DNA of 64,000 nt, from assembly GCA_017621815.1 (NCBI GenBank), contig JAGASK010000031.1:1-64000 (forward strand), given 5' to 3'. The position numbers were made by a program, and so were the translations under genes. This stretch comes from Lachnospiraceae bacterium (GTDB lineage Bacteria > Bacillota > Clostridia > Lachnospirales > Lachnospiraceae). Below, piece after piece: positions 1 through 64,000 of the stretch. The notes below the pieces were generated by a model. The model searched no databases, was not told where the DNA came from, and saw only the letters and a program-made list of their open reading frames with translations. Each line of letters starts with the position of its first letter. Position 1 is the first letter of the stretch.

Positions 1-36
1 GAAGTACAAAATATAAAATTGAATGTCGCACAAAAC

Positions 37-96
37 GTATTATTAAGTATTATTCCGTATTATGCGTAGCAAATTTGTAGTAAATTTGTAGTAAAT
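37..96. repeat. short AT-rich tandem repeats downstream of lysS
   Basis: Two adjacent short tandem arrays are visible. Three 10-bp units beginning GTATTAT start at 37, 47 and 57. Two perfect 11-bp units, AAATTTGTAGT, start at 71 and 82 and are followed by a partial third. The stretch lies just past the lysS stop codon. I see no terminator hairpin or gene in positions 1-135, so transcription may run on past the left edge. Confidence 0.6.
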
Positions 97-135
97 CACA
101 ACTTGTAATCGCTGAAACCCTTGATTTTACTGGAT

Positions 136-1635
136 TTATTTATCTAAAGACTTCATCGTCGGGAACAGCAGCACATCCCTAATCGCCGGCGAATCAGTAA
201 GCAGCATAACAAGTCTGTCGATACCATACCCGATACCGCCCGTAGGGGGCATACCGATTTCCAGCGCATTCAGGAAATCCTCGTCTGTGGTGTTGGCTTC
301 TTCATCACCTGCTGCCAATGCGGCTTCCTGTGCCTTAAAACGCTCCCTCTGGTCAACGGGGTCGTTTAACTCGGAATATGCGTTGCACATCTCACGTCCT
401 GTTATGAACAGTTCGAAACGTTCCACATAATCCGGCTTGTCCGGCTTACGCTTGGTAAGCGGAGAAATTTCGATGGGATGGTCCATAATAAAGGTGGGCT
501 GCACCAGATGCTCTTCTACGAATTCCTCAAAGAACAGATTTAAAATATCACCCTTTGTATGTCTTTCCTCATAGTGGACTTCCTTTTCATCAGCCAGCTT
601 TTTAGCCGCCTCAGTATCTGCCACTTCGTCAAAGTCAATTCCCGTATATTTCTTAACAGCCTCTATCATAGTCATTCTTGCAAAAGGCTTTCCGAGGTCA
701 ATCATCTCTTCGCCGTAAGGAACGGTGGTTGTGCCGCATACCTCCCTGGCCACATAACGGAACATGTTCTCTGTTAAATCCATCATGCCGTAATAATCAG
801 TATATGCCTGATAAAGCTCCATCAGGGTAAATTCAGGATTGTGTCTTGTATCAAGGCCTTCGTTACGGAATACCCTGCCGATTTCGTATACACGCTCCAT
901 ACCGCCTACAATTAATCTCTTTAAATATAACTCCAACGAAATACGAAGCTTTACGTCTTCATCCAATGCATTGAAATGAGTTTCAAAAGGTCTTGCTGCT
1001 GCGCCGCCCGCATTGGAAACCAGCATTGGAGTTTCAACCTCCATAAAGCCCTGTCCGTCAAGATATCTTCTTATTGCAGAAATAATTCTGGACCTTTTTA
1101 CAAAAGTTTCCTTTACTTCTTCATTCATGATTAAGTCGGTATATCTCTGACGATAACGAATATCCGTATTTACAAGTCCGTGATACTTCTCGGGCAAAAT
1201 CTGCAGACTCTTGGAAAGAAGTGTAATTTCGGACACATGAATGGACATTTCACCCTTCTGGGTCCGGAAAACTTCACCTTTTACACCTACAATGTCGCCC
1301 ACATCAAATTTCTTGAAATCAGCATAAGGTTCCTCTCCAACGCTGTCACGAGCAACGTAGCACTGAATATTTCCGGGTAAATCCTGAACATTGCAAAAGG
1401 ATGCCTTTCCCATAACACGTTTTGCCATTAAACGGCCTGCAATGGAAACCTGTTTTCCTTCCAATTCATCGAAATTGTCTTTAATATCTTTGCTGTGATG
1501 CGCCACATCATATTTTGTAATCTGAAAAGGATCTTTACCTGCCTCCTGCAAAGCAGCAAGCTTATCTCTTCTTACTCTTAATAACTGATTAATATCCTGT
1601 TCCTGCTGTGGTTGATTATTCTGCTCCTTAGCCAC
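136..1635 (-). CDS. lysS: lysyl-tRNA synthetase, class II
   Basis: Charges tRNA-Lys with lysine in the cytoplasm. The product of about 499 residues has an N-terminal OB-fold anticodon-binding domain (about residues 55-150) followed by a class II catalytic core. Motif 1 is seen around FMEVETPML, motif 2 as RVFRNEG near residue 255, and motif 3 near the C-terminus as GIGYGIDRLVMLL. I place the start at the GTG at 1635, eight bases after AAGGAG. It gives an N-terminus MAKEQ, typical of the family, whereas the GTG three codons upstream lies on top of the ribosome binding site. It is the last gene of a housekeeping run with greA 94 bases upstream. Confidence 0.97.
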   Translation of the reverse strand: MAKEQNNQPQQEQDINQLLRVRRDKLAALQEAGKDPFQITKYDVAHHSKDIKDNFDELEGKQVSIAGRLMAKRVMGKASFCNVQDLPGNIQCYVARDSVGEEPYADFKKFDVGDIVGVKGEVFRTQKGEMSIHVSEITLLSKSLQILPEKYHGLVNTDIRYRQRYTDLIMNEEVKETFVKRSRIISAIRRYLDGQGFMEVETPMLVSNAGGAAARPFETHFNALDEDVKLRISLELYLKRLIVGGMERVYEIGRVFRNEGLDTRHNPEFTLMELYQAYTDYYGMMDLTENMFRYVAREVCGTTTVPYGEEMIDLGKPFARMTMIEAVKKYTGIDFDEVADTEAAKKLADEKEVHYEERHTKGDILNLFFEEFVEEHLVQPTFIMDHPIEISPLTKRKPDKPDYVERFELFITGREMCNAYSELNDPVDQRERFKAQEAALAAGDEEANTTDEDFLNALEIGMPPTGGIGYGIDRLVMLLTDSPAIRDVLLFPTMKSLDK

Positions 1636-1729
1636 TTTTAACACTCCTTACTCCGGTTTATATGCCATGTAAATTTCATATTTCTCTCATACATTACAGA
1701 AAGTACTTTTTACCTGCTTTCCATCATCA

Positions 1730-2212
1730 TTAATTGGAACGCTGAATCTCCAGAACCTTATATTTCAAGACACCAGCCTGGGTTTCCACTTCTACAATGT
1801 CACCTGTTTTGCTTCCGATTAAAGCTTTTCCTACAGGAGATTCATTGGAAATCTTTCCCTTTAAGCTGTTTGCTTCTGTAGAACCTACAATCTTATAATC
1901 CAACTCTTCATTATATTCAATATCAAGAATCTTAACGCGGCAGCCGATGCTGATTTTATCAAGGTCAACTTCATCTTCAACAACAACTTCTGCATTTTTT
2001 AAGATTTTTTCCAGCTCTTCAATTCTTGCCTCAATATCTCTCTGCTCGTCCTTTGCTGCATCATATTCCGCATTTTCGGACAAGTCTCCCTGCTCTCTGG
2101 CTTCCTTGATTTTCTGTGCTACTTCTTTTCTCTTTACTACCTTAAGGTCATGAAGCTCATCCTCATATTTACGAAGTCCTTCATAGGTAAGTATGTTTTT
2201 CTTTTCTTCCAT
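1730..2212 (-). CDS. greA: transcription elongation factor GreA
   Basis: Binds the RNA polymerase secondary channel and stimulates cleavage of backtracked transcripts. The 160-residue product has the family's usual length. An N-terminal antiparallel coiled coil (about residues 10-75) carries the acidic tip segment around [13 protein letters not shown], and a C-terminal FKBP-like domain includes [14 protein letters not shown] start at the second ATG (MEEKKN) because AAGGGCG precedes it at a workable distance; the upstream in-frame ATG has no good ribosome binding site. It sits between a hypothetical gene and lysS on the same strand, probably in one operon. Confidence 0.95.
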
Positions 2213-2259
2213 TGCTAATCGCCCTTCCATTCTCTCTATAATTATTATAAAAAAATGTC

Positions 2260-3036
2260 CTAATTAACTTTCGTATTATACCCACTTTTCACTGTAGTGT
2301 CAAGGAATTTCCATACTTCACTTCTGCTTATGCGGTAAATTCCGTTTTCAAAGGCATATGAAATAAGATGTTCCGTTTCCTTATTATCAAAGTCCAGCCA
2401 AACCGAATCTTTCTCCGGACGCTTTTTATAGGCTGCAGTAATTCCATATTCTTCATACAGATAATCTTCCACCGTCCATGTACTTTCTGTCTCTTCTCCT
2501 GCAAAAGTCACCGTATTGATTTGAGAAAGATATGGATTCAGCAGCCTGATAACGCTTTCCGCCGTTAATAAACCGCAGTCAGCAGGAAGCGTAATATTCA
2601 TATGCTTAAAAGAATACCTTTCCCTGCTGTCATATAAATATGCCGCAAAAAGCTCTTCCGGCAGCTCGCATTTTCCTCCGGAAACCGGAAAAAGCCTGTC
2701 TGAAAAAATAATATCCTCCGGCTTACAATCCATGCTTTCCCGGATGAATGTAATGGCAGTCATAAGCTTCTGCATCCACTTCTTTTTTTTCTGTGGTTTT
2801 TCCATGTCTTTTATAAAGCTGCCGGGCAGCAGACTGAAATAAAGCTGCAGCTCACTGTCAGCAGCACATTTTCGCCTCAAAGCAGCGCTGCTCTCCATAA
2901 ACGGAGGTCTGCAGCCACATTGATAAACCGCTAAAGGGGCATTCCTTTTTCTTTCTCTGCCTTCTTCACTCTCTGCCATTGTAATATAGTAGATTTTTTT
3001 AATATGCTTATCCATAGGAAAACATATGCGCAGCAA
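2260..3036 (-). CDS. hypothetical protein in the dusB-greA interval
   Basis: I do not recognise this family. The product is up to 258 residues, soluble by eye, with no signal peptide or membrane segment. It has a Lys-rich patch ([11 protein letters not shown]) near residue 80 and a C-terminal half of mixed alpha/beta character containing WLDFDNKE. The listed start is a TTG a few bases after AGGA. An in-frame ATG at 3015 (MDKHIKK) is the alternative and lacks a clear ribosome binding site. It lies 7 bases after the dusB stop, so it is probably translated with dusB. Its place inside a housekeeping operon argues for a conserved but undescribed role. Confidence 0.7.
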
Positions 3037-3043
3037 ATGCTTC

Positions 3044-4012
3044 CTATGCTATAAATATCTGCTGCACTGCATTTTCCAGTTCCTGGTAACTCTCAATTTC
3101 ATTTACACTTTTCCGAAGTGCGGCAGAATGAGGATAACCTGCAGTATACCAGGCAATGTGCTTGCGCATTTCCCTGACAGCTGTATATTCTCCTTTCAGT
3201 TCAAGCTCCATTTTCGCATGTCTTAAAATGGTTTCACTGACTTCCTTCCCCGAAGGCTTCGGCAGTATTTCACCTGTCTCAAGATAATGCCCGATTTCCC
3301 TGAAAATCCATGGATTGCCCCGGACTCCCCTGCCTATCATCACACCGTCGCAGCCGGTTTCTTTCAGAAGCCTTTCGGCTGAAGGACCGTCCGTCACATC
3401 ACCGTTTCCGATAACCGGTATGGAAAGCGCCTGTTTCACCTTTGCTATGATTTCATAATCCGCACTGCCGGAGTAATACTGCTCCCTTGTTCTTCCATGT
3501 ACCGCAACGGCAGCAGCGCCGCAGCCCTCCGCTATTTTGGCAATTTCCACCGCATTAACTGTTTCATCGTTGAAGCCTTTGCGGATTTTAACCGTCACAG
3601 GCTTTTTGATGGCTTTTACGGTTTTAGTTACAATTTCCTCCACAAGCTTCGGATTTTTCATAAGAGCAGAGCCCTCACCATTGTTCACGACCTTCGGTAC
3701 CGGGCAGCCCATATTGATATCCAGTATGGAAAAAGGCCTTTCTTCAATTTTTTTTGCCATTTCACTGATAATCTCAGGGTCTGAACCGAAAAGCTGCAAG
3801 GAAACCGGTACTTCACCCGGATGAATTTCCATCAGTTCTTCCGTATTTTTATTATGATAATAAATTGCCTTGGCACTGACCATTTCCATGCATACCAGCC
3901 CTGCCCCCTGCTCCCGGCATAACAAACGAAAAGGCAGGTCCGTTACGCCTGCCATGGGTGCCAGTATTAAATTATTTTCAAGCGTTACGTTTCCAATCTT
4001 TAACTGCTGCAT
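3044..4012 (-). CDS. dusB: tRNA-dihydrouridine synthase DusB
   Basis: FMN-dependent enzyme that reduces uridines in the tRNA D-loop. The 322-residue TIM-barrel protein shows LAPMAGVTDLPFR at the N-terminus (flavin site) and the catalytic cysteine in NMGCPVPKVV near residue 100. It also has HGRTREQYYSG, and the FMN phosphate site in GDVTDG and MIGRGVRGNPWIF. The C-terminal helical domain ends around residue 320. It starts 3 bases after the stop of the preceding small gene and is followed closely by the unknown gene at 2260, so it is in the middle of an operon with birA upstream. Confidence 0.95.
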   Translation of the reverse strand: MQQLKIGNVTLENNLILAPMAGVTDLPFRLLCREQGAGLVCMEMVSAKAIYYHNKNTEELMEIHPGEVPVSLQLFGSDPEIISEMAKKIEERPFSILDINMGCPVPKVVNNGEGSALMKNPKLVEEIVTKTVKAIKKPVTVKIRKGFNDETVNAVEIAKIAEGCGAAAVAVHGRTREQYYSGSADYEIIAKVKQALSIPVIGNGDVTDGPSAERLLKETGCDGVMIGRGVRGNPWIFREIGHYLETGEILPKPSGKEVSETILRHAKMELELKGEYTAVREMRKHIAWYTAGYPHSAALRKSVNEIESYQELENAVQQIFIA

Positions 4013-4015
4013 TTT

Positions 4016-4378
4016 TCACTCATTTTCCTCAAACAATTCCGCCGCATCCTCATGCAGGATAAATACTCTGTAATATAAACTTAAGGATTCAAACAGTTCC
4101 TGTCTCTTTCTTCTGATTTCGCCTACTAAAAGCCCGCTTGAAACCTCATCATATAAAAAGTCATCCTCCGCATATTCCGTGCGCATGGAAATACTGCCGT
4201 CCTTTTCAAATTCGATAGTAAAGACACCGCCCACCTCTTCTGTAAAAAGGACGCAGATAATATGAAGTTCATCCTTTATGGAATCAGGAATTCCCTTAAA
4301 TTTTTCATTAAAATAATACTTCTTATCGTAGGCATTTGCCCCGCAAAGCACAATCTTTTCTTCCTCACACATAGCCAT
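4016..4378 (-). CDS. small conserved-looking hypothetical protein between birA and dusB
   Basis: About 120 residues, acidic, no membrane segment and no motif that I can assign. A central region with alternating strands (VFTIEFEKDGSISMRTE) and a C-terminal helical stretch (IRRKRQELFESLSLYY) suggest a small alpha/beta fold. I choose the ATG at 4378, five bases after GGGGAA. It overlaps the 3' end of birA by about 14 bases, a translational-coupling arrangement, and its stop is 3 bases before dusB. The tight packing between two housekeeping genes argues that it is real; its function is unknown. Confidence 0.75.
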   Translation of the reverse strand: MAMCEEEKIVLCGANAYDKKYYFNEKFKGIPDSIKDELHIICVLFTEEVGGVFTIEFEKDGSISMRTEYAEDDFLYDEVSSGLLVGEIRRKRQELFESLSLYYRVFILHEDAAELFEENE

Positions 4379-5357
4379 ATATTCCCCGCACTGATACTTC
4401 ACCTGCATAAACATTCTCTACTGTTCCGTCCGCTTTTTCCACAATCAGCTCTCCCATTTCGGTAATTCCGTGAGAAATGCCGTCATATTCGCCCTTAGGG
4501 TCAAGGACACGGACCTGCGCCTCTTTGTTTACAAGCAGACTGTTATAATCAACTATCAAACCTTCCATGCTTTCTGTTTTGCAGAATATTTCATAATTCT
4601 CTTCAAAATGCTCCATAGATTTTTCAATCAGCTCTCCGCGGTTTATCTTCCTGCCGCTTTCCAGATAAAGGGAGGTCGCCGTAGCTGCTATGGCTTCCGG
4701 GAAATCCGTCTGATTGACATTAATTCCCACTCCGCATACAAGATGCTGGATATAATCCGTTTCCGTAGTCAGCTCCGTAAGAATACCCACTACCTTCTTT
4801 TTATTCACCACAATATCATTAGGCCATTTAATTCCTACGGAAAGCCTTGTCACGTCAGCAATCGCCTGGGCAACGCTGACTGCCATAACAAGGGTAATCA
4901 TGGATGCCTTGTCAGGGGCAAAAGAGGGTCTCAGCATAATGGTCATGAAAATATTCATGCCCGCCGGAGATTCCCAGCTTCTTCCTCTCCTTCCCCGTCC
5001 CTGGTTTTGTTTATCGGCAACCACTAAAAGACCATTCGGTGCTCCGTTTTCCGCCTGTTTTTTTGCTTCAATATTGGTAGAACCGATTTCATCAAAATAA
5101 AGCAGGTGACTGCCTGCCATTTTTGTTTTCATTCTGCTTTTTAGCTCACTTAAGGACAATACATCCGGAGCTGAAGAAAGAAAATATCCTTTATTCTGAA
5201 CCGCTTCTATTTCATAGCCTTCATCTTTTAACTGATTAATAATTTTCCAGACAGCAGTTCTGGAAATCCCGAAGGATTCACAAATCTGCTGTCCGGATAC
5301 ATAGTCATTGCTGCTTCTAAGGAGCTGTAATACTTCTGTTTTTCTTGATGATGACAT
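4365..5357 (-). CDS. birA: bifunctional biotin-protein ligase / biotin operon repressor BirA
   Basis: Transfers biotin via biotinyl-AMP to carboxylase carrier proteins and, in the DNA-binding class, represses biotin genes. The 330-residue product starts with a winged-helix domain (about residues 1-62; SRTAVWKIINQL is the recognition region). The ligase core carries GRGRRGRSW (about residue 120) and KWPNDIVVNKKKVVGIL. A C-terminal SH3-like domain closes the protein. The helix-turn-helix makes it a class II BirA. GGGAG stands seven bases before the ATG. It follows argF by 21 bases and overlaps the next small gene. Confidence 0.95.
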   Translation of the reverse strand: MSSSRKTEVLQLLRSSNDYVSGQQICESFGISRTAVWKIINQLKDEGYEIEAVQNKGYFLSSAPDVLSLSELKSRMKTKMAGSHLLYFDEIGSTNIEAKKQAENGAPNGLLVVADKQNQGRGRRGRSWESPAGMNIFMTIMLRPSFAPDKASMITLVMAVSVAQAIADVTRLSVGIKWPNDIVVNKKKVVGILTELTTETDYIQHLVCGVGINVNQTDFPEAIAATATSLYLESGRKINRGELIEKSMEHFEENYEIFCKTESMEGLIVDYNSLLVNKEAQVRVLDPKGEYDGISHGITEMGELIVEKADGTVENVYAGEVSVRGIYGYV

Positions 5358-5378
5358 GACAAAACTCCCTGTCTGCTT

Positions 5379-6365
5379 TTATAAAGTAGCGGCCATTACC
5401 GCCTTAATGGTATGCATTCTGTTTTCGGCTTCTTCAAATACCACCGACTGAGAGGATTCAAATACCTCATCCGTCACTTCCATTTCCGTAATGCCGAATT
5501 TTTCTCCCATTTCCTTGCCGATTTTCGTTTTTAAATCGTGGAATGCCGGCAGGCAATGCATAAATATTGCTTCCGGTCTGGCGTTTTCCATAACCTTACT
5601 GTTTACCTGATAAGGAGATAATTCTCTGATGCGTTCCTCCCAAATGCTGTCAGGCTCGCCCATGGATACCCACACATCTGTATAAATAACATCTGCGCCT
5701 CTTGTGCCTGCTTCCACATCCTCAGTAAGGGTAATTGTTGCTCCTGTTTCCTTTGCAATTTCTTCACACTCTTTTACAAGAGCTGCATCAGGGAAATATT
5801 TCTTTGTGGTACAGGCTGTAAAGTGCATGCCGAGCTTTGCGCAGACCACCATCAGGGAATTTCCCATGTTATAACGGGCATCACCCATATAGGTTAATTT
5901 CACGCCTTTAATCCTGCCCAGCTTTTCCTTAATTGTCAGAACATCAGCCAGCATCTGGGTGGGATGAAACTCATTGGTAAGTCCGTTCCATACAGGAACC
6001 CCTGCATATTTTGCCAGTTCTTCCACAATTTCCTGTCCGAAGCCGCGGTACTCAATACCCTCATACATGCTTCCCAGCACTCTGGCAGTATCCGCAATGC
6101 TTTCTTTTTTTCCGATTTGAGAACCTGACGGGTCAAGATAAGTAGTGCCGATTCCCAAGTCATGGGCAGCCACCTCGAAGGAACACCGTGTTCTGGTACT
6201 GGTCTTTTCAAAAATCAAAGCCACATTTTTTCCCTTATGCATATCCAGGGTCAGAATTCCCTGTTTTTTCTTTTCCTTTAATTCTGCTGCCAAATCAACC
6301 AGATACAGGATTTCTTCCGGTGTATAATCCAGTAATTTTAAAAAGTTTCTTCCCTTTAAGTTCAT
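5379..6365 (-). CDS. argF: ornithine carbamoyltransferase
   Basis: Makes citrulline from ornithine and carbamoyl phosphate in arginine synthesis (or runs the reverse reaction in arginine catabolism). The 328-residue product has the carbamoyl-phosphate motif STRTRCSFE near residue 55, HPTQMLAD near 140, and the ornithine-side motif HCLPAFHD near 270. Length and motifs are complete. The start is preceded by GAGGAG. No other arginine genes are nearby, so the anabolic versus catabolic role cannot be decided here; the position ahead of birA looks like a conserved operon start. Confidence 0.95.
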
Positions 6366-6404
6366 TTTCTCCTCGTTTCCGCATGCTGCCTATATCTGTT
6401 TATC

Positions 6405-7325
6405 TTATTTTTCCGTAACAATTTCCTTTAAAGAAGCTGCAAGACCCGCAATTCCCTGAATTTCGGAAGGGATAATAATCTTGGTTGCCTTGCCGTCCGC
6501 TGCCTTTTCAAAAGCTTCCAGGCTCTTGATGCGAAGCACAGATTCATCTGCCCCTGCCTCACGAATCATTCTGATACCGTCTGCCGTAGCCTGCTGTACC
6601 TTTAAGATAGCTTCTGCTTCACCTTCTGCTTCGCGAATCATCTTCTCCTTCTGAGCTTCCGCACGGAGAATTGCTGACTGCTTTTCAGCTTCCGCTTCCA
6701 GAATAGCAGCCTCTTTTTTACCTTCTGCTACTGTTACGCTTGCTTTCTTTTCACCTTCTGCACGTGTAACTGCTTCTCTTCGTTCACGCTCAGCCTTCAT
6801 CTGCTTTTCCATGGCATTCTGGATTTCAGCAGGAGGAATAATATTTTTAAGCTCTACACGGTTAACCTTAATACCCCAGGGGTCAGTTGCTTCATCAAGG
6901 GATGCACGCATCTTGGTATTGATAGTTTCCCTGGAAGTAAGGGTCTGGTCCAGTTCCAAATCACCGATGATGTTACGCAGGGTGGTTGCCGTCAGATTTT
7001 CGATTGCCATAATCGGATTTTCCACACCGTAAGCAAACATCTTGGGGTCTGTAATCTGGAAGAATACCACCGTATCAATTCTCATGGTAACATTATCCTT
7101 GGTAATAACAGGCTGGGGAGCAAAATCCACTACCTGCTCCTTTAAATTTATTTTCTTTGCCACCTTATCAACAACAGGCATCTTAAAGTGAAGCCCAACA
7201 GACCAGGTTCCCTGATAAGCGCCAAGTCTTTCCACTACATATGCATTTGCCTGCGGTACGATTTTTACACAGGATGCCAGTAAAATCAATATTACGATTA
7301 ATAAAACAATAATTAAAATTCCCAT
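6405..7325 (-). CDS. SPFH/band 7 domain membrane protein (stomatin/QmcA type)
   Basis: Membrane-anchored scaffold protein of the SPFH family. The 306-residue product has one N-terminal hydrophobic segment (about residues 2-17) and a band 7 domain (about 20-185) containing NAYVVERLGAY and the strongly conserved EIQNAMEKQMKAERERRE. A long Ala/Glu-rich coiled coil (about 185-260) and a short hydrophobic tail follow. The start is 3 bases after the stop of the NfeD-family gene. SPFH/NfeD pairs are a widespread two-gene unit linked to membrane microdomains; the specific client here is unknown. Confidence 0.92.
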   Translation of the reverse strand: MGILIIVLLIVILILLASCVKIVPQANAYVVERLGAYQGTWSVGLHFKMPVVDKVAKKINLKEQVVDFAPQPVITKDNVTMRIDTVVFFQITDPKMFAYGVENPIMAIENLTATTLRNIIGDLELDQTLTSRETINTKMRASLDEATDPWGIKVNRVELKNIIPPAEIQNAMEKQMKAERERREAVTRAEGEKKASVTVAEGKKEAAILEAEAEKQSAILRAEAQKEKMIREAEGEAEAILKVQQATADGIRMIREAGADESVLRIKSLEAFEKAADGKATKIIIPSEIQGIAGLAASLKEIVTEK

Positions 7326-7327
7326 TT

Positions 7328-7780
7328 TCAGTCCTCCTTTTTCTGCTGGGTTTTTTCTTCAACCATCAGCTTAACTCCACTGATTGCACGGATAACGACC
7401 ACACTTCCCACCGGCAGTGTAATACCTTCTTCCGTAGTTCTGGCAGTCCATTCCTGACCGCCTACCGTTACCTGCCCGATACCCTGCAGATTATCAATCT
7501 CGCTGATGACAATCGCCTGTCTGCCCACAAGACTCTCTGCATTGGTTTTTACTCTGTCCTTATTAAAATACTTCACTGCAATGGGACGGGTAAAATACAA
7601 AAGTACCAGTGATACTACCACACAAAGAACAATCTGCAGCCACAACGGTGCACCCACTGCCGCACTGATTGCAGCAACCAGCGCTCCTCCGGCAAACCAG
7701 ATAGTTGTCAGACCCATGGTAATAATCTCAATCACTATGCAGGCAACAAATACAATTAACCAAATCGTTGTTAAATTCAT
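7328..7780 (-). CDS. NfeD-family membrane protein, SPFH partner
   Basis: Short NfeD-type protein of about 150 residues. The N-terminal half is membrane-embedded: hydrophobic segments at about 2-20, 25-42 and 45-63. The C-terminal half is the small soluble OB-fold typical of the family (about 80-140, with LVGRQAIVISEI and GQEWTAR). There is no N-terminal serine protease domain, as expected for the short class. I start at the second ATG (MNLTT), five bases after GGAGGG. It sits immediately before the SPFH gene, with which it is probably co-transcribed and forms a membrane complex. Confidence 0.9.
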   Translation of the reverse strand: MNLTTIWLIVFVACIVIEIITMGLTTIWFAGGALVAAISAAVGAPLWLQIVLCVVVSLVLLYFTRPIAVKYFNKDRVKTNAESLVGRQAIVISEIDNLQGIGQVTVGGQEWTARTTEEGITLPVGSVVVIRAISGVKLMVEEKTQQKKED

Positions 7781-7805
7781 ATTGCCCTCCATATCTAAAT
7801 TTTAC

Positions 7806-7850
7806 TATAACAATAGAAAGCACGCTTTGCCAACTTTCTATTATCATGAA
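7806..7850 (-). terminator. hairpin after the SleB-like gene
   Basis: AATAGAAAG at 7812-7820 pairs with CTTTCTATT at 7834-7842, with partial extension outward. It lies between the SleB-like stop and the NfeD start on the minus strand. The T-run after it is weak (TTGTTAT), so it may be a poor terminator or a regulatory hairpin. Confidence 0.45.
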
Positions 7851-7890
7851 TAAAACCAGTGTATCACAAGTCTTTAAAAAAGTACACCCA

Positions 7891-8973
7891 TTACCAGAAT
7901 ACATGGTCTCCGAGGACATATCCTTCTCTTTTGCCGGCTCTTCTGAAATGCGTGGCATCTCCTACCGTGGTCTCTCCATTGATTGCAGCCTGAGCCGCCT
8001 GCAGGCACAGTTCAGGCACATTGCCTTCATATACCCTTGCCACTTTTCCTGTCATGGCAGGCGTAAACTGCCCTGAAGCATAAATAACGGAATGGATGGT
8101 ATTGGGATAAGCCCCGCTTCTCACACGGTTCATTACCACTGCGCCAACGCCTACCATGCCTTCATAGGACTGATTGCCCGCCTCACAATAAATAAGCGCG
8201 CCCAGGAGCCGGAGTTCATCCGCATCTGCAGCTACTGCACCGCGGTTGGCCTTTCTCTTTCTTTCCGCCTCTTCTTTTTCCCTTGCCTTTACAACTTCAA
8301 TGGTTTCCCCTTCGTCAATGTGAAACGCCACATTCACATATTCTGTGTTTACATAACCGATTTCGCCGTTAAAATCCACACTAATCCAGTTGCTGTCCAC
8401 CACATCAATAAACTCCACAGAATCCTCATATGCCAGAAGCCCGCAGGTATCCGCATTCATACTGGGCTCTTGTCTGACACGGACAGCTTCCGTATCCAAT
8501 GTTACAATCCAGTTTCCCACATCCTCAGCCATACCCTTGGCGTCTTCCCCGAAAAGAAGATATTCATCCTTGGCCCAGCCAATCACATTTCCTGATTTTA
8601 ATTTGGTCCATCCGTCCTTCCTTTCAAGGATGGTGCCGCCGCAGTCTTTATACAGGAAGCCGACTTTTTCGGAATCCTCACTGGCCTGGGAGCGGATATT
8701 CAGTGCGTTCTGAACATTCGCCATGGTCAGTTCTTCTTCCATCCGTTCTTTTTCATTCTCAAATTTCTGATTAATATTTAATGACTTTTCCTCTTCCACC
8801 GGGGCATCGGTGCTGAGTGCACCGGGGTCTAAAACCTCAGCAATTCCCGATGAAAGAAATTCATGCTCTCCCTTATCAGCTGCCTGAACGGTTACTTTCT
8901 CTGTGGCTAAAAAAAGCATCGCAAGTAAAAAACCTGCTGCCAACATAGCCAGCCTGTTTCTCCGGTTCATCAT
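7891..8973 (-). CDS. SH3-domain cell-wall hydrolase, SleB (Hydrolase_2) family
   Basis: Predicted exported peptidoglycan hydrolase. The 360-residue product begins with MMNRRNR and a hydrophobic segment (about residues 8-30; signal peptide or anchor). Two bacterial SH3 domains follow, about residues 85-140 (ALNIRSQASEDSEKVG) and 152-215 (AVRVRQEPSMNADTCG). The C-terminal domain of about 120 residues has the SleB/CwlJ core: LLGALIYCEAGNQSYEG with the presumed catalytic Glu, then GVGAVVMNRV and SVIYASGQFTPA. SleB-type lytic transglycosylases act on spore cortex or vegetative wall; SH3 domains suggest wall binding. It has its own sigma-A promoter. Confidence 0.9.
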   Translation of the reverse strand: MMNRRNRLAMLAAGFLLAMLFLATEKVTVQAADKGEHEFLSSGIAEVLDPGALSTDAPVEEEKSLNINQKFENEKERMEEELTMANVQNALNIRSQASEDSEKVGFLYKDCGGTILERKDGWTKLKSGNVIGWAKDEYLLFGEDAKGMAEDVGNWIVTLDTEAVRVRQEPSMNADTCGLLAYEDSVEFIDVVDSNWISVDFNGEIGYVNTEYVNVAFHIDEGETIEVVKAREKEEAERKRKANRGAVAADADELRLLGALIYCEAGNQSYEGMVGVGAVVMNRVRSGAYPNTIHSVIYASGQFTPAMTGKVARVYEGNVPELCLQAAQAAINGETTVGDATHFRRAGKREGYVLGDHVFW

Positions 8974-9029
8974 GCTACCTCCAAAGTTTTCATAAAATGT
9001 TACAGATTTATTACATAAGTATGCGCATT

Positions 9030-9058
9030 ATAATAGCAAATCGTTCCATTTTTGTCAA
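9030..9058 (-). promoter_or_regulatory. sigma-A promoter of the SleB-like gene
   Basis: On the minus strand TTGACA (9058-9053) is followed, after exactly 17 bases, by TATTAT (9035-9030). It reads toward the SleB-like gene, whose start is about 57 bases further on. No operator-like palindrome is evident next to it. Confidence 0.8.
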
Positions 9059-9128
9059 GTTTACGAAATTTTGGAGGGATTTTCCATCTGCATTATTCCC
9101 TTTTTTTGGTAATTATGTTACAAAATCT

Positions 9129-9923
9129 TTACATTTTTTTGGCTTTTTCGACGGTAGCTCTCACTGCATCCATAACAGCGCCCCGAAAGCCTTTTTCTTC
9201 TAAAACTCTTACCCCTTCTATGGTAGTCCCCGCCGGTGAGCAAACCATATCCTTCAATTCTCCGGGGTGCTTTCCCGTTTCCAGCATAAGCTTTGCGCTT
9301 CCCATAACAGCCTGTGCCGCAAAGGTATAAGCCTGCTTTCTGGGCATTCCCGCTTCCACAGCTCCGTCAGCCAGCGCTTCCATAAACATAAACACATAAG
9401 CCGGGGAACAGCCGCTGACCCCCGCTACCGCATCTATCAGCCTCTCGGGCACTTCTTCGGCAAGGCCGAAGCTTCTCACAAGCTCCATGCATTTTGTCAT
9501 TTCTTCCTCAGATACTTTGCCGTTTTGGCAGACTCCCGAACAGCCTTCGCCTACCAGCGCAGGAGTATTGGGCATACATCGTATCAGTTTGATATCCTTA
9601 TCAAAAAGGGCTTCGATATCCTCTATGGTTTTTCCTGCCGCAATACTGATAATCAGGGCATCCTCTTTCACTGCATCCCGTATTTCCGGAATCACTTCCC
9701 CGAAAAACTGGGGTTTAACAGCTAAAATAAGCACATCCGAACCGGCTGCCACAGCTTTATTATCCAAAGTGGTTTCAATTCCATACGCTGCTTTCATGCT
9801 TTCCAAAGTGGCTGCGGTTTTGGCAGAACCGATAATATCCTCTTTTCCTGCAATTCCTTTCTCAAGCATTCCCCCAATCATGGCCTTTGCCATATTTCCC
9901 AGTCCTATAAAACCGATTTTCAT
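9129..9923 (-). CDS. proC: pyrroline-5-carboxylate reductase
   Basis: Last step of proline synthesis, reducing pyrroline-5-carboxylate with NAD(P)H. The 264-residue product has the Rossmann start IGFIGLGNMAKAMIGGM, the MPNTPALVGEG segment near residue 115, and the C-terminal dimerisation/active-site signature in AVAGVSGCSPAYVFMFMEAL and SPAGTTIEG. Length is normal for the family. AGGAGG precedes the ATG. The gene stands alone between the methyltransferase and the SleB-like gene, without proA or proB nearby. Confidence 0.95.
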   Translation of the reverse strand: MKIGFIGLGNMAKAMIGGMLEKGIAGKEDIIGSAKTAATLESMKAAYGIETTLDNKAVAAGSDVLILAVKPQFFGEVIPEIRDAVKEDALIISIAAGKTIEDIEALFDKDIKLIRCMPNTPALVGEGCSGVCQNGKVSEEEMTKCMELVRSFGLAEEVPERLIDAVAGVSGCSPAYVFMFMEALADGAVEAGMPRKQAYTFAAQAVMGSAKLMLETGKHPGELKDMVCSPAGTTIEGVRVLEEKGFRGAVMDAVRATVEKAKKM

Positions 9924-9954
9924 TTCTTTAATCCTCCTATCTTTATGCTTTGCC

Positions 9955-10770
9955 TTAAATCCTGCTTTGATACATTAAAAGTGCCGCTGCCACCGCTGCA
10001 TTTAAAGATTCCAGCTGCCCTTCCATGGGGATTTTAAGGTAACAGTCTGCCATACCGGCAGTTTCTTCCTTCAGCCCGTTTCCTTCATTTCCTATCAAAA
10101 AGGCGCTGCCCTCTTTATAATCTATCTCATGATAATACTGCGTGCCTTTTAAGTGGGCGGCATAAACCCTGATATTCTTCCGCCGTAAAAGCCCTATAAT
10201 CTCCTCAAAGTCATCTGCATAAGCAAAAGGCACTCTGTATAAAGAGCCCATGGTGGAGCGTATGGTCTTGGGGTTATAAATGTCCACCGTCTTCCTTGTC
10301 ATGAAGATGCCGTCTGCTCCTGCTCCCTCCGCTGTACGAATCATAGTTCCCAAATTACCCGGGTCCTGTATATCCTCGAGCAAAAGAAAAAGCGGCCTTC
10401 GTCCCTTTGCATCCCTTCTTTCCACTGCATCCTGCACTATTTGTTCCCTGTCATAAGAAAACCTTTCCAGCACACAAAGAATTCCCTGAGGGCTCCTGGT
10501 ATCCGACATCTTTTCAAAGACCTCTTCCGTCACTGTTTCCACCGGAATTCCTTTATCAAGGCATTCCTTTATTTTAGGAAATAATTTTTCATTTTTAACG
10601 GATTCGTATAATTTTTCTTCTATATATAATTCCAGAATCCTGTCTGCGGGAGCCTCTTCAAACATTTTGATGCCCTCTGCAATAAAGACATTTTCTTTTG
10701 CCCTTGCCCTGCTTTTTTCCTGCAGCTGGACAATTCTTTTTACTTTACTGTTCGCCATGCTTGTAATCAT
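9955..10770 (-). CDS. TrmH/SpoU-family RNA 2'-O-ribose methyltransferase
   Basis: SPOUT-class methyltransferase acting on rRNA or tRNA with SAM. The 271-residue product has an N-terminal SpoU substrate-binding domain (about 1-100) and a C-terminal trefoil-knot domain with all three family motifs. These are motif 1 in LEDIQDPGNLGTMIRTAEGAG (around residue 150), motif 2 in LIGNEGNGL and motif 3 in IPMEGQLESLNAAVAAALL. The exact target nucleotide cannot be told from sequence. AGGAGA precedes the ATG by five bases. It lies between proC and pfkA on the same strand. Confidence 0.9.
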   Translation of the reverse strand: MITSMANSKVKRIVQLQEKSRARAKENVFIAEGIKMFEEAPADRILELYIEEKLYESVKNEKLFPKIKECLDKGIPVETVTEEVFEKMSDTRSPQGILCVLERFSYDREQIVQDAVERRDAKGRRPLFLLLEDIQDPGNLGTMIRTAEGAGADGIFMTRKTVDIYNPKTIRSTMGSLYRVPFAYADDFEEIIGLLRRKNIRVYAAHLKGTQYYHEIDYKEGSAFLIGNEGNGLKEETAGMADCYLKIPMEGQLESLNAAVAAALLMYQSRI

Positions 10771-10799
10771 GCTTTCTCCTAATCCGTCGGTTTCTTCTC

Positions 10800-10828
10800 A
10801 CAAAACAAGGCGGAGCTTAGCTCCGCCT
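10800..10828 (-). terminator. rho-independent terminator after pfkA
   Basis: A near-perfect hairpin, AGGCGGAGC (10808-10816) against GCTCCGCCT (10820-10828) with a three-base loop. On the minus strand it is followed by TTGTTTTG. It lies 12 bases past the pfkA stop codon. Confidence 0.85.
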
Positions 10829-10839
10829 GTATAAAATCT

Positions 10840-11814
10840 TTACTGAGACAAAATTCTGCTCACCTGATACTGATATTCAGGAATGTCCTTCTTCATTGCC
10901 AGAGCTTCCTCTATATCAAAATCCAGGAACTCACCATGCTGATAACCTACCACCCTGTTGCTCTTGCCTGCGCAGAGAATATCAGCTGCATAAGCCCCCA
11001 TTACGGATGCATAGAAACGGTCTTTACAGGTAGGACTGCCGCCCCTCTGCATGTAGCCTAAGATGGTAGCTCTTGTTTCAATACCGGTAGCCGCCTCAAT
11101 TCTTCTTGCCATAGAAGTGGAATGTCCGATTCCTTCCGCATTAATAATTATATGATGGGTCTTGCCCCGCTTTCTGTTGTTAATGATATTATTAATGATA
11201 TTCTGCTCATTATAATCATACTTTTCGGGAAGCAGAATATCCTCTGCACCGTTTGCCACACCGCACCACAGTGCAATGTAACCGGCATTCCTTCCCATTA
11301 CCTCAATAATACTGCAGCGCTCATGTGATGATGAAGTATCCCTTACCTTATCAATGGCCTGCATGGCTGTATTGATTGCCGTATCAAAACCAATGGTATA
11401 TTCGGTACATGCAATGTCAAGGTCAATGGTTCCGGGAAGACCGATGGTATTAATTCCATGCCTTGCCAGTGCCTGTGCCCCTCTGTAAGAGCCGTCACCG
11501 CCGATGACCACCAGTCCGTCTATTCCGTGTTTCCTGCAGATTTCGGCTCCCTTTAACTGGCCTTCCTCTGTTTTAAATTCCATACAGCGGGCTGTTCCTA
11601 AAATAGTACCGCCTCTTTGAATGGTATCGGAAACATCTTTTTTCTCCATATCAATAATTTCTTCATTTAAAAGGCCCTGATATCCCTTTTTGATGCCTTT
11701 TACCTTCACACCGTTTGCGATTGCTTTTCTTACTACGGCACGGATTGCCGCATTCATTCCCGGTGCATCACCGCCGCTGGTCAACACGCCAATGGTTTTT
11801 ATTTCTTTTGCCAT
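10840..11814 (-). CDS. pfkA: ATP-dependent 6-phosphofructokinase
   Basis: Phosphorylates fructose 6-phosphate in glycolysis. The product is about 324 residues. GGDAPGMNAAIRAVV (N-terminal ATP loop), GGDGSYRGA (the Gly typical of ATP use, not the Asp of PPi enzymes) and QRGGSPT are present. The catalytic loop reads GTIDLDIACTEYTIGFDTA; the two catalytic aspartates of the usual TIDND are kept but the Asn between them is Leu. I start at the ATG at 11814 with AAAGGA upstream; the TTG further upstream overlaps that site. It follows dnaE and ends at a strong terminator. Confidence 0.94.
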   Translation of the reverse strand: MAKEIKTIGVLTSGGDAPGMNAAIRAVVRKAIANGVKVKGIKKGYQGLLNEEIIDMEKKDVSDTIQRGGTILGTARCMEFKTEEGQLKGAEICRKHGIDGLVVIGGDGSYRGAQALARHGINTIGLPGTIDLDIACTEYTIGFDTAINTAMQAIDKVRDTSSSHERCSIIEVMGRNAGYIALWCGVANGAEDILLPEKYDYNEQNIINNIINNRKRGKTHHIIINAEGIGHSTSMARRIEAATGIETRATILGYMQRGGSPTCKDRFYASVMGAYAADILCAGKSNRVVGYQHGEFLDFDIEEALAMKKDIPEYQYQVSRILSQ

Positions 11815-11897
11815 ATCATTTAAGTCCTTTCCCAAAGAAAATGCTAAAGCTTCCTATTCAAAAGTTTTTTATATTTTACTCTGTTTTATAGCCTATT

Positions 11898-14800
11898 TCA
11901 ATCTTTTTTCACGTCCCAGACGATTTTTACATTTTCTTTACCGTATTTTTTGCTTAGAATTTCGTTCAGCGCCTCATTTGCATCCACATTGCGGTTCGGC
12001 GGAAGCTTTTTCATTACCTTCTGCTCCTCGATATAAAGAATAACGCTGTCGCTTCCGTCAGAGCCGGCTAATACCTGAAGCAGTTCTTCAATGCCTTTTT
12101 CATAATCAGACATGGTGGGGAACTTAATCCAGAGTTTCTTAGGAATATCCTGAAAAGCAGTGATTTTTTCACATATGAGTTTGCCGTCTCTGTCTTCTTC
12201 CAGAGATACCCTGCCTCTGACAAAGACCTTATTATCCTCCTGAAGCTTATCGCTGTTTTTCTCGTAATCTTTCGGGAAAACAATTACCTCAACGCTCCCC
12301 AGCAAGTCCTCGATTTGAAGGAATGCCATGATTTTATCATTCTTTGTATATTTTATTTTCTTATCGGAAATAATGCCGCCGATAATGGCTGTTGCATTAT
12401 CCTTCACCAGTGCCTGTCCTGTTTCTTCATCCAGCATAAAATCCGAGGTTGTATTCGTAATTCCCTTTTTCCAAAGTTCCTCCTGTTCCTCAAGAGGATG
12501 TCCGCTGATGTAAATACCCAGCACTTCCTTTTCAAAAGCAAGCATCATTTCCTTGGAATATTCGCCCACATCGGGAAGCTTGATATCATATTCTTCCTTC
12601 TGGTCATCGGACACAATATCAAAAAGACTCATCTGCCCTGCCATATTGTTTTTCTTATCATGAACGATATGATCCATAATCTGCACATAGGCGCTCATAA
12701 ACTGTTTCCGGGTGCCCGGCAGGGAATCAAAGGCTCCCGCTTTGATGAAATTCTCTATGGCCTTCTTATTTACATCCTTATCTGCCATCCGTGTAATGAA
12801 GTCATTCAGATTCGTATATTTTCCCCTGGCCTTCCTTTCCGTTACCACTGCATCAATAACCGGCCTTCCTATGCTCTTAATGGCGGTCAGGGCATAGCGA
12901 ATTGACTTATCGGTAACAGAAAAACCGCTTTCTCCCTGATTGATATCCGGAGGCAGAATGCTGATTCCCATGCTCCGGCAGGTCACGATATACTCCGCAA
13001 CCTTTCTGGGATTATCAATGACAGAAGTCATAAGCGCCGCCATAAATTCTACCGGATAATAATATTTCAGATAAGCCGTCTGATACGCTACTACCGCATA
13101 GCATGCCGCATGGGACTTGTTGAAAGCATACTTGGCAAAATCCATCATATCATCATAAATCTGGGAAGCCACCGACTCGGGTATACCGTTTGCAGCGCAG
13201 CCCGGAACCCCCTCTTCCTCATTGCCGTATATGAAATTGGCCCGTTCCTTTTCCATGACGGCCTGTTTCTTTTTACTCATGGCACGGCGTACCAAATCAC
13301 TTCGCCCCAGAGTATATCCGCCCAAATCACGGACTATCTGCATAACCTGCTCCTGATACACGATACATCCGTAAGTAGGAGCCAGAATCGGCTCAAGCTG
13401 GGGACAGGAATAGTAAATAGGACCTGAAGAACTTTTTCCTTTAATATACTTGGGAATAAAATCCATGGGACCCGGGCGGTACAGGGAAATCCCTGCAATA
13501 ACATCCTCCAGATTTTCCGGCTTTAACTCCTTCATGAAGTTTTTCATGCCGCCGCTTTCAAGCTGGAACACGCCGTCGGTCTTTCCTGTTGCCAGGGAAG
13601 CAAATACCTTTTTGTCATCATAGTCTATGTTGTCAATATCAATATGAATGCCTTTGCCTTTTTCAATCAGATTCACCGCATCACGAATAACGGTCAGGGT
13701 GCGCAGCCCCAGAAAATCCATCTTCAACAGCCCCAGTTCCTCAATGGTGGTCATGGTAAACTGGGTGGTAATGGAACCGTCCGCTCCTCTTGATAAAGGC
13801 ACCAGCTCTTCTGCCGGCCTGGAACAGATTACCACACCTGCTGCATGCATGGAGGTATGCCTGGGAAGCCCTTCAAGGCGCTTGCTCATGTCAATCAGTT
13901 CTTTTACCTGTCCGTCCGTTTCATACATTTTGCGAAGCTCGGGATTAATCTGCAAAGCCCTGTCAATGGTAATATTCAATTCATTGGGTATCATTTTTGC
14001 AAGGGAATCCACATAAGCATAGGGCAAATCCATAACCCTTCCCACATCTCTGATAACACCCTTTGCCGCCAGAGTACCGAAGGTAACAATCTGCACTACC
14101 TTTTCCGGTCCGTATTTGCGGCTCACATAATCAATAACCTCCTGCCGCCTTTCAAAGCAGAAGTCAATATCTATATCCGGCATGGATACCCGTTCCGGAT
14201 TCAGAAAACGTTCAAACAGCAGATTATATTTAATGGGGTCTATGTTGGTAATCTTCAGGGCATAAGAAACGATACTTCCTGCTGCTGAGCCCCTGCCCGG
14301 ACCTACCATAATGCCGTTTTGCTTTGCATAATTAATAAAATCCCACACGATAAGGAAATAATCCACATATCCCATGGATTTAATAACATTCAGCTCATAA
14401 TCAAGGCGTTCCTTCAAGGTTTGTCCCGTATCGCCCGCAGGCGCATTTTCATCCTCCCCATAACGCTCTTTTAAGCCGTCATAACAAAGCTTATTCAAAT
14501 AAGTCCAGGAATCGTATCCTTCCGGTACCTCAAAATGAGGGAGCTTCGTCACGCCGAATTCTATTTCCACGTTGCAGCGGTCCGCTATGCGCTGGGTATT
14601 TTCAACGGCTTCCCATGCATAAGTAAACAGCCCTTTCATTTCCTCTTCGCTTTTTACATAATACTGTCCGCCCACATAACGCATTCTGTCCTCGTCTGTC
14701 AGCTTCTTACCGGTCTGAATGCAAAGCAGAATATCATGGGGTTTTACATCATCCGCATAAGTATAATGAACGTCATTGGTTACCACAAGAGGAATATTCA

Positions 14801-15389
14801 ACTCTTTGCTCATCTGAATCAGGGTGGTATTTACCATTTTCTGTTCCGGCAGGCCGTGATCCTGCAGCTCCAGAAAATAGTTACCTTCACCAAAACAATC
14901 CCTGTACTTAAGCGCTGATTTTTTTGCTTCATCAACCAGGCCTTTCTGAATATAGCGCTGCACCTCACCTGCCAGACAGGCGGACAAAGCAATAATACCT
15001 TCATGATGTTCCCGAAGCAGCTCCATATCCACACGGGGTTTGTAATAATAGCCTTCTGTAAATCCACGGCTCACAATTTTCATCAGGTTATCATAGCCTG
15101 TATTATTTTCAGCCAGCAGGACAAGGTGATAATATCTGTCCTCACCGCCTGTCAGTTCTTTGTCAAAGCGGGAATTGGGCGCCACATAAATTTCACAGCC
15201 TAAAATGGGCTTAATCCCTTCCGCCTTACATTCTTTATAAAAATCAATGACGCCGTACATAACACCGTGGTCTGTAATGGCGGCACTGTTCATGCCAAGC
15301 TCCTTTACCCGCTTCACATATTCTTTTATCTTGTTGGAACCGTCCAAGAGACTGTATTCTGTATGGACGTGGAGATGCGCAAATGCCAT
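11898..15389 (-). CDS. dnaE: DNA polymerase III alpha subunit, DnaE type
   Basis: Replicative or lagging-strand DNA polymerase of the DnaE class. The product is about 1163 residues. An N-terminal PHP domain (AHLHVHTEYSLLDG) is followed by the palm with catalytic aspartates in MPDIDIDFCFERR (about residue 395) and LLKMDFLGLRTL (about 545). The fingers, a helix-hairpin-helix region (about 840-900) and an OB-fold (about 990-1080, AIIGGIISDKKIKYTK) come next. I start at the ATG at 15389, preceded by AGGAGG; the ORF extends 27 codons upstream with no support. It is followed by pfkA. Firmicutes usually carry PolC as well, which is not in this window. Confidence 0.96.
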   Translation of the reverse strand: MAFAHLHVHTEYSLLDGSNKIKEYVKRVKELGMNSAAITDHGVMYGVIDFYKECKAEGIKPILGCEIYVAPNSRFDKELTGGEDRYYHLVLLAENNTGYDNLMKIVSRGFTEGYYYKPRVDMELLREHHEGIIALSACLAGEVQRYIQKGLVDEAKKSALKYRDCFGEGNYFLELQDHGLPEQKMVNTTLIQMSKELNIPLVVTNDVHYTYADDVKPHDILLCIQTGKKLTDEDRMRYVGGQYYVKSEEEMKGLFTYAWEAVENTQRIADRCNVEIEFGVTKLPHFEVPEGYDSWTYLNKLCYDGLKERYGEDENAPAGDTGQTLKERLDYELNVIKSMGYVDYFLIVWDFINYAKQNGIMVGPGRGSAAGSIVSYALKITNIDPIKYNLLFERFLNPERVSMPDIDIDFCFERRQEVIDYVSRKYGPEKVVQIVTFGTLAAKGVIRDVGRVMDLPYAYVDSLAKMIPNELNITIDRALQINPELRKMYETDGQVKELIDMSKRLEGLPRHTSMHAAGVVICSRPAEELVPLSRGADGSITTQFTMTTIEELGLLKMDFLGLRTLTVIRDAVNLIEKGKGIHIDIDNIDYDDKKVFASLATGKTDGVFQLESGGMKNFMKELKPENLEDVIAGISLYRPGPMDFIPKYIKGKSSSGPIYYSCPQLEPILAPTYGCIVYQEQVMQIVRDLGGYTLGRSDLVRRAMSKKKQAVMEKERANFIYGNEEEGVPGCAANGIPESVASQIYDDMMDFAKYAFNKSHAACYAVVAYQTAYLKYYYPVEFMAALMTSVIDNPRKVAEYIVTCRSMGISILPPDINQGESGFSVTDKSIRYALTAIKSIGRPVIDAVVTERKARGKYTNLNDFITRMADKDVNKKAIENFIKAGAFDSLPGTRKQFMSAYVQIMDHIVHDKKNNMAGQMSLFDIVSDDQKEEYDIKLPDVGEYSKEMMLAFEKEVLGIYISGHPLEEQEELWKKGITNTTSDFMLDEETGQALVKDNATAIIGGIISDKKIKYTKNDKIMAFLQIEDLLGSVEVIVFPKDYEKNSDKLQEDNKVFVRGRVSLEEDRDGKLICEKITAFQDIPKKLWIKFPTMSDYEKGIEELLQVLAGSDGSDSVILYIEEQKVMKKLPPNRNVDANEALNEILSKKYGKENVKIVWDVKKD

Positions 15390-15437
15390 GAAAAAACCTC
15401 CTGTAATACCTGACTCATCCTGCTTTTTTATTCTATC

Positions 15438-15478
15438 AAAAAAGAAATGCCTTGGAAAGTGGTAAGGCATTTCTTTTT
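15438..15478 (-). terminator. bidirectional terminator between M56 module 1 and dnaE
   Basis: AAAAAGAAATGCCTT (15439-15453) pairs perfectly with AAGGCATTTCTTTTT (15464-15478) around a 10-base loop. The stem ends in T-runs on both strands. It ends the module 1 transcript 20 bases past the M56 stop codon and separates it from dnaE. Confidence 0.85.
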
Positions 15479-15498
15479 AGTCCGAAGATTCTGTTTTT

Positions 15499-17688
15499 TC
15501 AATCAGCTTTGTATTTATCCAGCTTTTCTATTATACTTTGATTTAAATAGGGTGATATTTCATCAAACTGGGAATAAGTCAGTGTATTTCCCTCTTCCAG
15601 CCAGCTTATCAGACATTTTTCCAGCGAATCATCATTCAGATACGGCGCCCATTCATTCAGCATTTCAAAGGTTAACTTATCCTTCATATCAATTATCAGT
15701 TCTGCCCGGGTCTCCTCTTCTAAATACGGCATCAGTTCTGAAAGCGTTTCTGCATCAGGCGGCTCTGTTTGACCGTCCGCAATCGCCTTCGTCAAATAAT
15801 GACCGGACAATCCTTCATCAGAATAAATAAAGAAATCACACAGTTCCTCTTCGCTTAAAGTATCTCCCTGGCCAAGCAATGCTGCAAGCGCCCTGCTTGC
15901 CGCTTCATCTTCCATATATGGCAGAGCATCCATCACCTTATCTTTATCCACATGCTCACCGGTTTCGAAAGCCTCCGCAACATGAGCTGAATATTCATCC
16001 TGTTCCGAATAATATATGCTTTCCACAGCACTGTTCCCTAACCCTGAATAATCCACCTTAAGTTCCTTCAGCTTTGCTCCCTGTCCCACCATTTTAATGA
16101 CATTTCTGCCTTTCTGTAAGGATACTTCCATTCGGGTCTTTGCACCTGTGTCATTAACGAGGGAAACACTTCCGTCCGGCGCTATGCATACAATTTTGAA
16201 CTGTCCTTCCAATAGCTCAAAAGAAGTCTCCACCTGTATATCCGTTTCTTTGGAAGCGTTGACAATCAGTAAGGAATCCGCACCGTTAAAAAGCAGGCCG
16301 GAACACCTTATTTTATCACTGCCCTGATAAGAGAAAGCGCTCCACCAGTCATAAATATCTTCTCCTGCAAGCTTTTTATCATCATTGTATACCTGCCAGG
16401 CTTCTCCGTTTTTATCCATTTTTTTTATGCTCTTCTTCAGCCAGTTATCTAAATCAGCTTCCCAAAATGCTTTTTCAAGAATATTTAAATTTAACCCATC
16501 CCAGTAATCCTCATATTTCCCCGCAGCTTCATCCACAAAGGAAGTATACCTTTCTGCCAGGGACTCTCCGGAAACCTGAACCGGCATTGCATCAGGCGAA
16601 GTCTCAATACTGCCGCATGCGGTCAAAAAGCCGATTCCCATAAACGCACTTACAGAAAGTAGTATTTTAAATCCGTTTTGTTTTTTGTATTGAAGAATTC
16701 CCTTTAATCTCTCCTTCAAGTCCTCTTTTCTCTCCAATAAGGTTGTTGAAGGCACATTGCTTCCAAAAGCAATATTTTGCTCCGCCGCATTTATCAGGAT
16801 ATTGCCGTAAGCAGTTCTTCCCTCCTTTGTCAGGCTTGTAAGAACTGCCTCATCACAGGAAAGCTCACAGTCAATGTTCAGCTTTCTGACAATCAGATAA
16901 AGCACAGGATTGAACCAATGAATACAAAGCAATATCTGATAAAGCCATTTATACCACAAGTCCTTCCTTTTAATATGAATCAGTTCATGGTGAATTACCA
17001 TCTTCATTTGTGATAACTCTCTGTCTCCCTCCGGCAGGACAATCACAGGTTTCCATAAACCGATAGTAAGAGGGCTTGAAACAGAAGCGCTTTCATATAA
17101 CGCGGGTGCTCTTTTGATATGAAGTTTTTGAGCCATTTCTGCTGTCAATCCGGTTTCTTCATTTTCTGAAATCTGCGTGCTGCCGCCTCTGATACTGTCT
17201 GTAAAGTGCCTGTAATTCCACAGCTTTTTCGCAAGAATAATAACCCCGCCGAAAATCCATACAATTCCTGCTGCCATTCCCATATCCACTGCGCTTTTTC
17301 CGCCGGACAACACTGAATTTATTTCCGCAAGGGAAGCTTCTGCCCCGGAAACTCCTGAATGAACATCTTCCGGCATAACACCATTTGTCATAACATCTTC
17401 TTTTGCAACATCTTCTGCCGTAACATTTTCTGGCATAACGTTTTCTGCCTCAGTCTCCTCTGCCCGATAGTCCGAAATCTGATTTCCCACGGCTGCCGCG
17501 CTTTGGCTCTGTCCAAAGATGTCAAAATGAACGGGCAAAAGCAGCCTCAGGACAACCAGCAGCCAAACATAATAATTCCACCGTTTGGAAAAGGCTTTTT
17601 TTGTAAAAGGCCGTATCAGCAATAAAATCAAACCTGTCAATGCTCCTGACAAGGACAGCGACAATACGCACAGGATTATTTGTCTCAT
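15499..17688 (-). CDS. BlaR1-like M56 metalloprotease sensor, module 1, with C-terminal helical repeats
   Basis: Membrane sensor-protease expected to inactivate its BlaI partner on a signal. About 729 residues from the ATG at 17688 (AAAGGG upstream). N-terminal membrane helices flank a loop at about residues 75-120. The M56 site reads HHELIHIKRKD (about 233), then CIHWFNP and ELSCDE. The cytoplasmic catalytic domain is followed by a membrane helix near 340 (GIGFLTACGS resembles a lipobox) and a large exported region. The last 150 residues form five repeats of about 30 residues built around PYL/PYM (LPYMEDE, MPYLEEE, APYLNDD, SPYLNQS), HEAT-like in look. There is no penicillin-binding domain, so the ligand is unlikely to be a beta-lactam. 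It starts 31 bases after the BlaI-1 stop. Confidence 0.88.
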   Translation of the reverse strand: MRQIILCVLSLSLSGALTGLILLLIRPFTKKAFSKRWNYYVWLLVVLRLLLPVHFDIFGQSQSAAAVGNQISDYRAEETEAENVMPENVTAEDVAKEDVMTNGVMPEDVHSGVSGAEASLAEINSVLSGGKSAVDMGMAAGIVWIFGGVIILAKKLWNYRHFTDSIRGGSTQISENEETGLTAEMAQKLHIKRAPALYESASVSSPLTIGLWKPVIVLPEGDRELSQMKMVIHHELIHIKRKDLWYKWLYQILLCIHWFNPVLYLIVRKLNIDCELSCDEAVLTSLTKEGRTAYGNILINAAEQNIAFGSNVPSTTLLERKEDLKERLKGILQYKKQNGFKILLSVSAFMGIGFLTACGSIETSPDAMPVQVSGESLAERYTSFVDEAAGKYEDYWDGLNLNILEKAFWEADLDNWLKKSIKKMDKNGEAWQVYNDDKKLAGEDIYDWWSAFSYQGSDKIRCSGLLFNGADSLLIVNASKETDIQVETSFELLEGQFKIVCIAPDGSVSLVNDTGAKTRMEVSLQKGRNVIKMVGQGAKLKELKVDYSGLGNSAVESIYYSEQDEYSAHVAEAFETGEHVDKDKVMDALPYMEDEAASRALAALLGQGDTLSEEELCDFFIYSDEGLSGHYLTKAIADGQTEPPDAETLSELMPYLEEETRAELIIDMKDKLTFEMLNEWAPYLNDDSLEKCLISWLEEGNTLTYSQFDEISPYLNQSIIEKLDKYKAD
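17362..17451 (-). repeat. 15-bp coding minisatellite in M56 module 1
   Basis: Six consecutive 15-base units, most beginning AACATCTTC or a close variant on the plus strand, start at 17362, 17377, 17392, 17407, 17422 and 17437. They encode imperfect five-residue repeats (such as ENVMP, ENVTA, EDVAK, EDVMT) in the loop after the first membrane helices of the sensor protein. Confidence 0.8.
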
Positions 17689-17719
17689 ATTTTGCACCCT
17701 TTTATCCTTTCCTCTCCTT

Positions 17720-18094
17720 CTACCGGCAATTCCGGTTGAAATAGTCTCGCAGTTCCTCAATATCTTCCTTCGTCAAAGCTTCACTGTTTACCAGTGCGGC
17801 AGCCAGATTTCTGGAGCTTCCTCTAAAAAACTTATCCACGAAGTTTTTCGTCTCCTCTTTCACATATTCTTCACGCCTTATGCAGGGCAAATAATAATAC
17901 ACTTCCCGCTTTTCCTGACTGATTACGCCTTTTTTTAACAGCCTTTGAATCAAAGTCAAAACCGTAGTCCGTTCCCAGTTTTTGCTTGCATTTAACAAAT
18001 TGCGGATTTCTCCTGCATTCAAAGCTTTATCGGAAGACCATAAGACCTCCAGAATTTCCAGTTCTGCATCGGACACTGTTACTTTTCTATCCAT
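17720..18094 (-). CDS. BlaI/MecI-family repressor, module 1
   Basis: Winged-helix repressor of 124 residues, the family's usual length. The N-terminal DNA-binding domain (about 1-75) has the BlaI pattern: DAELEILEVLWSSD, then the recognition region NWERTTVLTLIQRLLKKG, then the wing EKREVYYYLP. The C-terminal dimerisation helices run from about 78 to 124. It is the first gene of the module and its promoter carries two matching operators (18136-18186), so autorepression is expected. The downstream M56 protein would relieve repression by cleaving it. The regulated target, other than the module itself, is not in view. Confidence 0.92.
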   Translation of the reverse strand: MDRKVTVSDAELEILEVLWSSDKALNAGEIRNLLNASKNWERTTVLTLIQRLLKKGVISQEKREVYYYLPCIRREEYVKEETKNFVDKFFRGSSRNLAAALVNSEALTKEDIEELRDYFNRNCR

Positions 18095-18135
18095 TTCTAC
18101 CTCCGTCTGTACTGTATCTTTATTAATCAGGACGA

Positions 18136-18186
18136 GTCTACTTTTGTAGACACTTAAAGTTTACATCCGTAGACACTATATGTCAA
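18136..18186 (-). promoter_or_regulatory. promoter and twin BlaI operators of module 1
   Basis: On the minus strand TTGACA (18186-18181), a 17-base spacer and TAAACT (18163-18158) form a sigma-A promoter. One operator, GTTTACATCCGTAGAC (18159-18174), covers the spacer and the -10. The second, GTCTACTTTTGTAGAC (18136-18151), is a perfect inverted repeat over the start site. Centres are 23 bases apart. This is the arrangement expected for BlaI autorepression. Confidence 0.85.
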
Positions 18187-18236
18187 TCCTTTCTGACAAT
18201 TATATGAAAAAAGTTTTTACTGATTTTACAATAGAA

Positions 18237-18270
18237 TACAAAACGCTGCGAAAACCAGGTTTTCGCAGCG
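18237..18270 (-). terminator. terminator of module 2
   Basis: CGCTGCGAAAACC (18244-18256) pairs perfectly with GGTTTTCGCAGCG (18258-18270). On the minus strand it is followed by GTTTTGTATT. It lies past the racemase remnant, at the end of the module 2 transcript. Confidence 0.85.
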
Positions 18271-18295
18271 CTGTAAGATTGATGCCTCGTTGCTT

Positions 18296-18400
18296 TCAGT
18301 GGGCCTTTGACGTTTTCTCCTTCACTCCATAAACTATGTCATGATAATAAGGAATTGTTGATTCCGGTCCCATTCCTCCTACCAGCCCTAATTTTTTCAT
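18296..18400 (-). pseudogene. remnant of an aspartate/glutamate racemase gene
   Basis: An ORF of 34 residues with a good ribosome binding site (AAAGGCGG) reads MKKLGLVGGMGPES followed by TIPYYHDIVYGV. This is the characteristic N-terminus of the Asp/Glu racemase family (YgeA/RacX type, normally about 230 residues). It then stops after a few more residues. The rest of the gene is absent: the terminator of module 2 follows within 30 bases. It starts 31 bases after the M56 module 2 stop. I read it as a gene truncated by an internal deletion; whether the short peptide is still made is unknown. Confidence 0.75.
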
Positions 18401-18431
18401 TTTCCAAATCCGCCTTTCTTCTATAATTAAT

Positions 18432-20126
18432 CTACCGAATTCCATTCCGATAATCTTCGGCCTCTTCCTTTGTAAGATAAACAAGACCTTCCAGCTTTCC
18501 GTTTTCATCCCTTTTAGTGACTACAGCGCCATATCCGTTTTTTTCACTGGCAGGCCGTGAAAAAAATGACCCTTTAAATTCTTCCGCATTTGCCCCATTC
18601 TGATTATCTGCAAACCAGCAGACCGGCTCACCATTATAATAAAGCTGATAATCATCTTTTGTAAATTCCGCAGTTAATCCATAATCCTTATATTTGGAAA
18701 CCAACTTTTCCACTTCTTCCTTCAGCCGTGCGGAAAAGCCTTCTTCTTCAACACCGGTACCTTCTGCCGGCATTTCCTGATTATCTGCAGCTGTTATCAA
18801 TTCTGCAATTTCTTCATTCAGTTCCTGCTCCGTCCTCTCTAACTCCTCTTCCAGCGCTTTCTTCTCCTGATTGGCTTCTTCTATTTCCTTTCTCAAAGCT
18901 TCGGCCTCTGATTCCTGCATTTCAATTAATTCCGTAAGCTGGTGAGCCTGATTCCTTTGTACCTGATAATATCCTTCTCCTTCAGGCACATAATAAATCA
19001 TATCTTTTTCCTCGTCTATTAACTGCCTGATAGGTTTGCCGTCAACTAAAAGCCTGTCGTTTTGAATATCATAAACTACTCCTATTGCTTCATAATCATG
19101 ATAAAAGTCCTCTCTGCTTTTTGTTCCTTTATATTCTACCGATGCAATTGCCTCAGTTTCCTCATACTTTACCGTATTGGTAATAAAAACCGTCAATGCA
19201 GCTGTTACTACAGCTACTGACACTATAATTCCCCAAAATGCAGACTTCTTAAATTTCATAACAGACACAATCCTTTCTTCCACCGCTCCTTTGCCAAATC
19301 CCGAACCGGTTATAAATCCAATTTTCCTCTGCTCCGCCATGGAAAGCAGTGTCAATGCATAATCCCTTCTGCTTTCTTCTCTCCGGCGGATTACTGTTTC
19401 ATCACACAGCAGCTCTATATCCCTGTTAAAAAACAAATACATGACCCACACAAGAGGATTAAACCAATGAACGCACAGTGCTATATGTACAATCAGCTTT
19501 TTCAGATTATCATGATTTTTTATATGTACTAATTCATGACTTATGTAAAAGCCTGTTTTCCGCTCCTGCATTTGACTGATTCCTTTGGGAAAAATAATAC
19601 ACGGCCGGATAATTCCATAAGTTACAGGCGTTGCCGTACGGTCCGAGGTCAGGAGTCTTATTTTTGAAAACCGTTTCAGCTCCTTTCCATTCAACCTTGC
19701 CTTATCCGTCAATATTTTCCTTTCATCTTCATCCATAGGAAGTCCTTCTTTCAATATCCGTCCATCCCGGATATAAAGAAAAGCCGAACCCAACACAATG
19801 AAAATCATTCCTGAAAAGTAAATAATTGTCACTATGGATTTCCCATTTAATGCAGCAGGTTCTTCAAATACTACAGTACTTTTTGTTTCCGTATTTTCTT
19901 CCGTAGCTGTTTCATAAGTCATCCATGCCTGCAGCCTGTGATTTTGATATTTTCCCAAATCAGGAAGCGGCACCGCAACGGAAACAGGAAAAAGCAAACG
20001 TAAAATGGCAATTTCCCAAAGTATTACCATTATTTTCTTTGAAATTTTATGCAGAAAAAGTGACCGAAATAATAAAATTCCCAAAATCAAAACACCGGCT
20101 GTTACACTCATATGTAATATGCTCAT
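18432..20126 (-). CDS. BlaR1-like M56 metalloprotease sensor, module 2, with coiled-coil C-terminus
   Basis: Second M56 sensor-protease, about 564 residues from the ATG at 20126 (GGAGG eight bases upstream). Membrane helices lie near residues 5-25, 30-52 and 98-120. The zinc-protease site is SHELVHIKNHD (about 196), then CVHWFNPLVW and ELLCDETV. A membrane helix follows near 295 (ISVAVVTAALTVFI). The extracytoplasmic part contains a Glu-rich coiled coil of about 55 residues (around LRKEIEEANQEKKALEEEL) and a short C-terminal domain with YQLYYNGEPVCWF. No penicillin-binding or M23 domain is seen, so its signal differs from those of the neighbouring modules. It begins 60 bases after the BlaI-2 stop. 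Confidence 0.88.
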   Translation of the reverse strand: MSILHMSVTAGVLILGILLFRSLFLHKISKKIMVILWEIAILRLLFPVSVAVPLPDLGKYQNHRLQAWMTYETATEENTETKSTVVFEEPAALNGKSIVTIIYFSGMIFIVLGSAFLYIRDGRILKEGLPMDEDERKILTDKARLNGKELKRFSKIRLLTSDRTATPVTYGIIRPCIIFPKGISQMQERKTGFYISHELVHIKNHDNLKKLIVHIALCVHWFNPLVWVMYLFFNRDIELLCDETVIRRREESRRDYALTLLSMAEQRKIGFITGSGFGKGAVEERIVSVMKFKKSAFWGIIVSVAVVTAALTVFITNTVKYEETEAIASVEYKGTKSREDFYHDYEAIGVVYDIQNDRLLVDGKPIRQLIDEEKDMIYYVPEGEGYYQVQRNQAHQLTELIEMQESEAEALRKEIEEANQEKKALEEELERTEQELNEEIAELITAADNQEMPAEGTGVEEEGFSARLKEEVEKLVSKYKDYGLTAEFTKDDYQLYYNGEPVCWFADNQNGANAEEFKGSFFSRPASEKNGYGAVVTKRDENGKLEGLVYLTKEEAEDYRNGIR

Positions 20127-20186
20127 TTCCCCATCCTCCATAACACCTTTCCAGAAAAGGCACATTTTGCCTGCTGCCTGCGGAAA

Positions 20187-20540
20187 TCACTGCAATTCAT
20201 CAATCATCTTCTTTAATTTTTCAATTTCCTGCTTTGAAAGCTTTTTCCCATCTAAAAATGCCGCAAAAAACTTTTCTTTAGAACCGTCAAACATTTTGTC
20301 TATAAGCTCCTCTGTTTCATATTCCTGTATTTCCTGTTTCGAAATAAGAGCACTGCAGATAAATCCCGGTTCCTCTCTTTTTACAGCTCCTTTCTCCACA
20401 CACTTTTTGATTACCGTATAAGTGGTATTTCTGTTCCAGCCAATTTCATCCTTTAAAATTCTCACAATCTGACCTGCCGGAAGCTCCCCCTTCTGCCATA
20501 ATACTTCCATTACTTTTCGTTCCGAATCAAACAATTTCAT
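20187..20540 (-). CDS. BlaI/MecI-family repressor, module 2
   Basis: A 117-residue winged-helix repressor. The DNA-binding domain shows SERKVMEVLWQKGELPAGQI and the recognition region GWNRNTTYTVIKKCVEKG. The C-terminal half (FDGSKEKFFAAFLDGKKLS) is the dimerisation part. The recognition helix differs from module 1 (NTTYTVIKK against TTVLTLIQR), in line with the different operator half-site (GACTAT against GTCTAC). It is the first gene of the module, downstream of its own promoter with two operators. Confidence 0.92.
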   Translation of the reverse strand: MKLFDSERKVMEVLWQKGELPAGQIVRILKDEIGWNRNTTYTVIKKCVEKGAVKREEPGFICSALISKQEIQEYETEELIDKMFDGSKEKFFAAFLDGKKLSKQEIEKLKKMIDELQ

Positions 20541-20635
20541 TCTCTAATCCCTCTTTCCTAAAACTTTCTACTGTAGTCAAAAATCCTGATATAAGCATGC
20601 CGCTTAGCCCGCTTTTTACAAAAACAAGCTAAAAT

Positions 20636-20691
20636 GACTATTGCAATAGTCTTTGTGTAATAAGACTATCACAATAGTCAATTTGTGTCAA
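20636..20691 (-). promoter_or_regulatory. promoter and twin BlaI operators of module 2
   Basis: Minus-strand TTGACA (20691-20686), a 17-base spacer and TAGTCT (20668-20663). Operator GACTATCACAATAGTC (20664-20679) spans the spacer and the -10; the perfect palindrome GACTATTGCAATAGTC (20636-20651) lies just downstream. Centres are 28 bases apart. It has the same layout as modules 1 and 3 but a distinct half-site. Confidence 0.87.
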
Positions 20692-20744
20692 CATATTATA
20701 AATTTCTTATTCAAATATTTTAAATATCAGTTCAGCCATGCCAT

Positions 20745-21719
20745 TCATAAGCCAAGTTCTTTGAAAAGCTTCTCCTGATACTCCGCATCCCTGGCTGCTT
20801 TCACCAGATCATCAACACGGGACTGCGCTGTTAACAGCACAATCAACCGGTTCATTCTTTCCCTTTCTTCTGCTTTTCCTTCAATTTTTCCTTCGACTTT
20901 TCCTTCATTTCTCTCATCCTCAAGCCACTCTCTTAACCCCTGACACATATCCACTTTCCCGCCTTTCTTATGCTTATCTTTGATTCTGAACATCTCTTCT
21001 TCTCCCGCATAATTTGCAACCATATCGTATGCATCCTCTTCCAGAAATGCATAGGATTCGTCCTCTTCTATGAGCTTCTTCAGTTTCTGTTTATCCTTTG
21101 AATAACGGATAAAATCAAATACCTGCTTCACATCCGTCTTAAACATATCCGTATTTGCCAGCTTTCTTATTTCCAGCACATGAATTTCATAATTTGAAAC
21201 CTTCTCCTTTAAGCTGTCAGGAATATCCGTAAAGTCCAGCAGCCCATGGATATCCCTCGCACCATCCCATTCCTTTTCACCATAGTATAAGATAAATGTG
21301 ATTGTGGGAAAAAGCCTGCTGGTCTTTTGAAAACCGTAAAGATACTCTCCCGCTGTCAGCCCTTTCCGTTTTCTTCTGACAGCTTTCCGTATCTGCATAG
21401 CCTGCCTTTCATATTCTCCTGCATCATAGCTCATGGTTCGGAGCGCCAGCCCATAGTCAATCTCTTCCTGGTTCTCAATACCGATAATTGCAAAGTTTAT
21501 GCCAAAAGGCGTTTTCCTCACCAAATCCCTGAACAAGGTTCTTTTCCATCTCTGCTTACGCCTAAAGCCCTTCATCCTTCCTCTGTACACCCTGGAATCA
21601 AGTTCCTGTAAATCCTTTCCTTTCACGAATGCGGTGCCGTTGCATCCGAAACCATTTATAATGTCCGCATACCGTTCATTATCGGAAAAGAAGCTGTTGC
21701 TGTAAAAATCCTTTTCCAT
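20745..21719 (-). CDS. Rpn-family recombination-promoting nuclease / putative transposase
   Basis: PD-(D/E)XK-type nuclease of the Rpn (YhgA-like, transposase_31) group, 324 residues. The N-terminus has the family start FFSDNERYADIINGFGCNG and KGKDLQELD. The nuclease core reads FAIIGIENQEEIDYGLALR, with the E-x-Q of the family, followed by YDAGEYERQ. A central region (about 150-250) and a charged low-complexity segment (EGKVEGKIEGKAEERER) lead into the C-terminal helix. It lies between BlaI/M56 modules 2 and 3, and its ribosome binding site can be hidden in a hairpin. Members are widespread mobile-type genes in Lachnospiraceae; no terminal inverted repeats or target duplication were found. 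Confidence 0.88.
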   Translation of the reverse strand: MEKDFYSNSFFSDNERYADIINGFGCNGTAFVKGKDLQELDSRVYRGRMKGFRRKQRWKRTLFRDLVRKTPFGINFAIIGIENQEEIDYGLALRTMSYDAGEYERQAMQIRKAVRRKRKGLTAGEYLYGFQKTSRLFPTITFILYYGEKEWDGARDIHGLLDFTDIPDSLKEKVSNYEIHVLEIRKLANTDMFKTDVKQVFDFIRYSKDKQKLKKLIEEDESYAFLEEDAYDMVANYAGEEEMFRIKDKHKKGGKVDMCQGLREWLEDERNEGKVEGKIEGKAEERERMNRLIVLLTAQSRVDDLVKAARDAEYQEKLFKELGL

Positions 21720-21725
21720 CCTCTT

Positions 21726-21765
21726 CCTCCTGTAATCTTGCAGGAGGTCTCCGGAAATCTCCTGC
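21726..21765 (-). promoter_or_regulatory. candidate SD-sequestering switch upstream of the Rpn gene
   Basis: On the minus strand, CAGGAGG (21732-21726) is the ribosome binding site six bases before the Rpn ATG. It is exactly complementary to CCTCCTG at 21747-21741, with an eight-base loop. That anti-SD segment is also complementary to GCAGGAG at 21765-21759. Two mutually exclusive seven-pair stems are therefore possible, one hiding and one freeing the ribosome binding site. Confidence 0.6.
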
Positions 21766-21789
21766 TTTTAATAAAATATGATTGGGTAA

Positions 21790-21970
21790 TTAAAAGCATA
21801 TGCTTATCAACATTACTGTTTCATAAGCGGCAGATTTCCTAAGATTCTTTGATATACCGTACAATTTACAGCACAGTATTAAGAAAGGCATGATGCCTGA
21901 TTAATATAGAAATACTTTATCCTTATTGAACTGCTATTGTTCAATAAAGTATGCTTTGATAAAAGCATAT
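21790..21970. repeat. palindromes and direct repeat in the gap between the Rpn gene and module 3
   Basis: The 346-base gap at 21721-22066 holds no gene that I can support. It contains the palindrome AAGCATATGCTT (21794-21805), the inverted repeat ATTGAAC/GTTCAAT (21925-21931 with 21939-21945), and a perfect hairpin TATGCTTT/AAAGCATA with a four-base loop (21950-21969). The last may act as a weak terminator for module 3. The 10-mer AAAAGCATAT occurs at 21792 and again at 21961. Confidence 0.5.
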
Positions 21971-22066
21971 CATATAAAATAACGATATGCAATATATTTT
22001 TATTTATTTCCACGTGCAATAAGCCAGGCCTCCACTGTCACTCCCTGCATTCGTTACGGCAATATT

Positions 22067-23764
22067 TTACTCTTGAAACTCCGGCTCAATATAGCTTCCG
22101 CCCCGGCTGACGGCAAAATGCAAATGAGAGCCTGTACTGAGACCCGTACTGCCTACAGTGGCAATCTGTTCTCCCCGTTTTACTTCGCTGCCTTCTTCTC
22201 CCAGAATTTCTTCACAGCAGGCATAATATGTCATATCACCGTTACTATGCTGTAAAATAATATAATTTCCGCATTCCACATCAAATCCCGTCTCAACCAC
22301 TGTACCATCCGCAGCTGCCGTTACCGCCGTTCCCGCATCCGCTGCAAAGTCAATTCCGCTATGCAGTTTTTCCTGCCGGGTAACCGGATGGATTCTTGTA
22401 CCGAAGCCGTCGGAAATCCTGGCAGACTCTACCGGATAGGAATATAAAATTCTCATATCGTTGTGAATCCCCGTTTCATTAAGCAGCAAATTCTCAAATT
22501 GATCCCTGGCAGGAACATAATTAGTAATTGTTTCATTATCTTCTTCTGATACAAAATACTCACTTTCATGCCCGTCATATGAATCCGAGCCGGGAATGCT
22601 CTCTATGTAATTATATTCCTGTTCCCCGGAATTTTCTGCCGGCTTATCGTATTCCTCATAGGGCTTTAAAAATGAGGAATCTCCGTCTGCATTCTCTCCT
22701 GCCGCAGAAAGCTCCGGCTGCTGCTCCACTAATACTTCCATATTACCTGGAGATACTTCCGGCAGGCTTTCAGCTGTTTCCTTGCGATTAATCAGCAAAA
22801 TAACAACCACTGCCGCCACGATGACAGCTGCCGCTGTCATTCCCCAAAAGGAGGTCTTCTTTAAATTCACAGCATTCTTTATTCTGCTCTTTACACTGTT
22901 TTCACCGAATCCGATGGGATACCCGGGCTGCCACCCTTCTTTCAGAGACAAGTTCAAAAGCGTATTGGCGTACTCCTTCTTTCTGTCAAATCCTATTTTC
23001 CGAAGCACTGCCTCATCGCAGGAAGCTTCCATATCACGTTCCATAAATGAAAATGCCGCCCAGACCAGAGGATTAAACCAATGAATACAGCATATCAGAA
23101 ACGCAGCCGGCTTTATAAGATAATCCAAACGCCTGATGTGCATTTTTTCATGCTCTGTCACAAGTTCTCTTTGCACATCACTCAGTTTATCCGGCAGGTA
23201 AATAACAGGACGCAAAAAACCTGCCAAAAAGGGAGTGTTTATATTGTCTGAAGTCCGGATATAAAAGCTTCGGCCTTTTCCTGCTGTTTTCATTATCCTG
23301 CCGTTTTCTTTTCGGAGCCTTCCCATAAAGGTACCGTAACTGATTACTTCATATAAAATAAGCATGCATCCTATAAGCAGCCAGATAATTGCCAGTATTC
23401 TCACAATCTTATAGGGTAATCCCTTATCCTGATTCAGTTCCTGCTTTTCTTCGCTCATCCTGCTTCCTGTTTCCGGATTCACTGTGCTTAAATCCGCCTT
23501 ATCCGGCTTATATCCATACTCCATTTTCTGTGTTCCCGCTTCATTTGAAAGTTTTTCAAGCTGCGCAACGGACATATCCGGCACAACGCCAAAGTCCGCC
23601 TGTAATGTAACAGGACATATCAAACGGATAAACACCGCAAGCCACAAAAAATAAGAAAAAGCTTTAGGCGCTTTTTTCAGGCAAAATCTTGCTGCCATCA
23701 CCGCCAGCATGACAAAAGAAGCCGTAATGCTCATATTTACTACAACAGTAAAAAGTTTTACCAT
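22067..23764 (-). CDS. BlaR1-like M56 sensor, module 3, fused to an M23 (LytM) domain
   Basis: Third M56 sensor, about 565 residues from the ATG at 23764 (AAAGG eight bases upstream). Membrane helices lie near 5-25, 33-55 and 120-140. The M56 site is TEHEKMHIRRLD (about 204), then CIHWFNPLVW and MEASCDEAVL. A helix near 310 (VIVAAVVVILLI) leads into an exported Glu/Tyr-rich linker. The last 117 residues are an M23 domain: SDGFGTRIHP, then HSGIDFAADAG (zinc His and Asp) and HLHFAV (HxH). Where M23 enzymes have YxH, this protein reads YACC, so one catalytic His is Cys. The domain is probably a peptidoglycan-binding or impaired sensor module. It follows BlaI-3 by 22 bases. Confidence 0.9.
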   Translation of the reverse strand: MVKLFTVVVNMSITASFVMLAVMAARFCLKKAPKAFSYFLWLAVFIRLICPVTLQADFGVVPDMSVAQLEKLSNEAGTQKMEYGYKPDKADLSTVNPETGSRMSEEKQELNQDKGLPYKIVRILAIIWLLIGCMLILYEVISYGTFMGRLRKENGRIMKTAGKGRSFYIRTSDNINTPFLAGFLRPVIYLPDKLSDVQRELVTEHEKMHIRRLDYLIKPAAFLICCIHWFNPLVWAAFSFMERDMEASCDEAVLRKIGFDRKKEYANTLLNLSLKEGWQPGYPIGFGENSVKSRIKNAVNLKKTSFWGMTAAAVIVAAVVVILLINRKETAESLPEVSPGNMEVLVEQQPELSAAGENADGDSSFLKPYEEYDKPAENSGEQEYNYIESIPGSDSYDGHESEYFVSEEDNETITNYVPARDQFENLLLNETGIHNDMRILYSYPVESARISDGFGTRIHPVTRQEKLHSGIDFAADAGTAVTAAADGTVVETGFDVECGNYIILQHSNGDMTYYACCEEILGEEGSEVKRGEQIATVGSTGLSTGSHLHFAVSRGGSYIEPEFQE

Positions 23765-23786
23765 ATGTAATCCTTTCCCGCAGCAT

Positions 23787-24146
23787 TCACTCTGCGTTCT
23801 CATCAATAAACTTTTTCATTTCTTCCGCTTCTTCCAAAGACAGCTTCCTGCTGCCGCAGAAGGCCGCTAAAAATTTAGGTAAAGAGCCTGCAAAAACATC
23901 TTCAATATATTTTCTGCTCTGCATACCGTAAAATTCCTCTTTACTGAGTTTTGCACTTACTATTGCATTTTCATTTTGGAAAATTCCCTTTTGGCACAGT
24001 TTCTTAAGCACCGTATAAGTTGTTGATTTTTTCCAGTCCATTTCCTTTTCACATAATTTTACTAATTCCATAGAGGAAACAGGTTCATTTGCCCATATGA
24101 TTTCCGCAAATCTTTCTTCCGCTTCCCCCAGCTTATAATCTCCCAT
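23787..24146 (-). CDS. BlaI/MecI-family repressor, module 3
   Basis: A 119-residue winged-helix repressor with EERFAEIIWANEPVSSMELV and the recognition region DWKKSTTYTVLKKLCQKG. The C-terminal part FAGSLPKFLAAFCGSRKLS matches the dimerisation segment of module 2 closely, so modules 2 and 3 look more related to each other than to module 1. It is the first gene of module 3, with two GTCTAT-type operators on its promoter. Cleavage by the adjacent M56 protein is the expected inactivation route. Confidence 0.92.
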   Translation of the reverse strand: MGDYKLGEAEERFAEIIWANEPVSSMELVKLCEKEMDWKKSTTYTVLKKLCQKGIFQNENAIVSAKLSKEEFYGMQSRKYIEDVFAGSLPKFLAAFCGSRKLSLEEAEEMKKFIDENAE

Positions 24147-24183
24147 AGCATATTCCTCCCGTCGGAAAAATTACTCTTCACAG

Positions 24184-24242
24184 GTCTATCATAAATAGAC
24201 CTTTTCTAAAACAAGTCTATTACCCATAGACCAGTTTGTCAA
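24184..24242 (-). promoter_or_regulatory. promoter and twin BlaI operators of module 3
   Basis: Minus-strand TTGACA (24242-24237), a 17-base spacer and TAGACT (24219-24214). Operator GTCTATTACCCATAGAC (24215-24231) covers the spacer and the -10; GTCTATCATAAATAGAC (24184-24200) lies just downstream. Centres are 31 bases apart. Confidence 0.87.
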
Positions 24243-24260
24243 GCTCCAACTTTCTATTAT

Positions 24261-24299
24261 AAAAAAAGACAACAGCACCAAGTATTCAGTGCTGCTGTC
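24261..24299 (-). terminator. rho-independent terminator after metK
   Basis: GACAACAGCAC (24268-24278) pairs with GTGCTGCTGTC (24289-24299), with one mismatch. The stem is followed on the minus strand by seven T residues. It is 29 bases past the metK stop and also insulates module 3 from metK transcription. Confidence 0.88.
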
Positions 24300-24328
24300 T
24301 CACGTCTGTTTTTCTGTCAATATATTTC

Positions 24329-25537
24329 TTATAAATATTTCTTTAAATCCTCTGTTTTGTCAAGCTTCTCCCAAGGCAAATCAAGGTCATTGCGTCCGAA
24401 ATGTCCGTAAGCTGCTGTCTGCTTGTAAATCGGACGGCGTAAATCAAGCATCTTAATAATTCCGGCAGGACGTAAATCAAAGTTTTCCCTGATAATATCT
24501 ACCAGCTTTTCATCTGAAAGCTTTCCTGTTCCGAAAGTGTCCACCATAATGGAAGTAGGCTGTGCCACACCGATTGCATAGGACAGCTGGATTTCACATT
24601 TATCAGCAAGTCCTGCGCCGACAATGTTCTTTGCCACATAACGTGCCGCATAAGCTGCGCTTCTGTCTACCTTGGTGCAGTCTTTTCCTGAGAAAGCGCC
24701 GCCGCCGTGACGGGCATATCCGCCGTAGGTGTCTACGATAATCTTACGGCCGGTAAGACCTGCATCACCGTGAGGCCCGCCGATTACAAAACGGCCCGTG
24801 GGATTGATAAAATACTTGGTGTTTTCATCCAAAAGCTCCTTAGGAAGAATGGGGTCAAACACATATTTCTTAATATCCTCATGAATCTGTTCCTGAGTTA
24901 CATCCTCGTCATGCTGTGTGGACAATACAACAGCTTCCAAACGGATGGGTTTGCCGTTCTCATCATATTCTACGGATACCTGGCTCTTTCCGTCAGGTCT
25001 TAAGTAACTTAAAGTACCGTCCTTACGCACCTTGGTAAGCTGTCTTGCAAGCTTATGTGCCAGTGAAATGGAATAAGGCATATATTCTTCTGTTTCGTTG
25101 GTTGCATAACCAAACATCATTCCCTGGTCACCTGCGCCGATTGCTTCTATTTCTGCATCAGACATTTTGTTTTCTGCAGCAGCGTTTTCCTGCTGTTTGG
25201 CTTCCAACGCCTTATCAACGCCCATTGCAATATCTGCAGACTGTTCATCAATGGCTACAAGCACTGCACAGGTATTGCCGTCAAATCCGTATTCGGATTT
25301 GGTATAACCGATTTCCTTTACAGTATCACGCACAACTTTCTGAATATCAACATATGCGTTAGTGGTAATCTCACCTGTTACAAGGACAAATCCTGTACAG
25401 GTAGCTGTTTCACACGCCACACGGCTCATAGGGTCTTTTTCCATACATGCATCAAGTATGGCATCTGAAATGGCATCGCAGACTTTGTCAGGATGGCCTT
25501 CTGTTACTGATTCTGAAGTAAATAATCTTTTCTCCAT
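24329..25537 (-). CDS. metK: S-adenosylmethionine synthetase
   Basis: Makes SAM from methionine and ATP. The 402-residue product has [12 protein letters not shown] at the N-terminus, the signature [12 protein letters not shown] near residue 130, the P-loop-like [21 protein letters not shown] near 255, and [19 protein letters not shown]. All parts of the three-domain fold are present. AGGAGAGAAG precedes the ATG. Expression is controlled by the SAM-I riboswitch in its leader, a classic feedback loop: high SAM favours the terminator. Confidence 0.97.
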
Positions 25538-25616
25538 TTTCTTCTCTCCTTTTTGTACAAATTAACGGTGAATGCTAAGCTTTTAACGATGGTTTCGAAA
25601 TGTCGCTTAGCGGCAC

Positions 25617-25645
25617 AAAAAAATCCGCTTACAACAGCGGACCCG
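25617..25645 (-). terminator. riboswitch expression-platform terminator of metK
   Basis: On the minus strand TCCGCT (25641-25636) pairs with AGCGGA (25629-25624) and is followed by seven T residues. It lies just downstream of the SAM-I aptamer and 80 bases before the metK start, the position expected for SAM-dependent attenuation. Confidence 0.88.
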
Positions 25646-25663
25646 ATTCTCGATAATCAAATC

Positions 25664-25779
25664 CTCTTATTGTTCGATTTGCCATATGGCTCTTGCTCGC
25701 TCAGGTAGGCACCTTCCGTTAATGGGGTTGCCGTGGCTTCACAGGTCCTATGTACCTCCACCACTCTGAATAAGAGATT
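25664..25779 (-). ncRNA. SAM-I (S-box) riboswitch aptamer
   Basis: The minus-strand leader of metK has the S-box hallmarks in order: closing helix P1 (CTCTTATT at 25779-25772 with AATAAGAG at 25671-25664), AGAGTGGTGGAGG, GTGAAGCCACGGCAACC, and GGTGCCTACCTGAGCG. The aptamer binds S-adenosylmethionine. With the terminator at 25617-25645 it forms a transcriptional OFF switch. Confidence 0.96.
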
Positions 25780-25809
25780 CTACAATATTGAATTTTCATA
25801 TCTGTATAC

Positions 25810-25838
25810 AGGCTACACCATGTTAAGATATTTGTCAA
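25810..25838 (-). promoter_or_regulatory. probable metK promoter
   Basis: Minus-strand TTGACA (25838-25833) with a 17-base spacer and a weak -10, TAGCCT (25815-25810). It would start transcription about 25 bases before the riboswitch P1 helix. Its -35 is back to back with the -35 of the divergent HD-GYP promoter. Confidence 0.6.
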
Positions 25839-25852
25839 TGAAATATTATAGA

Positions 25853-25881
25853 TTGACAATAATATTGAGAAATTTTATAAT
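25853..25881 (+). promoter_or_regulatory. sigma-A promoter of the HD-GYP gene
   Basis: TTGACA (25853-25858), a 17-base spacer and a consensus TATAAT (25876-25881) read toward the HD-GYP gene, whose ATG is at 25948. Both consensus elements are perfect, so strong expression is expected. Confidence 0.88.
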
Positions 25882-25947
25882 TTATATTATATTTGTATAT
25901 CTTTCAGCAATTTTTTTAGGAATAATTAATATATTATTGGAGCATAT

Positions 25948-27021
25948 ATGAAAAGAGTTAATACTGCAGATTTAATTCCCGGTATGATTACCGCTGAAGA
26001 TGTGCTTAGTTACAATAATCAGCTCATACTGCCCAAAGGACTCATTTTAACTGACAAAACCATAACAAAGCTGGCTTTTTACTCTATCCTGCAGGTCAGG
26101 GTAGAAGACAAACCTGCGGATGTTGCGGATACCGATAACTATGAACCGCCTTATTCCGAAAAAATCCGTAAAAGTCCCGAATTCATTCAGTTTAAAAAGG
26201 AATTTGAAGCCGACGTAAATACATTCAGGAAATCTATCAACGAGGTAATTGAAAAAGGTGCTCCGCTGGATATTGATAAACTGATGAATCATACCTTCAA
26301 TATTCTGGACCCTGGCTGGACAATTCCGAATATATTCGATATGCTTCACTGCATGCGGGAATATGATGATGCCACCTATATCCACTGCATGAATGTTGCT
26401 TTAATCTGCAACGTATTCGCCAGATGGCTGAGGCTTAATGAACAGGAAATCCGCAATGCCACGATCAGCGGGCTTCTGCACGACATCGGCAAAACGAAAA
26501 TTCCCGACAGCATCATCAAAAAGCCCGGAAAACTTACTTCCCAGGAATATGACCTGGTAAAAAGGCACCCTTTAGAGGGATATGAAATGCTGAAGAGTTC
26601 GGCTCTTCCCGACTGTATCCGCAACGCAGTATTGATGCACCACGAAAGATGCGACGGTTCCGGCTATCCTCTGGGACTTACAAGAGACCAAATTGACCCT
26701 TATGCGAAGGTAGTTGCCATTGCGGACGTGTATGATGCCATGACTTCCGCCCGCATTTACCGCGGTCCTTTATGTCCGTTCAAAGCCATCGCCCTTTTTG
26801 AAAGCGAAGGACTGCAGAAATACGATACACGTTTCATTCTGACTTTTCTTGAAAATGTGGTAAATACATATCTTCTCAACACAGTACGGCTGAACAACGG
26901 AGTTACCGGAAAAATTGTTTTTATTAACAAAAACCGACTCTCTGCACCTACCATCCAGACCGAACACGGCTTTCTGGATTTAAGCATCCATCCGGAACTT
27001 AATATTGAAGAAATTATTTAA
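25948..27021 (+). CDS. HD-GYP domain phosphodiesterase
   Basis: Probable cyclic-di-GMP phosphodiesterase, 357 residues, cytoplasmic. An N-terminal segment of about 60 residues (LIPGMITAEDVLSYNNQLIL) is of the kind that often precedes HD-GYP domains. The HD-GYP core spans about 140-300: YIHCMNVALIC, the metal-binding LLHDIGKTKIPDS, then RHPLEGYEML, the GYP signature HHERCDGSGYPLG and the distal ADVYDAMTS. All catalytic residues are present. The C-terminal 60 residues form a small unassigned domain (NTVRLNNGVTGKIVFIN). It is divergent from metK, with a strong promoter and a terminator of its own. Confidence 0.92.
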   Translation: MKRVNTADLIPGMITAEDVLSYNNQLILPKGLILTDKTITKLAFYSILQVRVEDKPADVADTDNYEPPYSEKIRKSPEFIQFKKEFEADVNTFRKSINEVIEKGAPLDIDKLMNHTFNILDPGWTIPNIFDMLHCMREYDDATYIHCMNVALICNVFARWLRLNEQEIRNATISGLLHDIGKTKIPDSIIKKPGKLTSQEYDLVKRHPLEGYEMLKSSALPDCIRNAVLMHHERCDGSGYPLGLTRDQIDPYAKVVAIADVYDAMTSARIYRGPLCPFKAIALFESEGLQKYDTRFILTFLENVVNTYLLNTVRLNNGVTGKIVFINKNRLSAPTIQTEHGFLDLSIHPELNIEEII

Positions 27022-27048
27022 GCCGCCACTTACGTGACGGCTTTTCTT
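27021..27048 (+). terminator. terminator after the HD-GYP gene
   Basis: AGCCGCCAC (27021-27029) pairs with GTGACGGCT (27034-27042), with one mismatch, followed by TTTCTT. It lies between the convergent HD-GYP and murA genes. Confidence 0.75.
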
Positions 27049-27071
27049 ATTCCCGATAAAAATCTTACCGC

Positions 27072-28364
27072 TCAACCCACCTTTAAGCGGAATTTCTGCA
27101 GTTCACGTTCCGTATTCACTTTTTCAATCTGTGCACCCAGACCCTGGAGTTTTTGGGGGAAATCTTCATAGCCTCTTTCGATAAATTTAATATCATCAAT
27201 GGTGGAAATGCCTTCTGCCGCAAGAGCCGCCGTAACAAGAGCCGCTCCCGCCCGCAAATCAGGAGCCGTCAGGCTGGCGCCTGTATATTTGGGCACACCA
27301 TCTATGATTGCCGTATTTCCTTCCACTTTGATGCTTGCTCCCATTCTGGTAAGCTCATCCACATACTTAAATCGGTTTTCAAAAATACTTTCCGTAACAA
27401 TGCTGGTTCCCCTGGACAGGCCCAGCGCTACTGTAATCTGAGGCTGCATATCCGTAGGAAACCCCGGATAAGGCAGAGTCTTTACGTGTGTATGCGTAAG
27501 GGGCTTCGCTGCCACCACACGTACCGCGTCATCCGATTCTTCCACCTCACAGCCGATCTCCATCAGTTTGGCGCTGATAGACTCCAAATGTTTGGGAATT
27601 ACATTTTTAACAGTAACATCTCCCTTAGTTACTGCTGCCGCAAACATGAAAGTACCTGCTTCAATCTGATCAGGAATAATCGCATATTCCGTTCCATGAA
27701 GCTTTTGTACTCCCTTGATACGAATCACATCGGTTCCCGCACCTTTTACAGAAGCTCCCATACTGTTTAAAAAATTAGCCACGTCAACAACATGAGGTTC
27801 CTTGGCCGCATTTTCAATTATCGTCTGGCCTTCCGCCATAACCGCCGCCATCATTACATTAATGGTGGCCCCTACCGTAACAACATCAAGGTAAATATGG
27901 CCTCCCTTTAGCTGCTGTGCCTCTGTAATAATCAGACCATGCTCAATCCTTACATCTGCGCCCAGCGCACGAAATCCTTTAATATGCTGGTCAATCGGGC
28001 GTAATCCTATGTTACAGCCCCCCGGAAGCGCCACTTCCGCTTTTTTATATTTACCAAGTAAAGCACCTAAAAAATAATAAGAAGCTCTGATTTTTTTAAT
28101 ACAATCATCTTCAATTACCAAATCGCTGATATTTCTTGCATTAATTTTAACAGTGTGTCTGTTTAACTGTTCTACCTGAATTCCTATACTTTTCATGGCC
28201 TGAAGCATAGCCATGGTATCACGTAAATCCGGGACATTTTCTATTATTACGGTTTCTTCCGTCATTACAGCTGCTGCCAGAATCGCAAGTGCCGCATTTT
28301 TAGCACCGCCGATTTCTACCTCACCGACCAGCGGATTTCCACCTTTAATTGCATACTGTTCCAT
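27072..28364 (-). CDS. murA: UDP-N-acetylglucosamine 1-carboxyvinyltransferase
   Basis: First committed step of peptidoglycan precursor synthesis, adding enolpyruvate from PEP to UDP-GlcNAc. The 430-residue product has the N-terminal GGNPLVGEVEIGGAKNAALA. The PEP-binding loop ALPGGCNIGLRPIDQH carries the cysteine targeted by fosfomycin (about residue 115). YPGFPTDMQPQ is also present. AGAGG precedes the ATG. Firmicutes often carry two copies (MurA1/MurA2); which one this is cannot be decided here. A large inverted repeat lies in the gap upstream. Confidence 0.96.
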   Translation of the reverse strand: MEQYAIKGGNPLVGEVEIGGAKNAALAILAAAVMTEETVIIENVPDLRDTMAMLQAMKSIGIQVEQLNRHTVKINARNISDLVIEDDCIKKIRASYYFLGALLGKYKKAEVALPGGCNIGLRPIDQHIKGFRALGADVRIEHGLIITEAQQLKGGHIYLDVVTVGATINVMMAAVMAEGQTIIENAAKEPHVVDVANFLNSMGASVKGAGTDVIRIKGVQKLHGTEYAIIPDQIEAGTFMFAAAVTKGDVTVKNVIPKHLESISAKLMEIGCEVEESDDAVRVVAAKPLTHTHVKTLPYPGFPTDMQPQITVALGLSRGTSIVTESIFENRFKYVDELTRMGASIKVEGNTAIIDGVPKYTGASLTAPDLRAGAALVTAALAAEGISTIDDIKFIERGYEDFPQKLQGLGAQIEKVNTERELQKFRLKVG

Positions 28365-28443
28365 AGTATACCTCTATATCAATACAAATTGCTTATCAAT
28401 CTTTCTTTTTATCTTTTAAACATGAAATCTGAATTCATCACTA

Positions 28444-28497
28444 GCGTATCGGGAAAAAGTAAATGGTACTTCGTATTCAATATTTAACCCGATACGC
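28444..28497. repeat. long-armed inverted repeat between the M23 gene and murA
   Basis: GCGTATCGGG (28444-28453) and CCCGATACGC (28488-28497) form a perfect 10-base-pair stem. The 34-base loop contains a smaller AAGTA/TACTT hairpin. There is no T-run on either side, so it is not a standard terminator. It could be an operator, an RNA-processing site or a small mobile repeat. Confidence 0.65.
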
Positions 28498-28537
28498 AAC
28501 ATTATACCATATTCTAAGCATTTGTAAATCTCAAACA

Positions 28538-30115
28538 TCAGTTCAGGTACTTAAGCGGATTTACCTGGGTTCCGTTAATCAGTATTTCAAAATGCAGGTG
28601 AGGTCCTGTACTGACACCTGTATTTCCGCTTAATGCAATCTTCTGTCCCTGGGAAACAGTCTGCCCTGCCGATACCAGCACTTTACTTAAATGCCCGTAT
28701 CTGGTCTGCCTTCCGTCCGGGTGATTGATATACACCACATAACCGTAACCGCTGCCCCAGCCTGCCTTTGCAACAGTTCCACCTGAAGATGCAACAACTG
28801 CCGTTCCTGTAGGCGTCGCCCAGTCCACACCCTTATGATAGGTGCTTGCCCCCTTCTTGGGCGCACTTCTCCTGCCGAAATTGGATGACAGGCGTCCTCC
28901 GGAAATAGGTTTGATATAAGTAGGCGGAATCTTGGTTCCTCTTTCCACAATTTTGGGAACTGCCTGATAGGTAATCTCTTCTTTAATAATTTCTTTTGCC
29001 ACCTGTTTATCATTTTCAAAAGAAACAATTGCCACTACCTTTCTGTGGCCTGCCGAAGGTTCCTGAAGTGTTTTTCTCTCTGTTGTATACCAGTCATCAT
29101 TATCAATATAAATGATGTCTTCTTCATAGTCCTCTTCGTAATACATTTCTTCCTGGCGCTTTACGGTAAGCTCAGGTTCGGGTACTGTTATAACAAGCTC
29201 ATCCCCTACTCTTATCATGGAATTCTCATCCTCAAGAGCCTCGTTCATTTCAATAAGCCTGTCCAAAGGAATATTGGTCTCCAGCGAAATGCCGGATAAG
29301 GTATCACCGGATTTCACTTCATATACTTCACTCTTTTCCTGATCCTTTGTAACCATTTCTATGGCTTCATCAATGCCGCTCAGCTCTTCATCGGACAAAT
29401 AGGCTTCAACCACCTCGATAGTATCGCCGAAATCCAGGGATATTAATCCCAAATCATAATCCTCAAAGCTTTTTTCCAAATCCGGCTCTACCGTTTCAAA
29501 AACTTCCGCTATCTCCGCATCAATTCCGGCATTTAAATTAACAGCTTCCGCTACCTGCTCCTTTGCTTCCTCCCTGGAAATAACGTTTGTAGTTAAAACC
29601 GGCAGTTCCCTTGACGGGTCAAGCAAAAGCTCCACTGTGTATTTCCCCTCGGAATCATACTTGTCGATTGCCGCCTGCAAAAGCTCCATAACTTCCTCTT
29701 CACTGGAAAGATTTATCATCAGTTCATTAATCTTTACCACATAAGAACGGTTCATGGTTTCCCTGACATCATCAGCGAGCACCATTGCCATATTGGAAAT
29801 AACGGTATCCTTTTCATCCACCTTTCCCCAAAGCACTTCACTTCCCACAGCTTCAATATCGCTTTCCACAAGCACAAGTTCTTCACTGTGAGACGCTAAC
29901 TGCTTCCTTGCTTCCCTGGCATATTCCGAAGCCTCATCAGGCGAACCTACCACTCCTACTTTGACGCCGTTTAAAAGAATTGTAAACATATTATTCCCAG
30001 TACTTTGAAAAGCTACATATGTGGGCAGAAAAAAGATACTGACAATTACTGCCAGTATTGCAATTTTTAATTTTCTGATTTTAAGTCTTTTATAATAACA
30101 TGAAATATGCTTCAT
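28538..30115 (-). CDS. LysM-G5-M23 cell-wall metallopeptidase
   Basis: Membrane-anchored or secreted peptidoglycan hydrolase, 525 residues. A basic N-terminus and one hydrophobic segment (about 18-36) serve as signal or anchor. A long region of about 200 residues without a recognised domain follows. A LysM wall-binding domain (about 265-310, VKSGDTLSGISLETN) and a G5 domain (about 345-420, EEITYQAVPKIVERGTKI) come next. A complete M23 endopeptidase domain ends the protein: HKGVDWATPTG, RYGHLSKV and HLHFEI, all zinc and catalytic residues kept. Its gene lies divergently from dinB and upstream of murA, in keeping with envelope growth. Spore-related M23 proteins share parts of this layout, so a sporulation role is possible. 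Confidence 0.93.
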   Translation of the reverse strand: MKHISCYYKRLKIRKLKIAILAVIVSIFFLPTYVAFQSTGNNMFTILLNGVKVGVVGSPDEASEYAREARKQLASHSEELVLVESDIEAVGSEVLWGKVDEKDTVISNMAMVLADDVRETMNRSYVVKINELMINLSSEEEVMELLQAAIDKYDSEGKYTVELLLDPSRELPVLTTNVISREEAKEQVAEAVNLNAGIDAEIAEVFETVEPDLEKSFEDYDLGLISLDFGDTIEVVEAYLSDEELSGIDEAIEMVTKDQEKSEVYEVKSGDTLSGISLETNIPLDRLIEMNEALEDENSMIRVGDELVITVPEPELTVKRQEEMYYEEDYEEDIIYIDNDDWYTTERKTLQEPSAGHRKVVAIVSFENDKQVAKEIIKEEITYQAVPKIVERGTKIPPTYIKPISGGRLSSNFGRRSAPKKGASTYHKGVDWATPTGTAVVASSGGTVAKAGWGSGYGYVVYINHPDGRQTRYGHLSKVLVSAGQTVSQGQKIALSGNTGVSTGPHLHFEILINGTQVNPLKYLN

Positions 30116-30258
30116 TATTAACCTCTTGTAACATGAATATTTTGTAACAATTTCGTAACAAAACCATTCTAACAGCTATTTATTTCCTTGTAAAGGGTAT
30201 GTTATTTATAAATATTCTGGTAAAATATGTTCAATAATGCCGTCACTTGGAGGTGCAT

Positions 30259-31467
30259 ATGGAACGAATTATTTTTCATATTGATGTTAACTCCGCTTAC
30301 TTAAGCTGGAGCGCTTTGTCTCTTCTTGAACAGGGAAGTACTGTTGACCTGCGCAAAATTCCCGCCATCATAGGCGGAGATATGGAAAAACGCCACGGTG
30401 TGGTGCTTGCCAAATCAATTCCTGCTAAAAAGTACGGTATTACCACCGGGGAGCCTATCGTAAATGCGCTGCGCAAATGCCCTTCCCTTGTGCTGGAATC
30501 CCCCGACCATACCTTATATAACAGGAAAAGCCGGGAACTTATGCATTTTTTATCGGATATCTGCCCCGACATTGAACAAGTCAGTGTGGATGAATGTTAC
30601 ATGGATTATACTCCCGTAAAAAACCGCTACGCTTCTCTCATCCAGGCTGCAAATTCCATTAAAGACCAGATACGCGATACTTTCGGTTTCACCGTCAATA
30701 TCGGCATTTCAGATGTAAAAATGCTTGCAAAAATGGCTTCCGACTTTGAAAAACCCGATAAGGTACATACACTTTTTTCTTATGAAATTAAGGAAAAAAT
30801 GTGGCCTCTGCCCGTTTCTTCCTTATTTATGTGCGGAAAATCCAGTGTGGAAACCCTGCGTAAACTGGAAATCAGGACCATCGGAGATTTGGCAAGGGCA
30901 GATAAGCAGATTCTTTCCGCACACTTAAAAAGCCACGGCATTCTCCTTTGGGAATATGCTAACGGCATTGATCCTTCCGGTGTACTTGCTGCTCCTCAGG
31001 AAGCCAAAGGAATCGGCAATTCCACGACCTTATCAAAAGATGTCACAGACAGGCAGGAAGCCTTTAAGACCCTTTTGTCCCTTGCGGAATCTGTGGGCAG
31101 CAGATTAAGACAATCCGGGCAGCTTGCCGGAATGGTCAGCGTGGAAATCAAATACAGCAGCTTTCAGTCCGTTTCTCATCAGACTGCGCTTTTTTCACCC
31201 ACTGATGCCACACAGATTCTCTATGAAACAGCCTGCCGGCTGTTTGACGAGCTTTGGAATCATTCTCCCATACGGCTTCTGGGAATCAGAACCTCCAAAC
31301 TGGTTTCCGTAAGCGAACCCTCCCAAATCAGTCTGTTTGATTTGGATTTATCTTCCAAAAGCAGGCTGGAGACTCTCGACAAAGCCTTAGACAGCATCCG
31401 GAATAAATATGGTGATACCGCAGTTGTCAGGGGAAGCCTTTTAAAAAATACTACCGATAAAGACTAA
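30259..31467 (+). CDS. dinB: DNA polymerase IV (Y-family translesion polymerase)
   Basis: Error-prone translesion DNA polymerase. The product is about 402 residues. Catalytic carboxylates are in FHIDVNSAYLSW and VSVDECYMDYT; the family segment around LAKSIPAKKYGI is present. A helix-hairpin-helix (LRTIGDLA-like, RTIGDLARA) and a little-finger domain follow. The C-terminus has a beta-clamp-binding motif, QISLFDLD. I start at the ATG at 30259, six bases after GGAGG; the longer reading from a TTG at 30247 would translate through that ribosome binding site. No LexA-type box was evident upstream. Confidence 0.94.
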   Translation: MERIIFHIDVNSAYLSWSALSLLEQGSTVDLRKIPAIIGGDMEKRHGVVLAKSIPAKKYGITTGEPIVNALRKCPSLVLESPDHTLYNRKSRELMHFLSDICPDIEQVSVDECYMDYTPVKNRYASLIQAANSIKDQIRDTFGFTVNIGISDVKMLAKMASDFEKPDKVHTLFSYEIKEKMWPLPVSSLFMCGKSSVETLRKLEIRTIGDLARADKQILSAHLKSHGILLWEYANGIDPSGVLAAPQEAKGIGNSTTLSKDVTDRQEAFKTLLSLAESVGSRLRQSGQLAGMVSVEIKYSSFQSVSHQTALFSPTDATQILYETACRLFDELWNHSPIRLLGIRTSKLVSVSEPSQISLFDLDLSSKSRLETLDKALDSIRNKYGDTAVVRGSLLKNTTDKD

Positions 31468-31497
31468 AGGCATCGGATTTTACCTCGATGCCTTCTT
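31467..31497 (+). terminator. terminator after dinB
   Basis: AAGGCATCG (31467-31475) pairs perfectly with CGATGCCTT (31486-31494), followed by CTTACTTTTATT. It starts at the dinB stop codon and overlaps the 3' end of the convergent flavin reductase-like gene. Confidence 0.8.
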
Positions 31498-32067
31498 ACT
31501 TTTATTCTTCTTTTTCACGCTGCAGCCAAAACTTCCAAGTTCCCTGCCCAATGAAAAATACGTTCCGTGGGAATATACCAGAGGCTTGGCTTCCGCAAGG
31601 GAAAAACGCCCGTTCTCATCCATATAAGCTTCATCTGCATGAACGGCTTCCACCTTTGCCAGAAACATATCATGAGTTCCCAGCTTTTTTACTTCTGTCA
31701 CCCTGCATTCAATGTTCACCGGACTTTCTTTAATAAGCGGGGCTTTCACTTCTTTGGCCGGTATGGGCGTAAGGTGCATTTCCTTGAATTTGTCTACATC
31801 CCTGCCGCTTTTTACTCCGCAATAATCGGTGGCAAACGCAAGGCTTTCCGTAGTAAGATTGATTACAAATTCTCCGGTCTCCTGTATCATATGATAAGAA
31901 TATCTCTCCGGTCTTACCGAAATGGATACCATAGGAGGATCACTGCATATGGTTCCCGTCCATGCAACGGTAAAAACATTTTGCCTGCCCTGTTTATCAG
32001 CCACAGAAACAAGCACCGCAGGAAGCGGATACAACATATTTCCCGGTTTCCAACTTTGTTTTCCCAT
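31480..32067 (-). CDS. flavin reductase-like FMN-binding protein
   Basis: Split-barrel flavoprotein of 195 residues in the flavin reductase-like family. The N-terminal part has YPLPAVLVSVADKQGRQN and VAWTGTICSDPPMVSISV, followed by YSYHMIQETGEFVINL, the usual FMN-contacting segments. The C-terminus is lysine-rich (KKKNKSKKASR). Such proteins reduce flavins or bind FMN in electron transfer; the substrate is unknown. GAGGTGACAA precedes the ATG. It is followed by dinB in convergent orientation and preceded by an unrelated coiled-coil gene. Confidence 0.88.
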   Translation of the reverse strand: MGKQSWKPGNMLYPLPAVLVSVADKQGRQNVFTVAWTGTICSDPPMVSISVRPERYSYHMIQETGEFVINLTTESLAFATDYCGVKSGRDVDKFKEMHLTPIPAKEVKAPLIKESPVNIECRVTEVKKLGTHDMFLAKVEAVHADEAYMDENGRFSLAEAKPLVYSHGTYFSLGRELGSFGCSVKKKNKSKKASR

Positions 32068-32086
32068 TTGTCACCTCATGTTTTCG

Positions 32087-32809
32087 TCAGAATAATCCTA
32101 AAATCTGCGCAACAATAATTCCAAGATTAGCTAAAGAAAGCACCATGGTAATAATGATAAACGGCAGCATTACTTTATTTCCTTTTGCCGCTTTTTCCTG
32201 TTCAGCTTTCAGCTCCGAGGTCTGCTTTTCAAGCTCTTCTATCATAGCTGCCTGCACATTACGGTATACCTTAACATTATCTGTATGAAGAAAATCCTCC
32301 AGATTTTTAAATGCCTGCTCCAATTTCCCCTGAAGTTCTGCCACTTCTTCCGTAATTTTTACAAGATTATCCTTATCGGCGTTTTCTTTGATTTCCGCTA
32401 TTTTGGCAAGTCCTTCTGCCACTGTCTGGTTGATTCCCGCAATGGAAATATCAGAAGTTTGTTTGATTTCCGCTATTGACGCATCGGAGGTCTGCTGAAT
32501 TCCCGCAATAGACAAATCAGATGTCTGCTGGATTTTACTGACAGAAGCTGCCTGTACCTCTCCTACCGTTTTCTCAATCTTTTCGCTGGCCTGCTCCGTT
32601 AATTCCTGCACGCCCTGGGCGCTTTCAATATTTCTTAAATTAAGCTGCCGCATTTCCTGAAGACAGTCATCATATTTTCCCATCTGTTCCTTAAACAATG
32701 CCATCTGGTTTTCAAGCTTCTCCAATTCGGCTGCATCTGCAGCAGAGTTAGCACGAATCATGTCCTGTGAATTCAGTTTTTGCGCAATTTTGTCCATAAA
32801 ATTATCCAT
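32087..32809 (-). CDS. coiled-coil membrane protein with hendecad repeats
   Basis: Function unknown. The 240-residue protein is almost entirely helical and predicted as a coiled coil, with a single C-terminal hydrophobic segment (about 212-238, VMLPFIIITMVLSLANLGII) that would anchor it with the bulk in the cytoplasm. In the middle (about 85-130) an 11-residue unit repeats: AGIQQTSDASI, AEIKQTSDISI and relatives, matching a 33-base DNA repeat. The layout recalls tail-anchored coiled-coil or chemoreceptor-like signalling stalks, but no signature is present. GGAGG stands seven bases before the ATG. Confidence 0.75.
   Translation of the reverse strand: MDNFMDKIAQKLNSQDMIRANSAADAAELEKLENQMALFKEQMGKYDDCLQEMRQLNLRNIESAQGVQELTEQASEKIEKTVGEVQAASVSKIQQTSDLSIAGIQQTSDASIAEIKQTSDISIAGINQTVAEGLAKIAEIKENADKDNLVKITEEVAELQGKLEQAFKNLEDFLHTDNVKVYRNVQAAMIEELEKQTSELKAEQEKAAKGNKVMLPFIIITMVLSLANLGIIVAQILGLF
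32427..32525 (-). repeat. 33-bp coding tandem repeat
   Basis: Three 33-base units start at 32427, 32460 and 32493, with a partial fourth from 32526. They encode the 11-residue repeats of the coiled-coil protein. The copies share most positions and stay in frame, so they look like internal duplications that are kept for structure. Confidence 0.8.
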
Positions 32810-33231
32810 TGCCGTTCCTCCGGGGGTATATTCAGATTTCCATTTTCATACCGTCAGCAGACACAGGAATATTCCCTCCGCTCCACTGACATCAACAAAT
32901 TATATTTACTATTTTAACATCTTTGCTTTAACTTTACAATAAATAGCTGTATATGTAAATCTTCAGATTATTGTATATTTTGTACAATTTTATATTCCAT
33001 TTTTTTACATCATTAGTATAATTAACGGTAATTTCATATCGTGTTCATAATTTATTCATATTTTTGCGGTATATTATATTTAAATCAAACAGCAGTTATG
33101 TAATGTTTTCATTACAAGAATAGATAAATTTTTTCATAATAGCCCAGGCGCAGTGATGTGTCTGGGCACTCCTCATTTTTCGGGTTATAACGTTTACTGC
33201 TGCATACTTTCTATTATCATATATAACAGAA
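32810..33231. other. intergenic region with hairpins, no gene seen
   Basis: No ORF with a ribosome binding site is supported here. It contains the palindrome GTAATGTTTTCATTAC (33100-33115). It also contains a hairpin, GCCCAGGCGC (33142-33151) with GTGTCTGGGC (33158-33167), which pairs fully as plus-strand RNA with two G-U pairs. A T-rich stretch follows ten bases later. A small RNA is possible but not shown. Confidence 0.4.
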
Positions 33232-33280
33232 AAGAGAAAGCACAATACAGTTTCCTGCAATCATGCTTTCTCTTCTTTTT
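33232..33280 (-). terminator. terminator after the small alarmone synthetase gene
   Basis: AAGAGAAAGCA (33232-33242) pairs perfectly with TGCTTTCTCTT (33264-33274). On the minus strand it is followed by TTCTGTT and on the plus strand by CTTTTT. It begins right after the stop codon at 33279. Confidence 0.8.
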
Positions 33281-33920
33281 ATTCATTTTGCTGATTAATC
33301 ATCTGGATTTCTTCATTCAGCGACAACATCCTTCTGTCAAGCTCTGACACCATTTTGGCGCATTCTATCAGTTCATTCTTAATATATGCCGGGGCATTTC
33401 CTTCAAACTTATAATTAATTTTGTGTTCAAGGCTTGCCCAGAAATCCATGGCTACCGTACGGATTTGAATCTCTACTTTGGTATCAACTATCCTGTCGGA
33501 GAGGTACACAGGCACTGTTACCAGCATATGATAGCTTTTATATCCGCTGGTTTTAGGATTAACGATGTAATCCTTGATTGAAATTACTTTAATATCTCTC
33601 TGGTTTCTAATCATTTCGGCAATCTGATAAATATCCGATGTGAAAGAACATATAACCCTGATGCCTGCTATGTCATTCACATACTGCACCATGTTCTGTA
33701 TGGTGGATTCATACCCGTGCTTGCGAAGCTTCTTAACAATACTTTCTGAAGTTTTAATCCGGGCCTTAATATGTTCTATAGGATTATATCTGTGAACATG
33801 TTGAAATTCTTCATTCAGTATCTCAATTTTCGTTGAAATCTGCTTTAATGCAGAACTGTATATTAATATAACTTCCTCCCAATTGTTAACATCACTGTCT
33901 CTTGCTGCTCTTAATTCCAT
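33279..33920 (-). CDS. small alarmone synthetase, RelQ/YjbM type
   Basis: GTP pyrophosphokinase domain protein making (p)ppGpp, 213 residues, the usual length for the RelQ class. A helical N-terminus (about 1-50) is followed by the RelA/SpoT synthetase core. ESIVKKLRKHG, the conserved VNDIAGIRVICSF, the substrate-site segment around YIVNPKTSGYKSYHM and VEIQIRTVAMDFWASLEHKINYK are seen. A C-terminal helix (about 180-213) would support tetramer formation. There is no HD hydrolase, TGS or ACT domain, so it is not the long Rel enzyme. Regulation was not evident from the upstream region. Confidence 0.92.
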   Translation of the reverse strand: MELRAARDSDVNNWEEVILIYSSALKQISTKIEILNEEFQHVHRYNPIEHIKARIKTSESIVKKLRKHGYESTIQNMVQYVNDIAGIRVICSFTSDIYQIAEMIRNQRDIKVISIKDYIVNPKTSGYKSYHMLVTVPVYLSDRIVDTKVEIQIRTVAMDFWASLEHKINYKFEGNAPAYIKNELIECAKMVSELDRRMLSLNEEIQMINQQNE

Positions 33921-34241
33921 TTTATTTCCGCCTTACTTAAATATTTCTTTTTCTGCAGTGTAATATCATACCCTGGTTATTATTTTATCATATTTTTGGC
34001 CGTATGTATACTTTCCACAATTTTTTCATAATTTTTTAAGTTTTATTGTATAATTTTATAATATAACTTAAAAAGTAATTAATACAGACATTCTGTGCGG
34101 CCTGACATTATGCGCACCGCACCATCAGGCGGTCTGAACAATAACATATATATGCTCATTTCAAAATTTTATTACTGCTTTTTTATTTTATATGTGATAA
34201 GATGATTACACTATTCACCATTATTTTAAAGGAGATTCATC
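33921..34241. other. divergent intergenic region with an interleaved-stem RNA candidate
   Basis: This 321-base gap separates two divergent genes and is AT-rich apart from an island at 34085-34136. There CAGAC/GTCTG and GCCTGA/TCAGGC can form one long hairpin, while GTGCGG (34095-34100) and CCGCAC (34117-34122) pair in an interleaved way. That gives a pseudoknot or two alternative folds. No clear -35/-10 pair could be assigned. Confidence 0.4.
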
Positions 34242-34508
34242 ATGTTTCGTATATGGGCAAAAATTTTTAAAGATATTCATTTAGTAAAAGATACCGTGAT
34301 TTGCAATGATTCATCTGATACACGTACTCACAAGGTTTTTGACGCTATTGACGAAATTTGTTATGAGTTCGACCTTGGAAAGCCTATCTGGCTGGATTCT
34401 ACCATAGCTGAATTTAAAAGGCATGATAAAGCCCGCTTCTACCAGGATAATTTTATAGAAACAATTGATTTTGATTTTCTTGAAATACATGTAATTGAAG
34501 AGGATTAG
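34242..34508 (+). CDS. small acidic hypothetical protein
   Basis: An 88-residue protein that I do not recognise. It has a clear ribosome binding site (AAAGGAG) and its own strong terminator, which together argue that it is real. It is soluble by eye and acidic at the C-terminus (IHVIEED), with the segments TRTHKVFDAIDEICYEFDLG and KPIWLDSTIAEFKRHDKARF. The look is of a small alpha/beta domain. It stands alone, downstream of a structured intergenic island. Confidence 0.7.
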   Translation: MFRIWAKIFKDIHLVKDTVICNDSSDTRTHKVFDAIDEICYEFDLGKPIWLDSTIAEFKRHDKARFYQDNFIETIDFDFLEIHVIEED

Positions 34509-34513
34509 CACAA

Positions 34514-34560
34514 GGGACCGACGCCGGCTAAAAGATTTTAGCTGATGTCGGTTCCTTTTT
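34514..34560 (+). terminator. terminator after the small acidic protein gene
   Basis: A long hairpin whose outer stem pairs GGGACCGAC (34514-34522) with GTCGGTTCC (34547-34555). Its inner stem pairs GGCTAAAA with TTTTAGCT. A run of five T follows. Confidence 0.88.
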
Positions 34561-34571
34561 ACATATTTTTA

Positions 34572-34600
34572 TTGACATGTGAAATAATAAGGTGTAGTAT
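34572..34600 (+). promoter_or_regulatory. sigma-A promoter of the TrhA-like gene
   Basis: TTGACA (34572-34577), a 17-base spacer and TAGTAT (34595-34600). It implies a leader of about 125 bases before the ATG at 34733. The leader includes an ATAGTG/CACTAT inverted repeat but no recognised riboswitch. Confidence 0.82.
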
Positions 34601-34732
34601 TATCACATCAACAAGTAGTTTTTAAAACTATGTATTGTAATTTAAAAATTATTTTATGTAGTTTTCACGCATGTAATAGTGTAAAACATATACTATATAC
34701 TATCACTATAAAGTTTAACAGGAGGTAATATT

Positions 34733-35383
34733 ATGCAGATTACAATTCGTGAACCCGGAAGCGCCATTACCCATTTCATTGCAATGATGATGGCAGTTTT
34801 TGCCGCTGCTCCCCTACTTATAAAAGCAGCGCTTTCCACTACCAGCCATACTCTTCTTGCCATGAGCATCTTTATGCTCAGCATGATTTTATTATACGGA
34901 GCCAGTGCCACCTACCATTCCCTGAATATTAAAGGGAAAGCCCTCCGTATCTTCCGGAAATTGGATCATATGATGATTTTTGTGCTGATTGCAGGCTCCT
35001 ATACTCCGGTATGTTTAATCGTCCTCGGCGGAAAATCAGGCTACACTCTTCTTGCTGTAGTCTGGGGAATCGCTTTACTCGGTATGACTTTAAAAGCCTG
35101 CTGGGTTACCTGTCCCAAATGGTTTTCTTCTATTATATATATTGCCATGGGCTGGGTATGTCTCGGTGTGTTCAGTACCCTTTGGAATGTACTTCCCCAC
35201 GCCGCTTTTCTCTGGCTTCTCGCAGGCGGCATCATTTATACTGTAGGCGGCGTGATTTACGCTTTAAAGCTTCCCGTGTTTAATAATAAACATAAATTTT
35301 TCGGTTCCCACGAACTTTTTCACTTGTTTGTCATGGGCGGAAGCATCTGCCATTTTATATTCATGTATTTATATGTTGCCTGA
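34733..35383 (+). CDS. TrhA/hemolysin III-family (PAQR) membrane protein
   Basis: Seven-helix membrane protein of 216 residues. Hydrophobic segments begin near residues 12, 40, 75, 100, 127, 150 and 190. Family motifs are SATYHSLNIKG, then RKLDHMMIFVLIAGSYTP, and near the end GSHELFHLFVMGGSICHF; these hold the conserved Ser, Asp and His residues of the CREST/PAQR metal site. Bacterial members have been linked to membrane lipid homeostasis; the haemolysin name is historical. AGGAGG precedes the ATG. It is convergent with the histidine kinase gene, five bases away. Confidence 0.93.
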   Translation: MQITIREPGSAITHFIAMMMAVFAAAPLLIKAALSTTSHTLLAMSIFMLSMILLYGASATYHSLNIKGKALRIFRKLDHMMIFVLIAGSYTPVCLIVLGGKSGYTLLAVVWGIALLGMTLKACWVTCPKWFSSIIYIAMGWVCLGVFSTLWNVLPHAAFLWLLAGGIIYTVGGVIYALKLPVFNNKHKFFGSHELFHLFVMGGSICHFIFMYLYVA

Positions 35384-35387
35384 CACT

Positions 35388-36773
35388 TCAGTCTGTCGGA
35401 AATGATATTGTCACACAATGACCTTTCTTTGTAACAGCAAAGTCTCCTTTATGGGCAAGCGCAATCTGCTTCACAATGCGCAGCCCCATAATGTGAGGCT
35501 TTTCTTCTTGGGATATCACTTTCTGACTGTTTCCTGTTTCTTCCTGAAGCAGCCTCACAACCTCATCAGGAATTCCTTTACCGCTGTCCCTTACGGCAAA
35601 AACAGCCTGATTTCCTTTCATGTATCCCAGAATATGAATTTCACAGCCACCGGGATTATGCCTGATACTGTTATTCAGCAGATTCCTCATAGCCCTTGCT
35701 AAAAGCTCTTCGTCCGCTTTCAGCACTGTTTTCTCCAGCTCAGGCTGTATATCAAGATAAATCTCATAGCTTTCAGACAAACCGGTATTGAGAAGTTCTG
35801 CCGCCAATTCTCTTAACATGGCTGCGGGATAAAAGCTTTTTATCCGTAAAGGCTGCATATGGTATTCCAGCTTGGAGGTCAGATTTAAATCTTCAATCAG
35901 CTGCTTGATTTTCAGGCTTTGCAGCTTAATTTCTTCTGCTTTTCTTCTTTTCTCAGGACTCAGGTCTTCTGCCTGCTCCAGTTCATCTGCATATCCCATA
36001 ATCACGGATAAAGGTGTTCTGATGTCATGAGATACACCTGCAATCCATTCGGTCCTTGCAGTGTCCCTTCTTTCCAGGGAAAGACGCTGCTTTTCCAGAA
36101 TGTCCGAAGCCTGATTAATCTGCACCGCCAGCACTGATGCCGTTCCCTTTTCATTCAGATGGATTTTACGATTTGCCGCCAATGCACCGATTCCTTCCGA
36201 TAAAGGGCGCAATGAAAGATAATAACGATATCCCAAAACTCCCACTGCAATAAGGATAACCAGAAGATTCCCATACAGAAAAACAAGAAAATATCTTCCC
36301 ATATTTTCTAAAAAATCCATGGAAACTTCTGCGGTATATTTCCACATACTGTTTTTTTCGTAGCCTGCTACCAGAAGACCTCTTTCTCCCCTCCATACCC
36401 TTACGGGATAATCGTGAAGATACCACCTTGAAAAAGAAGCTATTTCCCCTGCCGTATAATGGTTTTCAAAGCCTTCCGGAGAATTCCACGAATAAATCAC
36501 ATCACCCGCATCATTCAGTATCAGCAGAAAACAAATTTTTTTCTCCTGCAGATACTTTTCCCCTGCCTGAGTTACTTTTATTTCATTCCCGGCATCTTTG
36601 CCAAATACAGTCTCCTCCAGATACCGGATTCCCCCAAGCTGCCAGGAATCATCAGACATTGTTCTCTCCACTACCACCCATAAAAACAGCCCGATATTTA
36701 CAATGATAACAAACAGTATAATTGCCCATGTAATGCCGATATATTTTCCGTATATCTTTAAAAGACTTTTCAT
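35388..36773 (-). CDS. sensor histidine kinase
   Basis: Membrane-bound kinase of 461 residues. One N-terminal helix (about 14-35), an extracellular domain of about 125 residues and a second helix (about 163-183) come first. A short linker and the dimerisation domain GVSHDIRTPLSVIMGYADE with the phospho-His (about 255) follow. The ATPase domain shows RNLLNNSIRHNP, VRDSGKGIPDEV and MGLRIVKQIALAHKG. The start overlaps the stop of the response regulator gene by four bases, so the two are co-translated. The divergent ABC exporter next door is the likely target, as in peptide-resistance systems such as CprRK or LanRK. Confidence 0.93.
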   Translation of the reverse strand: MKSLLKIYGKYIGITWAIILFVIIVNIGLFLWVVVERTMSDDSWQLGGIRYLEETVFGKDAGNEIKVTQAGEKYLQEKKICFLLILNDAGDVIYSWNSPEGFENHYTAGEIASFSRWYLHDYPVRVWRGERGLLVAGYEKNSMWKYTAEVSMDFLENMGRYFLVFLYGNLLVILIAVGVLGYRYYLSLRPLSEGIGALAANRKIHLNEKGTASVLAVQINQASDILEKQRLSLERRDTARTEWIAGVSHDIRTPLSVIMGYADELEQAEDLSPEKRRKAEEIKLQSLKIKQLIEDLNLTSKLEYHMQPLRIKSFYPAAMLRELAAELLNTGLSESYEIYLDIQPELEKTVLKADEELLARAMRNLLNNSIRHNPGGCEIHILGYMKGNQAVFAVRDSGKGIPDEVVRLLQEETGNSQKVISQEEKPHIMGLRIVKQIALAHKGDFAVTKKGHCVTISFPTD

Positions 36774-37519
36774 TGCAGCTTCACCAACTTATAACCAAGC
36801 CCGCGAACGGTCAAAAGCCACTTGGGCCTGGATGGATTTTCCTCTATTTTTTCCCGCAAACGCCTGATATGCACCATAATTGTATTCTCATAGCCGAAAT
36901 AATTATCCTCCCATACTGCCTGACACAGCTGGTCAAAGGTTACAATATTTCCTCTGTTTTCCCATAGTTTGCGCATAATTGCAAGTTCTTTGGCTGTAAG
37001 CGGAATTTCCTCATTTCTTTCATTATTCCAAATAACGGTTCCTCTTCCCAGCCCCACATTGCACTTTCCAAGCTCAATTATTACATCACCCGGCTGCAAT
37101 TCTGTAGTTTTGGAAAAGTAAGTTCTTTTCAGTATGGCGCTGATACGAAGGACAAGCTCCTTAGGCAAAAAAGGCTTTACCATATAATCATCAGCGCCAA
37201 GGCCAAGACCAAGCAAACGATCACTGTCCTCATCCCTGGCAGATAAAAACAAAACCGGAACTTCGGATATTGTCCCGGACCATGTCCCGGACAATGTCCG
37301 TATTCTCTGCATCAGGGAAAACCCATCGCCATCAGGAAGATTAACATCCAATATAATCATATCCGGCTGCTTTCTTAAGAAATAATCCTCTGCTTCTTTC
37401 ACGCAGGCAGCCATATCTATATTCAGAAATCCTTCTCTTTGCAAAATTCCCGCAACCATTTCCCGAAGCTCTCTGTTATCATCCACCAGAAGCAGGGTGC
37501 TTTCAAATATATGCTTCAT
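36770..37519 (-). CDS. OmpR-family response regulator
   Basis: A 249-residue regulator. The receiver domain (about 8-130) has the acidic pair in LLVDDNRELRE, the phospho-acceptor in DMIILDVNLPDGDGFS and the conserved Lys in DDYMVKPFLPKELVLR. The C-terminal winged helix (about 145-248) shows LTAKELAIMRKLWENRG and the recognition helix YENTIMVHIRRLREKIE. It is the first gene of a two-gene unit with the kinase, divergent from the ABC exporter. Direct repeats in the shared intergenic region are candidate binding sites. Confidence 0.94.
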   Translation of the reverse strand: MKHIFESTLLLVDDNRELREMVAGILQREGFLNIDMAACVKEAEDYFLRKQPDMIILDVNLPDGDGFSLMQRIRTLSGTWSGTISEVPVLFLSARDEDSDRLLGLGLGADDYMVKPFLPKELVLRISAILKRTYFSKTTELQPGDVIIELGKCNVGLGRGTVIWNNERNEEIPLTAKELAIMRKLWENRGNIVTFDQLCQAVWEDNYFGYENTIMVHIRRLREKIEENPSRPKWLLTVRGLGYKLVKLQ

Positions 37520-37594
37520 AACTATCTGCTCCTTCTCAATTCTTTTTTACTATTTTAATACAAATTCCCGTTTCTGCAATGAATCCGCAAAAGA

Positions 37595-37641
37595 TTTAAG
37601 GTAATTGTAAGGAAGCTTTCATTTTTGTGTAAGGAAACTTT
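37595..37641 (+). promoter_or_regulatory. phased direct repeats, probable response-regulator site
   Basis: TGTAAGGAAGCTTT (37606-37619) and TGTAAGGAAACTTT (37628-37641) match at 13 of 14 positions, 22 bases apart. A shorter TTTAAGG lies at 37595, 11 bases before the first. Spacing in multiples of 11 on one face of the helix suits an OmpR-type dimer. They lie between the regulator and the exporter genes; the exporter's -10 may be TATGCT at 37644. Confidence 0.6.
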
Positions 37642-37677
37642 TATATGCTTACTTTGTAAAAAGAAGGAGGAAGCTAA

Positions 37678-38637
37678 ATGAATAAAAATAATCTTGTCAT
37701 ACAGACAAACAATCTCACAAAAAGCTATGGAAAACATAATAATTCAAAGGAAGTTGTAAATCAGGTTAATCTTGCTGTTCCGGAAGGATGTATTTACGGA
37801 TTTCTCGGTCCTAACGGAGCCGGAAAAAGCACTACCATGAAAATGCTTCTCGGATTAATCAAACCTACCTCAGGGAAAATTACTATTCTGGGAACTCCTT
37901 TTGCTGCAGGAAACGGCGCGCCTGCCGGTGAAAAGGAACGTCTTTCCATCCTGAAACAGACAGGTTCTTTAATTGAATCGCCCTCTTACTACGGTCATTT
38001 GACAGGAAGGGAAAACCTGGAAATTGTCTGTACCCTGAAAAATATTCCCCAAAAAGAAATTGGAGAAGTACTTTCCATTGTCAGAATGGAGAACCAGCAG
38101 CATAAAAAAGCCGGTCACTACTCCCTTGGTATGAAGCAGCGTTTAGGACTGGCCGCCGCCCTTCTGGGGCATCCAAAGCTCCTGCTTTTAGATGAACCCA
38201 CCAACGGCCTTGATCCCGCAGGTATTCAGGAAATGCGTGAGCTTATCCGTTCTCTGCCCGAAACTTATCATATGACTGTTATGGTATCCAGCCATCTTTT
38301 AAGTGAAATCGACCAAATGGCCGATTATGCCGGTATCATCAACAAGGGGCAGCTGATTTATCAGGACAGCCTTCTTCATCTTCACAGGCACAGCAGAAAG
38401 CAGCTGCGGCTTAGAACCAATAACAATAACCGGGCGCTGTGCCTGCTGAATGAAAATCAGATTGATTGCACGCCGTCAGAGGATTATCTCATGCTTCCCG
38501 AAATCAGCGATGAGAAGACAGCTTTCCTGATTTCCGCTTTAGTGAAGGAGGGCATCGGCATTTTAAGAGTGGAGGAATATCAAAAATCCCTGGAAGATAT
38601 TTTCCTCAGTCTGACAGGAAAGCAGGTGAGCTTGTAA
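37678..38637 (+). CDS. ABC transporter ATP-binding protein, peptide-resistance type
   Basis: ATPase subunit of 319 residues. Walker A is GPNGAGKST (about 42-50), the signature is YSLGMKQRLGLAAALL, Walker B is LLLLDEPTNGLDP, and the switch His is in VSSHLLSEIDQMADY. A C-terminal extension of about 85 residues is typical of the BcrA/LanF group. With the two permease genes that follow, it forms an exporter expected to remove lantibiotic- or bacitracin-like peptides from the membrane. AAGGAGGA precedes the ATG; the stop overlaps the next start by one base. Confidence 0.93.
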   Translation: MNKNNLVIQTNNLTKSYGKHNNSKEVVNQVNLAVPEGCIYGFLGPNGAGKSTTMKMLLGLIKPTSGKITILGTPFAAGNGAPAGEKERLSILKQTGSLIESPSYYGHLTGRENLEIVCTLKNIPQKEIGEVLSIVRMENQQHKKAGHYSLGMKQRLGLAAALLGHPKLLLLDEPTNGLDPAGIQEMRELIRSLPETYHMTVMVSSHLLSEIDQMADYAGIINKGQLIYQDSLLHLHRHSRKQLRLRTNNNNRALCLLNENQIDCTPSEDYLMLPEISDEKTAFLISALVKEGIGILRVEEYQKSLEDIFLSLTGKQVSL

Positions 38638-39389
38638 TGAATATTATTTTAACAGAGCTAAAGAAAATACGGCACCGTCACATAGGCCTCCTTTACGGAG
38701 CCACCCTGTTTCTTATCTTTATATGGATGATGTGGGCAATGCGCGATATGGATGATGTGATTACGCAGCAGGGCTATTATTATATGCTCCTTAGTCTTCC
38801 CCTTATGAACGGAATTTTTCTGCCCACCATACTTGCCTGTGTAGAAAGCAGGCTTTGCGACATAGAGATAAAGGGAAACACTTATAAGCTGCTGTGCACC
38901 ATGCAGCCCAGGCACAGTATTTATCACATTAAACTGCTATTCGGAATTTTATATCTGCTTTTTTTCTCTCTTGCTGAAACTGCCATGATTCCGCTTCTGG
39001 GAAAGCTGTTTCAGGTAGAACAGGAAATGCCCGCTGACTCTGTTTTTATATTCTTGTTCTCCACCTTTACGGTCAGTACAGTGCTCATTCTCATTCAGCA
39101 GCCATTGTCACTGCTGTGGGAAAATCAGCTGTTTCCGCTGTTTTTCGGCGTTGGAGGCACATTTGCAGGTATCTTTTCCTGGTTTTTCCCACAGCTGCCA
39201 ATCCGTTATATGCTGCCCTGGGGATATTATTGTGTAGGCACTGACATTAATATGTATTACGAAGAAGCTACCCGCACCATTACCTATTATACGATTCCTT
39301 TTCCCAAAGAATTTTTCACAGGATTTATTATCTTTGGAATTCTGGTTTATATAATCGGTAAAAACAGATTTATGAAAAAGGAGGTTTAA
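38637..39389 (+). CDS. ABC-2 permease, first subunit of the peptide exporter
   Basis: Integral membrane protein of 250 residues with about six hydrophobic segments (near 18-33, 48-68, 100-123, 138-158, 162-180 and 222-240). It is similar in layout to LanE/CprB permeases of lantibiotic-immunity exporters. Its ATG overlaps the stop of the ATPase gene (TAATG), so the two are translationally coupled. Substrate identity is inferred only from neighbours. Confidence 0.85.
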   Translation: MNIILTELKKIRHRHIGLLYGATLFLIFIWMMWAMRDMDDVITQQGYYYMLLSLPLMNGIFLPTILACVESRLCDIEIKGNTYKLLCTMQPRHSIYHIKLLFGILYLLFFSLAETAMIPLLGKLFQVEQEMPADSVFIFLFSTFTVSTVLILIQQPLSLLWENQLFPLFFGVGGTFAGIFSWFFPQLPIRYMLPWGYYCVGTDINMYYEEATRTITYYTIPFPKEFFTGFIIFGILVYIIGKNRFMKKEV

Positions 39390-39392
39390 GCT

Positions 39393-40124
39393 ATGCTGCT
39401 TGCCTGTATCAAAAGCGAACAATTAAAATTAAAGCGGTCCTTTATATGGATTGCTTTTGTATTGATTCCCATTATCCCCACTATAATGGGAACCGGAAAT
39501 TATTTAAATAATTTAAATCTGCTTAAGTCAGAATGGATTTCCCTGTGGACTCAGGAAACCCTTTTTTATTCCAACTTTTTCTTTGCACCCCTTATTGCCA
39601 TTTACTGCAGTTACCTGTGGCGGATGGAGAACCAGAATAAAAACCGTAACCTTCTTTTAACCTCTCCGGTTCCGGTCCGGGACATTTTTCTCGGCAAGCT
39701 GGCAACCATTGCAAAGATTACTGTATTCACCCAGCTTTGGATATTTGTCCTTTTTCTTGTCAGCGGAAAGCTGGTTCACCTTTCCGGACTTCCTGACTCA
39801 CAGCATTTTATTTATGCGGCAAGAGGAATTCTGGGCGGCATGGTGATTGCTGCCCTCCAGCTTTTAATTTCCATGATAATCAAAAGCTTTGCGGCTCCCA
39901 TTGCTGTTGCCGTAATGGGAAGCATTACAGGACTTCTTGCAGCCAATTCCAAATATGGAGTTTACTATCCTTACTCTCTTATGATGCTGGGAATGAATGC
40001 CAATAAATCCGAGGATGTACTTGCCGGAAGCAGCCTGCCCTTCTTTTTAAGCAGCATCTTCTATATTATATTGTTCTGCTGCATTGCTGTGTGGATTTTA
40101 AAGCACCGGGATGTGAAAGCATAA
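39393..40124 (+). CDS. ABC-2 permease, second subunit of the peptide exporter
   Basis: Integral membrane protein of 243 residues with about six hydrophobic segments, similar in plan to LanG/CprC. It opens with CIKSEQLKLKRSFIWIAFVLIPII and has the cytosolic segment LTSPVPVRDIFLGKLATI that usually couples to the ATPase. It starts three bases after the previous stop with GGAGG upstream. With its partner and the ATPase it would form the heterodimeric exporter. Confidence 0.85.
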   Translation: MLLACIKSEQLKLKRSFIWIAFVLIPIIPTIMGTGNYLNNLNLLKSEWISLWTQETLFYSNFFFAPLIAIYCSYLWRMENQNKNRNLLLTSPVPVRDIFLGKLATIAKITVFTQLWIFVLFLVSGKLVHLSGLPDSQHFIYAARGILGGMVIAALQLLISMIIKSFAAPIAVAVMGSITGLLAANSKYGVYYPYSLMMLGMNANKSEDVLAGSSLPFFLSSIFYIILFCCIAVWILKHRDVKA

Positions 40125-40150
40125 ATACGGTATTTATTTTAATATAAAAC

Positions 40151-40198
40151 AGCCGGATAGGAAACTCTCTGCTGTTTCGCATCCGGCTGCTGCTTTTA
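40151..40198. terminator. bidirectional terminator between the exporter and galE
   Basis: AGCCGGAT (40151-40158) pairs with ATCCGGCT (40181-40188), with an inner GAAAC/GTTTC stem. TTTTA follows on the plus strand and GTTTTATATT on the minus strand. It separates the convergent exporter operon and galE. Confidence 0.78.
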
Positions 40199-40245
40199 TC
40201 TTATCTGCTTTATCCTGTTAGTTTTATTCTGCCTGTTTCATTCTG

Positions 40246-41262
40246 TTAATCTTCATATCCGTTAGGATTATTGCTCTGCCATCTCCAGGAATCGGCACAC
40301 ATATCTTTAATTCCATACTGTGCTTCCCAGCCAAGCTCTCTTTTTGCCTTGGATGCGTCGGAATAGCAGGTTGCAATGTCTCCCGGACGTCTGTCTTTAA
40401 TCACATAAGGAATTTTTACTCCAGTAGCAGCTTCAAAATTCTTCACAATATCAAGAACGCTGTAACCCACTCCGGTTCCCAGATTGTAAATGCAAAGACC
40501 CGCTTTTTCCTCTATCTTCTTAAGCGCCTTTACGTGTCCCACTGCCAAATCCACCACATGGATATAGTCACGGACACCGGTTCCATCAGGCGTATCATAG
40601 TCATTTCCGAACACTCCAAGTTCTTTCAACTTGCCTACGGCTACCTGGGTAATGTAAGGCATCAGATTATTGGGAATGCCGTTGGGATTTTCTCCTATAG
40701 TGCCGCTCTTATGGGCGCCGATAGGATTGAAGTAACGCAGAAGAATAACATTCCATTCCGGGTCTGCTTTCTGCATATCGGTAAGAATCTGCTCCAGCAT
40801 GGACTTGGTCCAGCCGTAAGGATTGGTGCATTGTCCTTTAGGACATTCTTCTGTAATCGGAATAATGGCAGGGTCTCCGTACACGGTTGCGGAAGATGAG
40901 AAAATAATATTCTTTACTCCGTGCTGTCTCATTACATCCACCAGAGTCAGTGTTCCTGCAATATTGTTTTCATAATATTCCCAGGGCTTCTGTACCGATT
41001 CTCCTACAGCCTTAAGACCTGCAAAATGTATACAGGAATCAATTTTTTCAGCATCAAAAATTTTGTTTAACGCCTCTGCGTCCAGAATGTCGGCTTTGTA
41101 AAAAGTAACCGGTTTGCCGGTAATCGCTTCCACTCTCTTTAAGCTCTTTTCACTGGAATTTGCCAGATTATCAATAACTACTACGTCATATCCTGCATTC
41201 TGCAGTTCTACTACTGTGTGGCTCCCGATATAACCGGCGCCGCCTGTAACCAATATTGCCAT
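40246..41262 (-). CDS. galE: UDP-glucose 4-epimerase
   Basis: Interconverts UDP-glucose and UDP-galactose (some members also the N-acetyl forms). The 338-residue short-chain dehydrogenase has the NAD motif [10 protein letters not shown], the catalytic Ser/Tyr/Lys region [11 protein letters not shown] and [11 protein letters not shown], and the C-terminal substrate part [12 protein letters not shown] and [12 protein letters not shown]. Complete and typical in length. It follows the UDP-sugar pyrophosphorylase gene by about 115 bases and could supply galactosyl donors to the glycan operon elsewhere in the window. Confidence 0.96.
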
Positions 41263-41376
41263 AATTGCCTCCGTTTCTTCCTTATCCGGTTCCTTTTTTC
41301 CTACTACGGTAAGTTTACTTCAAAAGCCCTTTTATTCACAAGATATGAATGTTATTCATACCTGTCAAAATGTTAA

Positions 41377-42603
41377 CTACAGAGCAATTCCGTTTTCTTT
41401 GCAAAGAGCTCTTGCACTTTCCACGGAGTCCACACCTGTTTTATTTTTAATCGGTGCAAATTCTTTATTTCTTTCCACTTCATAAGGAAGGCAGCTGTCA
41501 AGTTCATGAATCATGTCAAGCACCAGCTGTTCAAACTTATAGCCGTTAGGTTCCTCCGGCTTCACCTTTTCTCCCTTTTCATTCAGATAAGGAATCTTCT
41601 TCTCCACGATATGAAGGGGCAGATTCCTCTCCCTGATTTTTTCAAGGTCAGCAATACGGAAAAGATAATTTAATATAACCCCGAAGTAGTACGCCGGGTC
41701 TCCGTTTTCATCCTTTGCATCCATCAGTTCCTTAGTCAGTTCATAATATTCTATAATAGAGGGTCTGCCGTCTTCAAGGCACATTACCCCCACCTTTTCA
41801 TCCGGAGTGCATTTTTTCACTACCTTTGCGCCTGCAGCGCAGCCGCCGTCTATCACTGCCCCTACAAAACAGGGGTCTGCAATTCTCTGAAGCACATTAT
41901 CCACTGCAAATACATTCAGCCATTCCACACCGTCTGCCATGGCCTTCTGTGCCACACCCCATTTATGCATGGAGGAATACCAGCCGCCGTTGCCGTTGGG
42001 AGAGGTGGATATTTTCCATTTTTCTTCCATATAGACCCTGCCGTCATAATCAGATGCCGGAGCCATTTCCTGCATGAAAAAGGTAATATAATCACTGTTA
42101 TATCCGAAATAATTATGTTCTTTTAAAAAACCCGTGGTTGCCTCATGATTTTTATCGCTTGTCATAATGTACAGAGGAATCCAGCTTTCCGCCATTCTTA
42201 CCACATCCATCAGGTTTTCAATCAGCCTCTGAAAAATATATACGTCCTTTGTGATACCGATGTTGTACATTCCCTTAGGGTCATCAGAACCAAGCCTGGT
42301 TCCCATTCCCCCTGCCAGAAGCACTGCCCCCACTTTTCCGTCCTTGATTGCTTTGATGCCAAGAGCTGTAAATTTTTCTTTTTTGGCTTCTATTTCAGGA
42401 AGCTGCATAGCTGCCAGCGGAACAATTACTCCTCTTCCTGCTGCCTCATTCTTTTCCTTACAGGATGAAAGTACGGAAAAATCTGTTGCCGCTATCTGTG
42501 CAAGCAGCATTTCCTTTTCTTTTGCAGACAGCTCCTCGTAATAATTAAGCACATGCTCCTGCCCGCAGTCTTTCAATTTTTTTAAAGCTTCCTCATATCC
42601 CAT
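41377..42603 (-). CDS. UDP-sugar pyrophosphorylase, UAP1-like
   Basis: Nucleotidyltransferase of the UDPGP family, about 408 residues. It resembles eukaryotic-type UDP-N-acetylhexosamine pyrophosphorylase more than bacterial GalU or GlmU: LLAGGMGTRLGSDDPKGMY (UTP loop), PLYIMTSDKNHEATTGFL, the uridine-site segment TSPNGNGGWYSSM, and NVFAVDNVLQRIADP. It likely makes UDP-GlcNAc, UDP-GalNAc or UDP-glucose; the sugar cannot be fixed by eye. I start at the ATG at 42603, eight bases after GGAGG; the ORF runs 50 codons further upstream over the diguanylate cyclase gene without support. It overlaps that gene by about 11 bases. Confidence 0.88.
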   Translation of the reverse strand: MGYEEALKKLKDCGQEHVLNYYEELSAKEKEMLLAQIAATDFSVLSSCKEKNEAAGRGVIVPLAAMQLPEIEAKKEKFTALGIKAIKDGKVGAVLLAGGMGTRLGSDDPKGMYNIGITKDVYIFQRLIENLMDVVRMAESWIPLYIMTSDKNHEATTGFLKEHNYFGYNSDYITFFMQEMAPASDYDGRVYMEEKWKISTSPNGNGGWYSSMHKWGVAQKAMADGVEWLNVFAVDNVLQRIADPCFVGAVIDGGCAAGAKVVKKCTPDEKVGVMCLEDGRPSIIEYYELTKELMDAKDENGDPAYYFGVILNYLFRIADLEKIRERNLPLHIVEKKIPYLNEKGEKVKPEEPNGYKFEQLVLDMIHELDSCLPYEVERNKEFAPIKNKTGVDSVESARALCKENGIAL

Positions 42604-43555
42604 TACTGCTTCCTCCATTCCGGAAATTCTCCTTATTTTTGTTGACAAAATATCTGTTTTTACCCGCTCTCTTTGCATGATACATAGCATCATCCGCACG
42701 ATTGAACATATCTTCAAATTCATCATACTTAGATACTCTTGATGCAATTCCAATGCTGCATTGCACCCTCTGGCTTAAAAAAGTAATTTCCAATGCCAGC
42801 TTATGCATAAAAGAATCAACTTTGTTCTCTATACAGCCAATAGTTTCATCCGTAACAAATGCAATAAACTCATCACCGCCGAATCTTGCCGTAATGCTTT
42901 CATCTTCAAAGCATGACTGTATCAGCCTGGCAACTTCCTTTAAAACATCATCGCCCCGGGAATGCCCATATAAATCATTGATATTTTTGAAATTATCAAT
43001 ATCAATCATTATCATATGCGCTTCACTGGTAGGATTTGCTTTCAGCCACTTATCCACCTTTTCAATAGCCGCTCCTTTATTATAAAGTCCTGTCAGGAAA
43101 TCAGTTTCAACCCTGTGCATCATTTCCCTTTGCACAGTAGCAGACTGATGAATATTATGAATCCTTCCCAGAACACTGATTACTTTTCCCTGCTCGTCCG
43201 AAATACTGGAATAATAAGTTCTGTGCCACTGGAATTCGCCGGTGGATACCTTGCTTAAATATTCAATTTCTCCCCTTAAGGGTGTCATGCTGGCCTTTAA
43301 AAGAACATTCATAAATTCCTGTATATGGCTTGGATGCACCAAAGGGTTTTCTTTCACGAATTCCCTATAATTCGGGATTTCGCGCTTCTTTTTATTTTCC
43401 GGAAAATTGTAAAAGAATATCATGGTGTCCTCTTCAGGATGATACTCAAACAAAAGCGCAGGTGTAGTCTCCGCCAGTATCCGGTATCTCTCTTTCATCA
43501 CCTTGATTTCTTCTTCCAGTGACTTTATTTTCTCTTCATACTCGGTTTGATTCAT
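42593..43555 (-). CDS. diguanylate cyclase with N-terminal PAS-like domain
   Basis: Probable c-di-GMP synthase, cytoplasmic, 320 residues. An N-terminal short coiled coil (MNQTEYEEKIKSLEEEIKVM) leads into a PAS-like region (about 25-135, LAETTPALLFEYHPEED). The GGDEF domain (about 150-310) has DFLTGLYNKGAAIE, MIMIDIDNFKNINDLYGHSRGD and an intact TARFGGDEFIAFV. The usual RxxD inhibitory site before GGDEF is not evident. AAAGGAC precedes the ATG by eight bases. It overlaps the pyrophosphorylase gene downstream, so they are likely co-expressed. The window also has two HD-GYP phosphodiesterases. Confidence 0.93.
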   Translation of the reverse strand: MNQTEYEEKIKSLEEEIKVMKERYRILAETTPALLFEYHPEEDTMIFFYNFPENKKKREIPNYREFVKENPLVHPSHIQEFMNVLLKASMTPLRGEIEYLSKVSTGEFQWHRTYYSSISDEQGKVISVLGRIHNIHQSATVQREMMHRVETDFLTGLYNKGAAIEKVDKWLKANPTSEAHMIMIDIDNFKNINDLYGHSRGDDVLKEVARLIQSCFEDESITARFGGDEFIAFVTDETIGCIENKVDSFMHKLALEITFLSQRVQCSIGIASRVSKYDEFEDMFNRADDAMYHAKRAGKNRYFVNKNKENFRNGGSSNGI

Positions 43556-43651
43556 AATACTGTCCTTTACAATTTCTCAACTGTACTTTTACATAATTTA
43601 ATTATAAATTTTTTTTGAATAATATGCAACCGCTACTTCCTTTGCGGGTCT

Positions 43652-43690
43652 GTTAAGAACCCGTTAAAAGAACGTTAAGCTGTCGTTAAA
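43652..43690 (+). promoter_or_regulatory. four GTTAA boxes at exact 11-bp spacing
   Basis: GTTAA occurs at 43652, 43663, 43674 and 43685, each exactly 11 bases from the next. This is the pattern of PhoB/PhoP (OmpR-family) binding sites, whose units resemble TTAACA. A -10-like TAAAAT lies at 43729-43734, so the array would sit just upstream of the -35 position of the promoter for the small membrane peptide, an activator's place. Confidence 0.65.
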
Positions 43691-43767
43691 AAACCTTTGA
43701 ATCGCTTCAAACTCTTTTTTTCCACTGCTAAAATAACTTTACTAAAGAAAAGGAAAGGTGCAAAATC

Positions 43768-43920
43768 ATGGCAAATTTAAACATTGGCTTAATACTGGTT
43801 ATGCTTATAGGAGGTGTTGCCGGTATCGCTTCCACTCTCTATTTATTATTCTCTTTACCGGTAGTTTTAATATGGAAAATTTACAGAAGAATAGTTAAAG
43901 GAATTCCTTTAACGAAATAA
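43768..43920 (+). CDS. 50-residue single-pass membrane peptide
   Basis: Short gene with a good ribosome binding site (GGAAAGG, about nine bases before the ATG). The peptide begins MANLNIGLILVMLIGG and has one or two hydrophobic stretches (about residues 5-34) followed by a basic tail (KIYRRIVKGIP). That suggests a membrane peptide with the tail inside the cell. I know no function for it. Its upstream region carries four phased GTTAA boxes, which suggests regulated expression, perhaps as a stress peptide. It lies divergent from the diguanylate cyclase gene and ahead of the GH18 gene. Confidence 0.65.
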   Translation: MANLNIGLILVMLIGGVAGIASTLYLLFSLPVVLIWKIYRRIVKGIPLTK

Positions 43921-43978
43921 CTCACCATATATCAGTTTTCTGAATAATTTAACATAAGAAAACCAGACGGTAATTCTT

Positions 43979-45124
43979 ATGGAAATATATGTTGTAAAAC
44001 CGGGAGATACTGTAGATGCCATCGCTGCTTCCTACGGTATCAGCCCGGAATCAGTCATTTATAATAATCAGTTACTATATCCTTATGCCCTGGCTGTCGG
44101 TCAGGCGCTTCTTCTTTCTGCTCCCTTAACGGAGGCTCCATCCTACTTTGCTTTTACAAACGGTTACGCTTACCCTTTTATTGATGAGACAGTTTTAACG
44201 GAAACCCTGCCCTTTTTATCGTCTCTTTCCGTTTTCTCTTATGGATTCACTACGGAAGGCGAACTGGTGCCTCCTGCCCTTGATGATGATTTTATGATTG
44301 CTGCAGCCATAAACTCTCGTACGCGCCCAATTCTTACCTTAACCCCATTCGGTCCTGACGGGCAGTTTAACAATTACCTGATCACGACTATGGTAAACGA
44401 TGAATCCGTAAAAAATACGCTCCTTCAGAATCTTCTTTCCACAATTCAAACCAAAGGCTTTGCCGGAGTTGACATTGATTTTGAATATATTCTGCCCGGC
44501 GACCGCATACCCTTTGCGGAATTTGTTGCGGATACAAGAAATTTCCTTGCTCCGTACGGTTATCCTGTTTCCGTGGCGCTGGCTCCTAAAATTGCAGACA
44601 ATCAGCCCGGCCTTTTATATGAAGGAAAGGATTACGCCCTTCTTGGCCAGGCTGCTGACAGTGTGCTGCTTATGACATATGAGTGGGGATACACTTACGG
44701 CCCGCCAATGGCCGTTGCCCCCATTAATAAAGTCCGTGAGGTGGTGGATTATGCCGTTACCCGCATTGAGCCTGCCAAAATAGATTTAGGCATACCAAAC
44801 TACGGATATGATTTCACACTTCCCTATGAAAGAGGTGTTTCCAAAGCCAGAACCATCAGCAATCTGGAAGCCGTTCAAATCGCTGTCCGTGCCGGTGTTC
44901 CCATTTCCTTTGATGAAACTGCCATGTCTCCCTATTTCAGATATGAAGAAAACGGCATTATGCATGAGGTCTGGTTTGAAGATGTAAGAAGCCTTCGGGA
45001 AAAATATTCCCTCCTCCCCGAATATGGCCTCAGGGGTATCGGGGTATGGCAGATCATGCGCCTTTTCCGAGCCGGCTGGCTCCTTTTTCAGGATAAATTT
45101 ATCATCAATAAATCTTTTGGCTGA
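43979..45124 (+). CDS. LysM-GH18 peptidoglycan hydrolase, SleL/YaaH type
   Basis: N-acetylglucosaminidase-like hydrolase of 381 residues. An N-terminal LysM domain (about 1-46, YVVKPGDTVDAIAASYG) binds the wall. The GH18 barrel (about 55-365) has the catalytic motif GFAGVDIDFEYI, with the acid/base Glu, then VALAPKIADNQ and SVLLMTYEWGYTYGPP, with the substrate-positioning Tyr. There is no signal peptide, as is common for SleL-type spore cortex or coat enzymes. The ribosome binding site is weak. It lies 58 bases after the small membrane peptide gene and convergent to the ABC permease gene. Confidence 0.93.
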   Translation: MEIYVVKPGDTVDAIAASYGISPESVIYNNQLLYPYALAVGQALLLSAPLTEAPSYFAFTNGYAYPFIDETVLTETLPFLSSLSVFSYGFTTEGELVPPALDDDFMIAAAINSRTRPILTLTPFGPDGQFNNYLITTMVNDESVKNTLLQNLLSTIQTKGFAGVDIDFEYILPGDRIPFAEFVADTRNFLAPYGYPVSVALAPKIADNQPGLLYEGKDYALLGQAADSVLLMTYEWGYTYGPPMAVAPINKVREVVDYAVTRIEPAKIDLGIPNYGYDFTLPYERGVSKARTISNLEAVQIAVRAGVPISFDETAMSPYFRYEENGIMHEVWFEDVRSLREKYSLLPEYGLRGIGVWQIMRLFRAGWLLFQDKFIINKSFG

Positions 45125-45154
45125 CCCTGCATCTAAAAAACGCATACGTCCGGA

Positions 45155-48100
45155 TTAATCCACCGATTTTAAGGATTCTGCCATATTGATTCCGTCAATT
45201 TTAACGGACATTACCCTGTTTACGCAAAAATTAAAGACAAAAGTCAGAATAACACTGTACAAATAACTTACAGGGCGGATGTGTACATCAAAGGATACCA
45301 TATCCACATTAATTCTGCTCATAATAAAACCATGCAGAAAATAGCCCAGTATCAGTCCGGCTCCTGCTCCGATTGCTGTCAATACCATATTTTCCCTGAA
45401 AACATAAGAAGCCGTTTCTTTTTTGTAGAAGCCCAAAACCTTTATTGTGGCTATTTCCCTCATTCTTTCCGTAATGTTAATATTCGTCAGATTATAAAGC
45501 ACGATAAACGCAAGAGCTGCCGCACATATAATTACCAGAAGAACCACATAATTCATGCTTCCCATCATATTGTCGAAGCGCTCTCTGGTATCCTGATTTA
45601 CCGTTACGGCAGAAACTCCGTCCTGATTCATCAGAACCGCAGCAGCCTCATGAATATCCAGCCCGTCTTTATAATTGATATAAGCGGTCTGATATTCCGG
45701 TATTTCACCGAGCTGGGATTCATAAGTTTCCGGTGCAATAATAATATAATTATATACAAAATTCTCAAAAACTCCCGAAACTGTCACCGTGATTTCCTGC
45801 ATATCCTCATTCCGCACCGTGATTTCATCACCTGCGGCAATATGATAAGTATCCGCTATTTTATTATTAATGACCGCCTGCCCTTCGGAAGGATAGTCTA
45901 TGGGTTCGTCTTTTACCGTATGAAGGTTCATAAACCTGCTTATTTCTTCAGGCTTTTCCATAATTACCATGTTAATGGATTTCACCTTGCCTTCATGCAG
46001 AAGATCCCATGACTCTTCACACACAAAGGTACTATTATCCGTCAGTTCTGCAAGCTTCTCTGTCAACGCTGCTTTCTTGTTTTCGTCAACAGGACTTTTC
46101 ATGCTCACACTGCCGTCCGAAATCTGTATTTCTTCAAACTGCTGGTTTGCCAGTCCTGTGACGGAATCCTTAAGCCCCAGCCCCGTTACAAGCAGAGCCG
46201 TACATCCGCTGATGCCGATTATCATCATAAAAAACCGTTTTTTATATCTGACAATATTTCTCACAGATACTTTCTGCAGAAATTTCAGCCTTTTCCAGAT
46301 GAAGGGAATTTTCTCAAGAAATACCCTTTTTCCCGCTTTAGGCGATTTGGGACGCATCAGCCCGGCTGCCGTCTCCAAAAGTTCATAACGGCAGGAAAAC
46401 CATGTGGCGCCTATGCTGCAAAGCAGAGAAACAATGATTGACAGCACCGCAAGGGTTAAATCAAACCGATACACCAGATGGGGCATATTATACATAATTC
46501 CATATGCTGTCCAGATAACCTTGGGAAATACCACGGTTCCGCCGATATATCCCCCAACGCATCCAATAAGGGCAGCGCTGCCGGAATAAAACATAAACTT
46601 GCTCATAATAGCAGATTCCCTGTAACCTAAGGCCTTCATCACACCAATTTGAGTCCTCTGCTCCTCCACCATCCGGTTCATGGTAGTAATGCAGACTAAA
46701 GCTGCTACCATGAAGAAGAAAATCGGAAATACATCCGCAATCCCCTCTACAATGCTGGAATCATTTTCAAAACACACATAGCCGATATTCGTGTTTCTGT
46801 CAAGCACATAATAATCCGGTTCCTCTATGTCATCAATTTCCTTCTGCGCATCATCAAGTTCTTTTTCCGCATCAGCTATCTTTTCCTCAAATTCCAGCTT
46901 TGCTTCCTCATAGTCCTGCCAGCCTTCCCTTGTCTCTTCTTCTGCGTCCTCCAGCTCCTCTTCCTTATCGGACAATTCATCTCGGGCATTTGCAAGCTGC
47001 TTTTTTCCCTCCTCCAGCTGTGCCCTTCCTGCGCTAAGCTGTTCTTTCGCTGACTCAATCTGCGTCCTCGCCTCCTCAAGCTGGTCTTTCGCTGCCTGCA
47101 GCTGAATCAGAGAATCCGCCTGCGCTCCCTGGCCTCCTGCCGGAAGCTGACCGGCCTGTGCAGTCAGAAGTTCCATTTGCTGCTGCATTTCCTGCTCCTT
47201 TACCGCAAGCTCGCTCTCCTGCTCACTCAGCAGCTGTTCCTGTTCATTCAGCTGCCTCTCCTGCTCACTTAAGAGCTTTTCCTTCTCCTTCAAAGTCTCC
47301 TTTGCATCGGATATTTCTTTCTTCCCATCCGCAATTTTCTCATCTGCCTCTGTCAGCTCATCAAAAGCTTCCGCAAGTTCCTTTTCCGCATCCGCTTTTT
47401 GCGTATCCAGTTCATCCCTGGCATCCGCAAGCTTATCGTTTGCTTCCGTAAGAATATCCTCATAACGGATATTTACTCTTTCCCCGCAAACATCCTCCCA
47501 GCGGGCTGTCATTCTGTCCATGAAATCCTCATACTCATCAGAATAGATTTCATAATCATGGTCAAACTTAACAAAAACCTCTGTAAAATAATCGCTGTCA
47601 AAGGCTTCCGGCAGAACATAAATATAGCCTGCCAGCCTTCCGTTTCCCAGAGATGTAGTGCCTCTTTCAAAATTCATGTAATAGGAGGCATCCACAATTC
47701 CCACTATCGTATATTCTTTTTCTTTAAATGCTTCAAGTGTATCCTCTTCATTGGTATCTGTCAGTGTAATTACCGTACCTATCTGCTCTTCGCCCATCAG
47801 CCTTGAATCCGCTACGCATTCCTTTTCATTTTCAGGCATACGCCCCGCCTTCAGCTGTGTGCCGTTAATTCCTTCCGTTAGAGAATGTACCTTCACAGCT
47901 GTTTCATTTTCGCTGATTCCTGTGCAGAGCACATCATAGGTATAGCTTCCCGCTGCCGCCTTTACTCCTTCTTCCTGTGTAAAAGCTTCCACATCCTCCT
48001 GCACAAAACCAAGGGTCGATAACAGCCTTAAATCATACAGGTTTTTATCCTTTATATATTCATCTGCGGTTACAATCATAAGGGGCTTCGCTACTTTTAA

Positions 48101-48208
48101 TCCTGCAAAAAAACCGACTCCCAATGCCACAATGGCAAGGATTGCAAAAAATCTTCCGAAGCTTCCTTTGATTTCCCGCAGAGTTGTCCTCTTTAACATT
48201 GATTTCAT
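45155..48208 (-). CDS. FtsX-type ABC permease with a long coiled-coil loop
   Basis: Large permease of about 1017 residues. A membrane helix near 25-45 starts an extracellular region. It contains an extended Glu/Gln-rich coiled coil (about 265-465, with repeats such as LLSEQERQLNEQEQ). The first FtsX domain follows (helices near 490, 535 and 585), then a second extracellular domain (about 680-870) and a second FtsX domain (last 130 residues, three helices). I start at the ATG at 48208 (AGGG upstream); a GTG four codons earlier is possible. The ATPase gene upstream ends 12 bases before. The family (MacB/LolE-like fold) moves lipids or peptides or works mechanically across the envelope. Confidence 0.9.
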   Translation of the reverse strand: MKSMLKRTTLREIKGSFGRFFAILAIVALGVGFFAGLKVAKPLMIVTADEYIKDKNLYDLRLLSTLGFVQEDVEAFTQEEGVKAAAGSYTYDVLCTGISENETAVKVHSLTEGINGTQLKAGRMPENEKECVADSRLMGEEQIGTVITLTDTNEEDTLEAFKEKEYTIVGIVDASYYMNFERGTTSLGNGRLAGYIYVLPEAFDSDYFTEVFVKFDHDYEIYSDEYEDFMDRMTARWEDVCGERVNIRYEDILTEANDKLADARDELDTQKADAEKELAEAFDELTEADEKIADGKKEISDAKETLKEKEKLLSEQERQLNEQEQLLSEQESELAVKEQEMQQQMELLTAQAGQLPAGGQGAQADSLIQLQAAKDQLEEARTQIESAKEQLSAGRAQLEEGKKQLANARDELSDKEEELEDAEEETREGWQDYEEAKLEFEEKIADAEKELDDAQKEIDDIEEPDYYVLDRNTNIGYVCFENDSSIVEGIADVFPIFFFMVAALVCITTMNRMVEEQRTQIGVMKALGYRESAIMSKFMFYSGSAALIGCVGGYIGGTVVFPKVIWTAYGIMYNMPHLVYRFDLTLAVLSIIVSLLCSIGATWFSCRYELLETAAGLMRPKSPKAGKRVFLEKIPFIWKRLKFLQKVSVRNIVRYKKRFFMMIIGISGCTALLVTGLGLKDSVTGLANQQFEEIQISDGSVSMKSPVDENKKAALTEKLAELTDNSTFVCEESWDLLHEGKVKSINMVIMEKPEEISRFMNLHTVKDEPIDYPSEGQAVINNKIADTYHIAAGDEITVRNEDMQEITVTVSGVFENFVYNYIIIAPETYESQLGEIPEYQTAYINYKDGLDIHEAAAVLMNQDGVSAVTVNQDTRERFDNMMGSMNYVVLLVIICAAALAFIVLYNLTNINITERMREIATIKVLGFYKKETASYVFRENMVLTAIGAGAGLILGYFLHGFIMSRINVDMVSFDVHIRPVSYLYSVILTFVFNFCVNRVMSVKIDGINMAESLKSVD

Positions 48209-48220
48209 ATTCCCTGCCAC

Positions 48221-48925
48221 CTACCATTCAATATCTTCTACATTGACAATTCTGTCATTCATTATCATTTTTTCCACAGTTCCGCTTTTTACGGTAATCA
48301 CTCTGTCAGCCATAGCTGTGAGAGCCTGATTATGGGTAATTACCACTACGGTCATGCCGCTTTGGCGGCAGGTATCCTGAAGCAGCTTAAGCACCGCTTT
48401 TCCCGTATTATAATCAAGGGCTCCTGTAGGCTCATCGCAAAGCAGCAGCTTTGGATTTTTGGCAAGCGCCCTGGCAATCGCCACCCTCTGCTGTTCTCCT
48501 CCCGAAAGCTGGGCAGGGAAATTGGCCATTCTGTTTTCCAGCCCAACCTGCTTTAATACCGTTGCCGCATCCAGGGGATTTTTACATATCTGTGATGCCA
48601 GCTCCACATTTTCAAGTGCTGTTAAATTCTGCACCAGATTATAGAACTGGAAAACAAAACCCACGTCATATCTTCTGTAGGTGGTCAGCTGCTTTTTATT
48701 CAGCCCCGAAATTTCCTGACCATCCAGAAATACACTGCCCCCGGTAAGGGTATCCATGCCACCCAGTATATTTAAGATAGTTGTTTTTCCCGCTCCTGAA
48801 GCTCCTACAATTACGCAGAATTCTCCTTTTTCAATTTCAAAATTAACGTTCTGCAACGCCTGAATTTCCACTTCCCCGGTCTTATATGTCTTTTTTACAT
48901 TTTTAAATTCCACAAATGCACTCAT
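48221..48925 (-). CDS. ABC transporter ATP-binding protein, MacB/LolD type
   Basis: ATPase of about 234 residues for the FtsX-type permease that follows. Walker A is [11 protein letters not shown], the signature is [21 protein letters not shown], Walker B is [12 protein letters not shown], and the switch His is in VVITHNQAL. The sequence [21 protein letters not shown] is characteristic of the MacB/LolD group. I start at the ATG at 48925 (GGGAG eight bases upstream); an in-frame TTG at 48955 has no support. It is the first gene of a two-gene operon. Confidence 0.94.
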
Positions 48926-49025
48926 CTTTACTGCTCCCTGCTTTCTGTTTTGCAATTATCTATATAACATTTATCTTATCATGGTTTTATTTTCCATTAC
49001 TAATTAAAAATATATAAACAAAGTA

Positions 49026-50084
49026 TTAAGGAAGAACGCTGTCAAAATAATGCATAAAATTACCTCCTATCATACCTGCCGCCGTCTCTTCCGACATGCC
49101 TCGTTGCAGAAAGGCCGCCGTTAAAAGAGGAATCTGCCCGTGATGAAGCAAACAGTCACACTTCTCCCCGCAAATTTTCCCCTCCAGAGCGCTGTCCGCC
49201 TCATCATAGGAATCGCACAGGTCAAATCCAAAACCCACATGGGCTTTTCCTGCCTTTTCTATTTCATACTCGCCATGACGGCAGAGCATTTCCAGATGAT
49301 TTCCCGAAAGGGAGCCTGCAATATACTTACAGCCGTTCAGTCCCATAACGCCGCCCTGGGCTGCCAAATATTCCATTTGAGCATCTGTCAGGTTCCTGTA
49401 GTTTTCGTAAACTGCTTTTGCGCAGGAATGAGTCGCGCAAAAAGGCTTTTTCGCTGTCTTCTTTAAATCCTCAAAGCCATCGTCATTTAAATGACTCACA
49501 TCCAGAAACATGGAAAGCCTTTCAAGCTCCTTCACTGCTTCCTTTCCCTTTTTTGTAAGTCCTCCGGTTATCTGAATTCTTTCCCCCGCCTTGCAGCAGC
49601 CTGCTGCAAGGGCGTTTTTTCTGCTCCAGGTAAGGGAAGCGCCTCTTACACCCATTTCATACAATGCCTCCAGGCGCTCCAGCTTTTCACCGATACAGTC
49701 AAGCCCTTCCATATACACTAAAATACCTGTTTTTTCTCCCTGTGCCGCCTGAGCAAGCTCTTTTCTGTTTCTTACAAACATCACTTCTTCTGTTTCCTGT
49801 ATTTCCTCTGCAAGAGCGCCTATTTGCTTTAAGGCGTTATCCCATGCGGCCCCGGTTCCTCCCTGTTTCAGGATTTTCGTCGGAACATAAACGGAGGACA
49901 CCACCAGATTCATGCCTGCATTCCGCCAGTTTTTCAAATAATGCTCCCTGATAATGTTTTTTTCCCCAAGCTGCCTGCGAATCAGAATTTCTCCCGCCAA
50001 ATCCAGATGAGCATCCACTACAGGATAATCTCTGTGAAGCTCCGCCGCCTGCTTTACATATTTTTCCTCAACCAAAATATCCAT
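49026..50084 (-). CDS. membrane dipeptidase (peptidase M19)
   Basis: Zinc dipeptidase of the renal dipeptidase family, 352 residues, with a TIM-barrel-type metal site. The first metal ligands are in YPVVDAHLDLAGE (HxD); later parts include LDVSHLNDDGFEDLKK, CATHSCAKAVYENYRNLTDAQ and GVMGLNGCKYIAG. Members hydrolyse dipeptides, some with D-residues, and can cleave beta-lactams. No signal peptide is seen despite the family name. GAGGGAATTTT precedes the ATG. It stands alone between the ABC operon and the end of the glycan operon. Confidence 0.92.
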   Translation of the reverse strand: MDILVEEKYVKQAAELHRDYPVVDAHLDLAGEILIRRQLGEKNIIREHYLKNWRNAGMNLVVSSVYVPTKILKQGGTGAAWDNALKQIGALAEEIQETEEVMFVRNRKELAQAAQGEKTGILVYMEGLDCIGEKLERLEALYEMGVRGASLTWSRKNALAAGCCKAGERIQITGGLTKKGKEAVKELERLSMFLDVSHLNDDGFEDLKKTAKKPFCATHSCAKAVYENYRNLTDAQMEYLAAQGGVMGLNGCKYIAGSLSGNHLEMLCRHGEYEIEKAGKAHVGFGFDLCDSYDEADSALEGKICGEKCDCLLHHGQIPLLTAAFLQRGMSEETAAGMIGGNFMHYFDSVLP

Positions 50085-50132
50085 AAAATTCCCTCCTCAA
50101 AATACTATTATTATTGTATTCCCTGAAAAAGC

Positions 50133-50162
50133 AAAAAGTGCGCCGCTGACAACAGGGCGCAC
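50133..50162 (-). terminator. terminator of the glycan operon
   Basis: GTGCGCC (50138-50144) pairs with GGCGCAC (50156-50162) around an 11-base loop. It is followed on the minus strand by TTTTTGCTTTTTC. It lies 22 bases past the PseB-like stop and marks the end of the operon that enters from the right edge. Confidence 0.88.
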
Positions 50163-50183
50163 CGCTGATTTCCCACTGTTAAA

Positions 50184-51200
50184 TTATTTTTCCAAATCCA
50201 CTGTCTTAAGAAGCTCCCTGATTTGTTCTACGGAAAGCCATTCCGTATTATTGCCTGAACTGTAAGAAAAGCCCTCTTCTACCTTCTTACCGCTTGTATT
50301 AATCTTCTGCTTGTCATTCCATACCACCTGAGGATAAACAATAAAATGCTTATCATATTCATAGGTAGTAGCGGAATCCTCCACCGTTACCATAATTTCA
50401 TGCAGCTTTTCGCCGGGACGAATGCCGATTTCAGGCATCTTGCAGCCGGGAAGCATGGCTTCTGCCAAATCAGTGATTTTAAAGGAAGGTATTTTGCTGA
50501 TAAAGGTTTCACCGCCTGTTGCTTCCTCCAGCGCTTTAATCACAAGCTCTACTCCCTGGGTTAAGCTAATCCAGAAACGGGTCATGCGGTAATCGGTAAT
50601 AGGCAGTTCATTTCCGCCGTTTTTAATAATATTGTGAAATACCGGAATGATTGAGCCCCGGCTTCCAGCCACGTTGCCGTAGCGCACAATAGAAAAGTTG
50701 ATATCCTTGGTTCCCGCATATGCATTTGCTGCAATAAACAGCTTGTCCGATACCAGTTTGGTGCCGCCGTACAAATTGACAGGATTAACTGCCTTGTCCG
50801 TGGAAAGGGCAACTACTTTCTTTACATTGGTATCAAGAGCCGCATCAATAATATTCTGGGCCCCGTTAATATTGGTTTTAATCGCTTCATTGGGATTGTA
50901 TTCACAGGCCGGAACCTGCTTTAAGGCTGCTGCATGAATCACATAATCCACACCCTCAAAGGCTCTCATCAGCCTTTCCTTATCCCTGACATCGCCGATA
51001 AAGAATCTCATCTTATCAGCATATTCCTTAAATTCCCTCTCCATCATGAACTGCTTGAATTCATCACGGGAATAGATAATAATTTTCCTGGGATTATAAT
51101 GAGTCAATACATATTTTGTAAAGCATTTACCAAAGGAACCGGTTCCTCCGGTAATAAGAATTGTTTTATTATCCAATAACATATTATTATTCAATGACAT
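50184..51200 (-). CDS. UDP-N-acetylglucosamine 4,6-dehydratase (inverting), PseB/CapE type
   Basis: Nucleotide-sugar dehydratase/epimerase of 338 residues. The NAD site is TGGTGSFGKCFTKYV. The catalytic region shows ALSTDKAVNPVNLYGGTK with the Asp-Lys pair that replaces the usual Ser/Thr-Asp-Glu and the Tyr-x-x-x-Lys. HAAALKQVPACEYNPNEA and the C-terminal IRPGEKLHEIMV are family features. It makes a 4-keto-6-deoxy hexosamine for special sugars such as pseudaminic acid or deoxy-hexosamines. The usual partner aminotransferase (PseC) is not next to it. GGAGG is seven bases before the ATG, and it is the last gene before the operon terminator. Confidence 0.92.
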   Translation of the reverse strand: MSLNNNMLLDNKTILITGGTGSFGKCFTKYVLTHYNPRKIIIYSRDEFKQFMMEREFKEYADKMRFFIGDVRDKERLMRAFEGVDYVIHAAALKQVPACEYNPNEAIKTNINGAQNIIDAALDTNVKKVVALSTDKAVNPVNLYGGTKLVSDKLFIAANAYAGTKDINFSIVRYGNVAGSRGSIIPVFHNIIKNGGNELPITDYRMTRFWISLTQGVELVIKALEEATGGETFISKIPSFKITDLAEAMLPGCKMPEIGIRPGEKLHEIMVTVEDSATTYEYDKHFIVYPQVVWNDKQKINTSGKKVEEGFSYSSGNNTEWLSVEQIRELLKTVDLEK

Positions 51201-51268
51201 AAACGCGCCTCCAACTGTTTACTACTTTACATAGTGTATCATGATTTTCATGTAACATCAAATTTTTT

Positions 51269-54241
51269 TCAAAATTCTATTTTATTTCCGTCAAGGTCTA
51301 CAGGCACACTGCCTTCCTCTATCATCTGCAGCATAACAGGTACAATTTCAGCATCAAACTGTGTGCCTGCCCCTTTTTTCAATTCGCTGATAATCGTTTC
51401 CGTATCAAGAGCCTTGCGGTAACACCTTGCATTGGACATGGCATCATAAGCATCGGCAACACCAATAATACGTGCCACCAGAGGAATCTCTTTTCCCTTA
51501 AGCCCCATACAATAACCTGTTCCGTCATAACGCTCATGATGATAACTGGCTCCGTCGGCGATTCCCGGAAGAGCTGTACATTCCTTCAAAATCTCTCCTC
51601 CGATTTTCGGATGTGTCCTGATTACATCCATTTCTTCCTCAGTCAGTTTCCCTTCCTTTTTCAAGATGCTGTCAGGAATACCGATTTTACCGATATCGTG
51701 CATCAGTGCAATATAAAAAATCCTTTCCTGGTCAAGTTCCGGAAGCTGCAGTCTTTTTGCCAACTCACGGGAATAATAAGCAACCCTGATGGAATGACCG
51801 TTTGTATATTTATCCTTGGCATCAATGGTCTTGGCAAATGCTTTCAGGAACTGGTCAATAATATCCTGATACTCCTTCTGCCGTTTTCTGATATTCCTGA
51901 TTTTAGTACGGGCAATCAGGTAACTGATTCCGGCAAGTGCCGCCAATACCACCGCCATGACCAATATCCAGAAAAAGGAATATTCCGTTAGCTTCTTTTC
52001 CTTATGGATGGAAACCCGGTATTCATGAATCTCCCCGGTATCGGAAGGATTATAAATTTTCAAATAAAAAATATAATCCCCGCCTGGAAGATTCGTGTAG
52101 CTGACGCTGCTGCTCTTTTCATCCTTAATCACCGTCTCCTGCTCATCAAAACCCTGAAGATAATAAGACATATTGCTTACCGTGGTTCCGGTATAAGAAA
52201 GGGTAGAAAAATCAATCGTGATACGTGTTGCATTTTTATCAACAGACAACTCTGCAGGATGACTGTATATCTCATCATCTACTCTTATTTCATTAACGAT
52301 TCCCTTAGGAAGAGGATTGTATGCCGCAGAAAACCGGAATATGCTGATTCCGCTTCTGGTTGCAAGATAGAGCGTACCATCCTCATCCACATAATTCCAT
52401 GTATTGGCATTTAAGGAACCTGTCAGGCCAAAAGAAAAACCGTACAATATCGTCTCTGCCTGCTCTCCCTCAAGAAGAGCTTTCTTATCCACAGCCAAAA
52501 TCCCGTTATTCTGCATTATCCACAATCGGTCATCTTTTTCATAAAAATCAAAAACGCTTCCGGCGCTTTTTTCAAAATTTGTCAGTTTTCTAAAAGAACC
52601 TTCTTCAAAATAATAAAGGCTGCTACCGGCACTGACAAACCAGCCATTTCCCTCTGCATCCTGAAGGAGCCTTAAAACCACCCCTTCACTCAGACCCTCA
52701 CTATAACTGTAATTGATAATTTCATCGCCTGCAATTTTATAAATTCCACCGCCATCGGTTCCTGCGTATAAAGCTCCGTCCTCATCCTCCGACAAACACA
52801 AAACAGTGCCGTTTGCAAGCCCGTTTTCATCATCTTTCGCATAATTTCTGACCACCCTGCCGTTTTGAATAATGCTGATTCCCTCCTGGGTGCCAACCGC
52901 CACAGAACCATCCGAGAGCGGCAAAATAACTCTTACTCCTTCATTTACAAGCCCTTCTTCGCTTCCATAACAGCAGATCTCCCCTGTTGCCGAATCATAA
53001 CTTACCGCACCGTTTCCGTAATAAGTAGCAATCCAGACAAGCCCGTCATCCGATACCGCTATATGACGGATCCTGTCATCTCCAAGCAGCCGGGTCAAAG
53101 CATTTCTCACCGGCTCCCAGTTTTCATTATACATAAGGAGGCCATCATCTGTGCCTGCATAATACACATTTTCCTGTTTCACGACCGCATTCAGGGCTTT
53201 TCCGTAAAGCCCGGCTGCTTCATTAGGAGTTTCAAAACAACCTTTGGAGTATTTCACGACTCCCAAAGCAGTTGATGCCAGCCAGATATTTCCCTCATAA
53301 TCAAGAACTGCCGCATTTACAGAGGAAGCCTTTTTATCCTCGCCGAATTCGTAAAAGCTTCCATCCGGCATAAGCCATCCAAACCCTTTCAGCCCGGATA
53401 TCAACACCGAACCGTCCCTGCATTCGCGAATCTGATTGTGAGTGGTTACTTGCCCGGTTTCGTAAATCGTCACTTCAAAAGATTCCTCATCCAGATCTTC
53501 GTCCTTGCAGATGATTTTCGCAAACTCATTTTCAGAGGTTCCCAGATAAACCTCCCCCTGTTTTCCTCCGGAAAGGCAATAGATATCCTTTCCTTCAAAA
53601 AACATGTCGGATTTAAGTTCCCCTGCCACTTTGTCCTGTGCCACCACTTCGCAGATGCCCTCATTTAAGCAGCACCATATTCTTCCGTAACTATCAACAG
53701 CAAGCGAATAGATAATATTCCCTGACAATTTTTCATCCTCAACAGGAGTGAGCACACCGTTCTCAATTTTTCCAAGCCCTGAATTGGAAGCTGCGTAAAT
53801 TATGCCGTCCGATCCCTCGGCAAAATCACGAATACACAGAAAAGAACGGTTTTCCGGTCCCTCCACCCTGGTAAACTGCTCATTTTCATATACAAAGACT
53901 CCCGCATCATTGGTTCCGATAAAAAGCCTGCCTTGAGAATCCTCATAAAGCGAACGCACTGAAGATGAGGAAATTCCCGGCTTTTCTTCACTGAAATTTT
54001 TAAAATAAGTTCCGTCATAACGAATCAGTCCGCCGTAGCTGCCAATCCAGATATAGCCGTCATCAGTCTGAATTACCACATTGGCTTCCCCGGTAGGCAG
54101 TCCGCTTTGTTCATTATATATATTAACAACATAATCTCCGAATGCAGCTTCCTGCTCAGCTGCACTGACAGATTCAAAATTCAGGAATGAAAAACACAAT
54201 ATTATTACAGACATTAATATTCGTGAAATTCTTTTTTTCAT
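51269..54241 (-). CDS. extracellular beta-propeller sensor fused to HD-GYP phosphodiesterase
   Basis: Large one-component sensor, about 990 residues. A signal peptide (MKKRISRILMSVIILCFSFL) is followed by a two-component-regulator-type beta-propeller (about 35-630) with many repeats of the kind DGYIWIGSYGGLIRYD and DGLVWIATYYGNG. A Y_Y_Y-type domain (about 660-750, MSYYLQGFDEQE), one membrane helix (about 760-785) and a cytoplasmic HD-GYP domain (about 805-985) follow. HDIGKIGIPDSILKK, the signature HHERYDGTGYC and ADAYDAMSNARCY are intact. It probably degrades c-di-GMP in response to an outside ligand. It begins 22 bases after the GT-C gene, inside the glycan operon. I start at the ATG at 54241. 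Confidence 0.93.
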   Translation of the reverse strand: MKKRISRILMSVIILCFSFLNFESVSAAEQEAAFGDYVVNIYNEQSGLPTGEANVVIQTDDGYIWIGSYGGLIRYDGTYFKNFSEEKPGISSSSVRSLYEDSQGRLFIGTNDAGVFVYENEQFTRVEGPENRSFLCIRDFAEGSDGIIYAASNSGLGKIENGVLTPVEDEKLSGNIIYSLAVDSYGRIWCCLNEGICEVVAQDKVAGELKSDMFFEGKDIYCLSGGKQGEVYLGTSENEFAKIICKDEDLDEESFEVTIYETGQVTTHNQIRECRDGSVLISGLKGFGWLMPDGSFYEFGEDKKASSVNAAVLDYEGNIWLASTALGVVKYSKGCFETPNEAAGLYGKALNAVVKQENVYYAGTDDGLLMYNENWEPVRNALTRLLGDDRIRHIAVSDDGLVWIATYYGNGAVSYDSATGEICCYGSEEGLVNEGVRVILPLSDGSVAVGTQEGISIIQNGRVVRNYAKDDENGLANGTVLCLSEDEDGALYAGTDGGGIYKIAGDEIINYSYSEGLSEGVVLRLLQDAEGNGWFVSAGSSLYYFEEGSFRKLTNFEKSAGSVFDFYEKDDRLWIMQNNGILAVDKKALLEGEQAETILYGFSFGLTGSLNANTWNYVDEDGTLYLATRSGISIFRFSAAYNPLPKGIVNEIRVDDEIYSHPAELSVDKNATRITIDFSTLSYTGTTVSNMSYYLQGFDEQETVIKDEKSSSVSYTNLPGGDYIFYLKIYNPSDTGEIHEYRVSIHKEKKLTEYSFFWILVMAVVLAALAGISYLIARTKIRNIRKRQKEYQDIIDQFLKAFAKTIDAKDKYTNGHSIRVAYYSRELAKRLQLPELDQERIFYIALMHDIGKIGIPDSILKKEGKLTEEEMDVIRTHPKIGGEILKECTALPGIADGASYHHERYDGTGYCMGLKGKEIPLVARIIGVADAYDAMSNARCYRKALDTETIISELKKGAGTQFDAEIVPVMLQMIEEGSVPVDLDGNKIEF

Positions 54242-54263
54242 GTTACCACCCAAACAAAAGTTT

Positions 54264-55943
54264 TCAGTTCATTTCATATAGCGTCCAAAGTTCTTTTTCC
54301 GCAATAACCCTGAAGCTGCTCAGATTTTCATTGCTTTGAAGGAGCCGTAAAAGACACTCCTCCTGATTGTCATAATCAGCCACATATACAAGCAGCTTAC
54401 TGCTGTCCGAAATCTTATTATCCGTAATCTCCTCCCGGTTTCCCTGGCTTGCAAGATAAACCTCAGGAAATTCCATTAATTCATCGGAAAGCCGCCAGAC
54501 ATTGTCCGGTGAAGCCTCATTATAAAATACCACTACCGGCACATCCCTGTTTTCCTTTACATATTCCATCGTCTGCTTTTCTTCTTCATACAGAAAGAAT
54601 ACCTTTCCGTTTTTCAGCGCTGTCCCGTCAGTCAGAAGAACGGCTCCAAGCAATATAAGTCCTGCTGCCGGCTTCCATTTATCCTTTTTTATTAAAAGAC
54701 TGACCGGAGTACATAAAAAATATAAAAGCAAAAAGAGCAGTATGCCGTAAACCGGAAGCTGATAACGGTTAGAGGTTTCTCCCAGAAGAAGCGCCGTCTT
54801 GGAAACCGTAAAGAAGTAGCCTGCGCAGGAAAAAAGCAAAAGTAAAACCGCCTGCTTTGTTTCCTGTCCCTGCCGGGTACTTAAGCCGTTTGTATCCGGC
54901 TTCCCCGCCGGTCTCCTTTTTATCCAATACACGGTAATCCCTGCAAGGCAGATGCACAAAAGCCATACACAAAGCCAGCCGTTTACCACATAATCATCAA
55001 ACAGTCCTGTAAAAAAGCGGAGCCTTTCCAGGGTATTTCCCGCATTCCCGAATTCACTGACAGCCTCTGTTCCCCGGTATCCCCGGAAAATATGAGCCAT
55101 GCTGGAGGGATAATATATAATTGCTGCAAGCAGTCCTGCTGCGCAGGAAAGTGCATACAAAAACAGTTCCTTGATTTTTTTACTCTTAAAAAAGAGAAAA
55201 CACATTCCCACGCCCATAAAGAAATGAAAAATAATATAGTAATACTGGGTCATGAAACCCAGAAATACCGTCAATGCCGTGGGTATCAGAAACCCGATAC
55301 CGAAGTCCTGTTTTTTGATTGCCCGGATATGAAGACAGGCAAGAAGCAGCACAAACAAGGTAAGCCACTGATACATTCTGATAAACATGACACCTGAAAT
55401 CACCGCTGCCGAGAACCCCCAGAACAGGCACACTGCAAAAGCCATAAAAACGCTGTACCTTCGGTTCTTTTCTTTTGCTTCGGCGCTGACACCTGCAGGT
55501 TCCTCTTCTAAAAGACACCTGTATACAAGATATGCAAGCAGACAAAAACCGGGAATATAAGCCAGTATATTAACTCCTATTCCAAGCCATTTACTGAACA
55601 CCCCGGGAAACAGGGAACAGACGGTATGGAGAATATAGTAATAAAGGGGCGGATGCACATCCCATGACTGCATCTGTTTCACTACCTGATAGCGGAACTG
55701 TTCTCCCTCAAGCACCACAAAATCATTGCGGAAGCTGTCTCTTGACAGCCACTGCCTGTCATTTACAAACAGCCCTGCCGTTTTGTTGGTAGAATAATAG
55801 GAATAAAATTCATCCTCATGAAAGCCTGACTTTCTGTTTCCGTAATAAAACAGCACCGCCAGCTGCAGAAGCAGCAAAACAATAAAAGCTGCCGCCGTGA
55901 TTATTTTCTTCCTTCTATCCTGTATCTTTCCTAATGAATTCAT
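54264..55943 (-). CDS. GT-C membrane glycosyltransferase (ArnT/PMT-like)
   Basis: Polytopic membrane protein of 559 residues with about eleven hydrophobic segments. Family features of GT-C enzymes are the first-loop acidic motif GFHEDEFYSYYST (about residue 40) and SWDVHPPLYYYILH (about 95), both on the outside face. The C-terminal soluble part (about 455-559) is the usual extracytoplasmic domain. It would transfer a sugar from a lipid-linked donor to a glycan or protein outside the membrane. It lies three bases before the GT2 gene upstream in the operon and 22 bases before the HD-GYP gene. Confidence 0.86.
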   Translation of the reverse strand: MNSLGKIQDRRKKIITAAAFIVLLLLQLAVLFYYGNRKSGFHEDEFYSYYSTNKTAGLFVNDRQWLSRDSFRNDFVVLEGEQFRYQVVKQMQSWDVHPPLYYYILHTVCSLFPGVFSKWLGIGVNILAYIPGFCLLAYLVYRCLLEEEPAGVSAEAKEKNRRYSVFMAFAVCLFWGFSAAVISGVMFIRMYQWLTLFVLLLACLHIRAIKKQDFGIGFLIPTALTVFLGFMTQYYYIIFHFFMGVGMCFLFFKSKKIKELFLYALSCAAGLLAAIIYYPSSMAHIFRGYRGTEAVSEFGNAGNTLERLRFFTGLFDDYVVNGWLCVWLLCICLAGITVYWIKRRPAGKPDTNGLSTRQGQETKQAVLLLLFSCAGYFFTVSKTALLLGETSNRYQLPVYGILLFLLLYFLCTPVSLLIKKDKWKPAAGLILLGAVLLTDGTALKNGKVFFLYEEEKQTMEYVKENRDVPVVVFYNEASPDNVWRLSDELMEFPEVYLASQGNREEITDNKISDSSKLLVYVADYDNQEECLLRLLQSNENLSSFRVIAEKELWTLYEMN

Positions 55944-55946
55944 TCT

Positions 55947-56948
55947 TTACTCCAGATTCTTTAATTTTGCATGTACCTTCCTGACAAAGGCGGGCGCAAC
56001 AGCAAACAGCATCAGATAATTTTTATTCTTCTTCGTCAGATAAGGATTCTGCTTTATTTCCTTTTTGTGCCCTTTTAAATAAGCACATACCTGCATATAA
56101 AATTCATTATCCCTGTTCATCATGGATATGGGAATATGCAGCATATAATCCAGCCGCTGGAACAGCGCAAAGCGCACCGCTTCCTGCTTCAAATCGGGAT
56201 AATCCTGTTCCACGATTTTTTCCACTCTGTCCGCATTATTTACAATATCCGTAAAAACCCTTGGAAATTCATTTTTATTTCTGGTTCTGGTATTGCTTCC
56301 ATAACGGTAAAACACGTGATAATCCTGTTCCGGCAAAACAGCAATTACAGGAATCTTCGGAAGAAGATTTACAAGAAGCCTGAAATCCTCATTCAGTTCC
56401 CCCTCAGGAAATCTCTCATCCTTAAGCAAAGCTGCCGCAGTCAGTTTCGTGCAGAAGGAACAGTCTCCTCTGTGCAGAAGCAGCTCCCTCATAAAACGCC
56501 TGCTTTCCCAAAGCTCCGCTTCCCCCGGCGGCACACATACATCCGGCATTCTGTTTCCCTGTTCATCAATTTCATCCCGGGAAACCTGAACCATAAGCAG
56601 ATTCTCCTGCAGAGCCACCGCAAGAAGACGTTCATACATCTGAGGTTCTATATAATCATCGCTGTCCACAAATCCGATAAAATCTCCTCTTGCCTTTTCT
56701 ATTCCCAGATTTCTGGCTGTGGAAACACCTCCGTTTTCCTTATGAAATACCCGGATGCGCTTATCCTCTAAAGCAAACTTTTCCGCCATGGCGCCGCTGT
56801 TGTCCGTGGAGCCGTCATCCACCAGTATAATCTCCAGATTCCGGTAAGTCTGCCTGCGTATGGAATCCACACATCTTTGCAGATATTCTACAATATTATA
56901 TATCGGCACTATTACGCTAATCAGTACCGGCCTTTCTTTTTTATCCAT
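55947..56948 (-). CDS. GT2 family glycosyltransferase
   Basis: Cytoplasmic glycosyltransferase of about 333 residues. The GT-A nucleotide-sugar site reads VIVPIYNIVEYLQRCVDSI, ILVDDGSTDNSG, NGGVSTARNLGIEKARGDF and the DxD-type metal motif GFVDSDDYI. A C-terminal helical part (about 220-333) may contact the membrane. I start at the ATG at 56948 behind AGGGAAGGAAG; an in-frame TTG upstream is less likely. The donor and acceptor cannot be predicted. Confidence 0.92.
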   Translation of the reverse strand: MDKKERPVLISVIVPIYNIVEYLQRCVDSIRRQTYRNLEIILVDDGSTDNSGAMAEKFALEDKRIRVFHKENGGVSTARNLGIEKARGDFIGFVDSDDYIEPQMYERLLAVALQENLLMVQVSRDEIDEQGNRMPDVCVPPGEAELWESRRFMRELLLHRGDCSFCTKLTAAALLKDERFPEGELNEDFRLLVNLLPKIPVIAVLPEQDYHVFYRYGSNTRTRNKNEFPRVFTDIVNNADRVEKIVEQDYPDLKQEAVRFALFQRLDYMLHIPISMMNRDNEFYMQVCAYLKGHKKEIKQNPYLTKKNKNYLMLFAVAPAFVRKVHAKLKNLE

Positions 56949-56979
56949 GACTTCCTTCCCTCTCAAAATACCCCTGTCC

Positions 56980-58197
56980 TTAAAATCCTGCTTCCCTCAT
57001 CATGATTCCATACATTTTTCCCGGTGCAATTACCGGCGCAGGACTTAACGGTCCTTCCCCGGCAGGCTCTGCCTTTCCTTCCAGAATTCCTTTAGCAAAC
57101 CGCAAAAGTTCATCTGCCGCATGCTCCGCATTCCAGAGTCCTGTTATGGTTTCATAGGCTGCCCTGCCCATTTTCCTGCATTTTTCTTTATCTCCGGCTA
57201 AAAGTAAAACTTTCTCTGCCATTTTCTCAAAGCTCCCCTCAGGGTAAACGAAGCCGTTTACTCCATGGCGGACTAAATAAGGAGCCGCTCCTGTCTGCAC
57301 ATTGGCCACCTCCGCGCAGCCGCTGTTCATGGCCTCATTGACCACTGCACCCCAGCCCTCCAGATAATTGCTGGTGAATACATGGATGTGGCAGCCCTCC
57401 ATGATTTTCCGCACTTCTTCCGGCTTTCGGAAACCGTAGAAAACAAGCTTCTCTTCCACTTCTTCCTCTGCAGCCTGTCTCTTAAGCTCTGCTTCCATTT
57501 CACCGCTTCCCACCATATGAATGCGAAAATCCTGAAAGCCGCCTTCCCTGCCTGCCCACAGCTGTCTTTTTTCTTTCAGGAACTTTGCCAGCCTTATCAT
57601 GAATTCAGGGTGCTTCAAAGGTATAAAACGCCCTGCCCAGACAATTTCAAGAGTATCTCCAAAAGGCTTTAAGCTTTCCCACTGCGCGAATGTATAATGC
57701 ACTGTTTCAGGAAAATATCCCCATTTATACATCTTTCCCGGATATGCCCGGATGATATGAAAATCCGAAGGCACATAAGCCCCGGCACAAAGAAGGTATA
57801 CATTGTCTTTTCTGTATCTCGTATGGTCTTTATACTTGCGAATCAGTCCTTTGGGAGAAATTGCTTTCCACTGCCCTTCCCGGTACAGCCTTTCGCTGAG
57901 CCTTATTGTTGCCCTTCCCGCTTTCAGCCTTTCTCCAATCAGGTCCTCTCTTTCCGTCCAGCCTGCAATCAGAATATCACTTTCCATAATCAGCTGTCTG
58001 CATCTTGCTTCCTCTTCATACAGACATACCACGTAAGGAAGAGAAGTGCCGTCTGTCTGCCAGCCCATGGCAATTCTCTCCTGTTCCATAGGCTCAGTCT
58101 GAATAAAGTGAAATCCGGCTCCAAGGCGCTGATAGCAGGCATTTGAAAAAGGAATCTGATGATGATTAATGTAATTTGATATAAAAGTAACTGTCAT
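56980..58197 (-). CDS. GT4 family glycosyltransferase
   Basis: Retaining GT-B glycosyltransferase, 405 residues. The N-terminal half opens with FISNYINHHQIPFSNACYQ. The C-terminal donor domain has IVWAGRFIPLKHPEFMIRLA, FYGFRKPEEVRKIMEGCHIHVFTS and the E-x7-E-like region EGWGAVVNEAMNSGCAEVA. Its start overlaps the stop of the preceding GT4 gene by four bases, so the two are coupled. It belongs to the sugar-assembly part of the glycan operon. Confidence 0.9.
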   Translation of the reverse strand: MTVTFISNYINHHQIPFSNACYQRLGAGFHFIQTEPMEQERIAMGWQTDGTSLPYVVCLYEEEARCRQLIMESDILIAGWTEREDLIGERLKAGRATIRLSERLYREGQWKAISPKGLIRKYKDHTRYRKDNVYLLCAGAYVPSDFHIIRAYPGKMYKWGYFPETVHYTFAQWESLKPFGDTLEIVWAGRFIPLKHPEFMIRLAKFLKEKRQLWAGREGGFQDFRIHMVGSGEMEAELKRQAAEEEVEEKLVFYGFRKPEEVRKIMEGCHIHVFTSNYLEGWGAVVNEAMNSGCAEVANVQTGAAPYLVRHGVNGFVYPEGSFEKMAEKVLLLAGDKEKCRKMGRAAYETITGLWNAEHAADELLRFAKGILEGKAEPAGEGPLSPAPVIAPGKMYGIMMREAGF

Positions 58198-59510
58198 AAC
58201 TGCGCTCCTGCAATATCACCGTATATTTCCATCAGCCTCCGGTAATTGGTTTCCCCGTCATGAGCCATCCCTGCCCGTCTTCTGCCTGCCCCGGAAAGCC
58301 GCTGTGTAAGGGAAACGCCTTCCTCATCCTTCTCATCCTCAAAAACCGATTCTATCAGCCGTGCCAGTGCAGGGACATCTCCGGGGTTAAAAAGCAGTCC
58401 TTCTTTTCCGTCAATCAGCATATCGGGAATACCGCCTGCTGCCGAAGCAACTACAGGAACCCCAAGAAGCATTGCCTCTCCCACGGTATTGGGAGAATTC
58501 TCCAGAACCGATGCGCATACAAACACATTAGAGCTTAAAAATCGCTGCTTCATTTCTTCCTCTGTCAGCTTCCCCAGCATCACTACCCTGTCCTTAAGAT
58601 GATACCTGCGAATCAGCTTCAGCAGATATTTGCCGTAAGCAGGGAGCTTTAGCTTTTCCTTCAGAGTCTTATTTGAAATAATGCTGTTTCCTGACACATA
58701 CAAAACAGCATCCGGATATTTCTTTAAAATAAGAGGCATGGCCTCAAGCACAAAATGAAAGCCTTTTAAAGGATAATCCCCCTGTCCGAAAAAAATGCTG
58801 TGCTTTTCACAGTTCTCCTTTTGCCATTCTCCTTCGTAAAAGCCTCGGCGCATGGTCTCATTCATGCTGTGATAAACAGCCTTTCCGTTAATTTCCGCAG
58901 TTCCTTCCCTGTCAAAACGCGTCCTTCCCGTAATATGGCCTGTAAGCTTTAAGGCTTCCTTCTCATTCTCTCCCCGCAGCCTGAACTTTTCCTGCTGCTG
59001 TTTCAAAGAATCCTTTCTGATAAAATCCCGAAAGGTCACACTGCTGCACACCTTTTCCGGAAGCCCTGCCATATAAACTTCGGCAATCTTATAACACAAT
59101 CCCTGAATGCCAATCAGCGTTTTCTCCGGCCTGCCAAAGGCCTTTACCGCTGCCATGGCATGAGGGAATTCCGTTCCGAATACATGCAGAATGTCTGGTT
59201 TAAAATCCGCAAAAATTTCCTGAAACCGCACTTCCATCCCGGAATCATAGCGCTCCGGACAGCTTAAATTTTCCGGGAAAGCATAGCAGGGCACTCCTTT
59301 TACACAAAAATCCCCTGACTCATTTACTGCCGCACACACCTCCCGGTTTTCTGCCGGGAAACAAATTCCAAGCTCGATTTTTTTGTTCTTATCTTTCTCT
59401 GTCAGCTGCTCAAAAATGCCTGAAAGCCAGCCTTCCCGGTTGCTGTAGGGAAGCCTTAACTCCCTGGCAATGGCAGGCAGCATAATATTGCAAACCCACA
59501 AAACCTTCAT
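58194..59510 (-). CDS. GT4 family glycosyltransferase
   Basis: GT-B glycosyltransferase of 438 residues. The N-terminal acceptor domain includes ILHVFGTEFPHAMAAVKAFG. The C-terminal donor domain shows SIFFGQGDYPLKGFHFVLEA, VVMLGKLTEEEMKQRFLSSNVFVCAS and the signature ENSPNTVGEAMLLGVPVVAS with AGGIPDML. AGGGATAGATC precedes the ATG. It is separated by three bases from the GT2 gene upstream and overlaps the next GT4 gene. Confidence 0.92.
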   Translation of the reverse strand: MKVLWVCNIMLPAIARELRLPYSNREGWLSGIFEQLTEKDKNKKIELGICFPAENREVCAAVNESGDFCVKGVPCYAFPENLSCPERYDSGMEVRFQEIFADFKPDILHVFGTEFPHAMAAVKAFGRPEKTLIGIQGLCYKIAEVYMAGLPEKVCSSVTFRDFIRKDSLKQQQEKFRLRGENEKEALKLTGHITGRTRFDREGTAEINGKAVYHSMNETMRRGFYEGEWQKENCEKHSIFFGQGDYPLKGFHFVLEAMPLILKKYPDAVLYVSGNSIISNKTLKEKLKLPAYGKYLLKLIRRYHLKDRVVMLGKLTEEEMKQRFLSSNVFVCASVLENSPNTVGEAMLLGVPVVASAAGGIPDMLIDGKEGLLFNPGDVPALARLIESVFEDEKDEEGVSLTQRLSGAGRRRAGMAHDGETNYRRLMEIYGDIAGAQL

Positions 59511-59513
59511 GAT

Positions 59514-60344
59514 CTATCCCTGCTTTCTTCCATATAACAGCCGTTTAAGGCTGTTGTACCATCCGGCTGTTTTTTCATTTTCCGCAAGCTTTGTCCGAAG
59601 GGGCGCCAAAGTTATCCACAAAACAGCCTTAAACTTAAAAATCTGTCCACGGCTCATATACTTATGCACAATTTCTTTATGCTCTTTTGCAGACACCTTT
59701 CTGTTTTCCTTTGTTTCCGAAAAGCCGCCGCCCTCATAGTCCGCAATCAAAATTTCTCCATAGACGCAACTGACTTTGTCCGGAAAATCCTTCTGAAAAA
59801 AACACCATAAAAACTGTTCATAATCCGCCCTCACCTTATATTCGGTCCGGAACGGATGGGCCAAAAGCAGCTTTCTGTCATAAAAACATGCCTGATGACA
59901 GGGTACATTCCGGTAGCAGCCAAAGGCATCCATTTCCGGATTGGAAAACACCTCCTGCCCGGTAAGTCTTTCATAAATATTTCCATAATAAATCCCCTGC
60001 TCTGAGGGATTTTCCTGTATAAGCGCTGCCACCTTTGACAGAACATTTTCATCATAAAAGGCATCCCCGCAGTTTAAAAAGTACACATATCTGCCTTTTG
60101 CTTCACCGGCTGCCTGATTCATGGCATCATAAATGCCCTTATCCTTTTTCTGAATCACCTTGATGCGCTTTTCTCCCTGCTCTATCAGTCCGAAAGCATA
60201 AGAAAGGGAGCCGTCCTCTGACATGCCGTCCTTTATAATCACTTCAAAATCATTATATTTTTGGTTCAAAATACTGTCCAGGGTGCTTTTCAGCTTCTCT
60301 CCCGGGTTTAAGCATACAACAAGAATGGAAAATTTCACATCCAT
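59514..60344 (-). CDS. GT2 family glycosyltransferase (WcaA-like)
   Basis: A 276-residue GT-A glycosyltransferase. It shows ILVVCLNPGEKLKSTLDSI, EVIIKDGMSEDGSLSYA, KDKGIYDAMNQAAGEAKGRY and the metal-site region YFLNCGDAFYDE. The segment NVPCHQACFYDRKLL is common in colanic-acid-type WcaA/PglI relatives. The C-terminal helical tail runs from about 215. It lies 13 bases after the polymerase gene in the operon. Confidence 0.91.
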   Translation of the reverse strand: MDVKFSILVVCLNPGEKLKSTLDSILNQKYNDFEVIIKDGMSEDGSLSYAFGLIEQGEKRIKVIQKKDKGIYDAMNQAAGEAKGRYVYFLNCGDAFYDENVLSKVAALIQENPSEQGIYYGNIYERLTGQEVFSNPEMDAFGCYRNVPCHQACFYDRKLLLAHPFRTEYKVRADYEQFLWCFFQKDFPDKVSCVYGEILIADYEGGGFSETKENRKVSAKEHKEIVHKYMSRGQIFKFKAVLWITLAPLRTKLAENEKTAGWYNSLKRLLYGRKQG

Positions 60345-60357
60345 TTCGCAAACACCT

Positions 60358-61464
60358 CTAATTCACATCTGACAAAATCGGCACCATATCATGGAACATA
60401 AATGTTTCATAAGGCAGAATCCGAAGCCCCGCTTCTCCTGCCCGCATCATAAAGAGGGCAAAGTATAAAATACCTGCTGCCACCGCACATCCTGTCAGCA
60501 GCTTCTTAAGTTTCTTATTCTCAATTCCGGCTATCAGCGCAGGAATAAAGAAAATATGAGTAATAGTCAGATAATATCCGATTCTGGAAATAATCGGCAG
60601 AAAGGAACAGCATACATACATCACCAGGGCTCCCAGATTACAATAGAAATAAAACCTGTTCCTTCGGCTTCCCGATACCGTCTTTTTATAACAAATAAGA
60701 GACAGAATAAGTACCGCCAGACATCTTGCGATGGCTGCAAGACTGGTTCCCCCTTCCAGATATTCCGTATCCTCATAAGTAGGGTACAGGAACACCACCG
60801 CCTTTAAATAAAAATCCTGAAGGAAAAAGAAAGTGGTGCAAAACAGCGCCATAAGTAAAAGCTGCCACTTTTTCCAGTTAACCGACGCCAGAAAATATAA
60901 AGGAATTACAACAAGAATCGACTTATGCAAGGTTGCCCCAAGCAAAATCAACAGGATAAACTTCAGCCATTCCTTCCGAAGGACATACGGAACGGCGCAC
61001 AGGGCAAGGGCAAGAGCAAGATAATATCTTACCGTATTAAAGGACTGAAAATAATAGCCGAAGGCCATAAACAGAAAGAAGGAAAATCCAAAGGAATCTG
61101 CCTGCCTGTAAATTGCCCCCAAAAATAACAGCACAGTAAAAAATGCAAAAAACGCAAAAACCAGCAGATAGTTTTCAAACCCGCTGATGCCGTAAATAAT
61201 CTTTACAATAAAATTGAACCCGCACTCCGTGGGAACATAAGCATCACAATTCACAAGATGCATGAATTCCACATATTTCGCATAATCATTGCCCACATTC
61301 AGCCTGCAGGCGGAAAGGGCAAATAAAACCAGAAAAACAGATACCAAACATAATCCGTTAAGTACCTGCTGCCTGCTGATTCCGTTTTCAATCCTTTCAT
61401 AGCGGCTGTTCACCATAAGTCCCAGCAAAACAGTTGCCGCTGCCACCAAAATATATAAAGCCAT
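60358..61464 (-). CDS. EpsG-like polysaccharide polymerase
   Basis: Polytopic membrane protein of about 368 residues with ten or so hydrophobic segments. The EpsG-type features are NVGNDYAKYVEFMHL in the first long loop, then SGFENYLLVFAFF and FNTVRYYLALALALCA, in positions usual for Wzy/EpsG polymerases that join repeat units. I start at the ATG at 61464 (GAGGTAATT upstream), three bases past the previous stop; the ORF extends 25 codons further without support. It supplies the polymerisation step of the operon. No Wzx flippase is seen within the window and it may lie beyond the right edge. Confidence 0.87.
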   Translation of the reverse strand: MALYILVAAATVLLGLMVNSRYERIENGISRQQVLNGLCLVSVFLVLFALSACRLNVGNDYAKYVEFMHLVNCDAYVPTECGFNFIVKIIYGISGFENYLLVFAFFAFFTVLLFLGAIYRQADSFGFSFFLFMAFGYYFQSFNTVRYYLALALALCAVPYVLRKEWLKFILLILLGATLHKSILVVIPLYFLASVNWKKWQLLLMALFCTTFFFLQDFYLKAVVFLYPTYEDTEYLEGGTSLAAIARCLAVLILSLICYKKTVSGSRRNRFYFYCNLGALVMYVCCSFLPIISRIGYYLTITHIFFIPALIAGIENKKLKKLLTGCAVAAGILYFALFMMRAGEAGLRILPYETFMFHDMVPILSDVN

Positions 61465-61466
61465 AA

Positions 61467-62249
61467 TTACCTCAATCTGCCTTCCCGGATTCCCTTTTTC
61501 ATCATCCCATAAGCGCCGCACAGCGGGATTTCCCTGCACATTTCCTGTCTGTGGGCATATAAAAACCGCAGGGAAAACAGTTTCGCCATTCTGCCGTACA
61601 AATGATGATAAAGTACGCCTCTGTCTGTAAAAAACTTTTCATTATATCCTTTAAACCAGGTGGATTCCCGGTAGAGTTCTTCTCCGATTTCCGCAGTGGA
61701 GGTATATAAATGCATTCCCTTTTTCAGGCAGTCATGTAAAAACAGGCTGTCCTCCCCATTGCTGTATTTAGCGCCGCCTCCGAATAAAAGTGAAAAACCG
61801 ACATTGCATTTCCTGACGCTGTCAAGCTTTACCGCCACACTGTAAGTAGGATATCTCCCATAATTATACCATCGAATCCGCCTTGCTTCTTTATTATAAT
61901 AAGTGGCTCTTCTTTCATCCACTTTAAGGTTAAAGGTAATCAAATCCGCCTGAGGGTTTTCCTTAAAGACATTCAGAATCTTCTCTTCATAGTCATCATA
62001 AAAGCGGATGTCTTCATCGGAAAACAATACAATATCACCATCTGCATGAAGAAGCGCCGTATTTCTGCTTAAGCCTACACCTCTTTCCGACATGGAAAAA
62101 ACACGGATTCTTTTTCCCCTGTATTCAAATTCATCATAAAAGCAGCCGTCACACTGATTCACAATAATTGCATCAGTATTCAGATTCATGGACTTAACCA
62201 GTTCTCCTGCCTCTTTTTCCACTGCCGCTGCAAGCACCTGTAGCCTCAT
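61467..62249 (-). CDS. GT2 family glycosyltransferase, short form
   Basis: A 260-residue glycosyltransferase with an atypical N-terminus: instead of the usual VSIIIPxYN start it begins MRLQVLAAAVEKEAGELV, a form seen in exopolysaccharide clusters of Clostridia. Donor-site features are TDAIIVNQCDG, SERGVGLSRNTALLHADGDI and the metal motif LFSDEDIRFYDDYEE. Later, LFGGGAKYSNGEDSLFLHDC holds the catalytic-base type ED motif. AGGTGGAAGG precedes the ATG. It lies between the Wzz-like and polymerase genes. Confidence 0.87.
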   Translation of the reverse strand: MRLQVLAAAVEKEAGELVKSMNLNTDAIIVNQCDGCFYDEFEYRGKRIRVFSMSERGVGLSRNTALLHADGDIVLFSDEDIRFYDDYEEKILNVFKENPQADLITFNLKVDERRATYYNKEARRIRWYNYGRYPTYSVAVKLDSVRKCNVGFSLLFGGGAKYSNGEDSLFLHDCLKKGMHLYTSTAEIGEELYRESTWFKGYNEKFFTDRGVLYHHLYGRMAKLFSLRFLYAHRQEMCREIPLCGAYGMMKKGIREGRLR

Positions 62250-62260
62250 TGACCTTCCAC

Positions 62261-63388
62261 CTAACCGTAATATCTGTTTAAAAATTCTTCATCTGCCTGG
62301 GAAACCACCATTCCAAGCACCTTACAATCCTGATTCTTAAGAAGACTCAAAACCCTCCGGGTCTTTCTGCCCACATCTTCTCCAAAAGGAATTAAAATAA
62401 TTGCTCCGCCAAGCTCCCTGATACGTATGCATTCTTCTTCCGCCAAAGCATCCCCATTAAACGGAATTGCCTTCCATTCCCCTTCTTTTTCCTCATCTTC
62501 ATCATCATTGCTTTTGGGAATGGACCAGGTAAGGCCTCCTGCCTCTCCGTCTCCTCCGATAAAATCATATTTATCAATATTTAAAAGGCGCTCAACCTCT
62601 TCTTTACGGATTTCACAGTGATTTTCCATATCAATCAGGGCAAAGCTCCGTATATCGCCCAAAACATAGGTAATATTTGCCCTTAGCTCCCGGGCATATG
62701 GCTGAAGCCCTTTCTGGCTTTTGGCTATCAGCCCCAGAGCCTTATAAGGATACTTCCTCTCCACATCCTCCTGGGTATAAATCGCTTCATCCAGCACATA
62801 GAAAAATGCCATAAACAGACAGGATATCACTGCAAAAATTACGGCTCCTGTCACACAGGCCGTTACCGTTTTGTCATCCCAGAAAACACGGTACGGTTCA
62901 TCTGTTCTGATGACCTTTATCCGCTTAATCTCCTCGCTGTCATCCGCATAAGCCGTAAGTCCGCTTTCCGCTGCCGCCTGAACCTCCCGCACAAATTTCT
63001 CCGTGCTGCCTTCCACTGTAATCGTCAGCAGCCTGATATCCGACAGAATTTCCGCCTTGGTTGCCGCCGCCACTTCTTCCCGGCTGATGCCTTCCGGCAC
63101 ATATTCCATAATTCTGTTAAGAATCGGGTCTGCATCCAGCAAATCATTCCAGGTATAACCGTTATAATACTGATAAATCTCTCCGCTTTCATCCGCACCA
63201 AAGCTGATATAAAGCTTGGACACCGCCTCGTAAGCTACCGGCATCCTGGTAGCCCTTGCCACCTGGTAAGCAATCCCGCCCACTACGGCTCCTGCCATGG
63301 TCAGCATCAAAAGAAGCCACGCTTTGGTTTGAAAACGCAGATACATGCGCTTTAAATCAATTCCCTTTTTGTTATATTCCTCATTCAT
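62261..63388 (-). CDS. Wzz-like chain-length protein fused to a degenerate BY-kinase-like domain
   Basis: Membrane protein of 375 residues. A first helix (about 27-48), an extracellular domain of about 130 residues (YEAVSKLYISFG, VPEGISREEVAAAT, LLTITVEGSTEKFVREVQ) and a second helix (about 180-203) give the polysaccharide co-polymerase (YveK/CapA) plan. The cytoplasmic C-terminal 165 residues end like a CpsD/CapB tyrosine kinase (VLSLLKNQDCKVLGMVVSQAD, then a Tyr-Tyr-Gly tail). They have no Walker A loop, so the domain is probably not an active kinase. It likely controls chain length. It lies after the priming transferase. Confidence 0.85.
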   Translation of the reverse strand: MNEEYNKKGIDLKRMYLRFQTKAWLLLMLTMAGAVVGGIAYQVARATRMPVAYEAVSKLYISFGADESGEIYQYYNGYTWNDLLDADPILNRIMEYVPEGISREEVAAATKAEILSDIRLLTITVEGSTEKFVREVQAAAESGLTAYADDSEEIKRIKVIRTDEPYRVFWDDKTVTACVTGAVIFAVISCLFMAFFYVLDEAIYTQEDVERKYPYKALGLIAKSQKGLQPYARELRANITYVLGDIRSFALIDMENHCEIRKEEVERLLNIDKYDFIGGDGEAGGLTWSIPKSNDDEDEEKEGEWKAIPFNGDALAEEECIRIRELGGAIILIPFGEDVGRKTRRVLSLLKNQDCKVLGMVVSQADEEFLNRYYG

Positions 63389-63400
63389 TTTTCTATCCCT

Positions 63401-64000
63401 TTACTTTTCCGGATCATTACCGGACTTCATAGCCGTTACCTGAGTGCTGTCCACACCTTCCGTGCTCTCGGCTTTAATTAAGATTTTCAGCGTAAGCAGC
63501 ATCAGTTTGATATCCAGCCATACAGAATAATTTTCAATATAAGACAAATCCAGCTTCAGCTTATCATAAGGTGTAGTATTATACTTCCCGTAAACCTGGG
63601 CATAACCTGCAAGCCCTGCCTTCACCTTCATCCTGAAAACAAATTCCGGCATGTCCTCCACGTACTGCTTAATAATTTCCGGTCGCTCCGGTCTTGGACC
63701 GATAAAGGACATATCCCCCATCAGAATGTTAAACAGCTGGGGAAGCTCATCGATTCTGACAGCCCGGATAAATTTCCCAACAGGCGTAATCCTGCTGTCA
63801 TTTTTCGCTGCCAGCCTTGCCACTCCGTCCTTTTCCGCATCCACCTTCATGCTTCTGAATTTCATGATTTTAAATTCCCTGCCGCCGATGGTACAGCGAA
63901 CCTGCTTGTAAAGCACAGGACCACCATCATAACATTTTATGCAGACAGCCGTAATCAGCATGACAGGAGAAGTAACGATAGTCAGGATAAGTGCACAGAC
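63401..64000 (-). CDS. undecaprenyl-phosphate sugar phosphotransferase, 5' end outside the window
   Basis: C-terminal catalytic part of a bacterial sugar transferase (WbaP/ExoY type), which starts glycan synthesis by putting sugar-1-phosphate on undecaprenyl phosphate. The reading frame stays open to the right edge, so the protein is longer than the roughly 200 residues visible. A membrane segment (ALILTIVTSPVMLITAV) leads into KQVRCTIGGREFKIMKFRSM, the core RIDELPQLFNILMGDMSFIG, and PRPERPEIIKQY. The C-terminus has SYIENYSVWLDIKLMLLTLK. It is the most upstream visible gene of the glycan operon. Confidence 0.93.
   Translation of the reverse strand, partial: VCALILTIVTSPVMLITAVCIKCYDGGPVLYKQVRCTIGGREFKIMKFRSMKVDAEKDGVARLAAKNDSRITPVGKFIRAVRIDELPQLFNILMGDMSFIGPRPERPEIIKQYVEDMPEFVFRMKVKAGLAGYAQVYGKYNTTPYDKLKLDLSYIENYSVWLDIKLMLLTLKILIKAESTEGVDSTQVTAMKSGNDPEK

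Follow-up and report, generated by a model that had tools for sequence, protein, structure and literature searches.

The window analysed here, a 64,000-nucleotide stretch of a Lachnospiraceae bacterium (contig JAGASK010000031.1; draft genome of 52 contigs, 91.6% complete), carries an array of three BlaI/M56 operons. On the minus strand, from position 24146 to 15499, genes for three BlaI repressors (PF03965) and three M56 proteases (PF05569) alternate in a Pfam search, in agreement with an earlier note on this DNA that had read three repressor-protease pairs in a row on one strand. The array sits between two genes named by recognition of their sequences rather than by a family search: upstream, what we take to be metK (24329..25537), a name that conservation also favors, and downstream, what is presumably dnaE (11898..15470), with a likely start at MAFAHLHVH. 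These and all features below are on the minus strand.

Module 3 consists of the type-3 repressor BlaI-3 (23787..24146; helix WKKSTTYTVLKKL; 77.8 bits), which falls in the type-3 clade, and the receptor protease M56-3 (22067..23764; 178.9 bits), which has the HExxH motif HEKMH and a C-terminal M23 domain (PF01551, 102.1 bits). Module 2 comprises the type-2 repressor BlaI-2 (20187..20540; helix WNRNTTYTVIKKC; 94.7 bits) and M56-2 (18432..20141; HELVH; 138.7 bits). In module 1, the type-1 repressor BlaI-1 (17720..18094; helix WERTTVLTLIQRL; 103.4 bits), with the MecI structures 1sd6 and 1okr as relatives, is followed by M56-1 (15499..17688; HELIH; 204.8 bits). The cut-off for PF03965 is 22.6 bits. 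Between modules 3 and 2 lies an unrelated ORF of 324 amino acids (20745..21719) with a weak Transposase_31/YhgA match (Pfam E 0.009, below cut-off); in genome G008, the type-2 blaI gene comes 128 bp after the M56-3 gene. A terminator-like hairpin of 14 pairs (18242..18272, hairpin scan) separates modules 2 and 1.

The exported domains had been described earlier as differing in each module and as not binding beta-lactams. The M23 domain of module 3 is borne out by its Pfam match, while helical repeats in module 1 and a probable coiled coil in module 2 are plausible by eye. Consistent with a lack of beta-lactam binding, no transpeptidase domain was detected in the three M56 proteins (Pfam, E≤0.01), and their matches to NF000326 stop at residues 358, 365 and 325, scoring 80-144 bits against a cut-off of 400. 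The exported part of M56-1 has no sequence relative in the PDB at E≤1, and it appears to be restricted to the genus, as a profile search of 200 genomes from the family, each representing one genus, gave a match only in our own genome at E≤1e-20.

An active M23 endopeptidase carries its zinc ligands plus two further histidines. The M23 domain of M56-3 retains the zinc ligand motifs H-x3-D and HxH, but where the YAHL motif has its His, the aligned residue is a Cys. Because of this Cys, at a position where only 5 of 13 T3 M23 domains keep the His (by eye), hydrolase activity of the copy in the window is doubtful. Among known proteins, the domain is closest to the M23 endopeptidases (ShyA, LytM) and the LytM-type activators (EnvC, NlpD), and it matches chains of ShyA, LytM and EnvC. 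It differs from them in being fused behind an M56 protease and, in the window copy, in the Cys at the YAHL His.

A TTGACA-17-TANNCT promoter precedes each BlaI gene, as had been noted before, and all three can be read directly from the sequence: TTGACA-17-TAAACT in module 1 (18158..18186, with TTGACA at 18186-18181 and TAAACT at 18163-18158), TTGACA-17-TAGTCT in module 2 (20663..20691, with TTGACA at 20691-20686 and TAGTCT at 20668-20663) and TTGACA-17-TAGACT in module 3 (24214..24242, with TTGACA at 24242-24237 and TAGACT at 24219-24214). A consensus scan gave 10/12 for modules 1 and 3; the module 2 promoter, with a -10 fitting TATAAT at 3 of 6 positions, is absent from the scan list. Two putative operators, deduced from sequence and conservation, accompany each promoter. 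O1 reads GTCTAC-N4-GTAAAC in module 1 (18159..18174) and GTCTAT-N5-ATAGAC in module 3 (24215..24231), in both cases over the spacer and -10, and GACTAT-N4-ATAGTC in module 2 (20664..20679). O2 reads GTCTAC-N4-GTAGAC (18136..18151), GACTAT-N4-ATAGTC (20636..20651) and GTCTAT-N5-ATAGAC (24184..24200) in modules 1, 2 and 3, respectively. These coordinates agree with the distances between operator centers given in the earlier note, namely 23, 28 and 31 bp. That note had also proposed a matched operator pair per module; two dyads are present in each, though in module 1 the upstream one is imperfect (GTCTAC..GTAAAC). It had missed the gap between half-sites, which is 5 bp in module 3 and 4 bp in modules 1 and 2.

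Exact GWCTAYN4RTAGWC occurs at three places in this genome, all in modules 1 and 2, where the remaining one of the four sites deviates at a single position. For exact GTCTATN5ATAGAC there are two places, both in module 3. With up to one mismatch, the two patterns gave 28 and 6 matches, compared with 233 and 25 for controls read backward. As these raw counts show no excess, the evidence lies in the placement of the sites in pairs at promoters. No paired sites (≤2 mismatches, 18-45 bp apart) of any of five patterns were found in 2440 mononucleotide-shuffled promoters, and these shuffles, together with the placement seen in whole-genome searches, rule out chance dyads as the source of the operators. 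By position and conservation, the dyads lie over the promoters of their own repressor genes, as autoregulatory sites would.

The operators were then compared across 37 genomes of the genus, using a non-exhaustive set of BlaI matches. Promoters were drawn from the BlaI loci returned, from metK and M56 stretches and from 60 further places, giving 150 BlaI frames, 123 of them distinct, and 122 promoters after removal of a duplicate from our own genome; the set includes one weak BlaI match (L107_5152, 24 bits) and one locus with only 133 bp upstream (L160). Helix patterns defined the groups, and trees of the 80 pairs for which sufficient M56 sequence was available served as a check (T1 16, T2 14, T3 10, bla-like 4 and T3b 1). 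A site of the own group, at ≤1 mismatch of 12, was present in all T1 (18/18), T3 (16/16), bla-like (13/13) and T3b (2/2) promoters and in 13 of 17 T2 promoters. Thus, the operators are kept in a group-specific manner in related genomes, the lack of which the earlier note had named as evidence against its reading. No T3 site at ≤1 mismatch was found in 106 promoters of other groups. Operator centers are 23 bp apart in 18/18 T1 promoters and 28-33 bp apart in 16/16 T3 promoters; for T2, the distance is 28 bp in 8 of the 12 pairs found among 17 promoters. Four of these 17 lack the T2 operator when a single mismatch is allowed, and just 10/17 contain a T2 pair at ≤2 mismatches. The recognition helices had been said to differ in step with the operators. 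This holds insofar as the operators are group-specific, but not for T3 and its sister group T3b (C25 of our own genome and L117 of G008), which has the same WKKSTTYT helix core, with the operator GTTTAC-N5-GTAAAC instead of GTCTAT-N5-ATAGAC.

If the array were a mobile island or the product of recent tandem duplication, its modules would be copies of one module with drifting operators, and they are indeed in tandem on the same strand, with an ORF of weak transposase similarity within the array. However, the three BlaI proteins are only 26-38% identical to one another and the M56 proteins 31-33%, and each type clusters with orthologues from other species: T1, T2 and T3 each form one clade in the BlaI tree and in the M56 tree (80 pairs). 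Module order is also conserved, being 3-2-1 in 8/8 genomes seen with two or more modules, and one other genome among the 37 searched holds all three. Recent duplication is rejected by the two trees, and we consider this origin hardly credible. On the sequence evidence, the modules are instead old orthologous groups, separately inherited, with BlaI and M56 inherited together. In this genus of gut Lachnospiraceae, a single genome can hold as many as 15 BlaI paralogues.

Could the repressors and proteases of one module work on the operators and repressors of another, forming a partly cross-talking network with a graded envelope response? One or two bases distinguish the half-sites of the modules, and T1 and T2 operators overlap in some genomes: in 4/18 T1 promoters, a site matches the T2 operator with at most one mismatch and, at ≤2 mismatches, a T2-pattern pair is present in 5/18 T1 promoters and a T1-pattern pair in 3/17 T2 promoters (a T3-pattern pair is likewise present in both T3b promoters). 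BlaI and MecI are cleaved by their receptors at an N-F bond; the aligned residues of BlaI-1 are A-L, and the stretches aligned to the MecI cut site are similar in modules 2 and 3 (FFAAFL and FLAAFC, by eye), so that cross-talk at the cleavage step could occur between these two. In addition, BlaI and MecI of S. aureus can replace each other, according to one publication (PMC3305447). Nevertheless, group-specific operators are kept in 18 (T1) and 16 (T3) genomes, the T3 spacing is one bp off that of T1 and T2, and promoters of other groups are free of T3 sites at ≤1 mismatch. A cross-talking network is therefore possible but unlikely.

Genes outside the modules were sought as targets by searching our own genome for all three types and the 37 genomes for types 1 and 3. 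Across the genus, 17 of 18 exact type-1 sites lie at T1 promoters and 31 of 34 exact type-3 sites at T3 promoters, and the four strays are all within ORFs. The backward control was about as frequent (13 vs 18 for type 1, 44 vs 34 for type 3), so site counts alone are uninformative here. In our own genome, 28 one-mismatch sites lie elsewhere, none near another; 25 are in mechanical ORFs, and the three that are intergenic have no second site listed at ≤1 mismatch. One of these three adjoins a sequence that looks like the terminal part of a gene for a tRNA or tmRNA. The genome scan proposed in the earlier note thus yielded no regulon member: neither a further exact operator nor a pair of one-mismatch sites turned up in this incomplete draft genome, at a stringency that weak sites would escape. 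This extends that note's view that no target besides the modules is in sight. Likewise, no resistance gene was found in the operons or, at the same stringency, by operator search in our own genome.

Apart from dnaE, no close third operon gene recurs when the type loci are compared. In L088 and L204, M56-2 is followed at 159-165 bp by a gene for a lipoprotein, and in L100-L102, M56-3 is followed at 476-629 bp by one for a small membrane protein (starts uncertain); neither recurs in the window. Since many type-1 loci have dnaE directly behind them in the same orientation, module 1 might drive it and couple envelope stress to replication. This is very improbable: a hairpin with a T run stands between M56-1 and dnaE in the window (15440..15478, by eye; absent from the scan list, where the loop limit was 8) and in 9 of 10 other stretches (by eye; none was evident in L088), and several type-1 modules have different neighbors. 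The hairpin ahead of dnaE disfavors it as a target.

We consider it probable that the modules are three ancient, separately inherited and private autoregulated BlaI/M56 switches, each controlling only its own operon, because the operators track the repressor group, exact sites lie at own promoters and no distant regulon was found. Each BlaI dimer would act at two operators, one covering the spacer and -10 and the other just downstream, to repress the blaI-M56 operon that encodes it and no other. When the exported domain meets an envelope signal, the M56 membrane protease would cut its cognate BlaI, releasing the operon. Privacy at the DNA level would come from: the half-site (GTC or GAC, TAC or TAT); and the spacing between half-sites (4 or 5 bp). 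The output of such a circuit would be the receptor itself or something non-transcriptional. That a sensor operon should lack a target gene is strange, which counts against private circuits.

The receptor may also be the effector, the sole regulated product being an exported domain fused to a protease, M23 in module 3 and lipoprotein-like in module 1, where it may be freed by lipid modification and signal peptidase II. Neither a distant operator nor a recurring close third gene other than dnaE was found, as this would predict. In lipoproteins, a lipobox follows a charged and hydrophobic signal. M56-1 carries such a lipobox internally, LTAC followed by GS, at the end of its last membrane segment (16615..16626; Cys358 codon 16617-16615); in type-1 receptors the motif reads L-[ST]-A-C-[GAS] and closes a hydrophobic stretch preceded by K/R. 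This resembles Lgt/LspA lipoproteins, except that here the motif is internal to a multi-pass protein and follows the last membrane segment. The lipobox is present at this position in 25/26 type-1 receptor loci and in 14/15 of a first, overlapping set with many genomes in common; the 60 further places, with 1-kb flanks, were not scorable for it. It is nearly absent elsewhere (bla-like 0/13, T2 0/7, T3 1/16, mid-helix), A357-C358 is invariant in an 11-row alignment whose rows were not chosen by motif, and LspA (PF01252) matches two places in our own genome. Two type-1 loci lack it, G030 (L053; too short for the alignment) and L226, and the Cys in the window M23 also weakens the case for an effector. 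We regard the receptor-effector as a tentative possibility, below even chances. The lipobox suggests that the exported domain of module-1 receptors becomes a lipoprotein. A fuller proposal, somewhat doubtful as a whole, is that signal peptidase II cuts at the internal lipobox to leave a membrane-buried M56 and a lipid-anchored exported domain, with a non-covalent sensor, the receptor as its own effector and sole output, and several mutually private BlaI systems per cell in the genus. A literature search to which subscription journals are mostly external, and which thus does not imply absence from print, returned no publication on BlaR1 with a lipobox or on BlaI, BlaR1, operator and half-site.

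BlaI/BlaR1 is known mainly as a switch for beta-lactam resistance. Like BlaI-BlaR1 and MecI-MecR1 of S. aureus and B. licheniformis, the array has a winged-helix repressor and an M56 membrane protease per operon, with dyad operators at the promoter and, as predicted here, autoregulation. It differs in that no penicillin-binding sensor domain was detected and no resistance gene is visible, each paralogue has an operator specific to its group, the half-sites of type 3 are spaced by 5 bp and type 1 carries the internal lipobox. Module 1 has the TAC-N4-GTA spacing and module 2 has it in the form TAT-N4-ATA, whereas module 3 has N5; the half-site spacing of types 1 and 2 is that of the B. licheniformis OP1 oligo, which contains TTAC-N4-GTAA (PMC3305447). 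The BlaI proteins also resemble the copper repressors CopY/TcrY by profile (TIGR02698, 42-77 bits, below the cut-off of 122), but are partnered with M56 receptors in operons with no copper-transport gene.

The BlaI groups tested here have their own operators, differing in half-site and spacing, and would offer natural material for deciphering how BlaI proteins and operators correspond and for obtaining orthogonal repressors. They also raise the issue of what function a sensor operon serves when it lacks a target, and the internal lipobox may represent a new, testable receptor architecture.

The metK/dnaE interval of the window carries three BlaI repressor and M56 receptor-protease pairs on the minus strand (24242-15499; modules 1, 2 and 3). 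In total, BlaI was matched at six places in its genome (G000, a 3.50-Mb draft in 52 contigs, 91.6% complete), which also contains six M56 genes, one of them matched as two pieces; the three pairs outside the window are on contigs C4, C17 and C25. The promoters, each with two operators, are as the earlier note had written them, although the half-site spacing had to be corrected to 4, 4 and 5 bp (modules 1, 2 and 3). Each upstream operator supplies the -10 element with its right half (TAAACT, TAGTCT and TAGACT, respectively). Among the 18 genomes with type 1, the genus-wide BlaI group containing module 1, 13 have GTAAAC as this right half (a count of promoter rows), which brings the -10 element nearer to consensus. 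An ORF with weak YhgA-like transposase similarity (20745-21719) separates modules 3 and 2; it is absent from this position in genome G008.

PF03965 matches were present in 33 of the 37 genus genomes (at most 15 per genome), and a search found MetK in 33 of 37. The metK surroundings were taken from 30 genomes plus the window, many being cut by contig ends. Among the 21 stretches with both metK and dnaE (window included), 13 have at least one module in between and eight have none; all three modules occur in the window and G008, and the others carry modules 3+1, 2+1, 1 alone or 3 alone. The order 3-2-1 was seen in all eight genomes with at least two modules in this region (the window, G003, G004, G007, G008, G027, G031 and G035), a count that includes G004, whose contig stops before dnaE, G027, with metK further off, G031, with metK inverted, and G007, whose type-2 BlaI has no M56 after it. 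The type-3 M56 frames of G035 (L104) and G007 (L172) are in pieces, so these receptors may be decaying. Of 26 type-1 loci (L203-L228), 22 are titled Lachnospiraceae, and the remaining four bear the titles "uncultured bacterium" (twice), "Bacterium 1xD8-48" and "Clostridium sp."

Operators were scored in 122 BlaI promoters, a site having at most one mismatch over 12 positions. As the reading in the earlier note requires, the operators are conserved in related genomes: GTCTAY-N4-RTAGAC in 18/18 type-1 promoters, GTCTAY-N5-RTAGAC in 16/16 of type 3 and GACTAY-N4-RTAGTC in 13/17 of type 2. A bla-like group (helix W[SN]PKTIQTL) has TATTAC-N4-GTAAKA in 13/13 promoters, and T3b, the sister group of type 3, has GTTTAC-N5-GTAAAC in 2/2. 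Cross-group sites were limited to the type-2 operator in 4/18 type-1 promoters and the type-1 operator in 1/2 T3c promoters, all other off-diagonal combinations being zero at this threshold; shuffled promoters gave a site in about 0.1-0.5% per pattern. With up to two mismatches, pairs of the group's own pattern were found in 18/18 (type 1), 16/16 (type 3), 10/17 (type 2), 2/2 (T3b) and 4/13 (bla-like) promoters. Foreign pairs occurred in type 1 (type-2 pattern, 5/18), type 2 (type-1 pattern, 3/17; bla-like, 1/17) and T3b (type-3 pattern, 2/2), and 2440 shuffled promoters gave no pair of any pattern. Operator centres are 23 bp apart in 18/18 type-1 promoters, 28-33 bp in type 3 and 28 bp in 8 of 12 type-2 pairs. 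By eye, a type-2 subgroup (helix LGWNKNTTYTLIKRC and close forms; L066, L093, L148) apparently uses GACT-N5-AGTC, a dyad three bases shorter than that of type 2. Thus, the predicted operators of BlaI groups vary in both spacer and half-site. The notion that the recognition helix differs in step with the operator holds only in part, and not for T3b (own contig C25 and L117), which has a half-site unlike that of type 3 despite an identical helix core, WKKSTTYT; the core alone therefore does not determine the half-site. In two own-genome promoters (L037 on C25, L035 on C4), both operators are mutually reverse-complementary, spacers included, making each promoter a long inverted repeat. At L107, a symmetric AGTTCT-N4-AGAACT site precedes a very weak BlaI-like match (2653-3099, 24 bits).

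In trees of 80 BlaI proteins and their 80 M56 domains, types 1, 2, 3 and the bla-like group each form one clade in both, indicating that the BlaI and M56 of a pair travel together. The exported domain appears less tied to its pair. In the type-3 receptors of G003 (L079, 13651-15297) and G004 (L086, 2852-4498), a type-2 kind of exported domain replaces M23 while BlaI and operators remain type 3, which we interpret as sensor swapping.

HExxH is intact in all three window M56 proteins, and their Pfam matches include no penicillin-binding domain, in agreement at the domain level with the proposal that none binds beta-lactams. The module 3 M23 domain retains H-x3-D and HxH, with Cys replacing the His of YAHL; by eye, this His is retained in 5/13 type-3 M23 domains, and that of L097 has lost the first Zn-ligand His as well.

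The module 1 receptor has the sequence L-T-A-C where its last membrane segment ends (16615-16626). A loose lipobox motif was matched in 14/15 type-1 receptors of a first set and in 25/26 of the second (L203-L228), the two sets overlapping in genomes; controls gave 0/13 (bla-like), 0/7 (type 2), 1/16 (type 3, mid-helix), 0/1 (T3b) and 1/5 (others), and remote relatives (L229-L258) three pattern matches among 24 scorable. The match among the others is AAGC, ending the last membrane segment of an M56 of about 883 aa (L036, C17). A357 and C358 are invariant in an 11-row alignment (A1) whose rows were chosen without regard to the motif, and which leaves out the motif-less G030 copy as too short. 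Selection by the motif covered positions -3 to +1; the residue after the Cys, which the pattern left free, is G, A or S in 25/25 matches, with S at the unselected +2 position in 17/25. An excerpt of PMC3305447 describes the extracellular C-terminal domain of BlaR1 as preceded by four membrane segments; by that description, the last segment would run inside-out, like a lipoprotein signal. It is possible that type-1 receptors are processed at this internal lipobox.

Exact type-1 sites numbered 18 in the 37 genomes, 17 of them directly upstream of type-1 BlaI, and exact type-3 sites 34, 31 directly upstream of type-3 BlaI; the four strays (L168, L192, L272, L273) are all within ORFs. Control patterns read backward matched 13 and 44 times, respectively; the evidence therefore lies in site placement, not site number. 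All 28 one-mismatch sites elsewhere in the own genome, the scope of the type-2 search, were inspected; 25 are in ORFs and three intergenic, and no two are near each other. Neither search (exact type-1 and type-3 sites in 37 genomes, one-mismatch sites in the own genome) found a regulon, in line with the earlier note, which had no target gene in view other than the modules. Behind M56 of the window types, dnaE is the only close third gene that recurs, and farther neighbours recur in a few species. In the window, M56-1 and dnaE have a hairpin with a T run between them; by eye, 9 of 10 other stretches inspected show one as well.

The best account of the three modules, as read from sequence, is that each is an old envelope switch of the BlaI/M56 kind, private and autoregulated, and the output of a module may be the receptor itself.
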